Assembly (NCBI RefSeq): GCF_009695545.1
Contig: NZ_VUNS01000005.1
Coordinates: 62,001 to 126,000, forward strand
DNA from: Victivallis lenta
Lineage (GTDB): Bacteria > Verrucomicrobiota > Lentisphaeria > Victivallales > Victivallaceae
Direction: 5' to 3'
DNA length: 64,000 nucleotides
Position 1 is the stretch's first letter, and the number at the start of each line of letters is the position of its first letter. Under the pieces are notes generated by a model. It had not been told where the DNA came from. It saw only the letters and a program-made list of their open reading frames with translations, and did no database searches. Below are positions 1 through 64,000 of the stretch, one piece after another. A program made the translations under genes and the position numbers.

Positions 1-1645
1 ACGAATTGGGGGAAGAATGGATAGCCGACCACTGGCAAAGCAGTTCTTTCGTCGGTACATTTTCATCGGGAATGACTTCCTGAAGAGCTTGAGCGTAGCC
101 GAAATCCGTCTGATAGTGGGGGCACCCGTTCTTCTCAGCCTCGCTGCATATGACGACTGCTTCCTGAATCAGTTTCCGCGCCCGGACGGGATCGGGGTCG
201 ATGCCCAGAGAATTCTTCAACAGCAGTTTTGCCACCCGGAGTTTCGCGGGAACATATCCCAAGTCGGCAGCGTGCTGAAGTTCTTGAAACTTTTCCGGAG
301 AAATCGCCACAACTCCTTCCGTCTTCAAATCCCACACATCGTTGCTGGAGCGATCTTCATAGGGCGTGAACGGCTCGGCCCACGCCTCGGCACACTCTCG
401 TTCCCGCGCCATCTTCATTAGTTCAGACCGGACGGGTTCCGCTTGTTCCCGCCCGATCAGATAAAGGACCCGCGCAGCGACGCCGCCGATATTTCGCATT
501 TTCTCCTCATAACACTCTTTCAGAGGACGAGTTCCCCGCAAAGGGATATCCTCCGGCATGGTCGACATCTCCCGGCCCCAGGCAAGGATTTGAACATGTT
601 CTCCTGGAACGTTTGGAGGCAGGCGATATTTCTTCCAGATGTTGTTGTATTCATACAGATAGAACATAAAACCGGGAGTTCGTTCTCCCTGAAAGCTGCC
701 GATAAAATTGCTGAAATAACGCGCTGCCTGAGAATAGTCGATCGGGACGCCGCTGTATCCCCGACTGCAGAGAAGGTAAAGATAGACCATTGCAAAATGA
801 TTTTTTTCTGCAATCTGCTTCACCTTCGCGACTGCGGCAGAATCATCGCCCCGGTCGAGAAGATCGAGCACAGGCTGAAACGCCATCAACTCCTCCCGGA
901 CCTGCTCGGCGTCCGGCATGATTCCCGCGACCTTTCCGGACAGGGCGCGCGGCTTCGGCTGAGCGGGTGCGCCTGCGGCAGGAAGCGCACCCGGCTTGAG
1001 CAAATCCGTCAGCCACATGGTAGAGGAAATCTGCCTCCGGGTGCCCATGATCACCGGGAATTCTGTTGTCAGAGAAAAAGGAGAGATTTCCACTCCCGCA
1101 TTTTTTCCGGATGAACGGCTGTCTTTTCCATCTGGCTCATCCAGATATGCGCTGAGAGAAAACCTGCCAATGTGCAGTGTACGTCCGCACTGCTCGCATA
1201 CCAAGTCTTCGGCATTGATTTCCAGCGGAAAGCGAAACGTCTGAAAATCCGGCTCCGCTGTACAAGAAAGGTCAAATTTCTTTTTTGGGGTTGTCCCATT
1301 GCATCGCTCGGTATCTGATGCATGAGAAGCGTAGAAGGTCAAAAAAGCCTTCAGGTGAGCGCTTTCTCCCCCTGCCGCCTTGATCTGAAAGGAGATCGAG
1401 TTCTTTTCGGAAGGTCGCAAGGATCTGCTGCGGAACATACACTCCACTCCGAAACGCTTTTTTTTGATCTGCAGTGTATTTTTCTTAAGCTCGTAACAAT
1501 CCCGAGGTTCCTCCCTGAATGAGGAGAGCTGACTTCCCCGCATGAGGTCAAAACCTATCAGTGTCGCAACGGGTTCTCCGGCGAACAGACATCCGCAGAC
1601 AACAGACAGCAAAACCATGCCGGCCTGCACACGGAAACAATTCAT
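1..1645 (-). CDS. Secreted Sel1-like repeat protein, 3' end beyond left edge
   Basis: An uninterrupted minus-strand frame runs from an ATG at 1645 to the left edge, giving at least 548 residues with no stop. The start follows an in-frame stop and a GGAGG 7 bases upstream. The N-terminus is a hydrophobic signal-like segment (MVLLSVVCGCLFAGEP), so the protein is probably exported; a lipobox is not convincing. The middle (about residues 30-200) has no fold I recognise. From about residue 270 onward there are helical repeats of the Sel1/TPR kind, for example AVAKVKQIAEKNHFAMVYLY and, later, LQHAADLGYVPAKLRVAKLL. Such repeats normally mediate protein-protein contacts. The segment is AT-richer than the housekeeping genes to the right and lies beside decayed mobile DNA, which suggests an accessory gene. 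Its function is unknown. I am confident that it is coding because the protein-like frame persists for more than 1.6 kb. Confidence 0.8.
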   Translation of the reverse strand, partial: MNCFRVQAGMVLLSVVCGCLFAGEPVATLIGFDLMRGSQLSSFREEPRDCYELKKNTLQIKKKRFGVECMFRSRSLRPSEKNSISFQIKAAGGESAHLKAFLTFYASHASDTERCNGTTPKKKFDLSCTAEPDFQTFRFPLEINAEDLVCEQCGRTLHIGRFSLSAYLDEPDGKDSRSSGKNAGVEISPFSLTTEFPVIMGTRRQISSTMWLTDLLKPGALPAAGAPAQPKPRALSGKVAGIMPDAEQVREELMAFQPVLDLLDRGDDSAAVAKVKQIAEKNHFAMVYLYLLCSRGYSGVPIDYSQAARYFSNFIGSFQGERTPGFMFYLYEYNNIWKKYRLPPNVPGEHVQILAWGREMSTMPEDIPLRGTRPLKECYEEKMRNIGGVAARVLYLIGREQAEPVRSELMKMARERECAEAWAEPFTPYEDRSSNDVWDLKTEGVVAISPEKFQELQHAADLGYVPAKLRVAKLLLKNSLGIDPDPVRARKLIQEAVVICSEAEKNGCPHYQTDFGYAQALQEVIPDENVPTKELLCQWSAIHSSPNS

Positions 1646-1902
1646 TCACAATCCCTCCAATTTTTCTTCGGAACGCGCAATCCTGCTTTTCAGGAAAAAT
1701 ACAACCGTAACAAATAACTTGTTTTTTTGCACCATGTTTCGCCTGTGGCCACCCGCGTGGAGAAACATTTTCAAGAGTGCGGCAGGCTACTATAGCCTCC
1801 ACTTTTCCGATGTGCAAGCCTGGTGAAAAATATTCTGGCTGCATCCATGGAAAACGACCCTTTTGAAATTGCTCAGCCGGGTCTCCTCTGCGAAAATCAA
1901 CA
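1646..1902. other. Intergenic, no gene seen
   Basis: This AT-rich stretch separates the start of the left-edge secreted protein (minus strand) from the Fic remnant (plus strand). It presumably holds the promoter of the minus-strand gene, but I see no clear -35/-10 pair with good spacing. The short ORFs crossing it on both strands do not look protein-like. Confidence 0.5.
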
Positions 1903-2288
1903 ATGCTCTTATTTAGGATGAAAACCAACGATAAATCTCTTTCTTTCAATAGGTTTCCTGTTGAAATAATGCAAAATACAATGATCATTCCGCCGATCTT
2001 GCGGCTGGAATATATCGCCGCACTTGAAAAGGCCTATCGCAGCACAGATGACTTCATACAGTTTATCATTGCCCGTGAAATGGAGATGCTTCGGGAGCTG
2101 CTGCGGCTTCCCGGCCGTAGTCTTGAGGAAACAGAAGTTGCAATCTTGAGCGAAGGATCCGATTAAATATTAGGTTTTTGCGGGTTCATTCCGGCTGGCG
2201 GGTGCCGAATTTGGCTGAAGCGTTACAGAAGAGCCGTCCCACGGTAGAGCGCCATCTGCGGAAACTCCGCAATGCCGGTACCTTATGA
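1903..2288 (+). pseudogene. Fic family protein remnant (C-terminal part, frameshifted)
   Basis: The first frame (stop at 2164-2166) encodes a segment containing ILRLEYIAALEKAY, DDFIQFIIAREMEMLRELL. This matches the helical C-terminal part that follows the catalytic core in many Fic AMP-transferase proteins. After a frame change near 2160, a second frame continues with a winged-helix segment, LAEALQKSRPTVERHLRKLR, as found at the C-terminus of Fic proteins that carry a DNA-binding domain. The catalytic HPFxxGNGR core is absent. The remnant therefore lacks its N-terminal two thirds, has one frameshift, and ends where an IS3-type transposase remnant begins. It is probably not functional. The short first frame could still be expressed as an 87-residue peptide, but I see no ribosome-binding site supporting this. 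Confidence 0.6.
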
Positions 2289-2511
2289 CAATGCAGTCGC
2301 AGAATCATTCTTTTTGTCTATGAAGGCTGAAGAATTGTCACATCACTTTTATGAGGAACCGGAAAAGCTATTCCAAGATGTGGCAGAGTATGTCGATTCC
2401 TTCAATTCCAAACGGATTCATTAAAAGTTGGGCTATAAAACGCCAGATCAAATTGAAGAGATGTATCGGGATGGCGAACTTGAACTGTTGAGTTCAGAAA
2501 CTGAAGATTAA
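2281..2511 (+). pseudogene. IS3-family transposase C-terminal remnant
   Basis: Read from 2281, the frame encodes PYDNAVAESFFLSMKAEEL, then a helical stretch, then FNSKRIH, a stop codon, and KLGYKTPDQIEEMY. This is the end of the rve/DDE integrase domain of IS3-family OrfB. The DNAVAESFF...K.E block holds the third catalytic acidic residue, and the RxH..LGYxTPxE block is the usual C-terminal signature. The whole upstream catalytic region is missing and a TAA interrupts the RIH-KLGY junction, so this is a dead fragment. It abuts the Fic remnant. No terminal inverted repeats or target-site duplication are visible. Confidence 0.75.
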
Positions 2512-2617
2512 AAGAAAGAATCCCGACCGGGAGTAATTCCTGTCGGGATACCTTATATTGCTCAAACGAAACAGGACTGTCTAAGACAATCGTTGAAAAT
2601 TTCGTTCTCATATCAAA

Positions 2618-2707
2618 TGGCGGAGAGAGAGGGATTCGAACCCTCGGTACGGTTGCCCGTACAGCGATTTTCGAGACCGCCGCCTTCGACCGCTCAGCCA
2701 TCTCTCC
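2618..2707 (-). tRNA. serU: tRNA-Ser (anticodon CGA)
   Basis: On the minus strand, GGAGAGA (2707-2701) pairs with TCTCTCC in a 7-bp acceptor stem followed by G and an encoded CCA. The T arm is GAGGG-TTCGAAT-CCCTC. The anticodon stem is GCGGT/ATCGC with loop CTCGAAA, giving anticodon CGA (serine UCG codons). The long variable arm TGTACGG-GCAA-CCGTACC is typical of type II serine tRNAs. All arms fold without mismatches that matter. Confidence 0.97.
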
Positions 2708-2864
2708 GCTTGCACCGTCCCTGCCGGAGCGGTGTGTCTTCATAAAATATCACCTCTTCGGGTAAAATCAACCCCGGATATGCAAAAAATATCTGAAAAT
2801 CTTGTCGCATTTTGAAGGTCCAGCCGGATTTTTTCGGATAATGCGGGGATTTTCAGGCTTCCCC

Positions 2865-2893
2865 TTGTAAATGACGGGGAAATACGGTAAATT
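2865..2893 (+). promoter_or_regulatory. Candidate sigma70-type promoter of cysS
   Basis: TTGTAA (2865-2870) and TAAATT (2888-2893) are separated by 17 bases and lie about 40 bases upstream of the cysS start. Both hexamers are imperfect matches to the consensus. Confidence 0.4.
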
Positions 2894-2931
2894 ATATCGT
2901 GCGTTCATGTCAGTCAATGATGGGAGAGTTT

Positions 2932-4341
2932 ATGAGCCTCGAATTTTTCAATACCATGGAGCGGCGCGTCGTTCCGTTTCATCCGATCCGGTCCGGCGAA
3001 GTCGGCATGTACACCTGCGGTCCCACCGTCTACAACTATGCGCATATCGGCAACTTCCGCGCCTATATGTTCGAGGACCTGCTGCGCCGCACGCTCGAGT
3101 TTTTCGGTTACCGGGTCCGCCAGGTCATGAACCTGACCGATGTGGACGACAAGACCATCCGCGATTCCCGGGCGGCCGGGATTCCGCTGCGCGATTTCAC
3201 CGCGAAATACAAGAAGGCCTTTTTTGAGGATCTCAAAACCCTCAATATCGAACCGGCCGAAGTCTATCCGGCGGCGACCGACCACATCCCGCAGATGATC
3301 CGCCTGATCTCCGTCCTGATGGAGAAGGGGTACGCCTATCAGGCCGAGGATCAATCGATCTATTTCTCCATCGACAAGTTTCCGGATTACGGCAAGCTTG
3401 CGAAGATCGACCGCGAGAACCAGCGCTCCGGCGTCCGCATCCGCAATGACGAGTATGCGAAGGATTCCGTGGCCGACTTCGCGCTCTGGAAAGCGTGGGA
3501 CGAACTCGACGGAGACGTCGCCTGGGAATCCCCGTGGGGCAAAGGGCGGCCGGGCTGGCATATCGAATGCAGCGCCATGTCCAGCGAATATCTCGGCGAT
3601 GCGTTTGATATCCACACCGGCGGCATCGACAACATGTTCCCGCACCACGAGGATGAGATCGCTCAGAGCGAGGCTGCCACCGGGAAGAAATGGGTCAATT
3701 ACTGGCTTCACTGCGCACACTTGATGGTCAACGGCGAGAAAATGTCGAAATCGCTCGGCAACTTCTACACGCTGCGCGATCTTGCCGGCATGGGCTGGAA
3801 GGGGCGCGAAATCCGCTGGGTGCTGATCGGCGCCCACTACCGCAGGAAGCTGAATTTCACGCTGGAGGCGCTGGGGCAGGCCCGGGAGACGCTGGCCCGT
3901 TTCGACGAATTCTTCGACCGCATGCGGTCGATTGACCGGGAAGGGGACGGCTCCGAGGCGGAGCTGGCCGTGTCGACCGCGGCCGCGGCTTTCTCGAGCG
4001 CGATCGCCGACGACCTGAACATCTCCGAGGCGCTTGCCGCGATGTTCGAGCTCCTGCGGTCCGGCAACAAGCTGGCCGACGCGGGCGGACTTTCGAAGGC
4101 CGGGGCGGAGAGGATTCTCGGCGCGTTCCGCCGTTTCGACTCCGTGATCGGCGCGCTTGAGGTGGATGCCGTCCGGTGCAATGAAGTCCCGCCGGAAGTG
4201 GTTCAGCTCGCCGAAGAGCGCAAGGCGGCGCGGCTTGCGAAGAATTTCGCCGAAAGCGACCGGCTCCGGGATGAAATCGCGAAGCTCGGCTATGTGGTCG
4301 AAGACCAGCCGAAGCAGGAATACCGGCTTAAGAAAGCCTGA
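2932..4341 (+). CDS. cysS: Cysteine--tRNA ligase
   Basis: This class I aminoacyl-tRNA synthetase charges tRNA-Cys with cysteine in the cytoplasm. The 469-residue product has the usual family length (about 460-480). Visible landmarks are the N-terminal CGPTVYNYAHIGNFRAY block (first zinc-binding Cys and the HIGN nucleotide-binding motif), the IECSAM segment (second zinc Cys), HTGGIDNMFPHHEDEIAQSE (zinc His residues), and KMSKSLGN. The C-terminal DALR-like helical domain ends in a Lys-rich tail. I chose the ATG at 2932, in front of SLEFFNT, because GGGAG lies 6 bases upstream and family members begin near here; in-frame codons at 2899 and 2920 would add an unsupported extension. A hairpin follows the gene. 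This is a housekeeping gene with no anomalies. Confidence 0.97.
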   Translation: MSLEFFNTMERRVVPFHPIRSGEVGMYTCGPTVYNYAHIGNFRAYMFEDLLRRTLEFFGYRVRQVMNLTDVDDKTIRDSRAAGIPLRDFTAKYKKAFFEDLKTLNIEPAEVYPAATDHIPQMIRLISVLMEKGYAYQAEDQSIYFSIDKFPDYGKLAKIDRENQRSGVRIRNDEYAKDSVADFALWKAWDELDGDVAWESPWGKGRPGWHIECSAMSSEYLGDAFDIHTGGIDNMFPHHEDEIAQSEAATGKKWVNYWLHCAHLMVNGEKMSKSLGNFYTLRDLAGMGWKGREIRWVLIGAHYRRKLNFTLEALGQARETLARFDEFFDRMRSIDREGDGSEAELAVSTAAAAFSSAIADDLNISEALAAMFELLRSGNKLADAGGLSKAGAERILGAFRRFDSVIGALEVDAVRCNEVPPEVVQLAEERKAARLAKNFAESDRLRDEIAKLGYVVEDQPKQEYRLKKA

Positions 4342-4344
4342 CGT

Positions 4345-4378
4345 CTCCCCCTGCGGATCGTTGGAGTTCCAGGGGGAG
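4345..4378 (+). terminator. Hairpin downstream of cysS
   Basis: CTCCCCCTG (4345-4353) and CAGGGGGAG (4370-4378) form a perfect 9-bp stem with a 16-base loop directly after cysS. There is no T-run, so it may be a stabilising or factor-dependent terminator rather than a classical intrinsic one. Confidence 0.45.
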
Positions 4379-4393
4379 GGGCTGCCGGCCTCC

Positions 4394-4411
4394 TTTAACG
4401 GAATTCTAACG
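4394..4411 (+). promoter_or_regulatory. Candidate Pho-box-like direct repeat upstream of the response regulator
   Basis: TTTAACG (4394-4400) and TCTAACG (4405-4411) are 7-base direct repeats with a 4-base spacer, an 11-bp period. PhoB-type regulators bind 7+4 direct repeats, and PhoP of Firmicutes binds TTAACA-like repeats with the same period. The site lies about 70-90 bases before the PhoB-like gene, so autoregulation is plausible. It rests on one repeat pair only. Confidence 0.35.
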
Positions 4412-4480
4412 TTCCGGATACCGAAGCTGAACATTGTTGAAATATATTATGTTCATCCAACAGACAAAGAGGGGCTTGAC

Positions 4481-5176
4481 ATGGCGAAAGAAAAGATACT
4501 GGTAGTCGAGGATGAGGAAGCGATTCAGGAGCTGATCCGCTACAACCTGAACAAAGAGGGATTCGACCGGGTCAGGCTTTGCGACTCCGGCGAGGCTGCG
4601 CTGGCTCAGGCGGCCGAATTCAAACCGGATCTGATTCTGCTCGATCTGATGCTGCCCGGTATCGACGGCCTGTCGGTCTGCCGCCGCCTCCGCCGCGATG
4701 CGCGGACCGCCGCTGTGCCGATCATCATGCTGACCGCGAAATCCGAGGAGAGCGACATCGTGACCGGACTCGAAGTCGGCGCGGACGATTACCTGGCCAA
4801 GCCGTTCAGCCCGAAGGTGCTGATCGCCCGGATCAAGTCGGTTCTGCGCCGCGTCAACCCGACCGAACTTGAGGAGTCTTCGACTTCGCTCAAACGCGGT
4901 GTCCTCACCATGAACCGCGGCACCCGCGAAGCTGCGATCGACGGACATGCGCTTTCGCTTACCTTTTCGGAGTTCGAAATTCTTTATCTGCTCGCCCGCC
5001 GCCCGGGCTGGGTGTTCACGCGGAACCAGATCGTCAATGAAGTCAAGGGCGACGATTATCCGGTGACGGAGCGTGCGGTCGATGTGCAGATGGTCAGCCT
5101 GCGCCGCAAGCTTGGCGGCCACGGCGATCTGATCGAGACGGTCCGCGGCGTCGGCTACCGTTTCGCCCAGGAGTGA
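4481..5176 (+). CDS. OmpR/PhoB-type response regulator
   Basis: This is a cytoplasmic transcription factor activated by phosphorylation. Residues 1-120 form a receiver domain: the EDEE acidic pocket near the N-terminus, the phospho-acceptor Asp in LILLDLMLPG, the conserved Thr in IIMLTAK and the Lys in YLAKPFSP. Residues about 130-231 form a winged-helix DNA-binding domain ending in the typical RAVDVQMVSLRRKLG and ETVRGVGYRF. The length of 231 residues matches PhoB. The ATG at 4481 is chosen because the receiver begins immediately (MAKEKILVVEDEE); the longer frame from 4157 reads through cysS in another frame. It is followed within 15 bases by a PhoR-like kinase, which is the presumed partner. 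The PhoB assignment rests on kinase architecture and the upstream repeat; other OmpR subfamilies are possible. Confidence 0.9.
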   Translation: MAKEKILVVEDEEAIQELIRYNLNKEGFDRVRLCDSGEAALAQAAEFKPDLILLDLMLPGIDGLSVCRRLRRDARTAAVPIIMLTAKSEESDIVTGLEVGADDYLAKPFSPKVLIARIKSVLRRVNPTELEESSTSLKRGVLTMNRGTREAAIDGHALSLTFSEFEILYLLARRPGWVFTRNQIVNEVKGDDYPVTERAVDVQMVSLRRKLGGHGDLIETVRGVGYRFAQE

Positions 5177-5190
5177 GGCGACGGAAAACG

Positions 5191-6996
5191 ATGAAAAACG
5201 ATCTGTTTCTCTCCTGGCCCGGCATATTCATCGCCGTGGCGCTTGTGTTCTCGGTCTTCGCATGGTGGCAGTCGAGTTCGCTTGAACAGCTCTATGTGGA
5301 GCGAACCGAGCGGGAGCTCGAGAGCCGGGGGCGGCTCTTTGCCGGAGAGGCGGCTCGGCTGGTCCGTGCCGGCGACCTGGCGGGGCTGCAGGAGTTCTTT
5401 TCGGCCGAGGGCAGGGCGACACGCACGCGGATTTCCCTGATTGCGGCGGACGGCGAAGTGATTGCCGACTCCGACGAGCAGCCGGGCAATATGGACAATC
5501 ACGGACGGCGTCCCGAAGTCGTGGAGGCGATGCAGGCTTTCGCGAAGGGGGAGGGGAGCTATTCGGTGATCCGTCACAGTTCGACGAGCGGGCGCCGGAT
5601 GATCTACTGCGCAATGCCGATTGCGATCGGCGACCGGCATTATGTGTTGCGGGCGGCCTTTTCGATTCATGAGATCGATGCGGTGCTGCGCCGGGCGCGG
5701 ATGGATGTGCTCTGGGCCGTTCTGGTGACCATGCTGATTGCGGCCGGATTCTGCTGGTTTCTGTATCAGACCATTACCCGTCCGGTCCGGGCGCTCTGCG
5801 GCGCGTCGGCGCGGATCGCGGCGGGCGACCTCGATACGCGGTTGCCGGTGCCGCGGCGCGGCGCCATCCGCGAGCTCGGCGGCAGTGTCAGCCGCATGGC
5901 TGAGGAGCTCAAGGCGCGGATCGGTGAAATCACGCGCGAGAAGGGGGAACGCGACGCGATTTTCGCGGCGCTCTCGGAGGGGGTCGTCGTTCTCGACGTC
6001 GATGAGAACATCATCGACACGAACCGCGCTGCGCGGCGGATTTTCCAGATCAAGGGAGACCCCCGCAAACAGCCGGTCGGCGCGCTTCTGCGGAATGAGG
6101 CGCTGGCTGATTTTCTGAAGCGCCTGCGCGAGGGCGGCGAGCCGGCTGAGGCGGAATTCCCGTTTTCGCTGCCGAGCGGCGACAAGCAGCTCCGGGTGCG
6201 CGGCTGCACATTGCGCTGGAACGGAAACGACCGGCAGGGAATTCTGCTCGTGTTTTACGATATGACCCAGCTGCGCAAGCTCGAAAATTTCCGCCGGGAC
6301 TTTGTGGCGAACGTGTCGCATGAGATCAAGACGCCGCTGACCGTGATCCGCGGCGCCGTCGAAACGCTGCAGGACGGCGCGATCAACGAACCGGAGAGCG
6401 CCCGCCGCTTCATGGAGATCATTTCAACCCACTCCGAGCGGCTCAACAATCTCGTGCAGGATATCCTGAGTTTGTCGCTGCTCGAATACCGCGCGTCGGG
6501 CGAGGGGTACGATCTGGTGAACTGCGATCTGTCGCTGCCGCTCGCCTCGGCGGTCAAGCTCGAACAGCCGCGCGCCGAGGAGGCCGGAATCCGGCTGGTG
6601 ACCGAAATCGAAGCGAATCCGCAGGTCCGCATCGACGTGCAGCTGATCGAGCAGGCGGTCGTCAACCTGATTGACAATGCAATCAAGCACAGCGGTGAAA
6701 AGAGTGAAATACGGATTCGCCTCCATACCGAAGACGGCAATGCCGTGCTGTCGGTGACCGACCGCGGCTGCGGCATCGCCCCCGAGCATGTCGAGCGGCT
6801 GTTCGAGCGCTTCTACCGGGTCGACAAGGCGCGGAGCCGCAAGGCCGGCGGGACCGGGCTCGGCCTGGCGATCGTCAAGCATATCATGCAGCTGCACCGC
6901 GGTTCCGCCGAAGTGCGGAGCAGGCCCGGCGAGGGCAGCACGTTCCTGCTGCGGCTGCCGATTGTGAAAAGCGGATGTGCATCGGGCGCATCATAA
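5191..6996 (+). CDS. PhoR-like sensor histidine kinase
   Basis: This membrane sensor kinase is probably the partner of the upstream response regulator. The 601 residues comprise an N-terminal membrane helix (IFIAVALVFSVFAWW), an extracytoplasmic sensor segment of about 140 residues, a second membrane helix (VLVTMLIAAGFCWFLY), a HAMP linker (PVRALCGASARIAAGDLDTR), a PAS-like domain (about 265-360), a HisKA domain with the phospho-accepting His in NVSHEIKTPLTVI, and an ATPase domain with NLIDNAIKHS (N box), DRGCGI (G1) and GTGLGLAIVKHI (G2). The order matches the PhoR/WalK architecture. I start at the ATG at 5191; a GTG at 5173 overlaps the preceding stop and would add six residues. Signal and target genes cannot be read from the sequence, though a polyphosphate operon lies 30 kb away. 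Confidence 0.9.
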   Translation: MKNDLFLSWPGIFIAVALVFSVFAWWQSSSLEQLYVERTERELESRGRLFAGEAARLVRAGDLAGLQEFFSAEGRATRTRISLIAADGEVIADSDEQPGNMDNHGRRPEVVEAMQAFAKGEGSYSVIRHSSTSGRRMIYCAMPIAIGDRHYVLRAAFSIHEIDAVLRRARMDVLWAVLVTMLIAAGFCWFLYQTITRPVRALCGASARIAAGDLDTRLPVPRRGAIRELGGSVSRMAEELKARIGEITREKGERDAIFAALSEGVVVLDVDENIIDTNRAARRIFQIKGDPRKQPVGALLRNEALADFLKRLREGGEPAEAEFPFSLPSGDKQLRVRGCTLRWNGNDRQGILLVFYDMTQLRKLENFRRDFVANVSHEIKTPLTVIRGAVETLQDGAINEPESARRFMEIISTHSERLNNLVQDILSLSLLEYRASGEGYDLVNCDLSLPLASAVKLEQPRAEEAGIRLVTEIEANPQVRIDVQLIEQAVVNLIDNAIKHSGEKSEIRIRLHTEDGNAVLSVTDRGCGIAPEHVERLFERFYRVDKARSRKAGGTGLGLAIVKHIMQLHRGSAEVRSRPGEGSTFLLRLPIVKSGCASGAS

Positions 6997-7011
6997 CGAA
7001 AGAGGAAAATC

Positions 7012-7908
7012 ATGGCTCTGAACTGGCAGGCGTTCACGTCTCCCGTGCTGCTTCGCGGCGATGCGAAGACGGCATACCGCGATCCGGCGGTTTTCTACCG
7101 CAACGGATGCTTCTATCTGTATTTCACGCTGGTGGAGACGGAAGAGGACGGCACCGTCTATTTGTATCTGGCCATGACGACCAGCACCGACCTCGTACAC
7201 TTCACTCCGGTCCGGAAGCTGTCGGAGCGGGACCGGGCGCTGAATTATTCGAGTCCCGGCAACATCATCCGCTTCGGCGGCCGTTTCTGCCTCTGCTGCC
7301 AGACCTACTGCCGCGAAAACGGCGAAAAGTACGGCAATGCGAACTGCCGGATCTGGCTGCGGCGTTCGGATGATCTGATCCACTGGGACGCTCCCGAGCT
7401 GCTGCGGGTCAAAGGGGATGCGGTTCCCGATGCGGAGATGGGGCGCATGATCGACCCGTATCTGCTTGAGGACAGGGAGGAACCCGGCAAATACTGGTGT
7501 TTTTTCAAACAGAACGGCGTGTCGCTGTCGCATTCGCGCGATCTCGTGCACTGGGAGTATGCCGGCCATGCCGACAGCGGTGAAAACGTCTGTGTCGAGG
7601 TGGTGGACGGCGAGTACTGGCTCTGGCATTCGCCGCCGAACGGGATCGGCCTGATGAAGAGCCGGAACCTCGTTGACTGGGAGCGTTCGCCGGAGCTGAT
7701 CACGCTCGGGCAGGCGCATTGGCCGTGGGCGCGGGGGCGGCTGACGGCCGGAGTTGTCGCGGACCTGCGTTCCGTTCCGGAGGTCGGGAAGGCGCTGCTC
7801 TTTTTCCACGGGACCGGCCCGGAGGACGAGAGCGTGATTTTCGATCAGTACGCCTGCATCGGCTTCGCCTGGAGCGACGATCTGCTGAACTGGCAATATG
7901 TCGAATGA
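7012..7908 (+). CDS. Five-bladed beta-propeller glycoside hydrolase-like protein
   Basis: The 298-residue protein shows the repeated blade pattern of the GH43/GH32/GH62/GH130 fold. YRDPAVFYRNGCFYLYFT in the first blade carries the early Asp that acts as general base or substrate ligand in these families. Later blades repeat 'S.DL.HW' strands (SDDLIHWDAP, SRDLVHWEYA, SRNLVDWERS, SDDLLNWQYV). MIDPYLL and ENVCVEVVDGEYWLWHS probably supply further active-site acids. There is no signal peptide, so it acts in the cytoplasm on imported oligosaccharides. Substrate and exact family cannot be assigned. It follows the two-component pair by 15 bases and may be co-transcribed with it. A hairpin with a short T-run follows the stop. 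The ATG has GAGGAAA upstream. Confidence 0.8.
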   Translation: MALNWQAFTSPVLLRGDAKTAYRDPAVFYRNGCFYLYFTLVETEEDGTVYLYLAMTTSTDLVHFTPVRKLSERDRALNYSSPGNIIRFGGRFCLCCQTYCRENGEKYGNANCRIWLRRSDDLIHWDAPELLRVKGDAVPDAEMGRMIDPYLLEDREEPGKYWCFFKQNGVSLSHSRDLVHWEYAGHADSGENVCVEVVDGEYWLWHSPPNGIGLMKSRNLVDWERSPELITLGQAHWPWARGRLTAGVVADLRSVPEVGKALLFFHGTGPEDESVIFDQYACIGFAWSDDLLNWQYVE

Positions 7909-7915
7909 AGAGGGA

Positions 7916-7943
7916 CCGGGAGCGGAGTCCCGGCGGAGCTTTT
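7916..7943 (+). terminator. Candidate intrinsic terminator after the propeller hydrolase
   Basis: CCGGGA (7916-7921) and TCCCGG (7928-7933) form a 6-bp stem with a 6-base loop, followed by TTTT at 7940-7943. It sits 7 bases after the stop codon. The T-run is short and offset from the stem. Confidence 0.4.
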
Positions 7944-8015
7944 CTGCGGGAGAGGACAAGGCCGGCCGGGGGGAATATCCCGCTTTCCGGCCTGCCGTTC
8001 CCGCTGAAAAGGCGG

Positions 8016-8621
8016 TTACTTTTCGGCGTCGTGCGCCACGACCAGCGCATCGTATTCGAGCAGGTGGTCGCAGTAGATCTTCTTCAGGCCGTCGCCGTTG
8101 TCGCGCCAGTCACGCTGGAGCTCGGAGGCCATGGCGAACCAGGTGATCATCTGGGCGCCGGCCTGCTGCATGCGGGCGATGGCCGCGTTGCGGGTGGTCT
8201 TGTTGAAGGTGCCGGAGGCATCGACGACGACAAATACCTCGAAACCTTCGTTCAATGCCGAAAGCGCCGGAAAGGCGACGCAGACTTCGGTCACGATGCC
8301 GGCGATGACGAGCTGCTTGCGGCCGGTCGCCTTGACCGCCTTCACGAAGTCTTCGTTGTCCCACGCATTGATCTGGCCCGGGCGCGGAATGAACGGCGCG
8401 TTCGGGAACATCCTGCGGATTTCGGGCAGCAGGACGCCGTTCGGGCCCTGTTCGAAACTCGTGGTCAGCACGGTCGGCAGATTGAAATGCTTTGCAGTGT
8501 CGGCCACGGCCATGACGTTGTTCTTGAATTCGGCCGGCGTGAAATCCCGGACCAGCGACAGCAGCCCGACCTGATGGTCGATCAGCAGCATGGCGGCATC
8601 TTCTCTGTTTAATCTGGACAT
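8016..8621 (-). CDS. Isochorismatase-fold hydrolase, YcaC-like
   Basis: This cysteine hydrolase of the isochorismatase-like superfamily is closest in appearance to YcaC-type proteins, whose physiological substrate is unresolved. The 201 residues contain the catalytic triad in its usual positions: Asp in AMLLIDHQVGLL (about residue 16), Lys in the VKAVKATGRKQLVIAG region, and the nucleophilic Cys in GIVTEVCVAFPALSAL (about residue 117). A strong GAGGAGGAG lies upstream of the ATG at 8621, and there is no signal peptide. It is transcribed alone, converging with the propeller hydrolase. No pathway partner is seen nearby. Confidence 0.88.
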   Translation of the reverse strand: MSRLNREDAAMLLIDHQVGLLSLVRDFTPAEFKNNVMAVADTAKHFNLPTVLTTSFEQGPNGVLLPEIRRMFPNAPFIPRPGQINAWDNEDFVKAVKATGRKQLVIAGIVTEVCVAFPALSALNEGFEVFVVVDASGTFNKTTRNAAIARMQQAGAQMITWFAMASELQRDWRDNGDGLKKIYCDHLLEYDALVVAHDAEK

Positions 8622-9023
8622 GATGACTCCTCCTCTTTTTATATTTGTCCGGCGGGATGCCGGACCTTGGCGCTTGCTCCGATTCCTCTCTCTTCGAAGA
8701 TTAATCTAGCACGCGAACTTCCTTTGTCAAGCGCCGGGCCGGAAGGTTCGCATTTTTATATCGCATTTCCATCAATGAAATCCGGGCGAAACTGCGATTT
8801 TATCGTGCAAACTGCTTGTTTGTAAATGATTGCTGCATGGATTGCGACCATTTTTTTCGAAGGCGGAGGTGACATGCGTCAGGCAGACGGTTGTCCGTAA
8901 TGAGTGCGAACCGGCTTGCGGGTGCACCCGGCCGGGCAGGCGCAGCGTGCAGAAAGGGAGATTACGGCGTTTTTCCGTTCATCCCGGCAGCTTCTGCGGT
9001 TCGGGGACCTGGGAGGAGCGGCT
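8622..9023. other. Intergenic, no gene seen
   Basis: About 400 bases separate the YcaC-like gene and the small HTH gene, both on the minus strand. The part next to the YcaC-like gene is AT-rich and presumably holds its promoter; the rest is GC-rich and its ORFs are not protein-like. I see no RNA gene or repeat. Confidence 0.5.
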
Positions 9024-9269
9024 TCAGCAGTCGCTGTCTTTTGCCCGGGAATCCCCGCCGGAGCCGTCTTCCTTGAAGAAACGGATGGAGAGATCGGGAA
9101 AAATCCGCATCAGCGTCCCGAGCGGTATATTGCAGATGTTGCTTTTCCCGCTGTTGAAGCTGTTGATGATCGAGTAGCACACGCCGGTCTTCTCCGAGAG
9201 ACGGCGCATGTTGCCGGCCTCGCGAATCGCCCTGGTCAGAGCCTGTTTTGCCTGTTTGTCCGGATGCAT
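9024..9269 (-). CDS. Small helix-turn-helix protein
   Basis: An 81-residue product whose central part (TRAIREAGNMRRLSEKTG, then VCYSIINSFNSGKSNI) reads as a lambda-repressor-like helix-turn-helix: an N-terminal helix, then the two HTH helices, then a segment (PLGTLMRIFPDLSIRFF) that resembles the last helix of XRE-type domains. The C-terminus is short and polar. It is probably a small DNA-binding regulator. A perfect 10-bp palindrome 12 bases upstream could be its operator. I see no clear Shine-Dalgarno site, which lowers confidence in the start. No partner toxin is evident, so I do not call it an antitoxin. Confidence 0.55.
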   Translation of the reverse strand: MHPDKQAKQALTRAIREAGNMRRLSEKTGVCYSIINSFNSGKSNICNIPLGTLMRIFPDLSIRFFKEDGSGGDSRAKDSDC

Positions 9270-9280
9270 GAACGATAATC

Positions 9281-9290
9281 CAATCGATTG
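9281..9290. promoter_or_regulatory. Palindrome upstream of the small HTH gene
   Basis: CAATCGATTG is a perfect 10-bp palindrome 12 bases before the start codon of the HTH gene, where an autoregulatory operator would be expected. A 10-bp palindrome can occur by chance. Confidence 0.3.
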
Positions 9291-9550
9291 AATATAAGCA
9301 ATCCACCATACGGCAGCTCCAGATTCCGCGACCTGACCGCATCTTGTTCCCGCGTCTCTTTCTCATTCTGCCGAATGTTTCATTAATAACGTAGTGCTTA
9401 AATAATAAAAGTAAAATGTCTGAGCTGAAAATATTGAATAGTCGATAATTTTTTGTAGCTGGTATTTGAGGATTTTTGACGGCAAGTACTTCATCGGCAG
9501 AAAGATACTCCTGATTTTATGGCCGGCGCGGAAAATACGGATCGCAAAGT

Positions 9551-10363
9551 TTACCGTTTGCGGAATTGTCCGGGAGTAATGCCGGTGCACTGCTTGAACT
9601 GGCGCGCGAAGGTATAGACGTCGGCATAGCCGAAGCGGTCGGCGATCTCTTTGAGCGGCAGGTCGCTGCCGGTCAGGAGGGACTGGATTTTTTCGATGCG
9701 CCGCCTGATTCGGTATTCGGCAGGCGGAACTTTGTAGGCGCGGGTGAAAAGCCGCCGGAACCGCGCATAGGAGAGCCCGAGCTCGGCGGCGACCGCTTCG
9801 ACCGGAATCCGTTTCTCCGGGTCGCGCTCGAGCAGCGCGGCGCCGGCGGCAATGATGCCGTGGAGAGGATTCTGGCCGGATTCGTCGAGCAGCAGTTCGC
9901 AGAAAAAACGGAAAATCTCGTTCATGACCAGGATCAGCCGCTCCTCGCTCTCGCGTTCGAGCAGCCCGGTCAGTTCGTCGAACCGCCCGGCCAGCGCGGG
10001 ACGGAGCCCGAGTTCGATGACCGGTTTCTCCGGAGTGATGAGCTTCCGCTCAAGCAGAATTCGGCCGTATTCGGCCGGCAGCGCGAAGTATTTGTCGGCG
10101 TAGAAGCCACGGTCGTGGTGCTGGTGATGCGGCACTCCCGGAAAACGGATCAGGAGCGACCCCGGAACGTAACGGCAGCGCCGCCCCGCCGCGTCGATGT
10201 AGAAGCCGCTGCCGGACAGGATGTAGCACGGATTCAGGAAGTCATTGCAGATGTCGCCGCGCAGTGCGGGCGCGGCGTTCTCCTGCACGGAGGTCCCCGC
10301 CTGGAGTCTGCCGTCGCAGCGGTAGATGCGTTTCGGCCGCAGATCGATGTTCGATTGTTGCAT
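9551..10363 (-). CDS. AraC-family transcriptional regulator
   Basis: The 270-residue product has an N-terminal cupin-like sensor region (the YVPGSLLIRFPGVPHHQHH strand-turn segment is typical of sugar-binding AraC sensors) and a C-terminal double HTH. The first HTH lies in IPVEAVAAELGLSYARFRRL and the second in LPLKEIADRFGYADVYTFAR, followed by the classic QFKQCTGITPGQFR. I start at the ATG at 10363; the open frame extends further upstream only as the antisense of the next gene. It is transcribed divergently from the gene at 10467 and shares a 103-bp promoter region with it, so that gene is its likely target. The ligand is unknown but probably a carbohydrate. Confidence 0.9.
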   Translation of the reverse strand: MQQSNIDLRPKRIYRCDGRLQAGTSVQENAAPALRGDICNDFLNPCYILSGSGFYIDAAGRRCRYVPGSLLIRFPGVPHHQHHDRGFYADKYFALPAEYGRILLERKLITPEKPVIELGLRPALAGRFDELTGLLERESEERLILVMNEIFRFFCELLLDESGQNPLHGIIAAGAALLERDPEKRIPVEAVAAELGLSYARFRRLFTRAYKVPPAEYRIRRRIEKIQSLLTGSDLPLKEIADRFGYADVYTFARQFKQCTGITPGQFRKR

Positions 10364-10400
10364 ATGAGCAGATAAGACAAAAAAATTTATGTTTTGAACA

Positions 10401-10429
10401 TTGGCGTTCGGCTTTTTATCCGGTATAAT
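10401..10429 (+). promoter_or_regulatory. Strong sigma70-type promoter of the 10467 gene
   Basis: TTGGCG (10401-10406) and TATAAT (10424-10429) are separated by 17 bases, ending 37 bases before the start codon. The -10 box is a perfect consensus. It lies in the divergent AraC spacer. Confidence 0.65.
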
Positions 10430-10466
10430 ATAACAAATCCGTTCAACGAAAGCAAGGGGGATGCTC

Positions 10467-12008
10467 ATGGAAAATACGAATATCGTCAACATCGTCAACT
10501 TCATCCGCGCCGTCGAGCCGCGTTTCCGGGAAGAGCCGGATCTGTTCGAGCCGGTCCGCCGGGAGATGGAGCTGGCGAAGCAGCATGCGCTGCCGGCCAC
10601 CTGGCTGCTGCAGTACGACGCGCTGGTGAAGGGTCCGTATGTCGATTTCCTGAAACGGGAGATGCCGGAGAGCCACGAAGCCGGCTGCTGGTTCGAGGTC
10701 GTCGAAGAGCTGGCGGAGGCGGCCGGCATCCGCTGGCGGGGCCGCTGGTCGTGGGACTGGAACGTCGAAGTCGGCTTCTCCATCGGCTACACGCCGCGGG
10801 AGCGCGAGAGGCTTGCCGACGCCTATGTCGCCCGGTTTGCGGAGCTCTTCGGCCGCCCGCCCGCTTCGGTCGGCAGCTGGTGTTTCGATGCGCACCTTTT
10901 CAACTTCCTGCATGAGAAATACGGCATTGCCGCCGGATGCAACTGCAAAGACCAGTACGGTACCGACGGCTATACGCTCTGGGGCGGCTACTGGGCGAAT
11001 GCCTACTATCCGAGCCGGAAGAACGCGTATCTGCCGGCGCAGAGCGAAGCGATGCAGATTCCGGTTCCGGTGTTCCGCATGCTCGGCAGCGACCCGCTCT
11101 ACCAGTATTCGGCCGGAGTGGCCGGCAACGGGCAGCCGGTCATCACGCTCGAACCCGTCTACGAAGGGATCGGCGGCGGCAGCCGGGAGTGGGTGGACTG
11201 GTTCCTGCGCGAAAACTTCGGCGACGGACCGCATTTCGCGCTCTCCTACGCTCAGGCCGGGCAGGAGAATTCGTTCGGCTGGGAGCGGATCGGGCGCGGG
11301 CTGCCGTACCAGTTCCGGGAACTGGCGCGCCTCCGCGACGCCGGTAAAATCCGGGTCGAGACGCTCGAGGCGTCGGGGCGGTGGTTCCGCGGCCGCTACC
11401 CGGTTACGCCGGTCAGCGCGGTCGTTACGCTCGATGACTGGAAGAAGGAGAATCGCGCCGGAATCTGGTATCTGTCGCGGTTCGGCCGGGTGAATCTGTT
11501 CCGCGATGCGGACCGCGGGCTGGTCATCCGCGACTGGCAGCTGTTCCGCGAGTCGTATGCCGAGCCGTTCCTCGAACAGGCCTGCCCGTCGAATGTCTGC
11601 TGCTATGATGCGCTGCCGCTGGTGGACGGGAATCTCTGGAACCCGTCGGCGATCCGCTTCCCGGGCGGCCCCGGAACATTCGAATCGGTCGAGGATGCCG
11701 GAAACGAACGCATGCGGATCGTCTGGAAAAGCGATGCGGGCGGCCGCACCGTCATCCTGCTCGGCCCCGAATCGGTCGAGATCGAGTTTCCGGCCGAAGG
11801 GGAGGCGCTGCTGTTCGACTGCAATGTGCGCGGTGCCGAATATCACCGTACCGCGATCTTCCACCGCGACGGCGCGCTGCGTTACCGCCATTGCGGCGAG
11901 GATTACGGATTCCGGGCGGAAAAGGGGAGCATCGTCCGCGACGGCGGCCGCGAATTCGCCTTCCGGCTCGCCGCCGACGGCCGGAAACTGGTTCTTGCCG
12001 CGGAGTGA
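10467..12008 (+). CDS. Conserved protein, possibly deacetylase- or glycosidase-like
   Basis: The 513-residue cytoplasmic protein lacks a signal peptide. The first 330 residues look like an (alpha/beta) barrel: IVNFIRAVEPRF, TWLLQYDALV, WSWDWNVEVGFSIGYTPRE, SVGSWCFDAH, CKDQYGTDGYTLWGGYW and PVITLEPVYEGIGGG have the strand-ended Asp/His/Glu pattern of carbohydrate-active barrels. The family resembles proteins loosely linked to polysaccharide deacetylases, but I cannot name a catalytic set. The last 180 residues are beta-rich and may be a sandwich domain. I prefer the ATG at 10467 because AAGGGGG lies 7 bases upstream, whereas the ATG at 10461 directly abuts it. The divergent AraC gene is the probable regulator. 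A role in carbohydrate use is inferred. Confidence 0.75.
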   Translation: MENTNIVNIVNFIRAVEPRFREEPDLFEPVRREMELAKQHALPATWLLQYDALVKGPYVDFLKREMPESHEAGCWFEVVEELAEAAGIRWRGRWSWDWNVEVGFSIGYTPRERERLADAYVARFAELFGRPPASVGSWCFDAHLFNFLHEKYGIAAGCNCKDQYGTDGYTLWGGYWANAYYPSRKNAYLPAQSEAMQIPVPVFRMLGSDPLYQYSAGVAGNGQPVITLEPVYEGIGGGSREWVDWFLRENFGDGPHFALSYAQAGQENSFGWERIGRGLPYQFRELARLRDAGKIRVETLEASGRWFRGRYPVTPVSAVVTLDDWKKENRAGIWYLSRFGRVNLFRDADRGLVIRDWQLFRESYAEPFLEQACPSNVCCYDALPLVDGNLWNPSAIRFPGGPGTFESVEDAGNERMRIVWKSDAGGRTVILLGPESVEIEFPAEGEALLFDCNVRGAEYHRTAIFHRDGALRYRHCGEDYGFRAEKGSIVRDGGREFAFRLAADGRKLVLAAE

Positions 12009-12104
12009 TGACCGCCGGAAAAGTGACGGGGAGCCGGCCCGGCCGAAAGCGCCGTGCCGTTCCCCGTCTATCGAATCAGCCGTTTTCACAGAACGGGCTG
12101 TCAG

Positions 12105-12124
12105 CGGCCGGGGAATCCCGGCCG
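12105..12124. terminator. Hairpin in the convergent spacer before murC end
   Basis: CGGCCGGG (12105-12112) and CCCGGCCG (12117-12124) form an 8-bp stem with a GAAT loop between two convergent genes (ends at 12008 and 12192). An outer inverted repeat GACGGGGA/TCCCCGTC lies to its left. Neither has a T-run. Confidence 0.35.
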
Positions 12125-12191
12125 GCGGACTCAATATAGCATGTCCGGAACTCCGCCGCAAGCGGGCATTCCCTGAAATCGTCGAATTCGC

Positions 12192-13721
12192 TCATACCGT
12201 CAGCGACGCGGCATAATCCGAAAGGGAGTTGTCGCGGGCGCCCATGATGACGACGGCGTCGCCGGATTCGGGCTTCAGCGCGAGGAAATCGGCCAGCGTG
12301 TCGCGGTCAGGGAACACCATGAACCGTTCGGGACGGCTGGTCCGGCTTTTCCAGTCGGCGGCGACCTCTTCCGCCGTCGGCGAAAAGCTCGAAGTCCCGC
12401 CCGCGTAAAACGGAGTCAGCAGGATGAAGCGATCCTTCGGGCGCAGGAATTCATCGAGGTAGAGGAACAGCTGGTCGCGCATGAAGCCGAACGGCTTGTA
12501 GCCGTGCGGCTGAAATACGGCGTAGAGATTGCCGGGGGCGATTTCACGCATGGCCTTGAGGCAGGAGAGAATTTTCTCCGGGTTGTGCGCATAGTCGTCG
12601 TAAACCGCCGCGCCTTTGACGGTCACGCCGGCGAAGTCGTTGCGCCGCCAGACGCCGTCGAACCGTTCGAGGGCCTCGAGCAGCTCCTCTTCCGGGGCGA
12701 TTTCCAGCATTTCGAGGAGTGCGAGAACGGCCAGCGCGTTCAGCGCGGTGTGGAATCCGGGCTGCGGCAGCACGATGCGGCGCTCCCCTGTGAAGGCGGC
12801 CAGGAAAGACGAACTCTCAATGCGGAAATCCTCCGAACGCATGCCGTAAAAAGAGAGCATGTTGTTGGCCCCGATGGTATCCTCCACGGCACGGTCGCCG
12901 GTCGGGGCCAGCTCGGAACGGCGGCCCCGGACGTAGATCGTTTCCGGCCGGGTCACTTTGCGGTAGTCGGTGACCGCGTACTGCGAGTCCCGGCGCGGTT
13001 TCGCATCGAAGACGCGGACGGCGAGCCGCCGGGGGAGGGCTTCTCTGACCGCCTCGTAGACCTCCCGCTCGAGGACGGCGCCCTTCTTCACCTGCTTCAG
13101 GAACTGCGTAAAGACGCGGATCAGCTCCTCCCGGTCGTAGTGGTCGGTTCCCAGGTTCAGAATGACCGCATAGTCCGGCGAATAGCGCAGCAGGCTCTTG
13201 TCGCTTTCGTCGGCTTCAAAGACGAAGAAGTCCTTTTCGCCGGGCCGGTAGTTGCCCGCGAAGCGGCCGCCGCGGAACCGCTTCGACAGCGCCCCGTTCA
13301 GGCAGCATGGATCGGCGCCGAGGTTGGTCAGCGCTTCGGCCAGGTAGGCGGTCACCGTGCTTTTGCCGCAGCTCCCGGTTACGGCGACGGTATTGCCGAA
13401 GCCGAGCTCCCCGACCAGCTGCGACAGGAGCTCGGCGCGGTGGAGGCGCGGAATGCCCTCTCCGGCCAGGAAGTCGGGGTTGCTCTCTTCGATGGCGGTC
13501 GAGTAGACGAGCGCATCGGGGCGGCTGCTTTGTTCGAGGTAGGAGCCGTCCTGCGGGTAAATTTCGATTTTCTGGAGGCGCAGCGCATCGATGATGCGGG
13601 CGTTTTCGGGATGGTCCGCGTCGCGGTCGCTGCCGGTCACGGTGAAACCGTGGTCCTTGCACATGGCGGCGAGTCCGCTCATGCCGATGCCGCCGATTCC
13701 GATGAAGTGCAGATGTTTCAT
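12192..13721 (-). CDS. murC: MurC-like Mur ligase (UDP-N-acetylmuramate--alanine ligase family)
   Basis: MurC adds L-alanine to UDP-N-acetylmuramate in peptidoglycan precursor synthesis. The 509 residues show the three Mur domains: an N-terminal Rossmann-like domain (HFIGIGGIGMSGLA, typical of MurC), a central ATPase domain (AVTGSCGKSTVTAYLAEA, then VFEADESDKSLL), and a C-terminal domain (DDYAHNPEKILSCLKAMR, FQPHGYKPFGFM). Family MurC proteins usually read GTHGKTT, DDYGHHPTE and FQPHRYTR at the last three motifs, so several signature positions differ here. It overlaps the ftsI stop by 4 bases (ATGA) and closes the dcw cluster. The N-terminal signature and synteny favour MurC; a paralogue with altered specificity, or an Mpl-like enzyme, is possible. 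Confidence 0.8.
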   Translation of the reverse strand: MKHLHFIGIGGIGMSGLAAMCKDHGFTVTGSDRDADHPENARIIDALRLQKIEIYPQDGSYLEQSSRPDALVYSTAIEESNPDFLAGEGIPRLHRAELLSQLVGELGFGNTVAVTGSCGKSTVTAYLAEALTNLGADPCCLNGALSKRFRGGRFAGNYRPGEKDFFVFEADESDKSLLRYSPDYAVILNLGTDHYDREELIRVFTQFLKQVKKGAVLEREVYEAVREALPRRLAVRVFDAKPRRDSQYAVTDYRKVTRPETIYVRGRRSELAPTGDRAVEDTIGANNMLSFYGMRSEDFRIESSSFLAAFTGERRIVLPQPGFHTALNALAVLALLEMLEIAPEEELLEALERFDGVWRRNDFAGVTVKGAAVYDDYAHNPEKILSCLKAMREIAPGNLYAVFQPHGYKPFGFMRDQLFLYLDEFLRPKDRFILLTPFYAGGTSSFSPTAEEVAADWKSRTSRPERFMVFPDRDTLADFLALKPESGDAVVIMGARDNSLSDYAASLTV

Positions 13722-15550
13722 TGTCCAGCCGGGGTTCTGTTGTTTTCGGGCAGCAGCGCGGGGTCGGGCGGGATGTTCATATGCCGGAGCACCCGCTGCG
13801 ACACGCGCTTGAAGGTCGGCACCGCCACGGTGGCGGCATAGTAGGCGCCGGTCGGCTCGTCCATCGTGACGAGCATGACGAAGGCCGGATCGCGCGCCGG
13901 AACGAAGCCGACGAAACTTGAAAAATATTTTCCGCCCACATACCCCCGGCCCGGAATATATTTCCGGCTCGTGCCGGTTTTGCCGGCAACTTCGTAGCCG
14001 GGGAGGGCCGCTTTATAAGCGGTACCGCCCTTCTGGGTCACCTTGATCATCATATCGATCAGCTCGCGATGCTTCTCGGGGTGGTCGAAAAGCTGGACGG
14101 GCTCGCTCACCGGAATGTGCTGGATTTCACCGGTCGAGGGGTCTTCGACGCGGTCGACGAGCCGGAGCTGCGGCATGCGGCCGCCGTTGGCCAGTGCGCA
14201 GTAGGCGCGCAGCATCTGCAGCGGAGTCACCCGAATGCCGTAACCGATCGGAAAGCGCGTGATCGACAGCCCGTCCCACTTCGAGACGCGCGGCAGGTAG
14301 CCGCTGGTTTCGGTACGGAAGGGCAGGTTGGTTTTTTCTCCGAAGCCGAACATGCGCAGCGCCTGGTAGACGCGCTCCTCTCCAAGTTTCATGGCGACCT
14401 TCGCGGTTCCGATGTTGCTCGATTTCTGAATGACGCCGGCCACGGTCAGCTTGTCGTACGGGTGGGAATCGCGCAGCGGTTTGCCGAGGTAGATCCAGGT
14501 TCCCTTGTCGCAGTCGATTTCGGTTTCCGGAGTGACGAACCCCCAGTCGAGCGCCTTGCCGATCGTGAAGGGCTTGATGATCGAGCCGGGCTCGATGCTG
14601 TCTTCGGCGATGCGGGTGCGTCCGGCGGCATCGGTGTAGGTCGAGCGGTCGTTCGGGTCGAAGGTCGGGCGCTGGGCCATGGCCAGCACATTGCCGGTCT
14701 TCGGGTCGACGATCGCGGCATAGAGCGTCGCCGGCTTCCACTCCGCGAAGGAGGCGTCGAGCTCTTCCTCGAGAATGGACTGGATCGGTTCGCTGATGGT
14801 CAAATAGAGATTCCGCCCGTCCCGCGCCTCCTCCGACACATGGGGGCCGTAGAGCAGCGGGCGGCCGATCCGGTCGCGCTCGTAGATTTCGCGCCCGAAC
14901 TGCGCGGTCATCTGCTTGTCGAAATATTTCTCGAGCCCGATCTGGGCGACGTCGCTGTCGTCGACCACGTTCGTGAAGCCTAGTACGTTGGAGAGCAGCG
15001 AACCTTTCGGATAGGCGCGCATGTAGGAGTCCTGGAAGAAGAGCGCATTGAGCTTGTTGAGTCTGGCGATCTCGCGCACCTGAGCGGCTTTTTCGAGCGA
15101 CACGCCGCGGGCGATCATCGCGTAGCGGTTCGGAACCGTTTCGGGGGTGCCGTCTTCCTTCAGCACGACGTTGCCGTCCTCATCCTTCTTCGTGCGGGTG
15201 GGAACGAGCCGGTCGTAGAAATCCTGGTAGCTCTTTTCCGGGAACTCGGCGGCGAGCAGATAGGCGAGGCGCTGCCGCTGCCCCGGTTTTTTCAGATGGG
15301 ACGGGTCGGCGGTGATGTGGACGCACGGAACGTTGCTGACCAGCAGATTCCCGTGAAAATCGAAAATTTCGCCGCGCTTGCCGGCCGTCACTTTCGTCGT
15401 CGTATACCTGGCGCGCGCTTTTTCCAGATAGAATTCGTGCTGCACGACCTGAATGAAGTAGAGCCGGACCGCCAGAACGATCACAACCGGAATGAACAGG
15501 ATTGCAACCCAGCGGATCCGGTTCCGGATCTTGTCGTTGGTGCTCTGCAT
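13718..15550 (-). CDS. ftsI: Division-specific penicillin-binding protein (FtsI/PBP3)
   Basis: This membrane-anchored peptidoglycan transpeptidase acts at the division septum. The 610 residues have one N-terminal membrane helix (WVAILFIPVVIVLAVRLYFI), a dimerisation or pedestal domain with the RGEIFDFHGNLL motif, and a C-terminal transpeptidase domain. Active-site motifs are present: SxxK in EPGSIIKPF, SxN in KSSNIGTAKVA, and KTG in VAGKTGTSRKY. The length and order match class B PBPs. It lies 20 bases after ftsL and overlaps murC by ATGA, consistent with one dcw transcript. About 60 residues after the RGEI motif there is an unusual charged insert (RTKKDEDGNVVLKEDG). Confidence 0.95.
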   Translation of the reverse strand: MQSTNDKIRNRIRWVAILFIPVVIVLAVRLYFIQVVQHEFYLEKARARYTTTKVTAGKRGEIFDFHGNLLVSNVPCVHITADPSHLKKPGQRQRLAYLLAAEFPEKSYQDFYDRLVPTRTKKDEDGNVVLKEDGTPETVPNRYAMIARGVSLEKAAQVREIARLNKLNALFFQDSYMRAYPKGSLLSNVLGFTNVVDDSDVAQIGLEKYFDKQMTAQFGREIYERDRIGRPLLYGPHVSEEARDGRNLYLTISEPIQSILEEELDASFAEWKPATLYAAIVDPKTGNVLAMAQRPTFDPNDRSTYTDAAGRTRIAEDSIEPGSIIKPFTIGKALDWGFVTPETEIDCDKGTWIYLGKPLRDSHPYDKLTVAGVIQKSSNIGTAKVAMKLGEERVYQALRMFGFGEKTNLPFRTETSGYLPRVSKWDGLSITRFPIGYGIRVTPLQMLRAYCALANGGRMPQLRLVDRVEDPSTGEIQHIPVSEPVQLFDHPEKHRELIDMMIKVTQKGGTAYKAALPGYEVAGKTGTSRKYIPGRGYVGGKYFSSFVGFVPARDPAFVMLVTMDEPTGAYYAATVAVPTFKRVSQRVLRHMNIPPDPALLPENNRTPAGQ

Positions 15551-15570
15551 GCGGACCTCCGCCGGGAACG

Positions 15571-15993
15571 TCAGTTGCGCCCGTTCGGACGGACCCGCCG
15601 GGCGGACGCCACCGATTCGAGCGGGACCAGCTCGGCCTGCTGCGGCGTCAGAAGCGCCATGCGGCCGACCTGGCCCGGTGCGGGTTCGCGCAGCCCGAGC
15701 TTGAACTGTTCGATCTTGCCGCGGATGTGCTCCCAGCGGGAGAGCTGTTCGCGGCGGATGCGGAGCTGGGCGATCTCGCGTTCGGTCTTTTCGATCTGCT
15801 GGCCGGTTTTGCGGATCGCGCGATCCGTTTCCGAAATCTTCTGGTTCAGATAGATGTAGATGTTCAGAAACGCCGCGATGATACCGAGGAAGAATGCGAA
15901 CTTGACGACGGCCGCGAGTCTCGCACCGAGAGTCGATGCGGCGGTCTGCGCGCTTTTGCGCTGCTTTTTTAATTTTCCCGGTTGAATGTTCAT
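15571..15993 (-). CDS. ftsL: FtsL-like division protein
   Basis: The 140-residue protein has a short basic cytoplasmic N-terminus, one membrane helix (VVKFAFFLGIIAAFLNIYIYL) and a periplasmic heptad-rich coiled coil (about residues 50-100: KISETDRAIRKTGQQIEKT...). This is the FtsL/DivIC plan, and its place between rsmH and ftsI is the standard FtsL position. FtsL works with FtsB/FtsQ in the divisome. FtsL sequences diverge strongly, so the call rests on topology and synteny. The N-terminus follows the rsmH stop by about 50 bases. Confidence 0.85.
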   Translation of the reverse strand: MNIQPGKLKKQRKSAQTAASTLGARLAAVVKFAFFLGIIAAFLNIYIYLNQKISETDRAIRKTGQQIEKTEREIAQLRIRREQLSRWEHIRGKIEQFKLGLREPAPGQVGRMALLTPQQAELVPLESVASARRVRPNGRN

Positions 15994-16042
15994 GACTTCC
16001 CCCGTGCCTGCTCCTGATTTCTATATCAATTATTATTTTCTT

Positions 16043-16987
16043 CTAAATGATTTTTTCCGCGACTCTCAGCTTCGCGGGCGCGCTGCGCCGGTTTTTCTCC
16101 AGCTCTTCCGGTCCTGCGGTCACGGCTTTGCGGGTGACGACCCGCAGGGCCGGAATCTTCCCGCAGATGCAGACCGGCAGACCCGGCGGACAGCTGCAGC
16201 TTGCAGCTTCGTCCCGGAAGAAATTCTTCACGATCCGGTCTTCGAGCGAGTGAAAGCTGATCACCGCCAGACGCCCCTCCCGGTTCAGCAGTTCCGTCGC
16301 GGCGGGCAGCGCCCGCTCAAGTTCGCCGAGTTCGTCGTTCACCGCGATCCGCAGCGCCTGGAAAACGAGCGTGGGCGCCGGGAGCTGCCCCGGACGGCTC
16401 CGGCCGAGCACCCCGTCGCACAGGGCGACGAGGTCCGATGTCACCGCGAACGGTTTCTCCTGCCGGGCCCTGACTACCGCCGCCGCGAGCTTCCGCGATT
16501 TGGCGACTTCGCCGTATTCGCGGAAAATCCGCTCGAGTTCGCGCTCCGCCGCCGTATTCAGCAGGCGGCTGGCCGTGAGTTCCGAGCGGCGGTCCATCCG
16601 CATGTCGAGCGGTCCCTCCGCCCTCCACGAGAAACCGCGTTCCGGGCGGTCGATCTGCGGCGATGAGACGCCGATGTCGAGCAGGATGCCGTCGACTTTC
16701 TTCCAGCCGTTCTCTGCGGCGATCCCCGCCAGCTCCGAATAGTTGCCGCGGACGAAACGGGTCCGGCCGGAGGCGAAAGCAAGCGTTTCGGCCGCTTTCG
16801 CCAGCGCGGCTTCGTCCCGGTCGATGCCGAGCAGCGCAAGCTGCGGATACCGCCGGAGCAGCATCGCGCTGTGGCCGCCGCCGCCGAGTGTCCCGTCGAT
16901 CAGCCGGGCCGGCCGGTCCGCCGGAAAGGTCAGGAACTCGAGCACCTCGGCTCCGAGCACCGGAATATGTTCAAACAGCTCCGCCAT
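16043..16987 (-). CDS. rsmH: 16S rRNA (cytosine(1402)-N4)-methyltransferase
   Basis: RsmH (MraW) methylates N4 of C1402 in 16S rRNA using S-adenosylmethionine. The 314 residues have the family opening (HIPVLGAEVLEFL), the SAM-binding motif DGTLGGGGHSAMLL, the GIDRDEAAL strand, the LDIGVSSPQID block, the FSWRAEGPLDMRMD block, and ISFHSLEDRIVKNFF near the C-terminus, all diagnostic. It starts at an ATG overlapping the mraZ stop (TAATG). A cysteine-rich segment (CSCPPGLPVCICG) replaces the usual C-rich stretch before the end and probably keeps its structural role. No anomalies. Confidence 0.97.
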   Translation of the reverse strand: MAELFEHIPVLGAEVLEFLTFPADRPARLIDGTLGGGGHSAMLLRRYPQLALLGIDRDEAALAKAAETLAFASGRTRFVRGNYSELAGIAAENGWKKVDGILLDIGVSSPQIDRPERGFSWRAEGPLDMRMDRRSELTASRLLNTAAERELERIFREYGEVAKSRKLAAAVVRARQEKPFAVTSDLVALCDGVLGRSRPGQLPAPTLVFQALRIAVNDELGELERALPAATELLNREGRLAVISFHSLEDRIVKNFFRDEAASCSCPPGLPVCICGKIPALRVVTRKAVTAGPEELEKNRRSAPAKLRVAEKII

Positions 16988-17505
16988 TACAGCCGGTCCT
17001 TTTTATTGATCGCATCGGCCAGCAATGAGGCGATGCCGTCGCCTTCGTCGCTGACCTTCTGGATTTCGTCCAGATACATGTTCAACGTTCCTTCGTCGTC
17101 CGGAATCTGCCAGTTTTCCGGCGCCGAAAGACGGATATGGGTTACGGCCCCGATGAGCTTGAGCTGGTTCTTCACCTCGATCTCATCGAGCATTTTCCGG
17201 TCGAGGGCGATGCGTCCCTGCTTGTCGCAGCGGCACTGGCGCGACCGCGAACCGAGGTACGCGAGCGCCATCTGCATCTTGGGATTCGCAATCGCGAGCT
17301 TCGTCGCCTTCTTGACGAAATCAAGAAAGGTCTGAATCGGCAGCAGCACGAGCGCCTTGCCGCGGGCCGGAATCATCACCAGCTCCGTAGCACCTTCCGG
17401 GTTCCGCCAGTCGCTCGGAAGCGTGACGCGGCACTGGGCGTCCAACGCGTGGTCGTACTCGCCCAGATAAAGCCCCTGAAAAAGACTCGTCCCCGTCACT
17501 GCCAT
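16987..17505 (-). CDS. mraZ: MraZ transcriptional regulator
   Basis: MraZ is a DNA-binding AbrB-fold protein that represses its own dcw operon in E. coli. The 172-residue product carries the family repeats: YLGEYDHALDAQCRVTLPSD in the first half and RQCRCDKQGRIALDRKMLDE in the second. Its N-terminus is about 10 residues longer than usual if the ATG at 17505 is used; a GTG at 17499 is an alternative. It is the first gene of the cluster on the minus strand and the likely regulator of the promoter just upstream, where a 10-bp periodic repeat array is present. The C-terminal 30 residues are polar and beyond the usual domain. Confidence 0.93.
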   Translation of the reverse strand: MAVTGTSLFQGLYLGEYDHALDAQCRVTLPSDWRNPEGATELVMIPARGKALVLLPIQTFLDFVKKATKLAIANPKMQMALAYLGSRSRQCRCDKQGRIALDRKMLDEIEVKNQLKLIGAVTHIRLSAPENWQIPDDEGTLNMYLDEIQKVSDEGDGIASLLADAINKKDRL

Positions 17506-17540
17506 CCTAAATGCCCCTAAATAACCCTATCTATACCTAT
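17506..17540 (-). promoter_or_regulatory. Candidate MraZ box array
   Basis: On the minus strand the motif WTAGG recurs four times at exact 10-bp steps: plus-strand CCTAA at 17506-17510 and 17516-17520, and CCTAT at 17526-17530 and 17536-17540. In E. coli, Mycoplasma and other bacteria MraZ binds several TGGGN-like repeats spaced by five bases, which gives the same 10-bp period. Here the core would be TAGG. The array overlaps the putative -10 (17539-17544) and the translation start region of mraZ, as expected for a repressor site. Confidence 0.65.
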
Positions 17541-17566
17541 TTTACTACATATTTTGTTTTTTTCAA
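17539..17566 (-). promoter_or_regulatory. Candidate promoter of the dcw operon
   Basis: On the minus strand TTGAAA (17566-17561) and TAAAAT (17544-17539) are spaced by 16 bases in an AT-rich region in front of mraZ. The -10 overlaps the most distal repeat of the candidate MraZ box array. An alternative is TTGCAG with TATGTA slightly upstream. Confidence 0.45.
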
Positions 17567-17598
17567 CCTGCAATGCGATATTTTTATTGTTTTTTTGA

Positions 17599-18362
17599 AT
17601 GAAAAAGGCATTGAAAGAGATGAACTTGCGATGGAAAAGCGTCCGTTGCCGTGCTGCTGTTTGCTTCGGAAACGGAAAAGAGGCGGGGGAGGCGATGGGG
17701 AAACGGTCCGGAAACGGGTGGAAAAGGGGAGTGCGGGAACGGAGAATTCCGCTGATGCCGCCGGGGCTTCTGCTGATCGGACACTCCTGGCTCCTGCTGA
17801 CTTACTTCGTGCCGGTCACGGACGGCGTCGATCGGAACGGTTACCATATTTCTGCCCGGATGTTCAATCTCGACGGCGTTTTTTACCGGAAGACGGCGGA
17901 TGATCTGCAATATGTCGGCCATATACGGCGCTGGACGCTTTATCCGGTTTATCTCCATGAATCCGCGCGAGATTGCGAAGGCGGTCGAGCGTTTTCCGGG
18001 CAGCCGGGCGTCCGGGCTGCAGAGAGTGCGTGCTGAAGTACTGGCGAAGGAGCTCGGTTCGCTCGGCCACGGACCGCTCCCGGCTTGTCTGCGCGACTTT
18101 TTCGGGGAGAAGCAAACGCCTGTGAGCTCGTGCGCCTCGGGGAGCGCCGCCGGACGGTGCTTCCCGTCGCCGGCAGCGCTTCGCTGCTGACGGCGGAGCG
18201 CGGCGAAATCCTGAGCCGGGTGAACCCGGAGAACGATCAGGAACCGGCAGGGCGCGGCGGGCCGGGCGGAACATGCGCGAAAAACTGCGGGCCGAGAATG
18301 CGAAGCTCCGGAAGGAGCTTGAGGCGCAGAAGCGGAAGCCGCCGCCCGCAGACCCGAAGTGA
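17599..18362 (+). pseudogene. Frameshifted gene remnant for a small membrane protein
   Basis: No single frame is convincing, but protein-like segments follow one another on the plus strand in different frames. A first frame carries a membrane helix (MPPGLLLIGHSWLLLTYFVPV) and a polar stretch ending near 17950. A second continues with FISMNPREIAKAVERFPGSR. A third has CELVRLGERRRTVLPVAG and LLTAERGEILSRVNPEND near 18110-18240. A fourth ends with a coiled-coil tail (LRAENAKLRKELEAQKRK) and stops at 18360-18362. This reads as one decayed gene with about three frameshifts. I do not recognise the family. It could be non-coding, since all reconstruction is by eye. Confidence 0.35.
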
Positions 18363-18447
18363 GAGCGGACGCGCTCTCCGGGGATTGTATTCTTCGTTCC
18401 GGCGGTGTATTTTATAAGATATACCTTTAATTCCGGATGAAACTGAT

Positions 18448-19629
18448 ATGCATGACTATAATGAGATCATCGGCCGCTATGAAGATGAACTGCTGAACCG
18501 CGTCACTCCGTTCTGGGCGGAACGCGCCGTCGACCGGGAGAACGGCGGTTTCTTCAACTCGCTCGACCGGGAGGGCAACTGCTTCGATACGGCGAAGAGC
18601 ATCGCGATGCAGTGGCGGAACGTCTATATGTTCGCCGCGCTGTACAACTCCGAATATTCGAAGGACGAGTATCTGGAGCTGGCCCGGTTCGGCTTCGATT
18701 TCTGCTGGAGGACGCGCCGTCCCGACGACGGCGGCTATCCGGCCATGACCAACGCCGCCGGCACTCCGCTCATGCCCGGCAGGGGCGGATTCATGGGGAC
18801 GATGATTTTCGTCTATGCCGGGTGCGCCTGCGCCGAGCTGTTCCGCGCCACCGGGGAGGAGCGCTTCCGCGAGGAGGCGCGCAGCTGCTTCACGAATTAC
18901 CTGGCAGGGCTGAAGGAATCCGAGCACTTTTCGCGTTCGGAGCTGTTTCCGCCGATGCGCCGCCGCGGCTGCTACATGCATCTCTGCCATCTCTGCCGCA
19001 CGATGCTGGTCTGCGGCTGCGAATTCGACGACAAGGTCCGGACCGCGCTGGAGATGACCTTTGAGATCATTCCGCGCTTCTACTGTCCCGAAGCCGGCCG
19101 CTGGCTTGAGAGCGTGCCGACCGACGGCGGCTTCCGGCTCGAGAGTTCTCTGTTCCGCACGGTGATTCCGGGACACGATTTCGAGACGATGTGGTTTCTT
19201 ATCCAGGGGGCGGAGCTGGCCGGGAACCGGGAGATTCTCGACCGGGTGCCGGAGTGGACGCTGCGGATTTTCGACTACACCACCGACCGGAAGAACGGCG
19301 GGCTCTTCTACTATATGGATGCGCTGGACAAACCGGTCTGGGACGGACGCGATATGGTCAAGGGATGGTGGACGCACAACGAAGCGCTGCTGGCGGCCGC
19401 CTTCTCCTACCGGATCTCGGGCGACGAACGGCTGTTTGAGCGCTTCCGGGAGGTCGACGAGTGGAGCTGGAGGCATTTCCGCGATCCCGATTACCCGGAG
19501 TGGTTCGGCCTGGTCAACTACGACGGCACGGTGAGCAACGGCTTCAAGGGGTCGCCGTCGAAGACTTTCTTCCACCTGCCGCGCGCGCTCTACAACTGCA
19601 TTCAGGTGTTTAAAGCGCTTGCGAAATAA
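18448..19629 (+). CDS. N-acylglucosamine 2-epimerase (AGE) family sugar epimerase/isomerase
   Basis: The 393-residue (alpha/alpha)6-barrel protein fits the family containing N-acetyl-D-glucosamine 2-epimerase, cellobiose 2-epimerase and aldose-ketose isomerases. Recognisable features are FWAERAVDRENGGFFNSLDR near the N-terminus, WRNVYMFAALYNSEY, the PGHDFETMWFLIQ motif with a conserved catalytic-site His, KGWWTHNEALLAAAF, and FGLVNYDGTVSNGFKGSPSKTFFHLPRALY at the C-terminus, where another active-site His occurs. It has no signal peptide and acts on cytosolic sugars. The exact substrate cannot be assigned; ManNAc/GlcNAc interconversion would fit the neighbouring sialate O-acetylesterase, but this is only contextual. 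Confidence 0.88.
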   Translation: MHDYNEIIGRYEDELLNRVTPFWAERAVDRENGGFFNSLDREGNCFDTAKSIAMQWRNVYMFAALYNSEYSKDEYLELARFGFDFCWRTRRPDDGGYPAMTNAAGTPLMPGRGGFMGTMIFVYAGCACAELFRATGEERFREEARSCFTNYLAGLKESEHFSRSELFPPMRRRGCYMHLCHLCRTMLVCGCEFDDKVRTALEMTFEIIPRFYCPEAGRWLESVPTDGGFRLESSLFRTVIPGHDFETMWFLIQGAELAGNREILDRVPEWTLRIFDYTTDRKNGGLFYYMDALDKPVWDGRDMVKGWWTHNEALLAAAFSYRISGDERLFERFREVDEWSWRHFRDPDYPEWFGLVNYDGTVSNGFKGSPSKTFFHLPRALYNCIQVFKALAK

Positions 19630-19662
19630 AGCGCGATCCTTGTCGCGGTTTGCCGGCCGCTG

Positions 19663-19703
19663 AAAAAAAACGCGCCCGGTTCCGTCTGGGAACCGGGCGC
19701 GTT
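19663..19703 (-). terminator. Intrinsic terminator of the sialate esterase operon
   Basis: A near-perfect hairpin, AACGCGCCCGGTTCC (19669-19683) and GGAACCGGGCGCGTT (19689-19703), has a 5-base loop. On the minus strand it is followed by a run of eight T (A at 19663-19670). It lies 15 bases beyond the stop of the gene ending at 19719, so it is a textbook rho-independent terminator. It could also end the convergent epimerase gene. Confidence 0.92.
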
Positions 19704-19718
19704 CGGCGTTATTTCAGC

Positions 19719-22607
19719 CTACTCCATGTCGACGAGGACATAGAGCCAGGCGTCTTTGCAGTTCTGCAGCGATTTCGAGAAGGTCCAGTCCGGCTGGTTG
19801 CCGGGCTGGTTGCCGATGCCGACGTCGGAAGAGGCTCCGGCCGAGAAGTTGTTGTAGGCGAAAACGGTCTGCTTCTCGGTGAAGTTGTGGATCTGCATCG
19901 AACCGTAGCCGGGGTCGTCGCCGGTTCTCCGGTCACCGAAATCGAAGGTCTGCTCCGAAGCTCCCGGGATGCCTGCGGCATTCTGCTGCGCGTAGTTGCT
20001 CGACCAGAATTCGATGTTGCCCTCCGCGAACGAACCGGTTTTGACCTTGTCCGTGTTGGATTTGACTTCGAGGTTGCTGATCTTCTTCTGGAAGACGGCG
20101 CCGGTTGACTTGACCGGGACGCCGAGTTTCGCGACGTTCGGGTCGAACGCATCCATCGCGGCATAGACCCAGTTCTCCCGGCCGCTCTTGTCGGTCAGCA
20201 CCATGAGATAACCGACCTTTTTCGCTTTCCCGGCCAGGAGATCGCTGTTGTCCGCGGCGTACCGGACCCGGGTCCGGTCGCCGAAGCCGGAACCGCTCCT
20301 GAGGTCGTAAGCGTAGGCGAGACGCATCGAGGCAGCTTCGGGAACACGGGCTTTGACCGCGTCGAGATACTTCGTGTCGTCGCGCGGAACTTCGTTGACG
20401 AAGACGTACAGCGTCGCCTTTTCGCAGTTCTTCGCGTTGGCGGAGAAGGTCCAGTCCGGATTGCCGGAGGGCTGGTTGCCGATGCCGATATCCGCATTGC
20501 CGCCGGCCGAGAAGTTGTTGTAGGCGAAGATCGTCTGCCGGGCGCCGAAGTTGTGGATCTGCATCGAGCCGTAACCGATTTCGGGAGAGGTTTTCTCGTC
20601 GCCGAAGTCATATTTGTCGTTGGCCGCGCCCGGGATGCGGGCCTTGTTCTGGCCGCCGTAATTGTTCGGCCAGAATTCGATGTTGCCCTCTTTGATCCGG
20701 CCGGTCCGGACGCCGCTGACGTTGCTCAGCACGTTCAGGTTCTGAACCCGGGTCTGGAATGCGGCGCCGGAGGATTTGACCGGTACGCCGATCTGCCTGA
20801 CGTTCGTGGTGAACGGGTCCATCGAGACGCAGACGAACTGCTTTTCGCCGTCCTTCTTCACGATTTCCGCCAGATAGGTGATCCGGGTGATTCTTCCCTT
20901 GATCGCGTCGCTGTTGTCGACGACGTAGTTGACTTTGGTTTTGTCGCCGAAGCCGGAGCCGCTTTTGAGGTCGTATTCGTAGACGAGCCTGCTGTTCGCC
21001 TTGTAGGCGGTGAGCAGTTCTTCGAAGGTCGGATTGTACGGAATCTGGAACGAGCCGAGCACCAGTCCGGCCTCGTTGGCAAGCTTGCCCTCGTTGGTTT
21101 CGTTCCACATATAACGCAGGCTCTTCGGTTCGGAAACCTTGTCGGAACTGACCGCGAGCCGGGTGCCGTCGATTTCTGCCCGGGCCGGGAAGAATTCGCA
21201 GTCCGCGCCGGCCACTTCGAAGAACGGGATCGTGTTTCCGGGCGCCTTCCAGCTTTCGACGAAATCGAAGTCGAGGATGAACTTATTGCCCTCGACGCGG
21301 GAGCTCTTGAGGCGCGGCGAATCCGCCTTGATGTCGCTGCGGCCGTAGTCGCGGTTCAGCGCAAGGTAGGCGAGACGTTTGCCGACGATCTCCTTGTCGG
21401 CCGGATGGATGTCGCGGACGTTGTGAACGGCGTCGCTGATGATCGCCATGCCGGCATCTTTTTCGCCGTCCGCGAACGCCTGCTGCGCTTCGCGGAGCTG
21501 CGGCAGCATGGTCGGGTCGCCGTTGTTGTAGGTGTAGGGCGCAAGCTGGACGAAGTAGAGCTTCAGTCCGGGATTCCGGAACACCTGCTTCCAGCCGTTC
21601 AGCAGCGCCTGCATCTTGCTCTTGTAAAGCATCTTGTCGCCGAGGTTCGATTCGCCCTGATACCAGATTGCGCCGCGGACCGCATAGGGGACGAAACCGT
21701 AGAGCATCTTATTGTAGAGCACGGTCGGGTCCTGATGGCGCCCGAACGGCTTCTGCTCGGCCGGGAAAGCGGGCGGCTGCGGCGGCTGTTCGCCCTTCGC
21801 GATCGCGTCCTTGTAGGCGGCGAGCCAGTTGCTGTAATCCGCGATGACCTTGTCGCTGACTTCCTTATGGGTCTTCGTGCCGGGAATCTTCGCATTCACG
21901 CTTCTGGCGATGTTTGCGACCTCGGGAACCGAATTGAACCCCTCCGGCGGCGTCCACGGTTCAATCCGGGTTCCGCCCCAGTAGGCGCCGAGGATGCCGA
22001 TCGGCACGTCGAGCTCCTTCAGCAGCTCGCGGCCGAAGAAGAAGGCCGTGGCGCTGGCTCTTTCGAGTTCGGCTCCCGGCACCGCCTGATTCCATTTGAC
22101 CGGCTCCTTTTCGGACGGGGTCGTGCTCCACTGGCGCGGCATGTTCGTAAAGCGCAGCAGCGGCAGGTTCGTGCGGTCGGCAACCTCCTTGCCGGTGCCG
22201 TTCGCGTTGCGGTGGCGGTAGTGTTCTCCGCCGCCCCAGAGCGGCATCTCCATATTGGACTGGCCGCTGGCGATCCAGACTTCACCGACGAGGATGTTTT
22301 TGGCGTTCACGCTGTTTGTCGGGCCCGAGGCCTCGAGCGTGCGGTTCTCCTTGCTGGCGGCGAGGGGAGAGAGCTTCACCATCCACTTGCCGTCGTCTCC
22401 GGCGGTGGTCGTCTTCGTCTGATCGGCGAACTTCACCGTGACGCTTTCGCCGGGGTCGGCGAAGCCCCAGACCGGGACTTCCACATCGCGCTGCAGAACC
22501 GCGTTGTCCGAAAAGACCGGCGCGAGTTCGACTTTCGCTTCGGCTGCAAGCCCGCCCAGAATGAGCGCGGCGGCCGGAAGCGTTCGCATCCACATGCTTC
22601 TAAACAT
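19719..22607 (-). CDS. Secreted sialate O-acetylesterase with two C-terminal repeat domains
   Basis: This SGNH/GDSL-type carbohydrate esterase is probably exported: residues 1-24 form a signal peptide ending AEAK. The N-terminal beta domain (VFSDNAVLQRDVEVPVWG) is typical of the sialate O-acetylesterase family. The catalytic region contains IASGQSNMEMPLW (nucleophile Ser near residue 117), IWYQGESN, and DIHPADKEIVGKR (catalytic Asp and His). The C-terminal 420 residues hold two tandem copies of an approximately 200-residue domain starting near residues 541 and 763, both opening with YDLxSGSGFGDxT and containing GNIEFW.NNY/SSNY, GYGSMQIHNF and VFAYNNFSAG. I do not recognise this domain; a surface- or glycan-binding role is plausible. 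The start at 22607 has GGAGG 6 bases upstream and overlaps ispG by 8 bases. It removes acetyl groups from sialic acid or other glycans. Confidence 0.88.
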   Translation of the reverse strand: MFRSMWMRTLPAAALILGGLAAEAKVELAPVFSDNAVLQRDVEVPVWGFADPGESVTVKFADQTKTTTAGDDGKWMVKLSPLAASKENRTLEASGPTNSVNAKNILVGEVWIASGQSNMEMPLWGGGEHYRHRNANGTGKEVADRTNLPLLRFTNMPRQWSTTPSEKEPVKWNQAVPGAELERASATAFFFGRELLKELDVPIGILGAYWGGTRIEPWTPPEGFNSVPEVANIARSVNAKIPGTKTHKEVSDKVIADYSNWLAAYKDAIAKGEQPPQPPAFPAEQKPFGRHQDPTVLYNKMLYGFVPYAVRGAIWYQGESNLGDKMLYKSKMQALLNGWKQVFRNPGLKLYFVQLAPYTYNNGDPTMLPQLREAQQAFADGEKDAGMAIISDAVHNVRDIHPADKEIVGKRLAYLALNRDYGRSDIKADSPRLKSSRVEGNKFILDFDFVESWKAPGNTIPFFEVAGADCEFFPARAEIDGTRLAVSSDKVSEPKSLRYMWNETNEGKLANEAGLVLGSFQIPYNPTFEELLTAYKANSRLVYEYDLKSGSGFGDKTKVNYVVDNSDAIKGRITRITYLAEIVKKDGEKQFVCVSMDPFTTNVRQIGVPVKSSGAAFQTRVQNLNVLSNVSGVRTGRIKEGNIEFWPNNYGGQNKARIPGAANDKYDFGDEKTSPEIGYGSMQIHNFGARQTIFAYNNFSAGGNADIGIGNQPSGNPDWTFSANAKNCEKATLYVFVNEVPRDDTKYLDAVKARVPEAASMRLAYAYDLRSGSGFGDRTRVRYAADNSDLLAGKAKKVGYLMVLTDKSGRENWVYAAMDAFDPNVAKLGVPVKSTGAVFQKKISNLEVKSNTDKVKTGSFAEGNIEFWSSNYAQQNAAGIPGASEQTFDFGDRRTGDDPGYGSMQIHNFTEKQTVFAYNNFSAGASSDVGIGNQPGNQPDWTFSKSLQNCKDAWLYVLVDME

Positions 22608-23727
22608 TCCTGTCCTCCCCTGTTCGAGTACTGTTTTTCAGTATCTCCAGTTTGAAATATTCGAATCCGGCATCGGGGTCGAAGGCGCCGACTACTTTGC
22701 CGAACTTGAAAATCACGAGTTTGCCGTTCCTGCTGCCGGCGACGCCGAGATCCGCGTCGCGCGCCTCGCCGGGGCCGTTGACCGCGCAGCCCATCACGGC
22801 GACTTTGCGCAGCTTGATGTCATGCCCCGACTCCTTGATGTCGGCGACGAGCTCTTCGACCTTCTCGGCGAGTCCGATCAGGTCGATTTCGGTGCGGCCG
22901 CAGGTCGGGCAGGAGATGATTTCGGGCATCGCGTCGCGGAGTCCGCACGCTTCGAGAATCCGCCGCCCGGCGATAACTTCCTCGGCCGGATCTCCGGTCA
23001 GGCTGACCCGGAGCGTGTCGCCGATTCCCTCCATCAGGAGCGTGCCGATGCCGACTGCGGATTTGATGACGCCGCGCGCCGGCGTCCCGGCTTCGGTGAC
23101 GCCGATGTGGAGCGGATAATCCGTCCGGGCCGCGAATTTGCGGTACGCCGCGACGGTGACCGGCACGCTTGACGATTTCAGTGCCGCCTTGATCTGTGTG
23201 ACGCCGAAGCTTTCGAGCAGCCGGCACTGCTCGAGGGCGCTGTCGACGAGCGCTTCGGCGACGGCCTCGTCGCGGCTCATGCCGCGGCTCTGGTACCGGC
23301 GCACGAGGGCGGTGCGGACGCTGCCGGAATTCGCGCCGACCCGGATCGGGATTCCGCGCTCAACGGCGAGGGCCGCCACCTGTTCGAGGCCGCCTTCGTC
23401 GTTCAGATTGCCGGGGTTGAGCCGGATGGCGTCGGCGCCGTTCTCCATCGCGGCCAGCGCGAGGCGGTAGTCGAAATGGATGTCGGCGACGACCGGAATC
23501 GGGCTCTCCGCCCGGATGGCCCGGATTGCCGCGGCCGCCGCCGGGTCCGGAACCGCGACCCGGATGATCTGGCAGCCGAGCCGGTGCAGCGCCCGGATCT
23601 GGTTCAGCGTCGCGGCGGCGTCGCGCGTATCGGTGTTGGTCATCGACTGGATCGATACCGGGCTGTCGCCGCCGACCGCCACAGCGCCGACCCGGATGAG
23701 CCGGCTATTTCGACGTGACGCTGCCAT
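22600..23727 (-). CDS. ispG: (E)-4-hydroxy-3-methylbut-2-enyl-diphosphate synthase
   Basis: IspG (GcpE) converts methylerythritol 2,4-cyclodiphosphate to HMBPP, the penultimate step of the MEP isoprenoid pathway, with a [4Fe-4S] cluster. The 375 residues include SIQSMTNTDTRD at the N-terminus, IPVVADIHFDYRLAL, IRLNPGNL, RVGANSGS, and the C-terminal ligand set: ISCPTCGRTEIDL supplies two Cys and VMGCAVNGPGEARDADLGV the third. The length matches the short bacterial type. The start at 23727 (MAASRRNSR) has GGAGG 6 bases upstream; the upstream extension is out-of-frame rseP. It overlaps rseP by 23 bases and is in the same run as dxr. Confidence 0.97.
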   Translation of the reverse strand: MAASRRNSRLIRVGAVAVGGDSPVSIQSMTNTDTRDAAATLNQIRALHRLGCQIIRVAVPDPAAAAAIRAIRAESPIPVVADIHFDYRLALAAMENGADAIRLNPGNLNDEGGLEQVAALAVERGIPIRVGANSGSVRTALVRRYQSRGMSRDEAVAEALVDSALEQCRLLESFGVTQIKAALKSSSVPVTVAAYRKFAARTDYPLHIGVTEAGTPARGVIKSAVGIGTLLMEGIGDTLRVSLTGDPAEEVIAGRRILEACGLRDAMPEIISCPTCGRTEIDLIGLAEKVEELVADIKESGHDIKLRKVAVMGCAVNGPGEARDADLGVAGSRNGKLVIFKFGKVVGAFDPDAGFEYFKLEILKNSTRTGEDRNV

Positions 23728-25441
23728 CGGCCGCCTCCGCTTTTGCCCCTGCCGAGTTTTCCGCGGCGGCTGCCGCCGGCTGCGGCGTATCGGCATCGAC
23801 GGAAATCAGGCCGGTGTTGCGCAGCAGCCGGCGCCCGTCGGAGAATGTGACGTAGACCATGAGGCCGATCAGGAGCACGACGAACACGGTGGACAGCCCT
23901 TTGATCACCACGGTCGGCAGCGGCCGCCGGAAGATGATCTCGATCAGTCCGAAGGTGATGTGTCCGCCGTCGAGCACCGGCAGCGGGAACAGGTTGAAGA
24001 TCGCCAGCGCGAACGAGATGATGACCATGAAATAGACCGCGCTCACGAACGACGAGTGGCGAACCGACGTGAAGAGCACCATGCCCATGCCGAGCGGCCC
24101 GGACATGTGGCTCGGTTTGAGCGAGCTGGTCTGTTCGGTGAGCCCGAGTTTGTTGCCGAGCCCGACCAGAATGCCGATCAGCGATTTCCGGCTCATCTCG
24201 AAAGTGTTGTAGAATTGCTGGAGCGGCGTCGGGTGATCGAGCATCGCAAGCTCCGCGCCGATCGTGTGCGGATAGATCATCAGCGGGGAAACGGTCACCT
24301 CGAGCGTCTTCCCGTCGCGTTCGAGTTCGATTGTGGAGGGCTCTCCCTTCCGGGCGGCGAGGGCCGTAAGGAAGGTGTCGTAATCCGGCACCGCAGCTCC
24401 GTTGAGCTTCCTGATCCGGTCTCCGGCCAGGATTCCGGCTTTTTCGGCCGGATAGCCCGCCTCGGTTCCGATGACGACGAGTCCGTCTTCCGTCGCGGCG
24501 GGATTGAAGCGGACGCCGATGCGGTAGATGCTGTATTGTTCGGCCAGGTCCCTGAGCGGCGCGGGCAGGACGGAGAGCTCGACTGTCTCCTTGCCGCGGC
24601 GCAGCGTCAGCGCAACCGGTTTCCCCTCGCTGCCGGAGATGTCGATTTCCGCCTGATAAGCGGCGAAATCCGACACCGGTTCGCCGTTGACGGCGACCAG
24701 CACGTCGCCTTCCTTCACGCCGGCTTTCTCGGCCGGAGAACCGGGCGCCGGATGCATGTCGATCGGAATCAGCACGGAAAAGAACGGCCAGGCGATTTTT
24801 TCCGCCTTGAGCTGACGGGGCGCGTTCGGGTTTTCAGCCGGGACGTACGAGATCTTCACCGGCTTGCCGTCCCGGATCACATCCAGTTCGACCGCGCCGA
24901 CCGTGAACAGGATCTTGTTGAGGATGATTTCCCGCCAGGTCGCGAAGAACGGTTCTCCGTTGATCTTGACGATCCGGTCGCCGGGGCGCAGCCCCGCCTG
25001 CCACTCCGGCCCCGCCTCATCGACGGTCAGGACGGAGAGCTCGCGCATTTTCGGCGTGTCCTGCGGCAGCCCGACCCACCAGACGAAACAGGCGATCAGC
25101 AGCCCGGAGAGAATGTTGAAGAGCGGCCCGGCCACAGCCGTGATGATCCGGTCGAGCGGTTTGGCGCGCGGCAGCTCCGTGCCGTCCGCCGCTTTCGGGA
25201 TCGCGTCGGTCGCGTCGACCTGCGGCAGCTCGACGTAGCCGCCGAACGGAAGCCAGCCGAGCCGGTACTCCACACCGTTGATTTTCTTCCGCCAGAACGG
25301 TTTGAAACCGAGCGAAAACGCATCGATGTGCAGCCCGCGCCATTTGGCGGCGAGGAAGTGCCCGAGCTCGTGCGAAAAGATGCAGAATCCGATGGCCACA
25401 AAGACGAAGACCACGGAAAGTATGTCAAGAATCCAATCCAT
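23705..25441 (-). CDS. rseP: RIP metalloprotease RseP (site-2 protease)
   Basis: This intramembrane zinc protease cleaves membrane-bound regulators such as anti-sigma factors and signal peptides. The 578 residues contain HELGH in the first membrane helix (FSHELGHFLAAKW), the GGYVELP loop, a second helix (ITAVAGPLFNILSGLL), three consecutive PDZ-like segments (about 130-200, 225-290 and 300-365, each with GLRPGDRIVKING-type signatures), and the C-terminal LFPLPVLDGGH motif with the third zinc ligand Asp. Three rather than two PDZ repeats is larger than the usual 450-residue protein. The C-terminal tail is Ala-rich. It lies between dxr and ispG in the same direction; rseP next to dxr is a common arrangement. 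Confidence 0.95.
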   Translation of the reverse strand: MDWILDILSVVFVFVAIGFCIFSHELGHFLAAKWRGLHIDAFSLGFKPFWRKKINGVEYRLGWLPFGGYVELPQVDATDAIPKAADGTELPRAKPLDRIITAVAGPLFNILSGLLIACFVWWVGLPQDTPKMRELSVLTVDEAGPEWQAGLRPGDRIVKINGEPFFATWREIILNKILFTVGAVELDVIRDGKPVKISYVPAENPNAPRQLKAEKIAWPFFSVLIPIDMHPAPGSPAEKAGVKEGDVLVAVNGEPVSDFAAYQAEIDISGSEGKPVALTLRRGKETVELSVLPAPLRDLAEQYSIYRIGVRFNPAATEDGLVVIGTEAGYPAEKAGILAGDRIRKLNGAAVPDYDTFLTALAARKGEPSTIELERDGKTLEVTVSPLMIYPHTIGAELAMLDHPTPLQQFYNTFEMSRKSLIGILVGLGNKLGLTEQTSSLKPSHMSGPLGMGMVLFTSVRHSSFVSAVYFMVIISFALAIFNLFPLPVLDGGHITFGLIEIIFRRPLPTVVIKGLSTVFVVLLIGLMVYVTFSDGRRLLRNTGLISVDADTPQPAAAAAENSAGAKAEAADGSVTSK

Positions 25442-25559
25442 ATTGATGCAGTACCTCTCTGGTTATGAAAAAACGCACCGAAGGCGCGCCTTCTGTTTGA
25501 AATATATGTATCATAGCATAACTGTTTTCTTATCTTTTTTCAAGTCGGGAGCATGGTTT

Positions 25560-27173
25560 TTATCGTGATTTTCCGGCCGGAACGATCCGGTAGAGGGCGG
25601 TCGCGCCGGGTTTTTCATGCAGGAATGCGTCCCAGCCGGTTTTTTCCGGCTCCCCGGCGATGCCGCCGGCAAGGTAGTAACGGTAGAGGATATCATTTTC
25701 CGTGACGGGAGTGCAGAGCCAGAAATTCAGAAACAGGCACTCCTGCCCGGCAGAAAGAATCCGCAGCAGCTTTTTCGCTTCCGGCTCCGGCAGCGGGCGG
25801 ATGAAGGCGAGGAACGGGGTTCCTGTGGCCGGCGGCCCGTCCAGCTCTTCGAGCCCGTACAGCATGCCGTGCATGGCATCGAGTTCGACCGGAATGCCCG
25901 GGACGGAGAGGGGGATTTTCGTCTCCGCTCCGGAGGACGTGCTGCCGGTCATGGAACCGTCCCGGCTGACCACGAGCAGTTTCCGCTCCGCGTGGCCGGG
26001 CGGCAGCGGCGCGATGCGGCGGAGCTGTTCGCGGTAGCTTTCGGGCGCGTTGTTCCACGCCAGCGGATTCGAGTCGTTGGCCGGAAAGACGACCGTGATC
26101 TCCGGCGGCAGCTCCCGGATGGTCCGGTGGATCGCATACCAGTCCGGATACGGCTGCCGGTAAGCCGCGGCCAGCGCGGCCAGAGCGGCCGGCACGAAAC
26201 ATGCGGCCAGGTATTTCCGGCCGCCCGGAAAACGGCGCAGCAGCAGGTCGATTCCGTATCCGGCCGTGAGCGCGGTCGCCGCCGCCAGCGGCAGGTACGT
26301 GCGCGGCGGACCGGCATTGAATGCGACCGCCGACACTGTCAGGCAACCCCAGAGCCAGAGCAGCGGCCGGCTGCGGCGGAAGCCGAGCAGCAATGCGGTC
26401 AGCGCTCCGAACAGGACGGGGTACGGCAGATTCTGCCCGGCCGTATCGATCAGGAACGAAAAGAGGTCGCCGAACGAATCGATCGGACTGCCCCAGCTGC
26501 GGTTCGCCTCGAAGCTTTTGAGGTTGACCAGCACCCAGATCAGGGACCCGGCGCCGGCGGCCGCCAGAGAAAACGCCGCCGGGAGGCGGTTCCGGTAATC
26601 CTTCCGGCACCGGTACAGCCCGGCGCTTCCGATGGCCGCGAGATAGAAGGCGGAGGTCGGCAGCGTCAGCATCGCCCCCGCCGCGCCGAGCAGGATTCCG
26701 GCGCATCCCGCGACGGGGCGTCTCCGCGCCGCGAACAGTCCGGCGGTGAACACCAGCAGAAAGAAGAGCTGCAGCGAATAGCCGCGCGCCTGCTGCGAGT
26801 AGAACACGGCCTGCGGCAGGACGGCGACGAAGAACATGCTCCAGAGCGCGGCGCTCCGGCGCTTCCAGAGCCCGAACGCCGCGGCGCCCGCCAGCGGCAC
26901 GGCCAGCACCCCGGCGAGGAACGGCACGAGCCGGATCCACTGCGGCGCGCCGCCGGAGAAGGCGGTCAGCTTGACGGCCAGAGAGTTCAGCGGATGGTTG
27001 TTGGGCAGCGCAAGCTCGGTGAAAATGACCTTGAGAGAGGCGGACGCATAGTTTTCCAGCGTCCAGATTTCATCGTATTCGAGTGCCGCGTCGAGCCGGA
27101 AGAGCCGGAACAGCGCGGCGAGCCCGGTCAGCCCGAGAATGAGGAGGCAGAACCGCTTTTTCCGGCGGTTCAT
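25560..27173 (-). CDS. Polytopic membrane glycosyltransferase (GT39/ArnT/PMT-like)
   Basis: The 537-residue integral membrane protein has about ten hydrophobic helices in the first 360 residues. The first loop contains the acidic LEYDEIWTLENYA, matching the DE/DD catalytic motif of GT-C transferases that use polyprenyl-phosphate sugar donors. NNHPLNSLAVKL follows, as in the GT39/ArnT/YfhO group. The C-terminal 180 residues are soluble and extracytoplasmic. It would transfer a sugar to lipid, glycan or protein at the outer face of the membrane. The start at 27173 overlaps the dxr stop (ATGA). Donor and acceptor are unknown. Confidence 0.82.
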   Translation of the reverse strand: MNRRKKRFCLLILGLTGLAALFRLFRLDAALEYDEIWTLENYASASLKVIFTELALPNNHPLNSLAVKLTAFSGGAPQWIRLVPFLAGVLAVPLAGAAAFGLWKRRSAALWSMFFVAVLPQAVFYSQQARGYSLQLFFLLVFTAGLFAARRRPVAGCAGILLGAAGAMLTLPTSAFYLAAIGSAGLYRCRKDYRNRLPAAFSLAAAGAGSLIWVLVNLKSFEANRSWGSPIDSFGDLFSFLIDTAGQNLPYPVLFGALTALLLGFRRSRPLLWLWGCLTVSAVAFNAGPPRTYLPLAAATALTAGYGIDLLLRRFPGGRKYLAACFVPAALAALAAAYRQPYPDWYAIHRTIRELPPEITVVFPANDSNPLAWNNAPESYREQLRRIAPLPPGHAERKLLVVSRDGSMTGSTSSGAETKIPLSVPGIPVELDAMHGMLYGLEELDGPPATGTPFLAFIRPLPEPEAKKLLRILSAGQECLFLNFWLCTPVTENDILYRYYLAGGIAGEPEKTGWDAFLHEKPGATALYRIVPAGKSR

Positions 27174-28318
27174 CGGAGTCCCGCCGCATAGGCGCGCGCC
27201 CAGGCGTCTGCGACCCGGATGGTCTGGAAGTCGGATTGCGGCTCGACCTCGTGCGCGCTCATGGTCTTTTCGATGATCCGCCAGATCGCCGGGAACCTGA
27301 TTTCGCCGCGCCGGAATTTGTCGACGGCGACCTCGTTCGCCGCATTCATGACGCCGGGCAGCGTGCCGCCGCGCTTCATCGCCTCCTCGGCGAAGACGAG
27401 CGCCGGATAGCGCCCCGGCTCCGGGAGCTGGAGCTCGAGTCCGAGCCGGGTGGAGAAATCGAGCGCGGGCAGGTTCGTCGCCGCACGTTCCGGATACGTG
27501 AAGGCATAGGTGATCGCAAACCGCATGTCGGGCCTCGACAACTGGGCGATCAGGCTCGAATCGTTCAGCTCGACCATCGAGTGAATGACCGATTGCGGGT
27601 GGATCAGTACCCGGACCTGCTCCGGCTCGACCCGGAACAGATGGCGCGCTTCGACCATTTCGAGCGCTTTGTTCATCATCGACGCGGAGTCGATGGTCAC
27701 TTTCGCCCCCATATTCCAGGTCGGATGGGCGAGGGCGTCCTCCACCGTCGCGGCGGCGAGGCGCTCGCGCGGCCAGGTGCGGAAAGCGCCGCCCGAGGCG
27801 GTCAGGTAGAGATTCCTGATTTCCCGGTGCTTCCGCCCGGCGAGGCACTGGAAGATCGCCGAGTGCTCGCTGTCCACCGGGATCAGTTCGGCCGAGGGAT
27901 TGGCCGCGAGCTCACGCTCGATGATCTCTCCCGCGAGCACGAGCACCTCCTTGCTGGCGAGCGCGACCCGCTTCCCGGCCCGAAGCGCGGCGATGACCGG
28001 CTCGAGCCCGGCGGTTCCGACGATGGCGCAGAGCACGATGTCGGTCTGCGGGGCTGTGACGAGTTCGTGGACCTTTTCCATCCCCCCCGCCGCCTTCAGG
28101 TCCGGCGGAAGGAGTTCCGCGAGCTCTCCGGCCCGGGCCGGATCGGTGGTGACCGTCCACTCCGGACGGAATTCCGCCGCCTGCGCGGCGAGCTCCGCAA
28201 GATTGTTCCGGGCCACGAGCCCGACTACATGGAAACGTTTCGGCAGCGCGGCCAGCGCGGCGCGCGCGCTTCTGCCGATCGAGCCGGTTGCTCCGAGTAT
28301 GACTACGCCTTTCCGCAT
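27170..28318 (-). CDS. dxr: 1-deoxy-D-xylulose 5-phosphate reductoisomerase
   Basis: Dxr (IspC) converts DXP to MEP with NADPH and a divalent metal, the committed step of MEP isoprenoid synthesis. The 382 residues contain the NADPH-binding GATGSIGRSA at residues 8-17, ASKEVLVLAGE, the metal-binding LIPVDSEHSAIFQCL, TASGGAFRTWPRE, HPTWNMGAKVTIDSASMMNK, and NAANEVAVDKF near the C-terminus, all diagnostic. The ATG at 28318 overlaps the dtd stop (TAATG). Family length is 380-400. The frame extends upstream only as an antisense artefact. Confidence 0.97.
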   Translation of the reverse strand: MRKGVVILGATGSIGRSARAALAALPKRFHVVGLVARNNLAELAAQAAEFRPEWTVTTDPARAGELAELLPPDLKAAGGMEKVHELVTAPQTDIVLCAIVGTAGLEPVIAALRAGKRVALASKEVLVLAGEIIERELAANPSAELIPVDSEHSAIFQCLAGRKHREIRNLYLTASGGAFRTWPRERLAAATVEDALAHPTWNMGAKVTIDSASMMNKALEMVEARHLFRVEPEQVRVLIHPQSVIHSMVELNDSSLIAQLSRPDMRFAITYAFTYPERAATNLPALDFSTRLGLELQLPEPGRYPALVFAEEAMKRGGTLPGVMNAANEVAVDKFRRGEIRFPAIWRIIEKTMSAHEVEPQSDFQTIRVADAWARAYAAGLR

Positions 28319-28758
28319 TACCGCGACTCCGCCAGAATGGTTACCGGGCCGTCGTTCCGGATCGAAACGAGCATTTCGGCCCCGAATCTGCCGGTCGCGA
28401 CCCGCACGCCGTATCCGCGGCAGAGCTCGACGAATTTCTCGTAGAGCGGGATCGCGACTTCCGGCCGCGCCGCCTCGGTAAAGGAGGGACGCCGCCCGTG
28501 CGACGCATCGCCGTACAGCGTGAACTGCGAGATGATGAGCGCTTCGCCGCCGACATCCAGCAGCGAACGGTTCATCTTGCCCGCGTCGTCCTCGAAAATC
28601 CTCAGATTCATACATTTTTCGGCCAGGAACGCCGCATCCTTCTCCGTGTCGGAGTGGGTCACGCCGAGCAGGATGACGAGGCCTTTGCCGATCTCGCCGA
28701 TCCGTTCGCCCGCGACGTCGACGCTTCCGGCCGCCGCCCTCTGTACCAGAGCCCTCAT
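28318..28758 (-). CDS. dtd: D-aminoacyl-tRNA deacylase
   Basis: DTD hydrolyses D-aminoacyl-tRNAs in the cytoplasm and prevents D-amino acid incorporation. The 146 residues match the usual length. [18 protein letters not shown] at the N-terminus, [20 protein letters not shown], the catalytic-site [21 protein letters not shown] (family SQFTL) and the cross-subunit Gly-cis-Pro-like NDGPVT near the C-terminus are diagnostic. The start at 28758 overlaps the folE stop (ATGA). Confidence 0.95.
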
Positions 28759-29294
28759 CGGATCAGCCGGGTGAACTCGTTCCGGGTCGCCAGCTCGCGC
28801 CGGAACGAACCGACCATCGAGCTCGTGGTCATGACCGAATGCTGTTTCTCGACGCCGCGCATCTGCATGCAGAGGTGCTGCGCCTCGACGACGACGCCGA
28901 CGCCTTCCGCACCGAGGATCTTCATCAGCGCTTCGGAGACCTGCTTGGTCAGCCGCTCCTGCACCTGGAGCCTCCGCGCGAACATGTCGACGATGCGCGC
29001 CACCTTGCTGACGCCGATGATCTTCCCCTTCGGAATGTAGCCGACATGGCATTTGCCGAAAAACGGCAGCATGTGGTGTTCGCAGAGGCTGAAGAACTCG
29101 ATGTCGCGCACGATGACCATGTCATCGGACTCGGCTTCGAACAGTGCTCCGTTGACCACCTCCTCCAGCGTCTGGCCGTAGCCGCGCGTCAGGAAGCGCA
29201 GGCTTTTCTCCACCCGCTTCGGCGTATCGAGCAACCCCTCGCGCGACGGGTCTTCGCCCATCTCGACGAGAATGTCATGAATCTGCTGCTGCAT
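28755..29294 (-). CDS. folE: GTP cyclohydrolase I
   Basis: FolE converts GTP to 7,8-dihydroneopterin triphosphate, the first step of folate and pterin synthesis. The 179 residues show [20 protein letters not shown], the zinc-binding [41 protein letters not shown] and the third zinc Cys in [13 protein letters not shown]. The start has GGAGAG 9 bases upstream. It is in the same direction as the GDSL gene (gap 15 bases) and overlaps dtd. Confidence 0.97.
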
Positions 29295-29309
29295 CTGTCC
29301 GCTCTCTCC

Positions 29310-29939
29310 TTACAGCACTCCGGCGGCGGCCTTGAGCCAGGCGTCCGCCATAAGCTGATGTCCGCGGGGCGTCGGGTGGACGCCGTCGCCGAGAATTTTC
29401 GCCGGGTCGCCGGCCTTTTCCGCCGCCGCCGACAGGACGCTCTGGAACGGGACGAACACGGCGCCGTATTCGTCCGCCAGCGATTTGACTGCCGCGCGGC
29501 GCTGATCCATCTCCTGCACCCACTCCGGCGTCACGACGCCGGTTTCGAGCACGAACGGCTCGCAGAGCACGAGTTTGCAGTCCGGGAGCTTCTCCCGGGT
29601 CCAGTCGATCAGTTTCCGGTAGAACCCGGCGTAGCGCGGCACCTCGACTCCGTTCCGGTACATGAACTCATGCCAGGTGTCGTTGACGCCGATCAGGATC
29701 GACAGCACGTCCGGATTCAGGTTCAGCGCGTCGATTTTCCAACGCGCGTAGAGATCCACCACCCGGTTCCCGCTGATGCCGCGGTTCACGGTTTCGATCT
29801 CCTCGCCGAGACGGTCGGCCCAGAGCCGCGCCGTGATGAAATACGGATAACCGACGCCGAGATTCCCGTCCGGATCACCGCTCGATGTGCGGCCGCAATC
29901 CGTGACCGAATCCCCCTGAAACAAAATCAATTTGCCCAT
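29310..29939 (-). CDS. GDSL/SGNH-family esterase
   Basis: The 209-residue cytoplasmic SGNH hydrolase has block I LILFQGDSVTDCGR (nucleophile Ser near residue 11), block II NRGISGNRVVDL (oxyanion Gly), block III ILIGVNDTWHEF (Asn), and block V LGDGVHPTPRGHQLMA (catalytic Asp and His). There is no signal peptide. Related proteins de-esterify carbohydrates, such as rhamnogalacturonan or acetyl-xylo-oligosaccharides. Its place 18 bases after the rhamnulose aldolase gene suggests action on acetylated rhamnose-containing sugars, an inference from context. Confidence 0.88.
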   Translation of the reverse strand: MGKLILFQGDSVTDCGRTSSGDPDGNLGVGYPYFITARLWADRLGEEIETVNRGISGNRVVDLYARWKIDALNLNPDVLSILIGVNDTWHEFMYRNGVEVPRYAGFYRKLIDWTREKLPDCKLVLCEPFVLETGVVTPEWVQEMDQRRAAVKSLADEYGAVFVPFQSVLSAAAEKAGDPAKILGDGVHPTPRGHQLMADAWLKAAAGVL

Positions 29940-29957
29940 GATTCCAGAAAAATTCCT

Positions 29958-31856
29958 TTAATTCAACATAACCTGTCCGCCGGTGACCGGAATTGCCTGG
30001 CCGGTTTCGTAGGACTGGCAGACCGCGTAGATGATCGCCTTCGCCACGTCCGACGGGAAGCAGCCGCGATGCATCGGGATCTGTTTTTCGTAATGCAGCT
30101 TCACGTCCGCCACCGTCCTGGCGCCCGGAACCTTGCCGCTCTTCAGGTACTGCACGAAGAGGCCGCGCTCGGGATCCGACCAGAGCGGACCGTCGAAGAA
30201 ATTGCCGGGGCAGACGCTGTTGACCTTGATCCGGTCCGAAACCAGCTCCAGCGCAAAGCTCTGCGTGAGACCGACCGTGCCGAACTTGCTGCCGGCGTAG
30301 GCGCCGTTGCGGTTGCTGCCGACGAGCCCGCTCTTCGAGTTGACCTGGACGATGTCGGTCCAGCCGTTGCAGCAGGCGTTCTGGCGCGCCATCACGTCGG
30401 AGACATGCTTGACGCAGAGGAAATAGCCGGTGTAGTTCACATTGGTCACGAAATCCCAGTCGCGCTTTTCGAACGTGCGGACCGAGCCGGCCTTGAGGAC
30501 TCCCGCGTTCGCCACGAAGAGGTCGATTCCGCCGTAGGACAGCACGACCGAGCGGACCATCTCCGCCACGGACGCCTCGTCCGCGATGTTGACCGCCACG
30601 GCGGAGGCTCCGCCCGCAGCCTTCAGCTTTTCGGCTGCTGCTTTCGCGCCCTCGACATTCATGTCGGCGATGACGACCGTGGCCCCCTCGGCGGCCAGTT
30701 CCTCGGCGATGCCGTAGCCGAAGCCCTGTGCTCCGCCGGTCACGACCGCGACCTTGCCGGAGAGCCGGATGTTCGCGCCGCCCGCAACCTTCTTGCGGTA
30801 CGACTCGGCCTCCCAGTTTTCGATGAAGCTTCGCCCGGCGTCGGAGAGGTTGCGCGGGCCGCCGAATGCCTCGGTCAGCTGCTGCACGAGCGCGCCGTCC
30901 CGGGCGAGAAGCGCGACCGTTTCGGCCCCTTTGCCGTTTTTGCCGGCGCAGAAGACCGCTCTGCCGGGCACTTCGACCACGAGCGGCTTGTAACCGTTTT
31001 TATCTTCGAACGCGCGGATTTCGGCCTCGGTCGGGTCGTCGGTGACGAGCGAGTACGATTTCGCATAGACGATATGATCGGGCGTAAACGGCCCGCGCGC
31101 GGTGCGGAAGGGCGGCAGCACCTTGATTGTCAGGGGCGTTTCGCCGTCGCCGAGCCGGCCGCGCAGCTGCGGGGCGGTTTCGAAGGCGAACGCTTCGTCG
31201 AGCTCTCCGAAACCGGTGAGCCGGGTCGGGATTCCGGCCTTCTCGTAGGCTTCGCGCAGCGTGGACATGATCCGGCCGTACGCGGCATCGATCTCCTGCG
31301 CGGTATTGCCGCCGACGAAAACGCCGTGGTTCTGCAGGAAGATCATCGAAACCGGCTTGCCGTGCTCCTTTTCGTACTGCACGCTCGCGTCGTAAACCGT
31401 CTTGGCCAGGATGAAGCCCGGATCGGTTTCGGGAATCCAGAGCGCGTCCGGGAACAGCCGCCCGCACTCCTTTTTTCCGTTCTTCGAGCAGGTCAAGCCG
31501 TTGACCATGGCCGGATGCAGATGCACGATGTAGGTGAACGGCATGAGCTCATGCAGCGGCGCTTCGACCGACGGACGGCGCGCGGCGGCATCGGCGGCCG
31601 CGAAGGCCATGAGTTTCGTCACCATCGCTTCGCGCTCGACGTTGTCCGCGTAGCCGGAGAGGGAGAATACCTTGCGGATCGTCTCACGCTCCATCCTGAC
31701 GAAATCGGATTCCCTGATCTCCGCGAGGGCGACGCCGCTCGGCTTCACATAGAGATATTTTTCGTCCTTGTACGAAGTGTTTCCGCCGCCGGCCAGAACG
31801 AAGGAGGGGTCGGCGCCGTAACGGTTGGAGAGGTCGCGAATCGTGGTGAGTGACAT
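29958..31856 (-). CDS. rhaEW: Bifunctional rhamnulose-1-phosphate aldolase/short-chain dehydrogenase
   Basis: Residues 1 to about 340 form a class II aldolase/adducin domain. PLHELMPFTYIVHLHPAMVNG contains the HxH zinc ligands and FLQNHGVFVGG a further His. Residues about 370-632 form an SDR domain with TGGAQGFGYGIAEE for NAD binding and YAGSKFG (YxxxK) for catalysis. This fusion is the RhaEW/YuxG type, which cleaves L-rhamnulose 1-phosphate to DHAP and L-lactaldehyde and oxidises lactaldehyde to lactate. It follows L-rhamnose isomerase, which strongly supports this role. At 632 residues it is somewhat shorter than the usual 690. The rhamnulose kinase is not in the window. Confidence 0.88.
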   Translation of the reverse strand: MSLTTIRDLSNRYGADPSFVLAGGGNTSYKDEKYLYVKPSGVALAEIRESDFVRMERETIRKVFSLSGYADNVEREAMVTKLMAFAAADAAARRPSVEAPLHELMPFTYIVHLHPAMVNGLTCSKNGKKECGRLFPDALWIPETDPGFILAKTVYDASVQYEKEHGKPVSMIFLQNHGVFVGGNTAQEIDAAYGRIMSTLREAYEKAGIPTRLTGFGELDEAFAFETAPQLRGRLGDGETPLTIKVLPPFRTARGPFTPDHIVYAKSYSLVTDDPTEAEIRAFEDKNGYKPLVVEVPGRAVFCAGKNGKGAETVALLARDGALVQQLTEAFGGPRNLSDAGRSFIENWEAESYRKKVAGGANIRLSGKVAVVTGGAQGFGYGIAEELAAEGATVVIADMNVEGAKAAAEKLKAAGGASAVAVNIADEASVAEMVRSVVLSYGGIDLFVANAGVLKAGSVRTFEKRDWDFVTNVNYTGYFLCVKHVSDVMARQNACCNGWTDIVQVNSKSGLVGSNRNGAYAGSKFGTVGLTQSFALELVSDRIKVNSVCPGNFFDGPLWSDPERGLFVQYLKSGKVPGARTVADVKLHYEKQIPMHRGCFPSDVAKAIIYAVCQSYETGQAIPVTGGQVMLN

Positions 31857-31916
31857 ATCTGAAAATCCCTTTTCTTCCCTGGAAATCTGTCAAAAGAACG
31901 AATCTGCCGAACGAAC

Positions 31917-31940
31917 GGCGGCTCCCGGCCGGGAGCCGCC
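31917..31940 (-). other. Intercistronic hairpin between rhaA and rhaEW
   Basis: A perfect 24-bp inverted repeat folds as GGCGGCTCCC-GGCC-GGGAGCCGCC just after rhaA on the minus strand. There is no T-run. A stable hairpin here may tune relative expression or mRNA stability of the two genes. Confidence 0.55.
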
Positions 31941-31955
31941 GGCGACCGTTTCCGG

Positions 31956-33200
31956 TCAGCTGCGCTTCGAGAGCACATCCTTTTCGTAGGTCTTGACCTC
32001 GTCGATCCACGCCATGCCCGGAACGTTGTTTCGCGTGCAGTACTCCTCCCACACGGCGGCGAACGGGAGGGTCTTGGCCTCTTCCATCCAGGCGAGGCGG
32101 CTGCCCTTGTCGCCGGACTTTTCGGCCTTCTTCAGAATGGCGGCCGGCTCGGTCAGCGCCATCAGGAGCGCCTTCGACATGTTGCGCGCGCCGATCGTCC
32201 AGGCCATGACCCGGTTGATCGAGGCGTCGAAGTAGTCGAGACCGATGTGGACCCGCTTGTCGTAGTTGTGGCGGACGATCTCCTCGGCGATGGCGCGGAG
32301 TTCCTCGGTCATGGTGACGACGTGGTCGCTGTCCCAGCGGACGCCGCGGCTCACGTGCAGCAGGATCTCGTCGAAATAGAGCAGCGTGCTCGTGATCTTG
32401 TCGGAGATGACTTCGGTCGGGTGGAAATGCCCGGCATCGAGGCAGAGCAGCTTGCCGTTCTTCATCGCATAACCCATGTAGAACTCATGCGAACCGACCG
32501 TGCAGCTCTCGGCGCCGATGCCGAAGAGCTTGCATTCGACCGCATCGCGGTTGTAGCGCGGATTGCATTCGACCGAGAAGATCTTGTCGAGCGAATCGGC
32601 CAGCCGTTCACGCGGGGCGAGGCGGTCGAACGGGGTGTCCTTGAAGCCGTCCGGCACCCAGAAGTTCGTGATGCAGGTGCTGCGCAGCTTCCTGCCGAAC
32701 GCCTCGGCGATGGCGCGGCAGGCGATGCCGTGCTCGACCCAGAACTTCCGCACGCCCGCGTCGGGGCTCGACAGCGTGAGGCCGTCCTTCATCATCGGAT
32801 GCGAAAAGTACGACGGGTTGAAATCGAGGCCGAGGCCGTTCTCCTTCGCCCAGTCCATCCAGCGCGCGAAGTGTTTCGGCTCGAGCTCGTTGCGCTTGAC
32901 CGGCCTGCCGTCGGTCTCGGCGTAGATCGAATGGAGGTTCAGCCGCTTTTTGCCCGGAATCAGCGAGAGCGTCTTTTCGAGGTCGGCGCGGAGCTCGTCG
33001 GCGTTCCGCGCGCGGCCCGGATAGTTGCCGGTCACGGCGAGGCCGCCGTCGAGGGCGGTGCTGTTTTCGAAGCCGGCGACGTCGTCGCCCTGCCAGCAGT
33101 GAAGGCTGATCGGAATCTGGTCGAGCCGGTTGAACGCCGCTTCGACATCGACGCCGAGATCGGCATAGACTTTTTTCGCCGCATCAAACATGGAAGCCAT
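31956..33200 (-). CDS. rhaA: L-rhamnose isomerase
   Basis: RhaA interconverts L-rhamnose and L-rhamnulose in the cytoplasm with Mn2+/Zn2+. The 414 residues match the family length of about 418. Characteristic blocks include [59 protein letters not shown], the metal-ligand [39 protein letters not shown], and [15 protein letters not shown] prefer the ATG at 33200 because AAGGAG lies 7 bases upstream; an ATG at 33206 directly abuts it. It is the first gene of the run, preceded by its own promoter, and is followed by rhaEW. Confidence 0.97.
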
Positions 33201-33251
33201 ACTCATTCTCCTTAGTTCTGTTTCTGAGCATTGCAGGTCTTTGTTCCGGGT

Positions 33252-33279
33252 AATATAACACGCGGGCGGAAGAGTGCAA
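33252..33279 (-). promoter_or_regulatory. Candidate promoter of the rhaA operon
   Basis: On the minus strand TTGCAC (33279-33274) and TATATT (33257-33252) are separated by 16 bases, with the -10 about 50 bases upstream of rhaA. A regulator-binding site is not evident. Confidence 0.5.
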
Positions 33280-33295
33280 GCCTTCCGCGCCGCAA

Positions 33296-34192
33296 TTACG
33301 ATTCAAAATTCGGAAAGAAACCGAGATACCAGCGCAGGAGCTTTTCGCCCGCGAACATCCATGCGAAGCAGCCGAAGGCGAGGAACGGTCCGAGCGGAAC
33401 CGTGACGCGGGAGAGTTTCCGCCTGCTGCGGAACGCGCGGAATACGCCGTAGAGCGATCCGAGCAGCGACCCGGCCAGCACCGCGAAACAGGCTCCCGGC
33501 AGACCGAGCAGGATTCCGGCGGCCGTGACGAATTTGACGTCGCCCCAGCCGAGCACCTCGCGCCCGGAAACGGCGCGCCCGACGATCGCGAAGAGAGCGA
33601 GCGCTCCCCCCGCCGCCGCTCCGGAGATCAGCGCGTATGCGCCGGAGAGCAAATGGTTCGACACTCCCCACACCGACGGGAACGCCGCCGACGCGGCGAG
33701 CCCGAACAGGATTGCCGGGTATGTCGTCGCATCCGGAATCAGCCGGTGTTCGAAGTCGATCCAGATCGTGGTGATGCAGAGCAGCGTCATTGTGAAATAG
33801 AGCAGCAGCGTGAACGGCGGCTGCTGCGTCGCGCCGACCTTGAAAAGCAGCAGCGCGAAGAGGATTCCGGTCAGCGCCTCGACGATCACGTAGCGCGGTG
33901 AAATCGGAGCTTTGCAGCTGCGGCAGCGGCCGCGCAGCGCAAGATAGCTGACCACCGGGATGTTGTCGAACCAGCGGATCGGCGTGCCGCACTTCGGGCA
34001 GTGCGACGGAGCGGTGACGATCGATTCGCCGAGCGGCATGCGCCAGATGCAGACATTCAGGAAGCTGCCGAGGCAGCTTCCGAAGAGAAAGCTCGAGAAC
34101 ACGAAGAACCAGACGACGTAATCGTCCGAAAATCCGGCGCGCGTCCACCAGTAATAGTTGGAGCCGTCGGTCAGCCGCAGCAGATTCAGCAT
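33296..34192 (-). CDS. pilD: Prepilin peptidase (type IV leader peptidase)
   Basis: This membrane aspartyl protease cleaves the leader of type IV pilins and pseudopilins and may methylate the new N-terminus. The 298 residues contain the N-terminal [15 protein letters not shown] motif, the two CxxC pairs ([15 protein letters not shown] and [14 protein letters not shown]), and the catalytic Asp residues in [16 protein letters not shown] and [13 protein letters not shown]. There are about eight membrane helices. It overlaps aroE by 7 bases. The pseudopilin at 46634 is a plausible substrate. Confidence 0.95.
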
Positions 34193-35031
34193 GATGAATT
34201 CCCCTCCATGCCGGCGCGCATCGCATCGATGGGAGCCGCGAGCCCGGTCCAGATTTCAAATGATTTCGCCCCCTGGTAGAGCAGCATCGCCGCCCCGCCC
34301 GCCGCCGGCAGCCCCGCCTGCCGGGCTTTGCGGAGCACCGGGGTGTCGAGATAGATCGTGTCGAAGACCGCCATGCGCAGCCCGGGCCGCAGCAGGCCGA
34401 GGTCGAACGGCGCGGGGTCGGTTTCGCGCAGCCCGAGGCTGGTGGCCTGAATCAGGAAATCCGTGGCGGCGAACCAGCGCGCGAGCGTATCGCTGTCGGA
34501 GGGGAGGGCGGTTTCGACCGCGAGACCCGGATTCGCCGCGCGGAGTTTTTCCGCAAGCTCTTCCGCCTTGGAGAGCGTCCGGTTGGCGAGGCGGATCGTC
34601 CGGACTCCGCGCTCCGCCAGGTGAAAGCTCGTCGCATGGGCCGCGCCGCCGCAGCCGATGAAGCAGACTTCGGCGCCGGCGAGCGGCCGGCCGAAGTTCG
34701 TTTCGAGCGCCATTTCAAGGCCGTACCCGTCCGTGCTGGTTCCGGCCAGCGTGCCGTCCTCCCGGACCGTCACGGTGTTGACGCTCGACGCGGCGAGCGC
34801 CTTCGGGTCGACCTCGTCGAGGTACGGGATGATCGCGGACTTGTGCGGAACCGTGCAGTTGAACCCGGCCAGTGTGCGGCGGGCCTCTTCGACGAAGGCG
34901 CCGAGCTCCCCGGGCCGGACGTGCCGCTTGACGTAGGGGGAGCCGAGACGGTAATGTTCGAAGGCGGCGTTCTGCATCCCGGGGGAACGGCTGTGTCCGA
35001 CGGGATCTCCGATGACAGCGTAGTTTCTCAT
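34186..35031 (-). CDS. aroE: Shikimate dehydrogenase
   Basis: AroE reduces 3-dehydroshikimate to shikimate with NADPH in aromatic amino acid synthesis. The 281 residues include AVIGDPVGHSRSPGMQNAAF (substrate loop with Ser), FNCTVPHKSAIIPYLD (catalytic Lys in VPHK), SSVNTV, TSTDGYGLEMAL (catalytic Asp), the nucleotide-binding GCGGAAHATSFHL, LANRTLSKAEEL and AAMLLYQGAKSFEIWTG near the C-terminus. The NRTxxKA motif is typical of the NADPH form. The start at 35031 has no good Shine-Dalgarno site. Confidence 0.95.
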   Translation of the reverse strand: MRNYAVIGDPVGHSRSPGMQNAAFEHYRLGSPYVKRHVRPGELGAFVEEARRTLAGFNCTVPHKSAIIPYLDEVDPKALAASSVNTVTVREDGTLAGTSTDGYGLEMALETNFGRPLAGAEVCFIGCGGAAHATSFHLAERGVRTIRLANRTLSKAEELAEKLRAANPGLAVETALPSDSDTLARWFAATDFLIQATSLGLRETDPAPFDLGLLRPGLRMAVFDTIYLDTPVLRKARQAGLPAAGGAAMLLYQGAKSFEIWTGLAAPIDAMRAGMEGNSSC

Positions 35032-35150
35032 TGAATTTTATCGTTCGAGACTGGATTTTTGTTCATTGTGGCGTTAATATACATGATATCGATGATTATG
35101 GCAACAGCCGGAATAAGAAAAATATAGATTAACCCAATCGAGAGAGTGAA

Positions 35151-35729
35151 ATGAGAAGAAACTGGATGGCGGTGTTCGTCTGCGGTCTGTTCATCCTTCT
35201 GGCCGCGGGCGGCTGCGAGGCGTTCAAAGAGGCATGGGAGGAGGCGATGGACCCGGAGGCCGAAACCACGGATAATCCGAACAGCCCCGAATTCAAACGC
35301 AAATACGTCGTGCACCTGAATGCGATCGTCAAATATCCGCGCGCCGGGGAGCTCGAGCGCGAAATCAACACCTTCGACGGCAAGACCATCTGGATCAACA
35401 CGAACCAGCTGTTCAGCAGCAAGAACATCAGGGATGCGAAGGCGGTTGCGCGCCCGGGCAATCCGGAGATTTTCGACCTGCAGTTCAAGGTTGACCGTTT
35501 CGGCAAACTGCAGTGGCAGCTGCTTTCGGGCAACCACAACGACGAGCCGGTCGCGCTCGTGGTCGACGGCGTCTACTTCGCAAGCTTCTATCCGGAGCCG
35601 GCCGACGACGATGCGAGCTCGTGGGTCACGCTGCGGGTCGGCATCAATCCGGTCACGGCGCGCGGCATCGCCCGCAACGCGAAGAAGAACTACACGAACC
35701 TGAATCCGGATACGAGCAGCTGGTTCTGA
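35151..35729 (+). CDS. Putative lipoprotein
   Basis: The 192-residue protein begins with a signal peptide and a good lipobox (LLAAGGC, Cys at residue 22), so it is probably lipid-anchored. A short acidic linker follows. The mature part (about 50-192) is alpha/beta, with EFKRKYVVHLNAIVKYP and EPVALVVDGVYFASFYPEP. The latter is reminiscent of the SecD/SecF periplasmic head ('VLDGxVxSAP'), but the match is weak and may be coincidental. I do not recognise the family. The ATG has GAGAG upstream. It is followed after 16 bases by the Ppx/GppA homologue and may be in the same operon. Confidence 0.75.
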   Translation: MRRNWMAVFVCGLFILLAAGGCEAFKEAWEEAMDPEAETTDNPNSPEFKRKYVVHLNAIVKYPRAGELEREINTFDGKTIWINTNQLFSSKNIRDAKAVARPGNPEIFDLQFKVDRFGKLQWQLLSGNHNDEPVALVVDGVYFASFYPEPADDDASSWVTLRVGINPVTARGIARNAKKNYTNLNPDTSSWF

Positions 35730-35745
35730 TGCGGAGCCGGGTCCG

Positions 35746-37313
35746 ATGAGCAGAACGAAACACGGTTTCCCGTATCAGGCGGGAGTCATCGATGTCGGGG
35801 CGCATTCGACCCGGCTCGATCTGTTCGAGGTGGCTTCCGGCGGGAAGATCACGCTTCTGGAGAGCCTTTCCCGCACCGTCAACCTCGGTTACGACGTTTT
35901 CCGCCACGGTTCGGTCTCCCCCGGCAACCTTTCGACGCTCGGGGAGATCATGGCCGATTTTTCGCGCAAGCTCGCCGAGTACCGCGTCCGCAGCTGCCGG
36001 GTGGTGGCCACGAGCGCGATCCGCGAGGCATTCAACCGCGAGCTGGTCGTCAACCGGATCCGCAGCGTATCGAACCTCACGCTCGAAATCCTCGAGAGCC
36101 AGGAGGAGACCCGCATCTCGTTCCTTTCCATGCGCGATGCGCTCCGGAAGAGTCTGCCGTTCGACGAGCTCTCCGGCATCTGTCTCGTGGTCGGCACCGG
36201 TTCGCTGCTGGTCAGCTGGTTCGAGGGCGGGCTCATGCGGTTTTCGGAGGCGGTTCCGCTCGGAACCAGCCGGCTGGTGGACGCATTCGGGCGCTCGGCG
36301 TTTTCGATCGAGCAGATCATGGAGACGCTGCGTTCGCAGGATATCAGGCAGCGGCTGCGGGAGAGCGTCGGGCTCGATCCGTCGCGCCCGGTCGCACTGG
36401 TCGCCATGGGCGCATCGGTCCGGCACCTGGCCGGCGGCTGCGCCGGCGAGAGCGCCGAAGGCGGCGGGGATGAACTGATCGAGCTGCCGCGCGAGGCGAT
36501 CGTCCGCGCGGTCGATTACGCCGTCACGGCGGAACCGGCCGCGCTCGCGTCGGAGTTCAAGGTCTCCGAGCCGGTCGCCGGCAGCATCGCGGCCTGCGCC
36601 GGAATTCTCAGCTATTTTCTCGATGAATTCAACTGCGAAAGCTTTATCTGCCCCGGCACGACGACCCGCATCGCGCTGATTCAGGACCTGGTCAGACGCA
36701 GCCGCGGCGGCGGGCCGGACCCGTTTCACGACGACCTTGCCGCCATCTGCGGCGCGATCGGGCATAAGTACGGCTACGACGCCTGCCATGCCGGGCATGT
36801 CGCCCGGATCAGCCTCGCCATTCAGGAGAAGCTGCGGCGGAATTTCGATTTTGCTCCGCGTTCGCCGGTTCTGCTCGAAGTGGCCGCGTATCTGCACGAC
36901 ATCGGCCGTTTCGTCGACACCCGGCAGCATCACAAGCACTCGTGTTATCTGATCGGCAATCTGCAGCTGCCGGGGGTCTCCGAGGCGGAGCTCCGGGTGA
37001 TCGCCGCAGTGGCGCGTTACCACCGCAAGGCCGCGCCGCGGGAGTCGCATATGGAGTACATGCAGCTTTCGGCGGAGGAGAAGGTTTCGGTGCTGAAGCT
37101 CTCCGCGATCCTCCGTGTGGCGGACGCGCTCGACTGTACGCGGCAGGGGCGGTTCGAACGCATGCGGCTGCTCCGCCGCGGCCACACACTGGTGATTCAG
37201 GTGCCGGATTCGGGCAGTTTCCGGCAGGAGCGGCTCTATCTCGAGCTGAAGGGCGGGATGTTCAATGAAGTGTTCGGTTTGGATTTGAAGATTGAGGAAA
37301 CGCCGCTTATATC

Positions 37314-37317
<4 letters not shown>
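35746..37317 (+). CDS. ppx: Ppx/GppA-family phosphatase with C-terminal HD domain
   Basis: The 523-residue protein has the ASKHA fold of exopolyphosphatase/pppGpp phosphatase in residues 1 to about 310 and an HD hydrolase-like domain after it (YLHDIGRFVDTRQHHKHSCY carries HD). The N-terminal GVIDVGAHSTRLDLFE and the VATSAIREAFNRE block fit the family, and LESQEETRI retains the position of the usual catalytic Glu region. However, the second phosphate-binding loop, normally DIGGGSTEL, reads VVGTGSLLV here, so catalysis may be altered or lost. It overlaps ppk1 by ATGA, which supports a role in polyphosphate turnover. The exopolyphosphatase call is therefore by family and context. Confidence 0.8.
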
Positions 37318-39502
<2,185 letters not shown>

Positions 39503-39506
<4 letters not shown>

Positions 39507-39973
39507 GTTTCGAACCGAGAATCCGTCCCTACCGTCCCGGCGACGAGACGGCGGTGGCGCAGGTCGCGGCCGAGTGTTTCGACCGTTTTATCCGTCCGCT
39601 TTATTCGGAGCGGGGAGTCCGCAGTTTTGCCGCCTACATTTACCCGGAGGCCGTGGCGAAGCGCCAGAGCATCGATTGCCGGATGTTCGTCGCCGATCTC
39701 GACGGTGAAATCGCCGGGCTGATCGAGATGCGCGGTTCCGGCCATATTTCGATGCTGTTCGTGAAGCCGGAATTTCAGAACTGCGGAATTGCGACGCGGC
39801 TCTTCGAGCGGGCGCTGCGGACGGCGGCGAAGCTCGATCCGGGGTTGGCCGAAGTGACCGTCTTTTCGGCGCCCGGCGCGGTGGAGGTCTATCGCCATTG
39901 GGGATTCGTCGAAACCGGTCCCAAGACCGAGGCGGACGGCATCCGCTTCTTTCCGATGAGGCTCCCGCTGTGA
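39503..39973 (+). CDS. GNAT-family N-acetyltransferase
   Basis: The 156-residue cytoplasmic acetyltransferase has the GNAT fold: RIRPYRPGDETAVAQVAAEC (strand 1 and helix 1), DLDGEIAGLIEMRGSGHISMLFVKPEFQNCGIATRLFERAL (central strands plus the acetyl-CoA binding loop QxxGIGxxL-like, here QNCGIATRL), and VEVYRHWGFVETG near the C-terminus. The substrate is unknown. It is translationally coupled to ppk1 and overlaps the hemolysin III gene, but no functional link to polyphosphate is known. Confidence 0.9.
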
Positions 39974-40602
39974 GCGGCAGGAGCTGCGATTATTCGCCGG
40001 GAGAGGAGCGGTTGAACGTCCTGACCCATGCCGCCGGCGCGGTTCTCGCGCTGGGCGGCATGGCGCTCGTGCCGTTCGTCGTGCCGGAGCACGGCGTCAG
40101 GCGGGTCGCCGCCTTCGCCGTCTACCTGCTGGCGCTTTTCGGCATGTACCTCGCTTCGAGCTGCTACCATGCGGCGCGGACTCCGGAACGCAAGGCGCTG
40201 CTGCGCCGGTTCGACCATGCAGCGATCTACCTGCTGATCGCCGGGACCTACACGCCGGTCATGCTGCTGGCCGTGGGCGGTTCGCTCGGCATTGCGATCC
40301 TCGCGGCGGTCTGGATGATCGGATTGGCCGGGATCGTGATCAAATGCTTTTCCAGGCACCGGTTCGGGCGCTGGTCGCTGATTCTTTATCTGGCGATGGG
40401 GTGGCTCGGCATCATTGCCGTCCGGCAGATGTTCGCCGGCATGGGCGCGCTTTCGTTCGGACTGCTGCTGGCCGGCGGGGTCGTCTATTCGCTCGGCGCG
40501 TTTTTCTACGCCTCCGGGCGGCCGTACTGTCATGCGGCCTGGCACCTCTTCGTGCTCGGCGGCAGCACGCTGCACTACTTTGCGGTGCTTCTGCTGCCGT
40601 GA
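39970..40602 (+). CDS. Hemolysin III (HlyIII/PAQR-like) membrane protein
   Basis: The 210-residue protein has seven membrane helices. The family signatures are present: GEERLNVLTHAAGAVLA with the first conserved His, SSCYHAARTPERKALLRRFDHAAIYLLIAGTYTP (conserved Ser, His, Asp and His), and HAAWHLFVLGGSTLHY with the remaining His residues, which bind zinc in PAQR-like hydrolases. The role of bacterial members is poorly defined. I choose the GTG at 39970, which forms a GTGA overlap with the GNAT stop; the upstream ATG at 39898 would read through the GNAT gene in another frame. Confidence 0.92.
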   Translation: MSGRSCDYSPGEERLNVLTHAAGAVLALGGMALVPFVVPEHGVRRVAAFAVYLLALFGMYLASSCYHAARTPERKALLRRFDHAAIYLLIAGTYTPVMLLAVGGSLGIAILAAVWMIGLAGIVIKCFSRHRFGRWSLILYLAMGWLGIIAVRQMFAGMGALSFGLLLAGGVVYSLGAFFYASGRPYCHAAWHLFVLGGSTLHYFAVLLLP

Positions 40603-40609
40603 GACAGAA

Positions 40610-40634
40610 GACACGCGGCATTCTTCCGCGTGTC
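40610..40634 (+). terminator. Hairpin after the ppk1 operon
   Basis: GACACGCGG (40610-40618) and CCGCGTGTC (40626-40634) form a perfect 9-bp stem with a 7-base loop, 8 bases after the operon's last stop. No T-run follows. It is a candidate transcript end or 3' stabiliser. Confidence 0.5.
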
Positions 40635-41088
40635 CCGCCGGTTTCGGCCGGCTTGCCGCATCGCGGAAACCTCGCGTTTCGGGGAGCTCCGTTCCCGGTT
40701 CAACTGCAGAATCGGGATTCTGCGCGGAGTACCCGCGGCCCGGCGGCATTGGCGATGTCAACGGATCCGGCGCCTATGAGATTATTCCCCCCGATAAAAA
40801 ACGGGCGGCACTTGAAAAGCGGGCCGGATTGTGGTATTGTATCGTCAGGTCGCGGTTTCTTCCCATCAACACATTTTGCAGGTCGGGAAAACGGGAGGCA
40901 CTCTTATAATGCGTCGCGGCGGATTCTGCCGCGATGGAAAACATCAGCTTCCACCTCCCGGCGGTCTTCAGGGAACATGTTCCCGAAACAGCCCTTGTTC
41001 TCCCCGCTGTCTGCCGGTTTTTCCGCATCGTTTCCGGGCGGAGGGACAATTCCCGCTCCGCCGCTTCTCTTGCGGAAGAGCAGCTGTC
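40635..41088. other. Non-coding stretch upstream of the hybrid kinase
   Basis: About 450 bases without a convincing gene, apart from a possible promoter (40812-40840). If that promoter is real, the kinase mRNA would have a leader of about 240 bases. No obvious riboswitch or hairpin stands out. Confidence 0.5.
40812..40840 (+). promoter_or_regulatory. Candidate promoter for the hybrid histidine kinase
   Basis: TTGAAA (40812-40817) and TATTGT (40835-40840) are separated by 17 bases. The predicted start lies about 240 bases upstream of the kinase ATG. Confidence 0.4.
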
Positions 41089-43326
41089 ATGTATTTCTTT
41101 ACCGGCACTCCCGTCCATTGGCTTTTTTCACTTTCACCGGCGGGCGCGCCGTTTGCCGGTGCGGCTCCGGTCCATGCGGTTCCGGCGGCGGTCATGATCG
41201 CGCTTCTGGCGGCGGCGCTCTGGGCCGGCTGCCGGTTGTTCCGGCGTCTCCGGGAACGGCGCTCCGGAACTTCGGACAGCCGGGAGAATCTGGACAGTTA
41301 TGTGGAGCAGGAGAAGCTGCTGAACCGGATCTGGGAGCAGCTGATGACCAAGCTCGACGATCAGGACGTGTTCACGGAAATCCTGAAAACCATCGTCGGG
41401 CATATGGGCGCCTATACGAGTTACATCTACCGCTCGGATTTCACGGTCGGCCAGGATATCGTCTATGCGCATTTTCAGGCGGGCGACGAACCTGTGGTGC
41501 CGTTGGAGGAGTATCCCCGTATGCCGATCAATCCCGATGCCGAATGGTTCAAAATGACCATGAACCGCGAAATCTGGGAGGTGACCGACACCGAAACGGA
41601 GGAGGCCAGGCGGATTCAGGGCGAATGGAATTGCCATATGCCGGCCCTGAAGGTCCGCGCCCTCTGCGGCATCGGGCTCCGGCTGAACGGGGAATTCTGG
41701 GGATATATGGGGTTTTCGTTTCAGACGCCGCAGAAGCCGCTCTCCGTGCGCCAAAAGTTCCTGCTCTCTTCGATGGCGCATATCACGGAGATTTTCCTTG
41801 AACGGAAGCGGAACCGGCAGTCGCTGGACCGCAGCGAGAACGAAAAGCACCTGATTCTCGATACGATGAATATCCCGATCATGCTGTTCGACCCCGGCAT
41901 GAAGCTGATCCGCTGCAACAACGCCGCGCTGAAAATCGCCGGAATCCCGGAGGAGGAGGTGTACGGCCTCGGTTGTCGCAAAGCCTTCTGCGGAGAGGCG
42001 TGCCGTTCGCCGGAGTGTCCGGTCCGGCGCACCCGCGACGACCTCGCCGTCCACACCCGCGAGCTGACGCTGAGGGGGCGCGACTACCTGCTTCGTTCGA
42101 ATCCGATCATCATCGACGGCAGGCTGGTTTACATCATGAAAACGATGATCGACGTGACCGAATTCAACGCGATACGGAAGGAACTGACCGCCGCATTGGA
42201 GCAGGCGCAGGCCGCCAACAAGGCCAAAAGCTGTTTTCTCGCCTCGATCAGCCACGAGATCCGGACGCCGCTGAATGCGGTGATCGGGTTTTCGGAGCTG
42301 CTGAAGGGCGGCGGCCTCTCCGAGACGGAACGGGTGGAGTATCTCGATTCGATCAATCTCGCCGGCAACTCCCTGCTCCGGCTGATCAACGATGTGCTCG
42401 ACCTGTCGAAGCTGGAGGCCGGACAGATGACGCTGACGCCGCAGCCGACCGACGTCGCGGCGCTGCTGCGCGAGGTTCAGGCGATCTTCCGGTACAAGGT
42501 TCAGGAGAAACATCTGTTTTTCCGTCTCGACTGCCCGGCCGGGCTGCCGCTGTTTCTGCTGGACAGTCTCCGGCTGCGGCAGATCCTGCTGAATTTGACC
42601 GGCAATGCCGTGAAGTTCACCGGGGAGGGGGGAGTTACGCTCTCCGCCGGTTTCACGCCGTCCGGCGGCGGGCGCGGAACGCTCGCCATTCGCGTCCGCG
42701 ACACCGGCATCGGCATTCCGGAAGAGGCGCAGCAAAGAATTTTCGAACCGTTCGTCCAGAGCGATTCCGCCCGCGATACGCATGTATACGGCGGAACCGG
42801 CCTCGGGCTGGCGATCTGCCGGCGGCTGGCCGGACGCATGTCCGGAAAGATTGTGCTGGAGAGCGAGATCGGCAAAGGCAGTTGCTTTACGCTCCTCCTG
42901 GAGAATATCGAACCGGCCGGCCGGAAAGAGCTCCGGGACGGCCGGGCGGATGCTCCTCCGCCCTCCGCCCGGCGGAAGCACCGGGTGCTTCTGGTCGACG
43001 ATGTCCTGCTGAATCTGAAGGTGCTGCAGGCCATGCTCCGCAGGCTCGGCATCGAAAGCGCCTGCGCTTCATCCGGGCGTGAGGCTCTGGAGATTCTGCG
43101 GGAGGATACGGATTTCGATCTGATTCTGACCGACCTGTGGATGCCGGAGATGGACGGGGCGGAATTGGCGCGGGAGATACGGTCCCGGCCCGCCGCCGGA
43201 CGGCTGCCGGTCGTCGTGGTTACGGCCGACACGCAGGCCGGCGGCAAACCGGTCGACTGCTTTTCCGGCATTCTCTACAAGCCGATCACTCTGGAGAGTC
43301 TGGAGCGGCTGTTTCCGGCCCGGTGA
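41089..43326 (+). CDS. Hybrid sensor histidine kinase/response regulator
   Basis: The 745-residue protein has one N-terminal membrane helix (VHAVPAAVMIALLAAALWAG), then a GAF-like sensor (about 70-240), a PAS domain (about 250-370) containing a Cys-rich stretch (GLGCRKAFCGEACRSPECP), a HisKA domain with FLASISHEIRTPLNAVIGFS, an ATPase domain with NLTGNAVKFTG, RDTGIGIPEE and GTGLGLAICRRLAG, and a C-terminal receiver with LVDDVLLNLK and phospho-acceptor Asp in LILTDLWMPEMDG. The receiver may regulate the kinase or pass phosphate onward; no downstream phosphotransfer partner is nearby. I start at 41089 (MYFFTG), with GGAAGAG upstream; the frame continues further upstream without protein-like character. 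Its 3' end overlaps the convergent LacI gene by 41 bases. Confidence 0.9.
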   Translation: MYFFTGTPVHWLFSLSPAGAPFAGAAPVHAVPAAVMIALLAAALWAGCRLFRRLRERRSGTSDSRENLDSYVEQEKLLNRIWEQLMTKLDDQDVFTEILKTIVGHMGAYTSYIYRSDFTVGQDIVYAHFQAGDEPVVPLEEYPRMPINPDAEWFKMTMNREIWEVTDTETEEARRIQGEWNCHMPALKVRALCGIGLRLNGEFWGYMGFSFQTPQKPLSVRQKFLLSSMAHITEIFLERKRNRQSLDRSENEKHLILDTMNIPIMLFDPGMKLIRCNNAALKIAGIPEEEVYGLGCRKAFCGEACRSPECPVRRTRDDLAVHTRELTLRGRDYLLRSNPIIIDGRLVYIMKTMIDVTEFNAIRKELTAALEQAQAANKAKSCFLASISHEIRTPLNAVIGFSELLKGGGLSETERVEYLDSINLAGNSLLRLINDVLDLSKLEAGQMTLTPQPTDVAALLREVQAIFRYKVQEKHLFFRLDCPAGLPLFLLDSLRLRQILLNLTGNAVKFTGEGGVTLSAGFTPSGGGRGTLAIRVRDTGIGIPEEAQQRIFEPFVQSDSARDTHVYGGTGLGLAICRRLAGRMSGKIVLESEIGKGSCFTLLLENIEPAGRKELRDGRADAPPPSARRKHRVLLVDDVLLNLKVLQAMLRRLGIESACASSGREALEILREDTDFDLILTDLWMPEMDGAELAREIRSRPAAGRLPVVVVTADTQAGGKPVDCFSGILYKPITLESLERLFPAR

Positions 43327-44359
43327 TTCCGGGGAGGAATTGATTCCATTCGAGTTCCTGAGTATACGGCTTGAGTGCGGGAGCATTGATGAGTTTGACG
43401 ACCGTTTCCCCCGTCTGCACGCCGATCCGGTAAACGCTGTACTGAAAAATATTCAGACTGGCAAAATGGTCGCGGATGCTCAGGGCGCAATCCGCGTCCA
43501 GTTGCAGCCAGAGGAGCAGTTCCCGGTTTTCCAGAGTCGAAACGGTATCGATGTGCAGTTTCTTCGGGTCGCAGACGCGGCGCAGCACCTGAAAACAGGT
43601 GGGCACGAGCAGGTAGTAGACGATCCATGCTCCGTCGATGTCCCGCAGTTCCTCCTGTCGGCTGTCCGGGAAATTGTGCCGGATGGAGATTTCGCGGATA
43701 TTCAGCGGGGAGACGCCGTTTTCGAGGAGCGTGTTCCGGTAAGCCCGGATTCCGTCGTTTTCGGCCGGCGACCGGCGGAGGGTGCCGATGACGCCGAATC
43801 TGCGGCAGCCGAGCTTCAACTGCCGCAGCGCGGCTTCCCGGCCTGCTTCGGCGTCTTTCATCCGCAGCCGGAAGGTGCCGGGTATTTCCGCCCCGCCCAG
43901 AATCGACAGGATGGGCGGGTGGCCGGGATTGTTTTTCAGGAGTCCGGCCAGGCGGTCGGTCCGGTACTCGCCCTCCTGCAGGGTCGGCATGTGAATGATC
44001 GCATCGACATTGCGGTAGAACATTCTGTCGAATGCCCCGGCCTCCCGCTCGATTTCATCGCGGGTTGAGGCGAGATAGGTCGCGATGCCCCGGCCGTCCA
44101 GAACGTCGGCGATTCCCTCGAGAAGCGCGATGCCGATATATTTCATGCTTGAGCCGCCGATGATGCCGACACAGCCGGAGCGGTGCGTGTGGAATGCGCG
44201 GGCGTGGTAATTCGGACGGTAGCCGAGCTCCCGCGCCTCCGCATGAACGTAATCATAGGTTTTCCGGCTCATCTGCGCCGTCTCCGGCGGGTTGTTCAGC
44301 GCGCGGGAGACCGATGCGATCGACAGTTTGCAGTGTGCCGCGAATTCCCGTATGTTCAT
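43286..44359 (-). CDS. LacI-family transcriptional regulator
   Basis: The 357-residue protein begins with a LacI HTH (MNIREFAAHCKLSIASVSRAL and NNPPETAQMSRKTYDYVHAEARELGYRPN), followed by a periplasmic-binding-protein-like sensor (CVGIIGGSSMKYIGIALLEGI onward). It is probably a repressor of sugar catabolism genes. I choose the ATG at 44359; the frame extends upstream without protein character. The sensor's C-terminal half is divergent and its ligand is unknown. The adjacent GH-A glycosidase and pseudopilin genes on the same strand are possible targets. A perfect palindrome overlaps its own candidate promoter, suggesting autoregulation. Confidence 0.88.
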   Translation of the reverse strand: MNIREFAAHCKLSIASVSRALNNPPETAQMSRKTYDYVHAEARELGYRPNYHARAFHTHRSGCVGIIGGSSMKYIGIALLEGIADVLDGRGIATYLASTRDEIEREAGAFDRMFYRNVDAIIHMPTLQEGEYRTDRLAGLLKNNPGHPPILSILGGAEIPGTFRLRMKDAEAGREAALRQLKLGCRRFGVIGTLRRSPAENDGIRAYRNTLLENGVSPLNIREISIRHNFPDSRQEELRDIDGAWIVYYLLVPTCFQVLRRVCDPKKLHIDTVSTLENRELLLWLQLDADCALSIRDHFASLNIFQYSVYRIGVQTGETVVKLINAPALKPYTQELEWNQFLPGITGPETAAPDSPE

Positions 44360-44529
44360 TGTCGTGCCGCCCTTTGCATTCCGGACCGGTTCAGGATGGC
44401 CGGGAGGGAAACGCGGCATAACTGATTTCCCCGATCCGGGGCCGGCTCTTCGAGGATGACGATCTTTCTGGTTCGGCGCGGTGCGGGCATTGTTCCTGAA
44501 GCTCCGGATGATTGTTCTGTCGTTCCCGT

Positions 44530-44559
44530 ATAATATGCCGGTTTCGATTGCATTTACAA
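44530..44559 (-). promoter_or_regulatory. Candidate promoter of the LacI gene
   Basis: On the minus strand TTGTAA (44559-44554) and TATTAT (44535-44530) are separated by 18 bases, about 170 bases upstream of the LacI start codon. Confidence 0.45.
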
Positions 44560-44569
44560 ATTTATTTGT
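44556..44569. promoter_or_regulatory. Candidate LacI operator palindrome
   Basis: ACAAAT-TT-ATTTGT is a perfect 14-bp inverted repeat overlapping the -35 box of the LacI gene's candidate promoter. Its position fits an autoregulatory operator. The rest of 44360-44744 shows no gene. Confidence 0.45.
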
Positions 44570-44744
44570 CGCAATAAAACTGTTTTCCGGCATGAAACAG
44601 GAAAATAACAGGATTTTTTCAGCGGAGTTCCCGGCTTCAACCGGCGCTTTGCCTATCTCCTCCGCATCGGTTGCGGACGGAACCGAACCGGCAGAACAGT
44701 TCCCCGGCAACGGTCTGATCATCGTCAGATAGTGCGTTTATCAG

Positions 44745-46634
44745 TCAGAAATGCGGTTTCACACCTTTCAGGTAGATGATGCCGGAATCAGCGGTGAGGC
44801 GTACATTTCCGCCAGTCGTCATCACCTGCACCGGGCGTCCGAGGTAGTCACAGGCGGAAATCAGTTGCCCTGTGGTTTTGAAGGAAGTATCTTTCGGCCG
44901 GGAAACTGTCCAAACTGCGGTGACAGGAATTCCGCTTGGCTGTTTCCATACAGCGATGTAGATGCCGTTCTTTTCCGTCAGGCAGAGATCGACGGAACCG
45001 GCTGGACGCATCCGGGTCAATGTTGAATAGGCGGTATAGGCCGGTTTGGGAGTCAGATCTGCGCGGAGAATTCCGAAATGGCCCTCGCGGCCCAGAGGGA
45101 AAGAGTGCTCCATCGAACGGAAGCTGTAGGTGAATACTTTTGCTGCGCCGGAATTAAATGCGATAAGGAACGTGCGCGGCAACAGTTTTGCCTGCCATTC
45201 CGGTGTGGTCCGGTGTGAACTGTCCTGCCAGGACAATGCAATTATATTACCCTTGAGATTGCTGTTGAAGCGGTAGAGGGCAGCAGCCGGAGCATGATAT
45301 GTACGATCTTTCGACCAAGCGTTCACAAGTGGAATCATTGTGTCACCCGGTTTCAAATTTGCAGTACCGAGATAGCGGGAGACACTTTTGGGAAAGAGAT
45401 TGCCGCAATCGATGCCGGGAGCATTCTCCAGCAATGTTGTGCCGCGCGGCGCTTTCGGATTTGTCCACCATGCCTCCCAGGACAGATGAAGTTCACGGTA
45501 GAACTGATCCGGCATCGCGCGATGGGTGATTGTTCCATCGGGCATGCGGATTCGGTCGAAATAAAATGGAATTCCTCCTCCGGGAATGATCACGGTGCCG
45601 CCTTTCCGGAGATAAGTGACTAGCGATTTGACCTCTTTCGACGGAAAACCCTCGTTTGCGGGGAGAAGCAGCAGCGGTTCGCGGCATGGATCGAGTTTTG
45701 CGATTTCCGCTAGGGTAATGTACCGTACTTTTCTCTCCTCCCGGAAACAGCTTTGCAGTTCGAGATTCACACATTCAGTCGAATAGTGATATTCCGGATC
45801 GTCGATCAGAATGATCGGCAGTGACGGATCGTCGAGGGAAATTTTTTTGAGGGCGGCGGAAATCGTATCGGTATAATCAGGGGCAGGAGCGGTCGAGTAC
45901 CCGGTTTCTGTCAGCCAGAGCTGTTTGCCGCCGTGTCCGTATTGTTTCATTTTTGCGCGGATGTCGCGCAGCAGAAAAGCGAATTCGGCTTCGGGATAAT
46001 CCTGCCAGTAATATCGATGGATGTTCAGCACATCGAATGAGTCGGGTGGTGCGAGTTTCAGAAATTCTTCGACTTTATCCATGTCTGCCAGACCGCCGTT
46101 GGTGACGACTGCCTCGGGGGCCGCTGCCTTGATGCAATCGTAGCTCTCCTTTAAAATCTTCGCATATTCGGCATGTTTTCCGGAAAATTCGCCGAGGTCG
46201 GGTTCATTGATGACTTCCCAGCATGTGATACGGCCTTTGTAACGGTTGACCACTGCGGTCAGATACGTTTTCCATCGGTCCATATGAGCGGCGAGCGGCG
46301 TACCCCATTTCGGTTGGAATCCGCCGAGGATCGGCAGGAGGGCGATACCGTTTTTTTCCGCTGCTCCGACAATCGCATCCCAGCGGGAGAAATTCCATTC
46401 GCCCGGCTTTGGTTCGACCTGAGCCCAGTCCAGATCAGTGCGGTCGAAACCGATTCGCGCCTCTTTCATCATATGGAGTTCCTCCTGCATTTCAGGATAC
46501 TCCCAGCGGTTCAGATGAGCGCAGGCGCCATAGGGGGAGTCAGTCACGCCGGGGTGTTCTGCTGCGAATGCGGTGAATCCGGCGGCGAGGAACAGGATTG
46601 CTGTCAGCTTTTTCAAGATTTTCTCCATTATCAT
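44745..46634 (-). CDS. Secreted clan GH-A glycoside hydrolase
   Basis: The 629-residue protein has a signal peptide (LTAILFLAAGFTAFAAEHPG). Residues about 30-280 form a (beta/alpha)8 barrel of clan GH-A. WEVINEPDLGEF carries the acid/base Glu after strand 4, and LWLTETGYSTAPAP carries the nucleophile Glu after strand 7. NLGGF-like strand 3 and NIHRYYWQDYP also fit GH39/GH5/GH42-type enzymes. Residues about 290-400 form a separate domain with LLLPANEGFPSKEVKSLVTY and GGTVIIPGGG, resembling a beta-galactosidase trimerisation or glutamine-amidotransferase-like fold. The C-terminus is beta-rich. The substrate is unknown. Its ATG overlaps the pseudopilin stop by one base (TGATG), with an ATG six bases later as an alternative. 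Its codons are AT-richer than neighbours, suggesting transfer. Confidence 0.85.
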   Translation of the reverse strand: MIMEKILKKLTAILFLAAGFTAFAAEHPGVTDSPYGACAHLNRWEYPEMQEELHMMKEARIGFDRTDLDWAQVEPKPGEWNFSRWDAIVGAAEKNGIALLPILGGFQPKWGTPLAAHMDRWKTYLTAVVNRYKGRITCWEVINEPDLGEFSGKHAEYAKILKESYDCIKAAAPEAVVTNGGLADMDKVEEFLKLAPPDSFDVLNIHRYYWQDYPEAEFAFLLRDIRAKMKQYGHGGKQLWLTETGYSTAPAPDYTDTISAALKKISLDDPSLPIILIDDPEYHYSTECVNLELQSCFREERKVRYITLAEIAKLDPCREPLLLLPANEGFPSKEVKSLVTYLRKGGTVIIPGGGIPFYFDRIRMPDGTITHRAMPDQFYRELHLSWEAWWTNPKAPRGTTLLENAPGIDCGNLFPKSVSRYLGTANLKPGDTMIPLVNAWSKDRTYHAPAAALYRFNSNLKGNIIALSWQDSSHRTTPEWQAKLLPRTFLIAFNSGAAKVFTYSFRSMEHSFPLGREGHFGILRADLTPKPAYTAYSTLTRMRPAGSVDLCLTEKNGIYIAVWKQPSGIPVTAVWTVSRPKDTSFKTTGQLISACDYLGRPVQVMTTGGNVRLTADSGIIYLKGVKPHF

Positions 46635-47344
46635 CAGTTCACGGTTTTCGGGGCAAGGTTCTGTGTGTAGGTGACTTTGACTTTGAGCGCGGTATCGTGT
46701 AGTTGCTCCGCAGTCAACGAGGCGATGTGGCCGTCCGCGAAGGAGCAGTTCGCCCGATTTGCGTGCAGCGTGTGGATTCCCTTGCTGCCGTCGAGGTACT
46801 CTTGCGAGGACCAGTAGGCGATCTGTTTGCCGGAGGGCGATTCCGCTGAATCTGCGTAAATGATCATGCCGCTCGGCAGCTTCATGCCGCTCACCCGGTA
46901 ACCGATGAACTCCGGGTTGGTTTGGATCACGATGAAATTCCCGAGCTCGTCCCTCCGGTTTTTCCAGGACTGGTCACCGTAACCTATGCCTCCTGTTCCG
47001 CCCGGACGCCACATACCGTAGTTGTTCCAGTCATTGTAGGTTTTGGAATTCGGATTGGACGGGCACAGAAAGCTCGTGTTGTTCGGCAGCAGTTTTGTCT
47101 GATTTCGCAGCATCCACATCCAGTATGCTGTCCAGCCGTTCTGTTGAGCGGTGAACACCATGAGATCCCGGTTGTCCAGGGCGTAGAACTGCTGCGCCTT
47201 CAGCAACTGACCGAGGTTGTTCTGGCATTTGGTACTTTGCGCTCTGGCGCGTGCCTGCTGAAGCGCCGGCAACAGCATGGATGCGAGGATTGCAATGATT
47301 GCGATAACGACTAGTAATTCTATTAAGGTGAACGGCTTGCGCAT
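46634..47344 (-). CDS. Type IV pilin-like pseudopilin with H-X9-DG motif
   Basis: The 236-residue protein starts [20 protein letters not shown], the prepilin leader and hydrophobic helix cut by prepilin peptidase. It continues with [20 protein letters not shown], as in the large pseudopilin families of Planctomycetes and Lentisphaerae. Near the C-terminus [12 protein letters not shown] is a clear H-X9-DG motif typical of these proteins. The fold is a pilin head used in the periplasm or cell surface. It sits one base before a secreted glycosidase, probably in one operon, so it may help export or display that enzyme. No Shine-Dalgarno site precedes the ATG at 47344, and the frame stays open for 86 codons upstream, so the true start is uncertain. 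Confidence 0.85.
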
Positions 47345-47359
47345 AATAATGGGTATGTG
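47337..47359 (-). repeat. 23-bp repeat, minus-strand copy at the pseudopilin start
   Basis: On the minus strand this copy ends in CCATTATTATGCGCAA and covers the pseudopilin start codon. A second copy with one mismatch lies inverted at 47713-47735. In both genes the repeat is read in the same frame as HI(P/S)IIMR. Confidence 0.7.
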
Positions 47360-47688
47360 AAACGAAGCAGGAGTGCCGCCCGGCCAAAAAGTACGGTAGG
47401 CGCAGCATAGCGGAAGGGAACGGACTGCACGGTTCGGCGGCAGCCGAAGCGGGCGATGAGTTGGCCACCGCAGGCGGACAAGTAAGGACAAGGCCCTCCG
47501 CCGCGGGCGGTAAGGGCGCAACCCACAGGAAATGAAAGCCCGGCACAGAGTAAGAAATGGGGGTGCGGGGAAATGTATTTCCCCCCGCGAATCCCACGAC
47601 AATGAAGACGGACGAGACCAGGAAGAGCAGACGGAACATTTCTGCCGCTAGAGGCCGAATAAATTCATTAACCAAAAGGAGTTACATT
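47360..47688. other. Non-coding stretch upstream of the pseudopilin
   Basis: GC-rich spacer of about 330 bases between the pseudopilin start and the small ORF. It holds a palindrome GGGGAAAT-GT-ATTTCCCC at 47567-47584. The minus-strand frame of the pseudopilin is open through much of it but is Arg/Pro/Leu-rich and not protein-like. I see no clear promoter. Confidence 0.5.
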
Positions 47689-47895
47689 ATGAAAAATCGC
47701 ACACGGAAACATCACATATCCATTATTATGCGCAATTACGATTATATTGTGGCATATCACGAGGAGCTCGATCAGGGTGAAGCTCTTTTTTATGAATGGA
47801 ATCTCCTTATTGATGAATGGTTTGGATGGTTTCTCGTTCGATCAGGCGGTACGGGTAGAGCCGGGTGCCGGGGGAGGGGAGCTTGCCGAGGATGA
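47689..47895 (+). CDS. Small ORF, probably a truncated gene 5' end
   Basis: An ATG at 47689 has AGGAG 8 bases upstream and opens a 68-residue frame. The first 45 residues are AT-rich and protein-like (MKNRTRKHHISIIMRN, YDYIVAYHEELDQGEALFYE, WNLLIDEWFGW). Beyond about 47820 the frame runs antisense into the 3' end of the GntR/LacI gene and becomes Gly/Arg-rich. This looks like the start of a gene cut off by a rearrangement. It carries the 23-bp repeat also found at the pseudopilin start. Family unknown. Confidence 0.4.
   Translation: MKNRTRKHHISIIMRNYDYIVAYHEELDQGEALFYEWNLLIDEWFGWFLVRSGGTGRAGCRGRGACRG
47713..47735 (+). repeat. 23-bp repeat, plus-strand copy in the small ORF
   Basis: Matches the copy at 47337-47359 (opposite strand) at 22 of 23 positions and is translated in the same frame (HISIIMR). 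The two copies form an inverted pair about 350 bp apart. Confidence 0.7.
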
Positions 47896-48913
47896 TGTCG
47901 AGCGCATCGCGGCACTGCTGCAGATATTCGCCCGCGACGATGGTGCCGGCCGGATAGACCTGTTCCATGATGCTGCCGTCGTCTTCGCTGATGATGCTGA
48001 TGTCTTCGGGAATCCGGCAGCCGGCCAGCTGCAGCACGCGCCGCCCGGCGAGGGCCCCGCTGCCGCTGTAATAGATCAGCGCGGTCAGTCCGAGCGAACG
48101 GATGTCGTCGAGACGGCTGCGGGTGATTTTTTCCGCCGCCGCCGCCGAGCTCTCCCACGATTTGATCGTCGCCGGGAAATGGGTGACGGCGACGCCGAGC
48201 TCCTCCGCCTCCGCCGTGACGCCGGTGAAGCGCAGCCGGGTCAGGTCGCACTCGGGTTCGTTCCGGATGTACCCGACCTTCGTGTGTCCGGCGCGGGCCA
48301 GCGCCCGGATGCAGAGCCGCCCGGCCTCTTCCGAGTCGAGCGACAGGATCGTGACGTTTTCCGCCGCGTTTTCATAGAGGTTGCTGCTGTTGATCATGAC
48401 GACCGGACAGGGCAGGCGGTTCAGGTAGCCGATCAGTTCTTCGGATTTGGCGCCGGGGTCGGAGTTCATGACGATTCCGGCCAGCTCCCGCGCCTTGCCG
48501 ACCGATTCGATGATGGCGATCAGGTTCGACTCGCGTTCGATGCGGTGGTTGATGATCGGAATTTTGAGCTGGCGTGCATATGAGAGAATCGTGTGCTCCA
48601 TGTTCCAGAGCGATTCCGCGAAGTAGTCGGTCCGCAGGTACAGCACGGCTTTGCCGGAGCCGGCGAGCTCTTCGGGGAAGCTCTCCTCCCGGGCCGCCGC
48701 GCTGCAGCTGACCATGCCGGAGCCGCGGCGGCAGCGCACGACGCCCTCCCGTTCGAGATCGCGGATCGCCCGGGTCACCGGAGATTGCGAGGCGCCGAAT
48801 TTCCGCATGAGCTCCTGCACCGTCGGCATTTTAAGACGCGACTCCGGCTTCAGGGCCTCTTCGAGAAGAAAGCTCCGGATTCGGTCGTATTTGCTGAATG
48901 TGGTCTGTTCCAT
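47807..48913 (-). CDS. GntR-HTH/LacI-sensor transcriptional regulator
   Basis: The 368-residue protein has an N-terminal GntR winged helix (YDRIRSFLLEEALKPESRLK, MPTVQELMRKFGASQSPVTRAIRDLEREGVVRCRRGSGMV) joined to a LacI-type periplasmic-binding-protein sensor (ELAGIVMNSDPGAKSEELIGYL, CPVVMINSSNLYE, RALARAGHTKVGYIRNEPE, PEDISIISEDDGSIMEQVYPAG). This AraR-like architecture is typical of sugar-responsive repressors. It is divergent from the NamZ gene at 49087 and shares a 170-bp spacer with 30-bp-spaced direct repeats, so NamZ is a likely target. The ligand is unknown. Confidence 0.88.
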   Translation of the reverse strand: MEQTTFSKYDRIRSFLLEEALKPESRLKMPTVQELMRKFGASQSPVTRAIRDLEREGVVRCRRGSGMVSCSAAAREESFPEELAGSGKAVLYLRTDYFAESLWNMEHTILSYARQLKIPIINHRIERESNLIAIIESVGKARELAGIVMNSDPGAKSEELIGYLNRLPCPVVMINSSNLYENAAENVTILSLDSEEAGRLCIRALARAGHTKVGYIRNEPECDLTRLRFTGVTAEAEELGVAVTHFPATIKSWESSAAAAEKITRSRLDDIRSLGLTALIYYSGSGALAGRRVLQLAGCRIPEDISIISEDDGSIMEQVYPAGTIVAGEYLQQCRDALDIILGKLPSPGTRLYPYRLIERETIQTIHQ

Positions 48914-48918
48914 AGGTC

Positions 48919-48959
48919 GATATAATTTTTATTTAAAAGTAATATATTGATATAATTTT
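48919..48959. promoter_or_regulatory. Direct repeats in the GntR/LacI-namZ spacer
   Basis: GATATAATTTT occurs at 48919-48929 and 48949-48959, exactly 30 bp apart, in an AT-rich spacer upstream of the regulator. The 30-bp spacing puts both on the same helical face. They may be operator half-sites or overlapping -10 elements. Confidence 0.4.
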
Positions 48960-49086
48960 CTCTTTTATATTATGACCGAACCGGATCGAAAAGTCAAGCG
49001 TTTTTCGATTTTTTTTGGAAAATAATGTGCTATATTACCGAAAGTTGCCGGAATTTTCACTTCTTCCATGAAAAGGGGGGTGCCTG

Positions 49087-50307
49087 ATGTCGTCTGTTCG
49101 CCGTGCCGTCGTTTTCGTCGTCCTGATTCTGGCCGCGGGGGCGGCCGCTGCCGCCGCGCCGGTCACTCCCTCCGTTGAGGTGCTGCTCAAAAAACATGCG
49201 GAGCTGCTGGCCGGCAGGCGGATCGGGCTCATCACGAATCAGACCGGCGTCGATTCGCAGCTTCGTTCGACGGCGGACCTGCTGCACGCCGACCCGCGTT
49301 TCAGGCTGGTCGCCCTGTTCGGACCCGAACACGGCATCCGCGGCGGCGCCGAAGCCGGGGAAAAGGTCGGCGACCGGCGCGACCCCGCGACCGGGCTGCC
49401 GGTCTATTCGCTCTATTCCGGCAGCGGCCGGGGGCCGTCTCCCGAGGCGCTGGCGGAGATCGACGTGCTGGTCTGCCATATCCAGGACATCGGCTGCCGT
49501 TCCTACACGTATGTCTGGACGATGGCGCTCGCCATGAAAGCGGCGGCCGCCGCCGGCAAGCTGTTCGTCGTGCTGGATGTGCCGAATCCGGTGCTGGCGG
49601 CCGGCGTGGACGGCGGTCCGCGCGAGGAGGAGGTGAAGTCGTTCATCGGGCTCTATCCGGTGCCGTACGTTTACGGCTTGACGGCCGGGGAGCTGGCGCG
49701 CTATCTGAATGAGGCGGAGGGGATCAACTGCGAGCTCGTCGTCATACCGATGGAAAATTACCGCCGCGACATGAGCTGGGCGGAAACCGGGCTTCCGTGG
49801 GTGCCGACCTCTCCGAACATCCCGTCTCCCGAGGCGGCGGTCTGCTATCCGCTGACCGGACAGCTCGGCGAGCTCGGCGAGGTCAACATCGGCGTCGGCT
49901 GGACGCTGCCGTTCCAAGTGGTCGGCGCGCCGTACCTGGATGCGCGCGCAATGGCGCGGGAGCTGAACGGGCGCAACTTCGAGGGGATTCTCTTTCGCCC
50001 GATCCACTATCGGCCCACCTGCGGCGTGTTCGCCGGCGAAGACATTCACGGCGTGCAGCTGCATGTGACGGATGTGAAACGCCTGCGGCCGGTCGAAATC
50101 GCCTATGCGGTCATGGAGTATGTCGTCCGGCAGGAAGGGTTCCGCTGGCCCGAAAAGCGGCTGGACATGTTCGCGAAGGCGACCGGCTCGAAACGGACTC
50201 AGCCGGAGCTGGCGGCCGGGAAGAAGGCGGCCGAATTCGTCGCGGAGTGGCAGCCGTATCTGCAAACATTCCGCGAAAAAACCGCGTCCTGTCTGATTTA
50301 CCCGTAA
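49087..50307 (+). CDS. namZ: Exo-beta-N-acetylmuramidase NamZ-like (DUF1343)
   Basis: NamZ-type enzymes (GH171) release N-acetylmuramic acid from the non-reducing end of peptidoglycan fragments. The 406-residue protein starts with a signal peptide (VVFVVLILAAGAAAAAAP). Family blocks follow: ELLAGRRIGLITNQTGVD, FRLVALFGPEHGIRGGAEAG (conserved Glu/His), LPVYSLYSG, VCHIQDIGCRSYTY, FVVLDVPNPVLA, ENYRRDMSWAETGLPWVPTSPN and GEVNIGVGWTLPFQVVGAPYLD. It is probably periplasmic or secreted and works in cell-wall recycling or scavenging. The divergent GntR/LacI regulator and convergent LacI regulator are its neighbours. The start is at 49087, preceded by AAAAGGGGGG. Confidence 0.92.
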   Translation: MSSVRRAVVFVVLILAAGAAAAAAPVTPSVEVLLKKHAELLAGRRIGLITNQTGVDSQLRSTADLLHADPRFRLVALFGPEHGIRGGAEAGEKVGDRRDPATGLPVYSLYSGSGRGPSPEALAEIDVLVCHIQDIGCRSYTYVWTMALAMKAAAAAGKLFVVLDVPNPVLAAGVDGGPREEEVKSFIGLYPVPYVYGLTAGELARYLNEAEGINCELVVIPMENYRRDMSWAETGLPWVPTSPNIPSPEAAVCYPLTGQLGELGEVNIGVGWTLPFQVVGAPYLDARAMARELNGRNFEGILFRPIHYRPTCGVFAGEDIHGVQLHVTDVKRLRPVEIAYAVMEYVVRQEGFRWPEKRLDMFAKATGSKRTQPELAAGKKAAEFVAEWQPYLQTFREKTASCLIYP

Positions 50308-50321
50308 ACCCGGGGCGGAAT

Positions 50322-51293
50322 TCAGGACTTCCGGGCTGCCGCGACGCTTTCGCGCAGGATGAGGTTATAGGGCAGCACGGTCCGGACCGGTGCTTTCTGG
50401 CCGTCGAGGCGCGCTTCGATGATGTCGGCGGTCGCGGCCGCCATCGCGGCGTAGTCCGGCGAAATCGTGGTCTGGGGCGGTACGGCGTAGTGCGAAAAGA
50501 AAGTCTGCTCCGAAGCGATCAGCGAAATGTCTTCCGGAACGCGCCGCCCGTAGAGGGAGAATGCATAAAGCATGACGATTCCGGCATTTCCGCCCGGGCA
50601 GAACAGCGCGTCTACCCCCTGCTTCAGGAGCTTTCCGGCCAGTTCGACATATTTGTCCGATCCGGGGCCGGAGAGCAGAATCAGCGAATCGTCGGCCGGA
50701 AATCCGCGGGATTTCAGCGCCCGGACGATCGCGTTCCGGCGGATATCCGTGTTGCCGGTTCCGGCCGAGCCGTGGACGATGCAGCCGATTTTCCGGCAGC
50801 CTCGCTCGTACAGATGGTCGATCGCGATGCGCATGCCCTGTTCTTCATCGGAACGGACGAAATACACTCCGGCGGGATTGCCCGTCCCCTCGCGGTCCAT
50901 GAGGACCAGCGGCACCGGGAACCGGTCCGGCCAGTCGCGGAAGTCGGCCGGTTCCGCGCCGATCGCGACAGCCGCGCAGAACTGGATGCTGTCGAGCCGT
51001 TCGCGGTTGTTGACCGGCAGAATCTCAAGCCGGAAATTGCGGCGCGGAAGTTCCTGCGTCAGCGCCATCAGGATCATGTCCACGCAGCTCTGCACCGGGT
51101 AGACCGAATGGTATGGGGTGAGGATGACCACGTTTCTCTGCCGGGTTGACAGCCGCGGGTGATAACCGTACTGCCGGGCCACGGCGAACACATGCTCACG
51201 CACCTCGGGGCGGATGCTCGGATGATGGCTGAATACCCGGGAGACGGTCGCGGTCGAGACGCCGGCCAGTTTGGCGATTTCCTGAATTTTCAT
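50322..51293 (-). CDS. LacI-family transcriptional regulator
   Basis: The 323-residue protein has the canonical LacI HTH (MKIQEIAKLAGVSTATVSRV, then FSHHPSIRPEVREHVFAVARQYGYHPR) and a sugar-binding sensor domain (NVVILTPYHSVYPVQS, PVPLVLMDREG, CRKIGCIVHGSAGTGNTDIRR, VDALFCPGGNAGIVMLYAF, PEDISLIASEQTFFSHY, PPQTTISPDYAAMAAATADII). It is likely to repress carbohydrate genes. Its natural targets may be the operon starting at 52018, which is divergent across the repeat-rich spacer, or its own gene. The ligand cannot be inferred. Confidence 0.92.
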   Translation of the reverse strand: MKIQEIAKLAGVSTATVSRVFSHHPSIRPEVREHVFAVARQYGYHPRLSTRQRNVVILTPYHSVYPVQSCVDMILMALTQELPRRNFRLEILPVNNRERLDSIQFCAAVAIGAEPADFRDWPDRFPVPLVLMDREGTGNPAGVYFVRSDEEQGMRIAIDHLYERGCRKIGCIVHGSAGTGNTDIRRNAIVRALKSRGFPADDSLILLSGPGSDKYVELAGKLLKQGVDALFCPGGNAGIVMLYAFSLYGRRVPEDISLIASEQTFFSHYAVPPQTTISPDYAAMAAATADIIEARLDGQKAPVRTVLPYNLILRESVAAARKS

Positions 51294-51535
51294 GAGCGCT
51301 TTTTCCTGTTTTATGATTCATTTACAATATATCGCGTTTTTTACGAAAACAAATCGATGTTTGCGTTTTCTTTTTCAGAAAGACGGAGATGCCGGGCTTG
51401 TCCCGGCCCTCGGGACGTGATATCTTGTTTACAGAGAAACCGGAAGGTGATGGCATATTGATATCGTCGAAATATGGGCAATGCCTCTCCGATCCGAGGT
51501 CCGTGGCCGAAGGGGGGCCGCTTTTTGTAAAACAA

Positions 51536-51588
51536 TAAACAATGCCTTTCTCGAAGGTGCGAGTACGGCGGAGCCGCACGGGACACCG
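51536..51588 (+). repeat. 53-bp repeat, first copy
   Basis: This copy runs from TAAACAATGCCTTTC to GGGACACCG and differs from the copy at 51857-51909 at two positions. It contains an inverted repeat (GTGCG...CGCAC) able to form a hairpin. It directly precedes the tandem 38-bp array. Confidence 0.85.
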
Positions 51589-51590
51589 GA

Positions 51591-51742
51591 GACGAGCACG
51601 ACACGCAGTGTCGGGCATGGTCTTTTGAGACGAGCACGACACGCAGTGTCGGGCATGGTCTTTTGAGACGAGCACGACACGCAGTGTCGGGCATGGTCTT
51701 TTGAGACGAGCACGACACGCAGTGTCGGGCACGATCTCTTCA
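51591..51742 (+). repeat. Four tandem 38-bp repeats
   Basis: Units begin GACGAGCACGACACGCAGTG at 51591, 51629, 51667 and 51705; the first three are identical and the last diverges at its end. Each unit contains CGACAC-GCA-GTGTCG, a 6-bp stem with a 3-base loop. Copies are contiguous, so it is not a CRISPR. Since 38 is not divisible by three, it is not coding repeats. Copy-number variation among strains is likely. Confidence 0.95.
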
Positions 51743-51856
51743 GAGAGCGGGGCCCCGAAAAGTATCATCCGTCGCGCAAGCGCAGTGGATGACAGGCCCG
51801 ACTTGTCCTCCGCAGCCTCGGCGAAGGAGGAAGGGGGGCAACTTTTGAGAAAAATA

Positions 51857-51909
51857 TAAACAATGCCTTTCTCGAAGGTGTGAGTACGGCGGAGCCGCAC
51901 GGAACACCG
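51857..51909 (+). repeat. 53-bp repeat, second copy
   Basis: It is the second copy of the element at 51536-51588, 321 bp downstream and in the same orientation, with two substitutions. A shared AGAGCGGGGC element follows it, as it also follows the tandem array. Confidence 0.85.
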
Positions 51910-52017
51910 TAGAGCGGGGCCCCCGAAAAGTACCCGAAGCTTTTGGGCATTCGGCCCAAAAGACCCGAGGCCCGTGGCCGAAGGGTGGCAACTTTTTGGG
52001 GAACATGGGAGGTTATC

Positions 52018-53052
52018 ATGACCGGCAAAGTGATCTGTATCCGTGAGAAGGGGAAAGCGGTGCTCGAAGAGTGCCCTGTTCCGGAGCCCGGTCCGGGCGA
52101 AGTGCTGATCGAAAACGATTACACCGTAATCAGTGCGGGGACCGAGCGCGCGAACCTGGTTGCGCTGCCGAACACCGGAACCTGTCCGGGCGGATATTCC
52201 GGCAGGGAGAAGGGCGGTTTCCCGTTCTGGCCCGGCTACTGCGGAGCGGGACGGATCGTGAAGCTCGGCAGGGAGGTCGAAGCCTTCCGGCCGGGCGACC
52301 GCGTTATCGTCAGCTGGGGCGGACACCGCACGCACTCGGTCAAAAAAGCGGCGGAGCTTGTGCGGATCGATGATGAACGGATCGATACGCTCGATGCGTC
52401 GTTCGCGCACATCGCGTCGTTCGCATTCCTCGGCGTCCGCAAACTGCGGCTCGAGGTCGGGGAGTCGGTCATGATCGCGGGGCAGGGGATTCTCGGGGTC
52501 TTTGCGCTGCAGTTCGCGGCGCTCTCCGGGGCGATTCCGCTCTTCGCGTCGGATTTCGACCCGGCGCGGCGGAAACTCGCCCTCGAACTCGGCGCCACCG
52601 CCGCATTCGTGCCGGATGAAACGCTGGCGGAGCGGGTCATGGCCGCCACCGGCGGCGCGGGCGTGAATGCCGCGGTTGAAGTGACCGGCAGCGCGAAGGC
52701 ACTGCAGCAGGCGCTCGAATACATCGCCTGGGAGGGGCGCATTTCGCTGCTCGGCTGCACACGGATTTCGGATGTGCCGATCGATTTCTACAAATATGTC
52801 CACCGCCGCGGAATCACGCTCATCGGCGCGCATACTTCGACCCGGGCGAAAACCGAGTCGGCGCCGGGACGCTGGACCGAACAGGACGATTACCGGACCT
52901 TCCTGAAACTGGTCGCGGCAGGCCGGCTGAAGATCCGTCCGCTGATCTCCGAAATCGTCTCTCCGGAACGGGCGCCGGAGGTTTACGCGCGTCTGGCGGA
53001 CGATCCGAAGGTGCCGCTCGGCATCGTGTTCGACTGGGCGAAAATCAGGTGA
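52018..53052 (+). CDS. MDR-family dehydrogenase (zinc-independent alcohol dehydrogenase-like)
   Basis: The 344-residue medium-chain dehydrogenase has the GroES-like N-terminal domain (EVLIENDYTVISAGTERANL, FPFWPGYCGAGRIV, FRPGDRVIVSW) and a Rossmann domain with nucleotide-binding IAGQGILGVFALQFA. Where zinc MDRs have the catalytic Cys (GICGTD), it reads VISAGTERA, as in the sugar-dehydrogenase-like and BchC/bi-domain oxidoreductase group, so zinc catalysis is unlikely. It probably oxidises a polyol, cyclitol or sugar hydroxyl with NAD(P). It is first in a nine-gene run; GGGAGG lies 7 bases before the ATG. Substrate unknown. Confidence 0.85.
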   Translation: MTGKVICIREKGKAVLEECPVPEPGPGEVLIENDYTVISAGTERANLVALPNTGTCPGGYSGREKGGFPFWPGYCGAGRIVKLGREVEAFRPGDRVIVSWGGHRTHSVKKAAELVRIDDERIDTLDASFAHIASFAFLGVRKLRLEVGESVMIAGQGILGVFALQFAALSGAIPLFASDFDPARRKLALELGATAAFVPDETLAERVMAATGGAGVNAAVEVTGSAKALQQALEYIAWEGRISLLGCTRISDVPIDFYKYVHRRGITLIGAHTSTRAKTESAPGRWTEQDDYRTFLKLVAAGRLKIRPLISEIVSPERAPEVYARLADDPKVPLGIVFDWAKIR

Positions 53053-53060
53053 GGCGAATC

Positions 53061-54086
53061 ATGGTGATTTCAGACGGGACGGCTTCTTCGCCGGAGGAGC
53101 GGCTGGAAAACGCCCGGCGGGAGGCTCAGACGCAGATCGCTTCCGGGCTGATCCAGGGGGCTGTCATCGCCGTCGCGGGCGGTCCCGCCGCCGCGGCGGG
53201 GCTCCAGTGCGTCCACCCTGCGGAGAAGCCGATGACGGTGCACTCCCGCTTCGACATCGCTTCGGTCGGCAAGGTGTTCACGGCTGCCTGCTGCGCTTTG
53301 CTGGCGGCGGACGGGGAGCTGGAGCCGGACGCGCCTTTCACCAGATATCTGCCGGAACATGTTCTGGGGAAAAGCTGCAATATTACGGTCCGGGATCTTG
53401 CAATGCACGCGGGCGGATTCGACAACAGCAAACCGTATGATTCGGATGACGTCGAAATTTTCAACCGGGAGCTTTTCGGCAAGCGTCCCGTCCGGCCGCG
53501 CCTGGAGGCTTTCGAGTATGCGTGTTCGAATTTCATTCTTCTCGGAAAAATAGCCGAACGGATTTCCGGGACGGATCTGGACACGCTGGCCCGGGAGCGC
53601 ATCTGGAAGCCGCTGGGGATGGACAGGACGCAGTGGCTCCCGCCGGGGGACGGCGACGATGAAGTCGAACACTGGTTCCCGAACCGTCCCGCCGGCCGGC
53701 ACAACGACGGCACCTGTTATCTGTGTCCGTTCCCGCTCGGGAGCGGCAGCTGTTTTTCAACCGCGCGGGATCTGCTTTTATTCGCGCGGGATATTCTCGA
53801 GCGCGGCCGCTTTCCCGGCGCGTATTATGACCTGATTACGAGTTGCCGGTTTGCGAAGAACGGCATCCGGCGCAGTTTCGGGTGGGATATGACGGACTCC
53901 CTGCGGCCGAGGGGGCTTTCGGCCGGAACGATTTTCCACTCCGGCTGGACGGGGCAGACGCTCTGCATCGACCCCGCAACAAAGTTCGCCGCCGTCGTTC
54001 TGACCTCGCGGACGGGGGATCATGAGGAAGCCCGCGCCGGGAGAAAGCGCATCATCGAAGCGCTGTATGGAACCCCGCCCGTTTGA
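53061..54086 (+). CDS. Serine hydrolase of the beta-lactamase/class C-like family
   Basis: The 341-residue protein shows class C beta-lactamase-like motifs: SxxK in FDIASVGKVFTAACC (Ser near residue 72), the second motif YxN position in EYACSNFILLGKIAE where the usual Asn aligns with Cys, and HxG in IFHSGWTGQTLCID. It has no signal peptide, so it is a cytoplasmic esterase, amidase or lactonase rather than an antibiotic resistance enzyme. In the operon it may cleave an ester or lactone of the pathway substrate. The ATG at 53061 has GAGG upstream; a GTG at 53049 overlaps the preceding stop. Confidence 0.85.
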   Translation: MVISDGTASSPEERLENARREAQTQIASGLIQGAVIAVAGGPAAAAGLQCVHPAEKPMTVHSRFDIASVGKVFTAACCALLAADGELEPDAPFTRYLPEHVLGKSCNITVRDLAMHAGGFDNSKPYDSDDVEIFNRELFGKRPVRPRLEAFEYACSNFILLGKIAERISGTDLDTLARERIWKPLGMDRTQWLPPGDGDDEVEHWFPNRPAGRHNDGTCYLCPFPLGSGSCFSTARDLLLFARDILERGRFPGAYYDLITSCRFAKNGIRRSFGWDMTDSLRPRGLSAGTIFHSGWTGQTLCIDPATKFAAVVLTSRTGDHEEARAGRKRIIEALYGTPPV

Positions 54087-54174
54087 GGCGCGGAATGTTT
54101 TCCGTTTCGGAGTGATCAATTACTAAGGGGATAGTATGTTAATGCCATCGAAATATTAACAATGGAGGAAATCT

Positions 54175-55188
54175 ATGAAGGAAGTCGGGAAGAATCGCCG
54201 GGTTCTGGTTCTCGGCGGCACGGGGGCGATGGGGGTCTATCTGGTGCCGGAGCTGGCGTCGCTGGGCTGCACAGTCCGCGTGGTTTCGCTGGATGACGTC
54301 GTGTCGAACGATCCGAACGTCTCCTATGTCAGGGCCGATGCGCATGACATCGGGTTCATGGAGAAGCTGCTGGCGGAGAAGTTCGACGCGATCGTCGATT
54401 TCATGATCTATTCGACGGAGGAGTTCCGCTGCCGGCACGAGCTTCTGCTGAAGAACACCGGACACTACATTTTCCTGTCGTCCTACCGCGTGTACAGCGG
54501 CGGCGTTCCGGTGACGGAAGAGACGCCGCGGCTGCTGGACGTATCGGAAGACCGGGAGTTCCTGGCGACCGAGGATTACTCCCTTTACAAAGCGCGCGAG
54601 GAGGACATCCTGCAGAACTCCGGATATGAAAACTGGACGATCGTCCGCCCGGCCATCACCTATTCGAAGTTCCGTTACCAGCTGGTCACGCTGGAGGCGC
54701 CCGTCCTGATCGCGCGGGCGCTGGCGGGACTGCCGGTCGTGCTCCCCCGCGAGGCGCTCGCCGTGCAGGGGACGATGAACTGGGCGGGAGATGTGGCCCG
54801 GATGTTCTCACGGCTGCTGTTCAATCCGGCGGCCGTGCGCGAATGCTTCACGCTGGCCACCGCCGAGCACCACGCCTGGGGCGAGATTGCGGAGTACTAC
54901 AAAGAGATCATCGGCTTGGAATATGTCGCCGCCGATACGGAAGATTACATAGGAATCATGGGCGGAAGCTGCTGGGCCCGCTACCAGCTTAATTACGACC
55001 GGATGTTCAACCGGGTCGTCGACAACTCCAAACTTCTGCGCGTGACCGGCCTGAGGCAGGAGGAACTTATGCCGCTCCGGCAGGGGCTCGAGCGGGAACT
55101 CGCCGCCCTGCCGCGGAACACCGTCTGGCCGGATGCCGGCGCGGTCTGGAAACGCATGGACGATTATCTCAAAAAACACAGGAGCTGA
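54175..55188 (+). CDS. NAD-dependent epimerase/dehydratase family protein
   Basis: The 337-residue extended SDR has the N-terminal NAD(P)-binding VLVLGGTGAMGVYLVPEL, IVDFMIY and HYIFLSSYRVYSG. The usual YxxxK is seen as YSLYKAREED. The C-terminal domain (about 180-337) is the substrate-binding part. This resembles NmrA/isoflavone-reductase-like and nucleotide-sugar epimerases. A nucleotide-sugar substrate is not required; members also act on free cyclitols or keto-sugars. GGAGG lies upstream of the ATG at 54175. A 6-bp inverted repeat (GTTAAT...ATTAAC) lies between this gene and the previous one. Confidence 0.83.
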   Translation: MKEVGKNRRVLVLGGTGAMGVYLVPELASLGCTVRVVSLDDVVSNDPNVSYVRADAHDIGFMEKLLAEKFDAIVDFMIYSTEEFRCRHELLLKNTGHYIFLSSYRVYSGGVPVTEETPRLLDVSEDREFLATEDYSLYKAREEDILQNSGYENWTIVRPAITYSKFRYQLVTLEAPVLIARALAGLPVVLPREALAVQGTMNWAGDVARMFSRLLFNPAAVRECFTLATAEHHAWGEIAEYYKEIIGLEYVAADTEDYIGIMGGSCWARYQLNYDRMFNRVVDNSKLLRVTGLRQEELMPLRQGLERELAALPRNTVWPDAGAVWKRMDDYLKKHRS

Positions 55189-55193
55189 ATGTT

Positions 55194-56216
55194 ATGGAAA
55201 AGATCAGAATCGGTCAGATCGGCATTTGCCACGAGCATGCGGCAGGCAAGATGCATACGCTGCGGCTGCTGCCGGAGGTGTTCGAGGTCGTCGGCGTCGT
55301 CGACGACCGCGGTTCGGCTGCGGCGCAGTTCCCGAGCGGCGACCTGACGCCTTATGACGGTCTCCGATGGATGAGCGAAGAGGAGCTGTTCGCCGTGCCG
55401 GGACTCCGGGCGGTCGTCATCGAGACGCCCAATCTGGAGCTGGTTCCGACGACGTTCCGCTGCCTCGAACACAATCTGCCGGTCCACATGGACAAGCCCG
55501 GCGGCGACGACCTCGCGGCATTCGACCGTCTGCGGCAGGGGTTCGAGGAGCGGAACCTGCCGTTCCAGATGGGCTATATGTTCCGCGGCAACCCGGCCAT
55601 GCAGTGGATTCTCGACGCGGCCCGGAAAGGGTGGCTCGGGGAGATCTTCGAAGTGCAGGCGAGCATGAGCCACAACTACGGCGGGGAGGAGTATCAGGCA
55701 TACATCGGCCGCCTGCCGGGCGGAATCATGTTCAATCTCGGCTGTCACCTGATCGATTTCGTCATTTCGCTGCTCGGGCGCCCGTCCGGCGTCACTCCGT
55801 TCCTGAAGTCGGCGCCGGGGGACCCTGACCGGATTCTGAACAACTGCGTGGCCGTGCTCGAATATCCGCACGCGACGGCGACGCTGCGGGCGTGCAGCCG
55901 CGAGGCCGGCGGTCTCGACCGGCGGCTGAAAGTCTGTGGAACGAAGGGTTCGGTCGATCTCTGCCCGCTCGAACGGTTCGACGGGCAGCCGCTCGAGATG
56001 AAGCTGTTTCTGGCGGAAGGCAATGACACGTTCGCTTCCGGCGCCCATACGCTTTCATTCGGTCCCGTGCGCGACCGCTATGAAACGCAGCTTCTCGAGC
56101 TGGCCCGGATGGTTTCCGGGGAGATTCCGAATCCCTGCGACCGGCGGCACGACACGCTTGTCGAAGAGGTGCTGCTCGCCGCCTCCGGCTGCATGCAATA
56201 TCAATCACGGAGATGA
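55194..56216 (+). CDS. Gfo/Idh/MocA-family oxidoreductase
   Basis: The 340-residue protein has an NAD(P)-binding Rossmann domain that starts with the atypical IGQIGICHEHAAGKMHTLRLL instead of GxGxxG, seen in a subgroup of the family. The DKPGGDDLAAFDRL block carries the Lys of the family EKP motif (E to D), and GGIMFNLGCHLIDFVI carries the conserved HxxD, with Asn replacing the usual Asp before it. The C-terminal domain is the beta-sheet substrate domain. It probably oxidises a sugar or cyclitol. The stop TGA lies inside the Shine-Dalgarno region of the next gene. Confidence 0.87.
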   Translation: MEKIRIGQIGICHEHAAGKMHTLRLLPEVFEVVGVVDDRGSAAAQFPSGDLTPYDGLRWMSEEELFAVPGLRAVVIETPNLELVPTTFRCLEHNLPVHMDKPGGDDLAAFDRLRQGFEERNLPFQMGYMFRGNPAMQWILDAARKGWLGEIFEVQASMSHNYGGEEYQAYIGRLPGGIMFNLGCHLIDFVISLLGRPSGVTPFLKSAPGDPDRILNNCVAVLEYPHATATLRACSREAGGLDRRLKVCGTKGSVDLCPLERFDGQPLEMKLFLAEGNDTFASGAHTLSFGPVRDRYETQLLELARMVSGEIPNPCDRRHDTLVEEVLLAASGCMQYQSRR

Positions 56217-56221
56217 ATGAC

Positions 56222-56998
56222 ATGAAACGAACCTTTCTGAATCAGTCCCATCCGGTCGTCACCGGAATTTTCTGCGGGCAGACTCCGGCGGAGCTGATCG
56301 CCGAAGCGCGGAACTGCGAATTCGAGGGCGCGGACGGCATTGCCGTCGAGCTGCGCGACCTGAAGGCCGAATACCGCAACGCCGAATCGCTGAAAAGCGT
56401 TGTCGACGCGGTGAACCTGCCGTTCATGTTCGTCTTTTACCGCAACGATACGCAGCAGAATCTGGACGACGACGCACGGCAGGAGGTGCTGCTCGCCGCC
56501 GCCGATGCCGGAGCCTCGGTCATCGACGTGATGGGCGACCTTTACGACCCGTCGCCGATGGAGCTCACCCGCAATCCGGCCGCCGTCGACAGACAGAAGC
56601 GGCTGATCGACCGGATTCACGCCAAAGGCGCCGACGTGGTTATTTCGTCCCATATGCAGTGTTCGCGGACGGCGGAACAGGTGCTGGAGCACCTGCGTGA
56701 AGTCGAATCGCGCGGCGCGGATATCGTGAAGATCGTGACCGCCGTCAACACCGATGAGGAACTGGCCGAGGCGTTCCGCACGACGCTGATGCTGAAACGG
56801 GAGCTCAGGACACCGTTCATCCACCTCTGCAACGGCGCTTACAGCCGCCCGCACCGTTTCATGGGGCCGGCGCTCGGCGTTTCGGTCCTGTTCGCAGTGT
56901 CGCACTACGAGCCGCGATACGGCATGGGCCAGCCGACGGTCCGCGCCTTGAAGACCGTTCTCGAAAATATGCGCTGGAACATCAACGACCTGAAATAG
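56222..56998 (+). CDS. Type I 3-dehydroquinate dehydratase homologue
   Basis: The 258-residue (beta/alpha)8 protein matches type I 3-dehydroquinate dehydratase (AroD). GIFCGQTPAELIAEA opens the barrel; GADGIAVELRDLK carries the conserved Glu of strand 2; VVISSHMQCSRTAEQVLEHL carries the catalytic-dyad His (family 'SxHDF'); and DIVKIVTAVNTDEE carries the Schiff-base Lys (family KIA). AYSRPHRFMGP and RYGMGQPTVRAL parallel the SR and PGQ substrate-binding motifs. The enzyme would eliminate water from a beta-hydroxy ketone. It is embedded in a catabolic-looking operon and away from aroE (34.2 kb), so a role other than aromatic synthesis is likely. I prefer the ATG at 56222, GGAG 9 bases upstream. 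Confidence 0.82.
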   Translation: MKRTFLNQSHPVVTGIFCGQTPAELIAEARNCEFEGADGIAVELRDLKAEYRNAESLKSVVDAVNLPFMFVFYRNDTQQNLDDDARQEVLLAAADAGASVIDVMGDLYDPSPMELTRNPAAVDRQKRLIDRIHAKGADVVISSHMQCSRTAEQVLEHLREVESRGADIVKIVTAVNTDEELAEAFRTTLMLKRELRTPFIHLCNGAYSRPHRFMGPALGVSVLFAVSHYEPRYGMGQPTVRALKTVLENMRWNINDLK

Positions 56999-57013
56999 CG
57001 AAAGGAGCCGCCC

Positions 57014-57763
57014 ATGGAAAAACGTCTGATCGGAAAGGTCGCCCTCGTCACCGGTTCGAGCGGGGTCATCGGCCCCGCGATCGTGCGCCGCCTTGCGGCG
57101 GAGGGAGCGGTCGTGGCAGCGACCGACCGTTCGCTTGAAACGGCGCGGGCGGTTGCGGATGAAGCGGCTGCATCGGGTGGGGAGGTCCGGGCGTTCGCGC
57201 TCGACGTGACCGATGCGGCGCAGGTCGATTCTGCGTTCGCCGCAGTGGAGGCCGGACTCGGCCCTGTCGATATTCTGGTGAACAACGCCGGTTTCGTCCG
57301 GAAAAGCTCCGACCCGTTCCAGCTGGTGGAAGAGGAGCTCTGGAGCCGGATTCTCGATGTGAACCTCGGCGGCGTCATCCGCTGCTGCCGCCGGGTGCTC
57401 GGCGGAATGATCGCGCGCAGATACGGCAAAATCATCAATCTCGGCTCGATCGCCGGCGTCTCCGGGCTGCCGGGGTGGGCGGATTACGCAGCCTCCAAAG
57501 GCGGCGTAATCGCCTTCAGCAAGACGATTGCAATGGAGGCCGGGGCGCATGGAGTCACCGTCAACTGCGTTTCGCCGGGCATGATCGGCGTGGAGTCGGG
57601 GGAGAACCGGGGAACCTGGCTGGGACGCTCCGGCACCGGGGAAGATGTTGCCGGGGTGATCGCTTTTCTGGCCTCTCCCGAAGCGGATTACATCACCGGC
57701 TGCAATTATATGGTGGACGGCGGCCGGGTGGTCGGTCCGAAAAACGCTTCATGGAATGAATGA
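57014..57763 (+). CDS. Short-chain dehydrogenase/reductase (first of two)
   Basis: The 249-residue classical SDR has VALVTGSSGVIGPAIVRRL (NAD-binding), ILVNNAGFVRK (NNAG), INLGSIAGVSG (active-site Ser), and YAASKGGVIAFSKTIAME (Tyr/Lys). The C-terminus GCNYMVDGGRVVGP is typical. The substrate is unknown; polyols, keto-acids and cyclitols are common for this group. It is 15 bases after the dehydratase and overlaps or abuts the next SDR. Confidence 0.92.
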   Translation: MEKRLIGKVALVTGSSGVIGPAIVRRLAAEGAVVAATDRSLETARAVADEAAASGGEVRAFALDVTDAAQVDSAFAAVEAGLGPVDILVNNAGFVRKSSDPFQLVEEELWSRILDVNLGGVIRCCRRVLGGMIARRYGKIINLGSIAGVSGLPGWADYAASKGGVIAFSKTIAMEAGAHGVTVNCVSPGMIGVESGENRGTWLGRSGTGEDVAGVIAFLASPEADYITGCNYMVDGGRVVGPKNASWNE

Positions 57764-57788
57764 CCGGAAAATGGAAAGTGCTGGAAAT

Positions 57789-58541
57789 ATGGAATTTAAA
57801 GGGAAAACCGCGATTGTGACCGGCGCCGCTTCGGGGATGGGGCTGCTTTCCGCCCGGAAGCTGGCCGAAGGCGGCGCGAGCGTCGTGCTCTGCGACGTGA
57901 ACGCCGAGCGGGTCGAAGCCGCGGCGGAGGAGATCCGCCGGAACGGCGGAAAAGCCTTCGCCGTCAAAGTGGATGTCCGCCGTTACGAGGAGGTTGAGGC
58001 CGCCGCGAAGTTCACGGTGGAGAGCTGCGGGCGGATCGATATCCTCATCAACTGCGCGGGCGGTTACTGCGGGCGGATCTTCGGCCGTTCCGAGAGTTTC
58101 AAGGATCTGCCGGTCGAGGTCCTCGAGTGGGGGGCCGACGTCAATTTCAAGGGGCCGATCTGGTTCTGCCGCGCCGTGTTCAACACGATGGCGGAGCAGA
58201 AGGGCGGCGTCATCATCAACCTCGGTTCGATCGACGGGGTGACCGGCGGGGCCGTCGTCTACGGCGCGGCCAAGGCGAGCATGATCGGGCTGACGAAGTC
58301 GCTGGCGATTCTCGGCGCGCCGTACAATATCCGCGCCTGCTGCGTGTCGCCCGGCCCGGTCCTGACCCGCCCGGCGATGGCCGGCATGGCGACTTTGCTG
58401 AAGCGCGCCGCCGAGCCGGCCGAGGTGGTGGATCTGATCCTCTACCTCTGTTCGGAGAAGGCCGCCTTCATCACCGGCAGCAACTATCTGATTGACGGCG
58501 GCCGCGCCTGCGGCGGAGCCTGCTATATTGAAAAGGAGTGA
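57789..58541 (+). CDS. Short-chain dehydrogenase/reductase (second of two)
   Basis: The 250-residue classical SDR carries AIVTGAASGMGLLSARKLAE, ILINCAGGYCGR (NAG-like with Cys), INLGSIDGVTGG and YGAAKASMIGLTKSLA (Tyr/Lys). It shares the family plan with the preceding SDR but is clearly divergent from it, so this is not a recent duplication. The ATG at 57789 starts the domain (MEFKGKTAIVTG); an ATG at 57756 overlapping the previous stop is an alternative. Substrate unknown. Confidence 0.92.
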   Translation: MEFKGKTAIVTGAASGMGLLSARKLAEGGASVVLCDVNAERVEAAAEEIRRNGGKAFAVKVDVRRYEEVEAAAKFTVESCGRIDILINCAGGYCGRIFGRSESFKDLPVEVLEWGADVNFKGPIWFCRAVFNTMAEQKGGVIINLGSIDGVTGGAVVYGAAKASMIGLTKSLAILGAPYNIRACCVSPGPVLTRPAMAGMATLLKRAAEPAEVVDLILYLCSEKAAFITGSNYLIDGGRACGGACYIEKE

Positions 58542-58547
58542 GTTTTT

Positions 58548-59504
58548 ATGAATGCGATGCTGATTGACGCCGGCGGCCGCCTGGCGAAAACCGTTGTCCC
58601 GGACCCTGTCCGCAGGGAGGGGGAAGTTCTGATCGAGGTCCATGCCGCCGCCGTGAACCGCGCCGACCTGATGCAGTGCGACGGCAATTATCCGCCGCCG
58701 CCGGGCTGGCCGGAGTGGCCCGGGCTCGAGGTCGCCGGGGTTGTGCTTGAGACGCCGGATTCCTCGCGCTTCAGGCCCGGCGACCGGGTCTGCGCGTTGC
58801 TCGGCGGGGGAGGGTATGCCGAAAAGATCGCCGTTCCGGAGGGGATGGTTCTGCCGGCTCCGGACGGGCTCTCGATGGAAGAGGCGGCGGCCGTCCCCGA
58901 AGTGTTTGCGACCTCCTATCTTAATTTCGTGATTGAAGCCGGGATGAAGGCCGGGGATACGGTGTTCGTTCAGGCCGGGGCGAGCGGGCTCGGCATCGCC
59001 GCGATCCAGCTTGCGAAGTGCGCCGGATGCCAAGTCGTCACTACGGTCGGCACGCCGGAGAAGGCCGCTTTCGTCCGTGCGCTCGGGGCCGATGTCGTCG
59101 TGAATCACCGGACGGACGACCTCGGCGCGGCGCTCGATGCGAACCCGCCCGACATTGTGCTCGACTGCGTCGGCGGCTCGGAGTTCGGGGCGCTTTTCAC
59201 GAAAATGGCGATGCGCGGACGCTGGATTCAGATTGCGGCGCTCGGCGGCGCCCGTTCGGAGATTTCGCTCGATACGGTGTTCCGCAAGAATCTCCGGCTG
59301 ATCGGCAGCACGCTGCGGAGCCGCACGAACGAGATGAAACGTGAAGTGCTGCGTTCCCTGGAGCGCGAGTACTGGCCGAAGTTCGCGTCCGGCGCGATCC
59401 GTCCGGTCATTTTCCGCGTTCTGCCGCTCGAAGAGGCGGCCGGGGCGCACGGAATCCTGCGCCGCCGCGAGAACATCGGCAAGGTGGTTCTTCGCGTCCG
59501 CTGA
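58548..59504 (+). CDS. Quinone oxidoreductase-like MDR (zeta-crystallin family)
   Basis: The 318-residue zinc-free MDR shows IEVHAAAVNRADLMQCDGNYPPP (typical NRxDxxxxxGxYP of quinone oxidoreductase/PIG3-like members), PGLEVAGVVLE, VCALLGGGGYAEK and FVQAGASGLGIAAIQLAK (NADPH-binding GASGxxG). The family reduces quinones or enones with NADPH. In a pathway with a dehydratase forming an enone, it could reduce the double bond; that is inference. It ends 139 bases before the next gene. Confidence 0.9.
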   Translation: MNAMLIDAGGRLAKTVVPDPVRREGEVLIEVHAAAVNRADLMQCDGNYPPPPGWPEWPGLEVAGVVLETPDSSRFRPGDRVCALLGGGGYAEKIAVPEGMVLPAPDGLSMEEAAAVPEVFATSYLNFVIEAGMKAGDTVFVQAGASGLGIAAIQLAKCAGCQVVTTVGTPEKAAFVRALGADVVVNHRTDDLGAALDANPPDIVLDCVGGSEFGALFTKMAMRGRWIQIAALGGARSEISLDTVFRKNLRLIGSTLRSRTNEMKREVLRSLEREYWPKFASGAIRPVIFRVLPLEEAAGAHGILRRRENIGKVVLRVR

Positions 59505-59599
59505 GTTCCGGCAGATCGATTTTTCGGGATGTTTTGCCGAAGAGAGGATTGCATTTTCCTTTTTTGCGATTACACTAAAAGGATGACAATTTTTTACGT

Positions 59600-59614
59600 C
59601 TTCCCATAGGGAAG
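59600..59614 (+). terminator. Short hairpin before the last operon gene
   Basis: CTTCCC-ATA-GGGAAG forms a 6-bp stem between the quinone oxidoreductase and the second Gfo/Idh gene. The T-run lies upstream of it, so it may be an attenuator or incidental. The 139-bp gap suggests the last gene may also be expressed separately. Confidence 0.3.
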
Positions 59615-59643
59615 CGGGCAACTATCTGGAAAGACATGGGATT

Positions 59644-60696
59644 ATGAGCGGAAAAGTGATCGGCGGAGCCGTGATCGGCTACGGCGGGATGGGGGGATTC
59701 CATTCCGAAAAGATGCAGAGTGTGGACGGAGTCGAGCTGCTCGGCGTGTACGACATCGACCCCGAACGGAACGAACTGGCGGAGAGCAGGGGCATCCATG
59801 CTTATCCGTCGCGCGAGGCGCTGCTGGCCGATCCGAAGATCGGGCTCGTGACGGTTGCGACGCCGAACGACGTTCACAGGGAGATCGTGATCGCCGCGCT
59901 CGCGGCCGGCAAGAACGTGATCTGCGAGAAGCCGGTCGCGATGGACAGCGCGGAGCTTGAGGAGATGATCGCCGCCGCGAACAGATACGGCCGGCTTTTC
60001 ACGGTTCACCAGAACCGCCGCTGGGACGAGGATTATCTGACCATGCGGAAGATCGTCGAGGCGGGCGAGCTCGGCAATGCGTACCGCATCGAGTCGCGCG
60101 TGCACGGTTCGCGCGGCATTCCGGCCGGCTGGCGCGAAGAGAAGGCGCACGGCGGCGGCATGGTGCTCGACTGGGGCGTGCATCTGCTCGACCAGATGCT
60201 GACCATGATGGGGGACCGCAAGCTGCTTTCGGTCTATGCCACGATGACCAATATCACGAATGACGAGTGCGACGACGGCTTCACCGCGCAGGTGAAGTTC
60301 GAGAACGGTCCGGAGTGGATCGTCGAAGTCGGCACCTGCAACTATATCGAAATGCCGCGCTGGTACGCCTTCGGCGACAGCGGTTCTCTGATCATCCGCA
60401 ACTGGGATTGCGACGGCGAGATCGTGAAGATCTACAACCGCGGCGAGGACGATGTTCCGCCGGTGCTGGCCGGCGCCGGCCTGACCCGGACCATGGCGCC
60501 GCGCAATGAGCAGACCGTCGAGAAGTTCCCGATTGAAAGGGTCAAGTCGGACTGGGCCGAATATTACAGGAACGTGATCGCGACCCTGAACGGAAAAGCG
60601 GAGATCGTGGTTACCCACGACCAGCTCCGCCGTTCGATGAAGCTGATCGAAGCGGTCTTTGAATCTGCCCGGAAGAACGAAGTCGTCAAGTTCTGA
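59644..60696 (+). CDS. Gfo/Idh/MocA-family oxidoreductase (second)
   Basis: The 350-residue protein has GGAVIGYGGMGGFHSEKMQ (NAD-binding GxGxxG), VICEKPVAMDSAELEEM (EKP motif), and GGGMVLDWGVHLLDQM (conserved Asp and His), all canonical. It therefore keeps the usual catalytic residues, unlike the first Gfo/Idh gene of the run. It likely oxidises or reduces a sugar or cyclitol hydroxyl. It may belong to the same operon, with a 139-bp gap before it. Confidence 0.92.
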   Translation: MSGKVIGGAVIGYGGMGGFHSEKMQSVDGVELLGVYDIDPERNELAESRGIHAYPSREALLADPKIGLVTVATPNDVHREIVIAALAAGKNVICEKPVAMDSAELEEMIAAANRYGRLFTVHQNRRWDEDYLTMRKIVEAGELGNAYRIESRVHGSRGIPAGWREEKAHGGGMVLDWGVHLLDQMLTMMGDRKLLSVYATMTNITNDECDDGFTAQVKFENGPEWIVEVGTCNYIEMPRWYAFGDSGSLIIRNWDCDGEIVKIYNRGEDDVPPVLAGAGLTRTMAPRNEQTVEKFPIERVKSDWAEYYRNVIATLNGKAEIVVTHDQLRRSMKLIEAVFESARKNEVVKF

Positions 60697-60703
60697 AGCG
60701 CTC

Positions 60704-60726
60704 CGGGCGGCATCTGACGCCGCCCG
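60704..60726. terminator. Convergent hairpin after the operon
   Basis: CGGGCGGC (60704-60711) and GCCGCCCG (60719-60726) form an 8-bp stem with a 7-base loop in the 73-bp spacer between the convergent Gfo/Idh and U32-like genes. There is no T-run on either side. Confidence 0.45.
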
Positions 60727-60769
60727 TCCGCCCGATTGCTGCTCTGGCTGCCGCTCGGGTTCGCCGCCT

Positions 60770-61792
60770 TTACGCGCGTGCGGAGGTGCCGGCCACTTGC
60801 CGCCACACTTTTTCGCAACGGCCGCAATGGCGGCAGTCCGTCGCGCAGTCGGCGGCGGTTCCGAACCAGTCGCCCGGAAAGCGGCGGTTGTCGATCCAGC
60901 TTTCGCGCCCGAAAAGGCTCGAAAAGTTCGGTTCCATCAGCATTGTCAGGTTTCCGTCGAACCGGCCGGAGGCATAGGCCCCGATCACCATGCGCGGCCG
61001 GTCGTGCTGCCGCGTCGCCAGCTTGACGACGTCCACCAGGCCCTCATAGCATCGGATGTCTTCCGGCCGGATCCACGAACCTTTCAGGAATTCGATTCTG
61101 CGGACCGGGTCGCGGTAATAGGGCCAGCAGATCGTCGGGTCGGAGTGTTCCGGCGACGTTCTGCGGGCCGCCGCTTCGGCGGAGTGCGCGACGAAGTTGT
61201 CGTGAAAGGTCTGGGCCGGGCAATTCCGCAGACAGCCGCTGTTGGCCAGCATGCAGAGCTTCCAGCCGCGTTCGCGGCAGCGGTCGGCGAATTCGCGGAC
61301 CCGCCCGGGGTTCCGCTGGATATCCCGGCGGATGTAGAAGCTGTCGAACCGGCCGTCGAGATAGTCGAGTGCCGACAGCGAATCCAGCCGCATGTTGATC
61401 GAGGCGCGCCGCTCAATGCCGGGAGCGGCCTCCCGGAGCAGCTCCGCAATGAACACCGAGGCGGTCGTAACGATCTCCGGCAGCAGCCCGAGCGAGTCGA
61501 GCCGCTCGAGAATGCCGCACACCTCCCGCTCCAGCTTCTCCGAAACGGCATCGGCGCCGTAACAGTTTGCGTTGAAGAGCAAGTCGAGTTTGACGCCGAG
61601 TCTGCGGATCTTCCGCAGCTCGTTTTCGAGCCGTTCCTGCGCGCCCCAGTCCGTCGCGGGTGCGTTCGGGCGGCCTGACGGCTGTCCGCTCCAGGAGAAG
61701 TAGACTTCCGCAACGGCTTCACGGTAGTCGGTCACCACGGCGGAAAACGGTTCGCCGCCGGGCGCATCCCGGTAGCCGATGGCGAATTTCAT
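60770..61792 (-). CDS. U32-peptidase-like Fe-S protein
   Basis: The 340-residue protein has a barrel-like N-terminal region (NMRLDSLSALDYLDGRF, FYIRRDIQRNPGRVREFADRC) followed by MLANSGCLRNCPAQTFHDN, which matches the 'NEGCLxxCPxRxxHxN' motif of peptidase U32 proteins. The C-terminus has a second Cys set (CATDCRHCGRC). U32-family members include tRNA and quinone hydroxylation factors with Fe-S clusters, so it may bind a cluster and act in hydroxylation rather than as a protease. The start at 61792 overlaps the IclR gene (ATGA), so the two are co-expressed. Confidence 0.72.
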   Translation of the reverse strand: MKFAIGYRDAPGGEPFSAVVTDYREAVAEVYFSWSGQPSGRPNAPATDWGAQERLENELRKIRRLGVKLDLLFNANCYGADAVSEKLEREVCGILERLDSLGLLPEIVTTASVFIAELLREAAPGIERRASINMRLDSLSALDYLDGRFDSFYIRRDIQRNPGRVREFADRCRERGWKLCMLANSGCLRNCPAQTFHDNFVAHSAEAAARRTSPEHSDPTICWPYYRDPVRRIEFLKGSWIRPEDIRCYEGLVDVVKLATRQHDRPRMVIGAYASGRFDGNLTMLMEPNFSSLFGRESWIDNRRFPGDWFGTAADCATDCRHCGRCEKVWRQVAGTSARA

Positions 61793-62520
61793 ATGCCGGA
61801 AACTCCTTCCTGCAGGCGTTCCGCCGCTGTTTTCAGTTCCCCGAGAAGCTGTTCCGCTGTGCGGCCTGCCGGAATGGAGCCGTGAAATCCGAGGGAGAAA
61901 CGGCCGCCGCACGGGATCGCCGCATACAGCTCCGAATCGCCTTCGCGCCGTTCGGCGTGTCCGGCCCGGCGGCAGTCGTCGAGCATGCGCCTGAAGGCTT
62001 CGAGACTGCCCCAGAGCGGAGAACCGAATTCCCGGAACGGATATTTCCGCTCGAATCCGGCCGCGTCGAATTCCCCGAACGCCTGAAAACAGAGCCCGGT
62101 CACGGTGCTGTACGGCGGAAACAGAAATGACAGCGGCCGCTGTATCTGTCCCGGCCGGTCGGGCGACATGCGCAGCCGGCAGAAGATTTCGCAGCCCGAG
62201 AGTTCGCAGAACGTCAGTACCGCATCGGGAAAGCATCCGGAAAGCCGCGGCAGCTCCCGTTCGGCCGCCGCAAGGAGCGAGCCGCGCCGCTGACCGGCCA
62301 GCAGCTCGCCGGGTGCTGAGCCGAGCCGCAGCTTTCGAGCCGCGTCCTGCTCCAGATAGTGACGCGCCCGCAGCGTGCGCACGAGATTGTAGGCGGTGGG
62401 GCGCTTGAGGCCGAAGGCATCGACGATTTCGCCCAACCGGACTCCTTCCGGGCGGTCGGAGACGAATTGAAGAATATCCAGCGCCTTCACCACCGAGTTG
62501 ACCAGATCGGAATTCGGCAT
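61789..62520 (-). CDS. IclR-family transcriptional regulator
   Basis: The 243-residue protein has an N-terminal winged helix (SVVKALDILQFVSDRPEGVR and LGEIVDAFGLKRPTAYNLVRTLRARHYLEQ) and a GAF-like effector domain with FPPYSTVTGLCFQAFGEF and ELYAAIPCGG. IclR regulators typically control catabolic genes for aromatic or sugar-acid compounds. The adjacent U32-like gene is in the same operon; the nine-gene run converges on it. No operator is evident. Confidence 0.9.
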   Translation of the reverse strand: MPNSDLVNSVVKALDILQFVSDRPEGVRLGEIVDAFGLKRPTAYNLVRTLRARHYLEQDAARKLRLGSAPGELLAGQRRGSLLAAAERELPRLSGCFPDAVLTFCELSGCEIFCRLRMSPDRPGQIQRPLSFLFPPYSTVTGLCFQAFGEFDAAGFERKYPFREFGSPLWGSLEAFRRMLDDCRRAGHAERREGDSELYAAIPCGGRFSLGFHGSIPAGRTAEQLLGELKTAAERLQEGVSGI

Positions 62521-62580
62521 GATTCGGATGAATCCTTTTTTTGACGTAACATAACCCGCGGCGGCCGAAAATGCAAGAGG

Positions 62581-63645
62581 TCAGTCCACATCGCTCGATC
62601 CGGTCCGGTCCGGACGGAAGACGGTTCCCGCGGCGTATTCCGGGGGCGTGGACCAGTCGACCGACCATTGCGGGCGCCGCCGGAATTTCTGCCGGAACGA
62701 GTTTTGCAGCACGCCGCGTGTTTCGAGGCTGATCATGCAGGCGCGCGTGCACCCGCGCGAGCCGCAGACGGCCTGTCCGGTGTTGTACAGATTCCGCGGC
62801 TTCCGGTAAAACGGGCTCCAGCTGCCGGGTTTGGTCGGCGCTCCCCACTCCATGTACGGCGGCTTCTGCTCCGTCTCCGCCGGGGCCGCGCCGCGGAAGG
62901 TCATGTCGCATCTGGCCATATCGAGGTCGGACCACTCGACTTCCCGTCCGGCCAGCGTGGTTTTTACAGTCCGATCCGTCGGAAAACAGCCGCCGGGACA
63001 CGCTTTCACGCATGCCATGCAGCGGTTGCAGAGCTGCGGTCCGTTGTAAAGCGGGTCCGGCTGGAGCTCGACGTCGGTCAGCACGATGCCGACGCGGCAG
63101 CGCGGGCCGAACTGCGGCGACAGGAACATTTTCGAAAATCCGATTTCACCGAGCCCGCACAGAAACGCCGCGATCCGGAGCTGGATCATGATGTCCGGCT
63201 GCGGTTTGCCGGGCGCGACCGGACGGCTGTAATTCCGGATCGCATATCCGTCCGCATCGATGCCGCGCCAGTCGCTCTGGTGTCCCATCGGGATCGCCTC
63301 GTATCCCTGGTCTTCGATGAATTTGCTGAGGTTGATCACGGTCATCGGCATATAGAGATAGGTAATGCCGCCGTAACCCATGGCGGAGTAGTTGCTGAAG
63401 TAGGTCCCTTCCTCAATGCCGCGCAGACTGCCGCGTTCGACTCGGAACACCATGCCGATAATCGATTTGCATTCCGGCATGATCTGTTTCGGGTCCATCT
63501 GCAGCGGCGCGGTTGCCCAGCGGTCGATGCTGCCGATGCCGACCGCGTCCGCACCGAATTCCAGTGCTTTGCGTTTGACTGTCTCTGCCGCTTCCGCCGG
63601 ATCGCCGAAATCATATTCGTTGAAGTTCCGCGTCATGATCGCCAT
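62581..63645 (-). CDS. QueG-like 4Fe-4S protein
   Basis: The 354-residue protein resembles epoxyqueuosine reductase/reductive dehalogenase-type iron-sulfur proteins. The C-terminal half has a CxxCxxCxxxCP 4Fe-4S motif (LCNRCMACVKACPGGCFP) and another Cys group (VCGSRGCTRACM). The N-terminal two thirds include GADAVGIGSIDRW, CKSIIGMVFRVERG, and LCGLGEIGFSKMFLSPQFGPR, which parallel QueG's cobalamin-binding-like region (GWIGKNxxLIxPxxGS). QueG itself is usually 350-380 residues. It could be a paralogue for another reductive reaction, since its neighbours are catabolic. AGGAG lies 9 bases before the ATG. Confidence 0.75.
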   Translation of the reverse strand: MAIMTRNFNEYDFGDPAEAAETVKRKALEFGADAVGIGSIDRWATAPLQMDPKQIMPECKSIIGMVFRVERGSLRGIEEGTYFSNYSAMGYGGITYLYMPMTVINLSKFIEDQGYEAIPMGHQSDWRGIDADGYAIRNYSRPVAPGKPQPDIMIQLRIAAFLCGLGEIGFSKMFLSPQFGPRCRVGIVLTDVELQPDPLYNGPQLCNRCMACVKACPGGCFPTDRTVKTTLAGREVEWSDLDMARCDMTFRGAAPAETEQKPPYMEWGAPTKPGSWSPFYRKPRNLYNTGQAVCGSRGCTRACMISLETRGVLQNSFRQKFRRRPQWSVDWSTPPEYAAGTVFRPDRTGSSDVD

Positions 63646-63823
63646 GGAATGAGGCTCCTTTTTAATTTTTTGTCATTAATGATGAATTATTATTTATCTA
63701 TATTAATTATACCGCATTCCCGGATGAAAGTCAAGAGCGGAAACGACAGACCGGATGGAAAAGTTCCGGTTTGCCCGCCGTATGGCACAGGATGAAAAAA
63801 ACGGATTTTTATGAAAACTGCCG

Positions 63824-63852
63824 TTGACTTACAGTAACTCTAATGTTTATCT
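63824..63852 (+). promoter_or_regulatory. Sigma70-type promoter of the right-edge gene
   Basis: TTGACT (63824-63829) and TTATCT (63847-63852) are separated by 17 bases, a good -35 with an acceptable -10. The predicted start is near 63858, giving an approximately 115-base leader before the ATG at 63976. Confidence 0.6.
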
Positions 63853-63854
63853 TA

Positions 63855-63922
63855 GTGGATAGCGAGGCCGGAAATGAGTCTGCAGGACACGACCAGCCGG
63901 ATCCACACGACGTATTTCCGGC
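63855..63922 (+). promoter_or_regulatory. Structured 5' leader with interleaved stems
   Basis: Two inverted repeats interleave: GTGGAT (63855-63860) with ATCCAC (63901-63906), and GCCGGAAAT (63867-63875) with ATTTCCGGC (63914-63922). The A-B-A'-B' order is pseudoknot-like or allows alternative stems. Direct repeats GCATGGCC follow near 63924 and 63942, then AGGAGG. I do not recognise a known riboswitch. Confidence 0.5.
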
Positions 63923-63975
63923 GCATGGCCTTGATAGACAGGCATGGCCGGTCTTTAACAACAGGAGGATCGAAG

Positions 63976-64000
63976 ATGAAAAAAGGGTCAATGGCATTGG
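63976..64000 (+). CDS. Gene start at right edge
   Basis: ATGAAAAAAGGGTCAATGGC follows AGGAGG at a spacing of 7 bases, and a promoter lies 124 bases upstream. Only 8 codons (MKKGSMAL) are in the window, which suggests a possible signal peptide or pilin start but is too short to identify. Confidence 0.7.

Follow-up and report, generated by a model that had tools for sequence, protein, structure and literature searches.

The patchwork of repeats at positions 51441–52017, directly ahead of a gene, raises the question of whether it is a product of its own locus or one copy of an element present elsewhere. It lies in a window of 64,000 nt, the whole stretch of DNA analyzed, from Victivallis lenta. 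The patchwork is intergenic and is 577 nt in length, with a LacI gene on one side and a nine-ORF run on the other. An earlier sequence-only reading placed the array before a nine-gene run and divergently from a LacI gene, and both neighbors are confirmed. The patchwork is probably a copy of a mobile element, modular and non-autonomous, whose hairpin core shows covariation; in Victivallis this element would insert at Shine-Dalgarno (SD) sequences and leave the gene with an SD that can be used.

The modules of the window copy are listed in Table 1. This copy is composite, with a decayed D module and a tail remnant, followed by N-H1-U4-G-Ia and then by N-H1-G-Ib-T. The longest exact repeat within 51441–52017 is 105 nt and 200 dinucleotide shuffles give at most 12 nt, which excludes chance as the source of the repeats. 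Four head-to-tail 38-bp units (U) are present as the sequence-only reading described, each with a CGACAC-GCA-GTGTCG hairpin, but their coordinates are 51589–51740 and not 51591–51742. Tandem Repeats Finder places the array at 51589–51731 (3.8 copies, 100% matches, score 286). Units 1–3 are identical and unit 4 deviates close to the 3' end. The 53-bp copies at 51536 and 51857 were found again with their two mismatches (by eye), and the match can be prolonged one base leftwards. The segment AGAGCGGGGC..GAAAAGTA is likewise present twice, at 51744 and 51911. Three GTGGCCGAAGGG-like elements had also been proposed; the exact sequence is found at 51503 and 51974, and the third is presumably the end of module Ia. 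The D segment ATGGCATATTGATATCGTCG is a decayed form of a hairpin whose intact form is known from other copies, and the remnant of Ib and T may be the leftover of an older copy. The composite junction looks alike in five other loci (L002, L005, L006, L007 and L008), and a piece of module Ia is found again in many relatives.

Table 1. Features of the patchwork and its two neighbors, in window coordinates
Feature	Position	Strand	Description
LacI gene	50322–51293	-	divergent from nine-ORF run
D module, degenerate here	51444–51475	+	AAGGTG (SD-like left flank), then ATGGCATATTGATATCGTCG
Remnant of inner module Ib and tail T	51491–51530	+	GAGGTCCGTGGCCGAAGGGGGGCCGCTTTTT
N linker, first copy	51535–51553	+	ATAAACAATGCCTTTCTCG
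H1 hairpin, first copy	51550–51588	+	sequence comparison and fold
Four tandem 38-bp U units	51589–51740	+	hairpin CGACAC-GCA-GTGTCG in each
G strand, first copy	51744–51764	+	AGAGCGGGGCCCCGAAAAGTA; 5' arm of closing stem
Inner module Ia	51765–51834	+	70 nt, contains TCCTCCGCAGCCTCGGCGAAGGAGGA
Composite junction	51836–51874	+	truncated tail fused to second N linker
Core domain H1+G+Ib+T	51869–52003	+	covariance model R1, 147.2 bits (this copy is among the sequences from which the model was built)
Second G strand	51911–51932	+	CCCCGAAAAGT, pairs with T-tail ACTTTTTGGGG
Inner module Ib	51933–51984	+	variable hairpin, then CCC-GA-GGCC-CGT-GGCC-GAA-GGG
T tail	51987–52005	+	GGCAACTTTTTGGGGAACA, including ACTTTTTGGGG
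GGAG Shine-Dalgarno	52008–52011	+	immediately 3' of element, 6 nt ahead of ATG
Zinc-type dehydrogenase gene	52018–53052	+	first of nine ORFs; host gene, outside element
Nine-ORF run	52018–60696	+	first product zinc-type dehydrogenase

The sequence-only reading proposed a dispersed intergenic repeat family, and named a genome with no further copies, together with no variation among strains, as the finding that would point to a local product. Copies are found, so the local-only reading fails. A search of the Victivallis genome with 51441–52017 reveals at least 63 matching pieces (best 40 of 52 candidates scored). There are 31 copies with a 3' end from the sequence search, and a covariance-model search (best 150 of 3,186 candidates) adds another, giving 32 examined copies; there may be further decayed ones. 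The counts leave out fragments at contig starts without a 3' end (L012, L014), a partial inner-module match (L048), 12-mer matches in coding sequence (L035, L036, L042) and overlapping duplicates (L013, L024, L026, L028, L031–L034, L037, L038, L040). Also left out are six places with 21 bp in common with the array region (L049–L054, on contigs C25, C24, C19, C12, C6 and C4). These represent an apparent multi-copy insertion-sequence end, TTCGCTTTTTAGGACAGCTG...TTAGGACAGGTGTG, which is at a contig end in four of the six; the common 21 bp are probably due to chance.

The order of modules is constant: D, N, H1, U x n, G, Ia or Ib, T, 2–7 nt, SD and start codon. Single modules are sometimes absent, with the order kept. 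In the family the D module is the hairpin GATGGTAT-GTTA-ATACCATC and T is GGCAACTTTTTGGGGAACA. The 3' end consists of a closed domain with one of the two inner modules, followed by GGGGAACA, GGAG and ATG. The number of U units varies from 0 to 6 per copy, and is perhaps greater where contigs end within arrays, as at C7/C27 and C44/C50. The family has the fixed end modules and variable tandem middle module of a BOX-type repeat.

Secondary structure analysis of the core (about 128 positions, 123–135 nt in the copies used) shows H1, a long closing stem formed by CCCCGAAAAGT and ACTTTTTGGGG, a variable hairpin and a GA-flanked hairpin. The alignment has 24 cores from seven genomes, eight of them from the Victivallis genome itself and five from genome G007 (four of these close copies). 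The cores were aligned without reference to structure and the fold was afterwards derived from the same alignment. From 34 pattern matches, nine were dropped (one on the wrong strand, the others of Ia type or with inserts), and 24 of the 25 left were aligned. Under the consensus fold 96.4% of cells pair, compared with 85.8 in shuffles. Two-sided changes occur in 18 of 37 pairs (12.3 in shuffles), and two-sided cells number 98 (shuffle mean 28.5), a count inflated by kinship among the alignment rows. None of these three values is reached in 500 shuffles, and when the partner is slid by 1–3 columns the two-sided cells fall to 5–23. The number of pair types is unexceptional and is reached by 95 of 500 shuffles. 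The unpaired bases of the core include invariant ones.

Covariation alone does not tell RNA from single-stranded DNA. On the sense strand the paired columns of the alignment (A1) contain 28 G-T cells, 16 of them in one column pair, and nine A-C cells; an invariant A-C at columns 18/34 is G-T on the opposite strand. An Rfam scan of the window gives a tRNA at 2621–2707 as the sole match. A scan of 23 fetched loci (E<=1) yields rRNA, tRNA and weak matches far under the cut-offs, with no family for the element. Acido-Lenti-1 RNA (RF01687), a structured RNA reported from Lentisphaerae in the portion of the source consulted (PMC2864571), is absent from this second scan. In a divergent subfamily (L142–L159, genomes of genus g15), inspection by eye suggests a possible pseudoknot between the loop TCTCCC and a GGGAGA a short way downstream.

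The sequence-only reading also suggested a mobile unit, and a comparison between species bears this out, as homologous loci in sister genomes are empty. Six occupied genes were compared (five from the Victivallis genome, one from G007) with homologous loci found by protein search in same-genus genomes; the loci are the best matches, chosen irrespective of synteny. Of 38 fetched loci, 34 were tested and the weaker matches L195–L197 and L207 were left out. Model R1 matches none of the 34 at E<=0.01 (best E = 0.1). The occupied alleles range from E = 1e-26 to 0.03, with five of six at E<=0.01 and the sixth at 0.03. Because some Ia-type copies score poorly with R1, a missing match alone is no proof of absence; the upstream sequences, viewed in 33 of the 34 loci (all except L216), contain no element. 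The gene behind the window copy was compared likewise: none of its 13 homologous loci has an R1 match, and three of these (L236, L237, L243) apparently have the same divergent LacI start as the window (by eye). The element is dispersed, and its site differs between genomes, as in a MITE.

At ilvD the SD is the point of insertion. Two empty alleles are homologous up to AAGGAGA, after which the occupied allele has the insert, then AGGAGA, a short spacer and ATG. AGGAGA is thus found on both sides of the insert and is single in the two empty alleles. Two of three alignments end at the SD; the third allele (L199) is more divergent and failed to align. The same insertion point is suggested by copies beginning at another copy's SD: L007 begins directly after CAGGAG of an apparent older tail, and in a triple tandem copy in G007 the second and third copies each begin directly after the preceding AGGAG, a pattern that tandem duplication could equally produce. 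The left and right SD sequences are unlike in many copies, and a target-site duplication is therefore putative. Flank words of at least 8 are shared in 24% of 90 copies compared with 5.5% of 2,000 mismatched pairs, but tandem copies are the chief source of the long words, and flank comparison was dropped as evidence for such a duplication. One copy ahead of a baseplate-J gene (L103:950–1073, minus strand) is flanked by a 19-bp direct repeat, GAGGAGATTTATATATGAT, which includes the SD and start codon; this is a single case that did not generalize.

The position of the copies in the Victivallis genome is uniform. All 32 examined copies are in the sense orientation just ahead of a start codon and none is antisense or at the 3' end of a gene. 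In all 31 copies from the sequence search, a same-strand ORF of at least 60 codons begins 18–49 nt from the first base of T, and in 19 of the 31 the distance to the start codon is 30–33 nt. The 32nd copy precedes an ORF of 441 codons. Most copies have an SD-like sequence to the left and GGAG to the right. In 19 of the 23 copies with a placeable left end (15 of 18 in an earlier count), the left flank has at least 5 of the 6 letters of AAGGAG, compared with 1.0% of 1,584 control positions; the 23 flanks come from related copies and are not 23 independent events, and would lose independence altogether if AAGGAG is part of the element itself. The left SD is poor in L008, L019, L046 and the copy on C28. 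The downstream genes are unrelated and encode ThiC, IlvD, a terminase, a dehydrogenase and, as judged by eye, prepilin-like, ferredoxin-like and other products. A prophage-like copy (L041) precedes a large terminase gene, and L039 precedes a gene whose start nearly equals that of the L041 gene. Ribosome-binding sites are an unusual location for a small folded repeat.

Among 137 genomes from the order, 36 have a match to model R1 (E<=0.001), and 34 of the 36 belong to the same family as the window; this survey used strict filters that miss weak matches. A DNA search (E<=0.01) gives matches in 40 of 81 genomes, many by a short piece of Ia only. A search of the genome collection with an exact pattern identified Victivallis vadensis DSM 14823 and an uncultured Victivallis as named carriers, and a second exact pattern is found in two viral contigs in IMG/VR. 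Two queries, one a composite peptide, gave no match in 50,697 phage records. In the relatives the copies are intergenic, in both orientations, and several are beside phage structural genes. Context was scored by simple ORF rules for 94 hand-picked copies, drawn from 143 model matches plus L104 from a separate search. The copies in relatives and on viral contigs number 85. A sense position at a start is found for 21 and an end at an antisense stop for 17, leaving 47 with neither; 8.2% and 6.4% of 3,000 random positions fall in the first two classes. The SD position is therefore at most a trait of some lineages.

Several individual copies have other settings. Those in G026 and G029 precede tail-fiber and baseplate-J genes, and the gene downstream of the G003 copy is without any family match. 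One copy lies between the 16S rRNA and a tRNA gene in the rRNA operon of G008 (L098:1001–1118). In G007, copies at L088–L090 and L189 are within a longer multi-hairpin repeat, GGGATTTCGCC...GGGCACTCCCTGCGCC, apparently 3' of genes. In an IMG/VR contig (L165:162–1544, minus strand) the element is in frame between a start codon and a large terminase, which could have an N-terminal peptide encoded by the element. Coding functions were rejected for the family. An upstream ORF in the D module has an ATG that is unconserved among copies, and a coding insertion, i.e., an open frame through the element, is present in many copies but has stops in others, as seen by eye, so that conservation at the protein level is not upheld. 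A scan of 51290–52030 finds one promoter-like site (0.3 in shuffles) and one terminator-like site (1.1 in shuffles), both weak.

Local slippage as the sole origin of the patchwork would account for the 38-bp array. Over the first 34 nt, U units are 98.5% alike within arrays (64 pairs) and 94.3% between arrays (797 pairs), in 11 arrays that exclude L016 and single or partial units and in which L009/L014 and L010/L012 may each be two halves of one locus. The array therefore seems to change length after insertion. (The loop is TGC in all four units of L002:1555–1706, as if inverted; it is GCA or ACA in the other ten arrays.) Slippage does not account for the other modules at 32 examined places in the genome or for the core in relatives across the order; as an explanation of the whole element it is refuted and has next to no probability. 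An alternative is a neutral intergenic repeat that inserts at random, with the leader position left by selection against harmful insertions. The many kinds of intergenic site and both orientations found in relatives agree with this. It is nevertheless unlikely, as no copy in the Victivallis genome is antisense or at a gene 3' end, and neither the SD-like left junction nor the junction at ilvD is explained by selection alone.

A cis-regulatory RNA, i.e., a riboswitch-like leader or a translational switch kept for control of the downstream genes, would fit the 5' leader position throughout the Victivallis genome and the covarying structure with its invariant unpaired bases. By eye, the closing stem of some phage copies has a GGGG that would serve as the SD. 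We consider this explanation improbable, however, in view of the empty homologous loci (0/34 and 0/13), the unrelated downstream genes, and the copies in relatives that are antisense or in an rRNA operon spacer. Predicted accessibility of the SD also argues against it. The mean for 18 loci is 0.52 with the element and 0.48 without it at the SD, and 0.43 and 0.51, respectively, at the start codon, slightly lower with the element. The plain reading of these values is that the element is tolerated, with translation remaining possible.

The modular mobile element that we favor resembles several known repeats in part. REP units are short palindromes of 20–40 nt, with a RAYT gene expected in the genome. 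The sequence-only reading had termed the repeats REP/MITE-like; the dispersed and mobile character holds, but the element is far longer than a REP unit (core 123–135 nt) and is modular, and the terminal inverted repeats of a MITE are not found, with none joining both ends in four copies scanned (for the longest copy, among the 5 longest of 23 pairs). Single-strand elements of the IS200/IS605 and REP/RAYT types have a hairpin near the left end, need no inverted ends and insert strand-specifically beside a short target. The Victivallis element is similar in its left-end hairpin, apparent strand-specific short target and lack of inverted ends; a Y1 transposase is putative here.

The closest likeness in architecture is to composite repeats. 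In the portion of the source consulted, BOX elements of Streptococcus pneumoniae are described as boxA-boxB(n)-boxC, and a table places 70 upstream of one or more genes and 16 in convergent intergenic regions (PMC3049150). Fixed end modules, a variable middle array, a predicted folded RNA and clustered or nested copies are common to both, a resemblance by description in which the boxA, boxB and boxC sequences had no part. In contrast to the 32 of 32 sense copies before start codons in Victivallis, BOX elements are not so confined according to the same portion, and the host phylum differs (PMC3049150). BrickBuilt of Porphyromonas gingivalis is described, in the excerpt consulted, as an intergenic MITE with a 23-nt minisatellite and 19 forms in one genome (PMC4596501). 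Leader and tail units enclose a tandem minisatellite in BrickBuilt as well, but in that excerpt it has small inverted-repeat ends and is 49–591 nt from the nearest coding sequences, whereas in Victivallis no such ends are found in four copies and the element directly abuts the SD (PMC4596501). ERIC, Correia/NEMIS, RUP, RPE and other MITEs, as far as the consulted parts of the sources describe them, are similar in length (100–200 bp), folded transcripts and mostly intergenic location, and some form in-frame gene fusions, as in L165 (PMC2229807, PMC10969869). Several have terminal inverted repeats and TA-containing ends, which are not found in the Victivallis element (same parts of PMC2229807 and PMC10969869); the modular build and SD position belong to the latter. 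The Victivallis element behaves as a BOX-type composite repeat or a BrickBuilt MITE, and its SD position is what distinguishes it. In the literature titles and abstracts covered, which are a partial set, none deals with such a repeat in Victivallis or with SD-targeted insertion.

The element may spread as follows. A putative trans-acting enzyme would move it, with a preference for an SD on the sense strand. Insertion would duplicate the SD or supply a new one, so that the gene would remain translatable and the element would become its 5' leader. Slippage or unequal exchange may afterwards lengthen or shorten the 38-bp array locally. Kindred elements of the family are intergenic, and some are in phage late operons. 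More tentatively, the SD itself may be the target, read on the sense strand, whether by an HUH-type enzyme acting on single-stranded DNA or via mRNA, with a replacement SD carried at the 3' end.

If such SD targeting is true, the element makes itself the 5' leader of whichever gene receives it, and translation suffers little. By landing on ribosome-binding sites in a fixed orientation, such an element would place folded leaders throughout the genome without stopping genes. New post-transcriptional control may readily arise by this route, and strand-specific choice of targets could be studied in a natural system. The core, with its covariation, is a candidate new family of RNA, or of single-strand DNA, that this bacterial family has in common with some phages.

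Follow-up and report, generated by a model that had tools for sequence, protein, structure and literature searches.

Gene content and layout of the locus

The window analysed was a stretch of 64,000 nt from the genome of Victivallis lenta, in which all nine ORFs that a preliminary description had placed as co-oriented genes at positions 52018-60696 were found on the plus strand. The gene families proposed there were borne out by Pfam and NCBIfam, the ORFs being assigned, in order, to an MDR, a beta-lactamase-fold serine hydrolase, an extended SDR, a Gfo/Idh, a DHquinase_I, two classical SDRs, a PIG3-family MDR and another Gfo/Idh. The intergenic spacings were -4, 88, 5, 5, 15, 22, 6 and 139 bp, five of the gaps not exceeding 22 bp and the one of 139 bp lying before the final gene. 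Many of the genes had been described as overlapping or less than 30 bp apart, which was slightly generous as to overlaps, since there is one true overlap only. Moreover, aroE, which had been located elsewhere (34.2 kb), was recognised by eye from the sequence at 34186-35031 on the minus strand. The features considered, with the number of loci carrying orthologues near AroD-like genes where counted, are the following:

50322-51293, minus strand: LacI-family regulator, divergent from the cassette; orthologue beside AroD-like genes in 22 of 63 loci
52018-53052, plus strand: MDR1, medium-chain dehydrogenase (Pfam ADH_zinc_N); 19 of 63 loci
53049-54086, plus strand: serine hydrolase of beta-lactamase/esterase fold (PF00144, 166 bits), optional member; only 6 of 63 loci
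54175-55188, plus strand: eSDR, extended/atypical SDR (PF01370); 21 of 63 loci
55194-56216, plus strand: GFO1, Gfo/Idh/MocA oxidoreductase with DKPGG (PF22725/PF02894); 25 of 63 loci
56222-56998, plus strand: predicted AroD-like dehydratase of type I dehydroquinase fold with a remodelled diol pocket (PF01487, own clade, active-site pattern)
57014-57763, plus strand: SDR1, classical SDR (PF00106), accessory; this type occurs at some of the loci
57786-58541, plus strand: SDR2, classical SDR that partners the AroD-like enzyme in the core; orthologues adjoin AroD-like genes and are fused to them in L130 and L132
58548-59504, plus strand: PIG3-type quinone oxidoreductase (TIGR02824), presumed enone reductase, core partner; 41 of 63 loci
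59644-60696, plus strand: second Gfo/Idh gene, probably outside the conserved unit

The PIG3-type MDR scored 346.2 bits against the TIGR02824 cut-off of 296.8 and thus belongs to the PIG3 family. PDB sequence searches with SDR1, SDR2, PIG3, GFO1 and eSDR yielded no clue to the substrate; no close solved relative was found for eSDR, nor any solved relative for GFO1 at E 1e-10.

Conservation of the cassette

A total of 63 loci carrying AroD-like genes were compared. Seven of the nine genes, together with the divergent LacI gene, which lies upstream of the run as first delimited, recurred near AroD-like genes across several phyla; the co-oriented grouping therefore exceeds chance, and the question raised earlier of whether these genes are conserved together is answered in the affirmative. 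Besides the AroD-like gene and the divergent LacI regulator, the unit conserved across phyla encodes a presumed enone reductase of PIG3 type, an MDR, a Gfo/Idh and both a further SDR and an extended SDR, and the cassette was found in Lentisphaerota, Verrucomicrobiota, Planctomycetota, Spirochaetota and Bacillota, including the cultured Victivallis vadensis DSM 14823 (L035), while it was not seen at either of the two Bacteroidota loci. The LacI gene has to be added to the nine-gene unit, the last Gfo/Idh dropped, as no orthologue was found in the cassettes of other loci, and the serine hydrolase regarded as optional, other cassette versions carrying hydrolases of different folds. A regulator of the LacI family suggests that the inducer resembles a sugar. 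Furthermore, the spirochaete version contains genes for TRAP transporters, which are typical of carboxylates. Deducing the substrate from neighbouring genes was given up, as the recurrent families among 82 same-strand flanking proteins were limited to extra Gfo/Idh (5) and metallo-beta-lactamase-fold proteins (4).

The core of the cassette is formed by SDR2, the AroD-like gene and PIG3. SDR2 orthologues (about 48-64% identity) adjoined AroD-like genes in Lentisphaerota, Spirochaetota and Bacillota, and in L130 and L132 an SDR2-type domain was fused to the AroD-like domain, the PIG3 gene of L130 lying adjacent to the fusion. PIG3 was the most constant neighbour, its absence within the examined DNA in about one-third of the 63 loci being partly due to contig ends. 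At the genome level, PIG3 was present in 47 of 49 genomes with an AroD-like gene versus 21 of 239 others (Fisher P-value of 7e-35, relatedness being ignored).

SDR2 and PIG3 also co-occurred in cassettes devoid of an AroD-like gene; their partnership with this enzyme is therefore not exclusive. One such cassette was found as a second one in the Victivallis lenta genome, with another Gfo/Idh (GFO2) at the place where the AroD-like gene would be. When 40 cassettes were compared, GFO2 appeared in 9 of the 11 without an AroD-like gene and in 1 of the 29 with it. Most AroD-less cassettes were likewise headed by a LacI orthologue, and their GFO2 matched models of glycoside 3-keto pathways weakly. 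The ILVD/EDD dehydratases beside two of them were dropped as a hint of sugar acids, as they score as the branched-chain amino acid enzyme IlvD.

Identity of the AroD-like protein

The AroD-like protein matched PF01487 (DHquinase_I) with 73.8 bits (cut-off of 22.2) and failed the NCBIfam equivalog TIGR01093 (34.3 bits vs. a cut-off of 139.3). Its AlphaFold2 model (pLDDT of 95.7) was predicted to adopt the DHQ1 barrel fold, the best PDB matches being DHQ1 structures (TM about 0.76) and the first 49 all DHQ1 chains, including DHQ-SDH. A family-specific insertion of about 10 residues with the invariant motif DVMGDLYD follows strand 4. In a tree built without the catabolic QuiB of Acinetobacter or Listeria, the AroD-like homologues split from the AroD clade with a support of 100/99 (45 vs. 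22 rows), so that the tree check proposed earlier placed the protein outside the biosynthetic clade. No description of this subfamily was found in the literature searched.

When 288 genomes from the phylum were compared, 47 of the 49 that carry an AroD-like gene also had AroQ, the type II enzyme, which was present in none of the 83 with an ordinary AroD. The Victivallis lenta genome also has AroQ, which serves aromatic synthesis, and the AroD homologue is not biosynthetic, such an identity being ruled out by the clade, the co-occurrence with AroQ and the residue pattern described below. It is highly improbable that a biosynthetic enzyme, redundant or in decay, drifted into an unrelated operon here: the protein does exceed the PF01487 cut-off and is the sole type I enzyme of the genome, but its separate clade, the presence of AroQ, catalytic residues invariant across phyla and conserved neighbours largely refute this reading. 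The preliminary description had named two outcomes that would speak against its proposal, namely a homologue inside the biosynthetic clade as the only AroD of the genome, or genes not conserved together; the separate clade, the separate AroQ and the conserved neighbours show that neither applies.

Active site and candidate substrates

The catalytic His and Lys reported for this protein (VVISSHMQ and IVKIVTAV) were present and, in the alignment, fall on Salmonella AroD residues H143 and K170. In that enzyme, R213 and Q236 bind the carboxylate of 3-dehydroquinate, while E46, R48 and R82 bind its C4/C5 diol (PMC9902378). K170, H143, D114 and R213 were kept in all 78 AroD-like members aligned and Q236 in 74 of them; R213 and Q236 correspond to R212 and Q237 of the 56222-56998 product. 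E46 and R82 appeared in one member each and R48 in none, whereas the ordinary AroDs of the tree had E46 and R48 in 30 of 31 and R82 in 31 of 31; profile alignment agreed with this loss. By alignment, the residues binding the ketone and the carboxylate are kept and those binding the ring diol are lost. Hence, the AroD-like enzyme probably retains the chemistry of AroD and not its substrate pocket, dehydrating a carboxylated keto-sugar or keto-cyclitol.

A quinate/shikimate pathway, in which quinate would be converted to 3-dehydroquinate, this to 3-dehydroshikimate by the AroD homologue, and the latter to hydroxylated cyclohexanecarboxylates by PIG3 and the SDRs as an electron sink, is unlikely. 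The fold, the Schiff-base Lys with its His and the carboxylate-binding Arg and Gln are as in DHQ1, and the order of SDR, dehydratase and enone reductase would suit a reductive route, which was reportedly described in older Lactobacillus work. However, the replacement of E46, R48 and R82 in nearly the whole family leaves 3-dehydroquinate unsupported as the substrate, and the NCBIfam aroD score is low (34 vs. 139). Moreover, a genome search for PF00775, the protocatechuate-type intradiol dioxygenase, gave no match, so that at least the aerobic quinate branch is absent and a route through this dioxygenase was rejected. Families of quinate/shikimate dehydrogenase and 3-dehydroshikimate dehydratase were not seen by Pfam/NCBIfam among the nine genes, though a divergent SDR or MDR could act on quinate.

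The inositol reading of the preliminary description fares no better. Keto-inositols bear no carboxylate that the conserved pair would bind, Arg213 being present in every member and Gln236 in almost all. A pathway for inositol or another uncharged cyclitol, with the AroD homologue as a keto-inositol dehydratase replacing IolE, is thus very improbable. No IolE match above the family cut-off was found in the genome, which would leave room for a replacement and led to the canonical inositol route being rejected. The Gfo/Idh and MDR genes matched inositol-related models weakly, but both Gfo/Idh genes failed the NCBIfam equivalog for IolG (35.5 and 127.7 vs. a cut-off of 355). The carboxylate-binding pair and the lost diol residues make a carboxylated keto-sugar or another keto-cyclitol acid a more likely substrate than 3-dehydroquinate.

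Predicted pathway

The run is, somewhat better than evenly, best read as a catabolic cassette under LacI control with a three-enzyme relay at its core, most likely acting on a carboxylated sugar derivative or a cyclitol acid other than 3-dehydroquinate. SDR2 would oxidise an alcohol to a ketone, with which the Lys of the AroD-like enzyme would form a Schiff base; water, or another leaving group, would then be eliminated from the carboxylate-bearing carbon, two positions from the ketone, to give a gamma-keto alpha,beta-unsaturated acid, whose double bond would be reduced by the PIG3-type MDR. As the redox steps of SDR2 and PIG3 would cancel out, the trio may amount to a redox-neutral deoxygenation, formally a 1,3-diol dehydratase. 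GFO1, MDR1, eSDR and SDR1 would act on hydroxyls or carbonyls elsewhere in the molecule, after the swappable hydrolase has opened an ester or lactone. The order of oxidation, dehydration and reduction suggested earlier fits the core trio, in which some genomes encode SDR2 and the AroD-like enzyme as a fusion. PIG3-family MDRs reduce quinones too, so an enone is proposed as the PIG3 substrate from family knowledge.

Alternatively, the AroD homologue may be a Schiff-base aldolase or retro-aldolase, with PIG3 and the SDRs serving other steps. The barrel is of the lysine-based class I type and its pocket has been remodelled, including the insertion, but the equivalent of His143 is invariant (78 of 78) and the most constant neighbour, PIG3, hints at an enone, so this reading appears improbable. 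Returning to the relay, a wider generalisation is offered tentatively: SDR2, the AroD-like enzyme and PIG3 could represent a new deoxygenation module, redox-neutral and free of B12 and radicals, present in at least five bacterial phyla and degrading carboxylated sugars or cyclitol acids, in which the eliminating enzyme is swappable between AroD-like and GFO2.

If true, the relay would be a distinct route for removing a hydroxyl from sugar-like acids in gut, rumen and other bacteria. Members of the clade on Mesorhizobium and haloarchaeal plasmids are annotated as 'type I 3-dehydroquinate dehydratase', a label that, judging from their sequences, is probably wrong for the clade; lacking the diol-binding residues, they would be miscounted by metabolic models as a shikimate-pathway step.

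Comparison with known systems

The AroD-like protein shares with Salmonella AroD (DHQ1; 1QFE/1GQN) the fold, the Schiff-base Lys, the catalytic His and the carboxylate-binding Arg and Gln, and differs from it in the lost C4/C5 diol-binding residues, the insertion, the separate clade, the catabolic-looking neighbourhood and the coexistence with AroQ. An AroD-type barrel joined to an NAD(P)-dependent dehydrogenase is also seen in the bifunctional DHQ dehydratase-shikimate dehydrogenase of plants (2GPT, 2O7Q), but the partner in L130 and L132 is an SDR2-type classical SDR instead of an AroE-type shikimate dehydrogenase. Quinate/shikimate utilisation (Qui/Qut) likewise combines a dehydrogenase with a dehydroquinase-type barrel, whereas here the diol pocket is lost, the intradiol dioxygenase was not found in the genome, and PIG3 and Gfo/Idh are not Qui/Qut components. 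Finally, in glycoside 3-keto pathways (levoglucosan dehydrogenase; Bacteroides BT2156-BT2160 type), oxidation by a Gfo/Idh is followed by beta-elimination, a logic the cassette would share; unlike in those pathways, elimination would fall to a Schiff-base barrel of AroD type, encoded alongside a presumed enone reductase.

A dehydroquinase homologue distinct from the biosynthetic enzyme

The nine open reading frames of the preliminary description were recovered at their positions, all on the + strand, with intergenic spacings, in order, of -4, 88, 5, 5, 15, 22, 6 and 139 bp, and the proposed families were borne out for all nine by Pfam and NCBIfam:

52018-60696, +, nine-gene run encoding, in order, an MDR (MDR1); a beta-lactamase-fold serine hydrolase; an extended SDR (eSDR); a Gfo/Idh protein (GFO1); a DHquinase_I protein (AroD-like, 56222-56998); two classical SDRs; a PIG3-family MDR (PIG3); and a Gfo/Idh protein
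57786-58541, +, SDR2, a classical SDR with orthologues adjoining AroD-like genes in other phyla
59644-60696, +, last Gfo/Idh gene, preceded by the 139-bp gap

The last of these was excluded from the cassette because of this gap and because no orthologue was found among the cassettes of other loci.

The AroD homologue scored 73.8 bits against PF01487 and 34.3 bits against the aroD equivalog TIGR01093 (cut-off 139.3). It is the only type I dehydroquinase in its genome, where a strong type II AroQ is also present. The AroD-like protein appeared in 49 of 288 genomes of the phylum, and AroQ in 47 of those 49 versus none of the 83 with ordinary AroD (Fisher 8e-34, kinship ignored); the two carriers lacking AroQ (G022 and G263) may reflect draft-genome gaps or reliance on the AroD-like gene. 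Moreover, in a 67-row tree whose ordinary side comprised Salmonella AroD and the AroDs of the phylum, the characterised catabolic QuiB being left out, one branch (support 100/99) parted AroD-like proteins from ordinary AroDs, so that the homologue fell outside the biosynthetic clade. The AroD-like protein is thus other than the biosynthetic enzyme.

Active site

The AlphaFold2 model of the AroD-like protein had a pLDDT of 95.7, and its best 49 PDB matches were DHQ1 structures. In Salmonella DHQ1, R213 and Q236 hold the substrate carboxylate, K170 with H143 the ketone, and E46, R48 and R82 the C4/C5 hydroxyls, with D114 acting via a water (PMC9902378). Across 78 AroD-like sequences (76 distinct), K170, H143, D114 and R213 were each found in all 78 and Q236 in 74, while E46 occurred in one, R48 in none and R82 in one, with Tyr at that position in 76. 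The same register was given by a profile-profile alignment built from separate alignments. Furthermore, the family bears an insertion after strand 4 with an invariant DVMGDLYD. Our reading is that, relative to DHQ1, the covalent chemistry is the same and the carboxylate lies in the same place, while the far end of the substrate differs. On a Halobellus limi plasmid (L127, 10084-12795), an SDR gene is flanked by two AroD-like genes; the family has a blurred boundary, since one of the two AroD-like proteins (ORF 41), perhaps an intermediate form, keeps E46 and R82 and lacks Q236.

Conservation of the cassette

A pattern-based scan of ~85,000 species genomes yielded 62 loci, which were taken together with the window (63 loci) and their gene calls clustered. 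PIG3 was found in 41, an SDR in 35, GFO1 in 25, a divergent LacI gene in 22, eSDR in 21, MDR1 in 19 and the serine hydrolase in six, although single-gene absences are weak evidence because a simple gene caller was used. Where 4 kb or more of sequence was available on both sides (34 loci), PIG3 was present in 25, and at genome level it occurred in 47 of 49 AroD-like genomes versus 21 of 239 others. The cassette is therefore conserved across loci. Carriers belonged to Lentisphaerota, Verrucomicrobiota, Planctomycetota, Spirochaetota, Bacillota, Bacteroidota (AroD-like gene without other cassette members) and Kiritimatiellota (one locus, AroD-like and eSDR). More distant homologues were found on Mesorhizobium and haloarchaeal plasmids, the former likewise adjoining SDRs, a quinone oxidoreductase and an FAH-family hydrolase.

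A second cassette, without an AroD-like gene, lies in the same genome as the window (L149, contig C2, about 123-132 kb), comprising LacI, MDR1, GFO1, an SDR, eSDR, another Gfo/Idh (GFO2), PIG3 (65% identity to that of the window), an amidohydrolase-2 protein and an MFS transporter. In a comparison of 40 cassettes that contain PIG3 along with two or more further members, GFO2 occurred in 1 of 29 with the AroD-like gene versus 9 of 11 without it (Fisher 2e-6); the counts are not phylogenetically independent, and the cassettes with and without the gene came from different searches. One reading is that the eliminating enzyme has been replaced by the non-orthologous GFO2; another is that the two kinds of cassette serve two related substrates.

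Flanking DNA

The DNA between the divergent LacI gene (50322-51293) and the cassette holds 3.8 perfect tandem copies of a 38-bp unit (51589-51731) and a dispersed element of ~96 bp (51521-51935; 37 matches in the genome). An ORF adjoining the LacI gene (49087-50307, +, 406 aa) has a signal-like N-terminus and encodes a putative exported protein. After the cassette come genes for an IclR regulator (61789-62520, -) and an iron-sulphur protein (62581-63645, -) whose weak similarity to reductive dehalogenases (51.6 bits) falls short of the cut-off. By eye, similar proteins occur at L142 (three in tandem, with an IclR-like protein, near the AroD-like gene) and L085 (770 residues).

Proposed pathway

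Type I dehydroquinase chemistry requires a ketone, water being lost across the adjacent C-C bond, from the carboxylate-bearing carbon. From the enzyme families and gene association we infer the order SDR2, AroD-like protein, PIG3: SDR2 would make the ketone, the AroD-like protein would dehydrate it to an enone and PIG3 would reduce that enone, and overall the trio would remove a single hydroxyl without gaining or losing reducing equivalents. The oxidation, dehydration and enone reduction first proposed remain plausible, with 3-dehydroquinate an unlikely substrate. TRAP transporter genes sit within the spirochaete version, and Bacillota versions include metallo-beta-lactamase-fold proteins nearest to AHL lactonases; these features, LacI control and the serine hydrolase, an optional member, are compatible with a sugar-like, carboxylated class of substrate that enters via a lactone or ester, and point to no particular compound. 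Sugar-acid neighbours, namely a glucuronate isomerase in L044 and an L-arabinonate dehydratase-like match among flanking proteins, were isolated and recurred at no further loci. No description of the pathway was found in the literature searched. The AroD-like protein is a new form of a known enzyme family, within a conserved pathway.

The core is the trio of SDR2, AroD-like protein and PIG3. Of the two SDRs in the window, it is SDR2 whose orthologues (~48-61% identity) neighbour the AroD-like gene in the Bacillota versions and in most of those from Spirochaetota. Moreover, at two loci (L130 and L132) an SDR2-type SDR is fused to an AroD-like domain in 501-residue proteins (52-54% identity), adjoined by PIG3 in L130, and this fusion resembles in layout the plant DHQ dehydratase-shikimate dehydrogenase.
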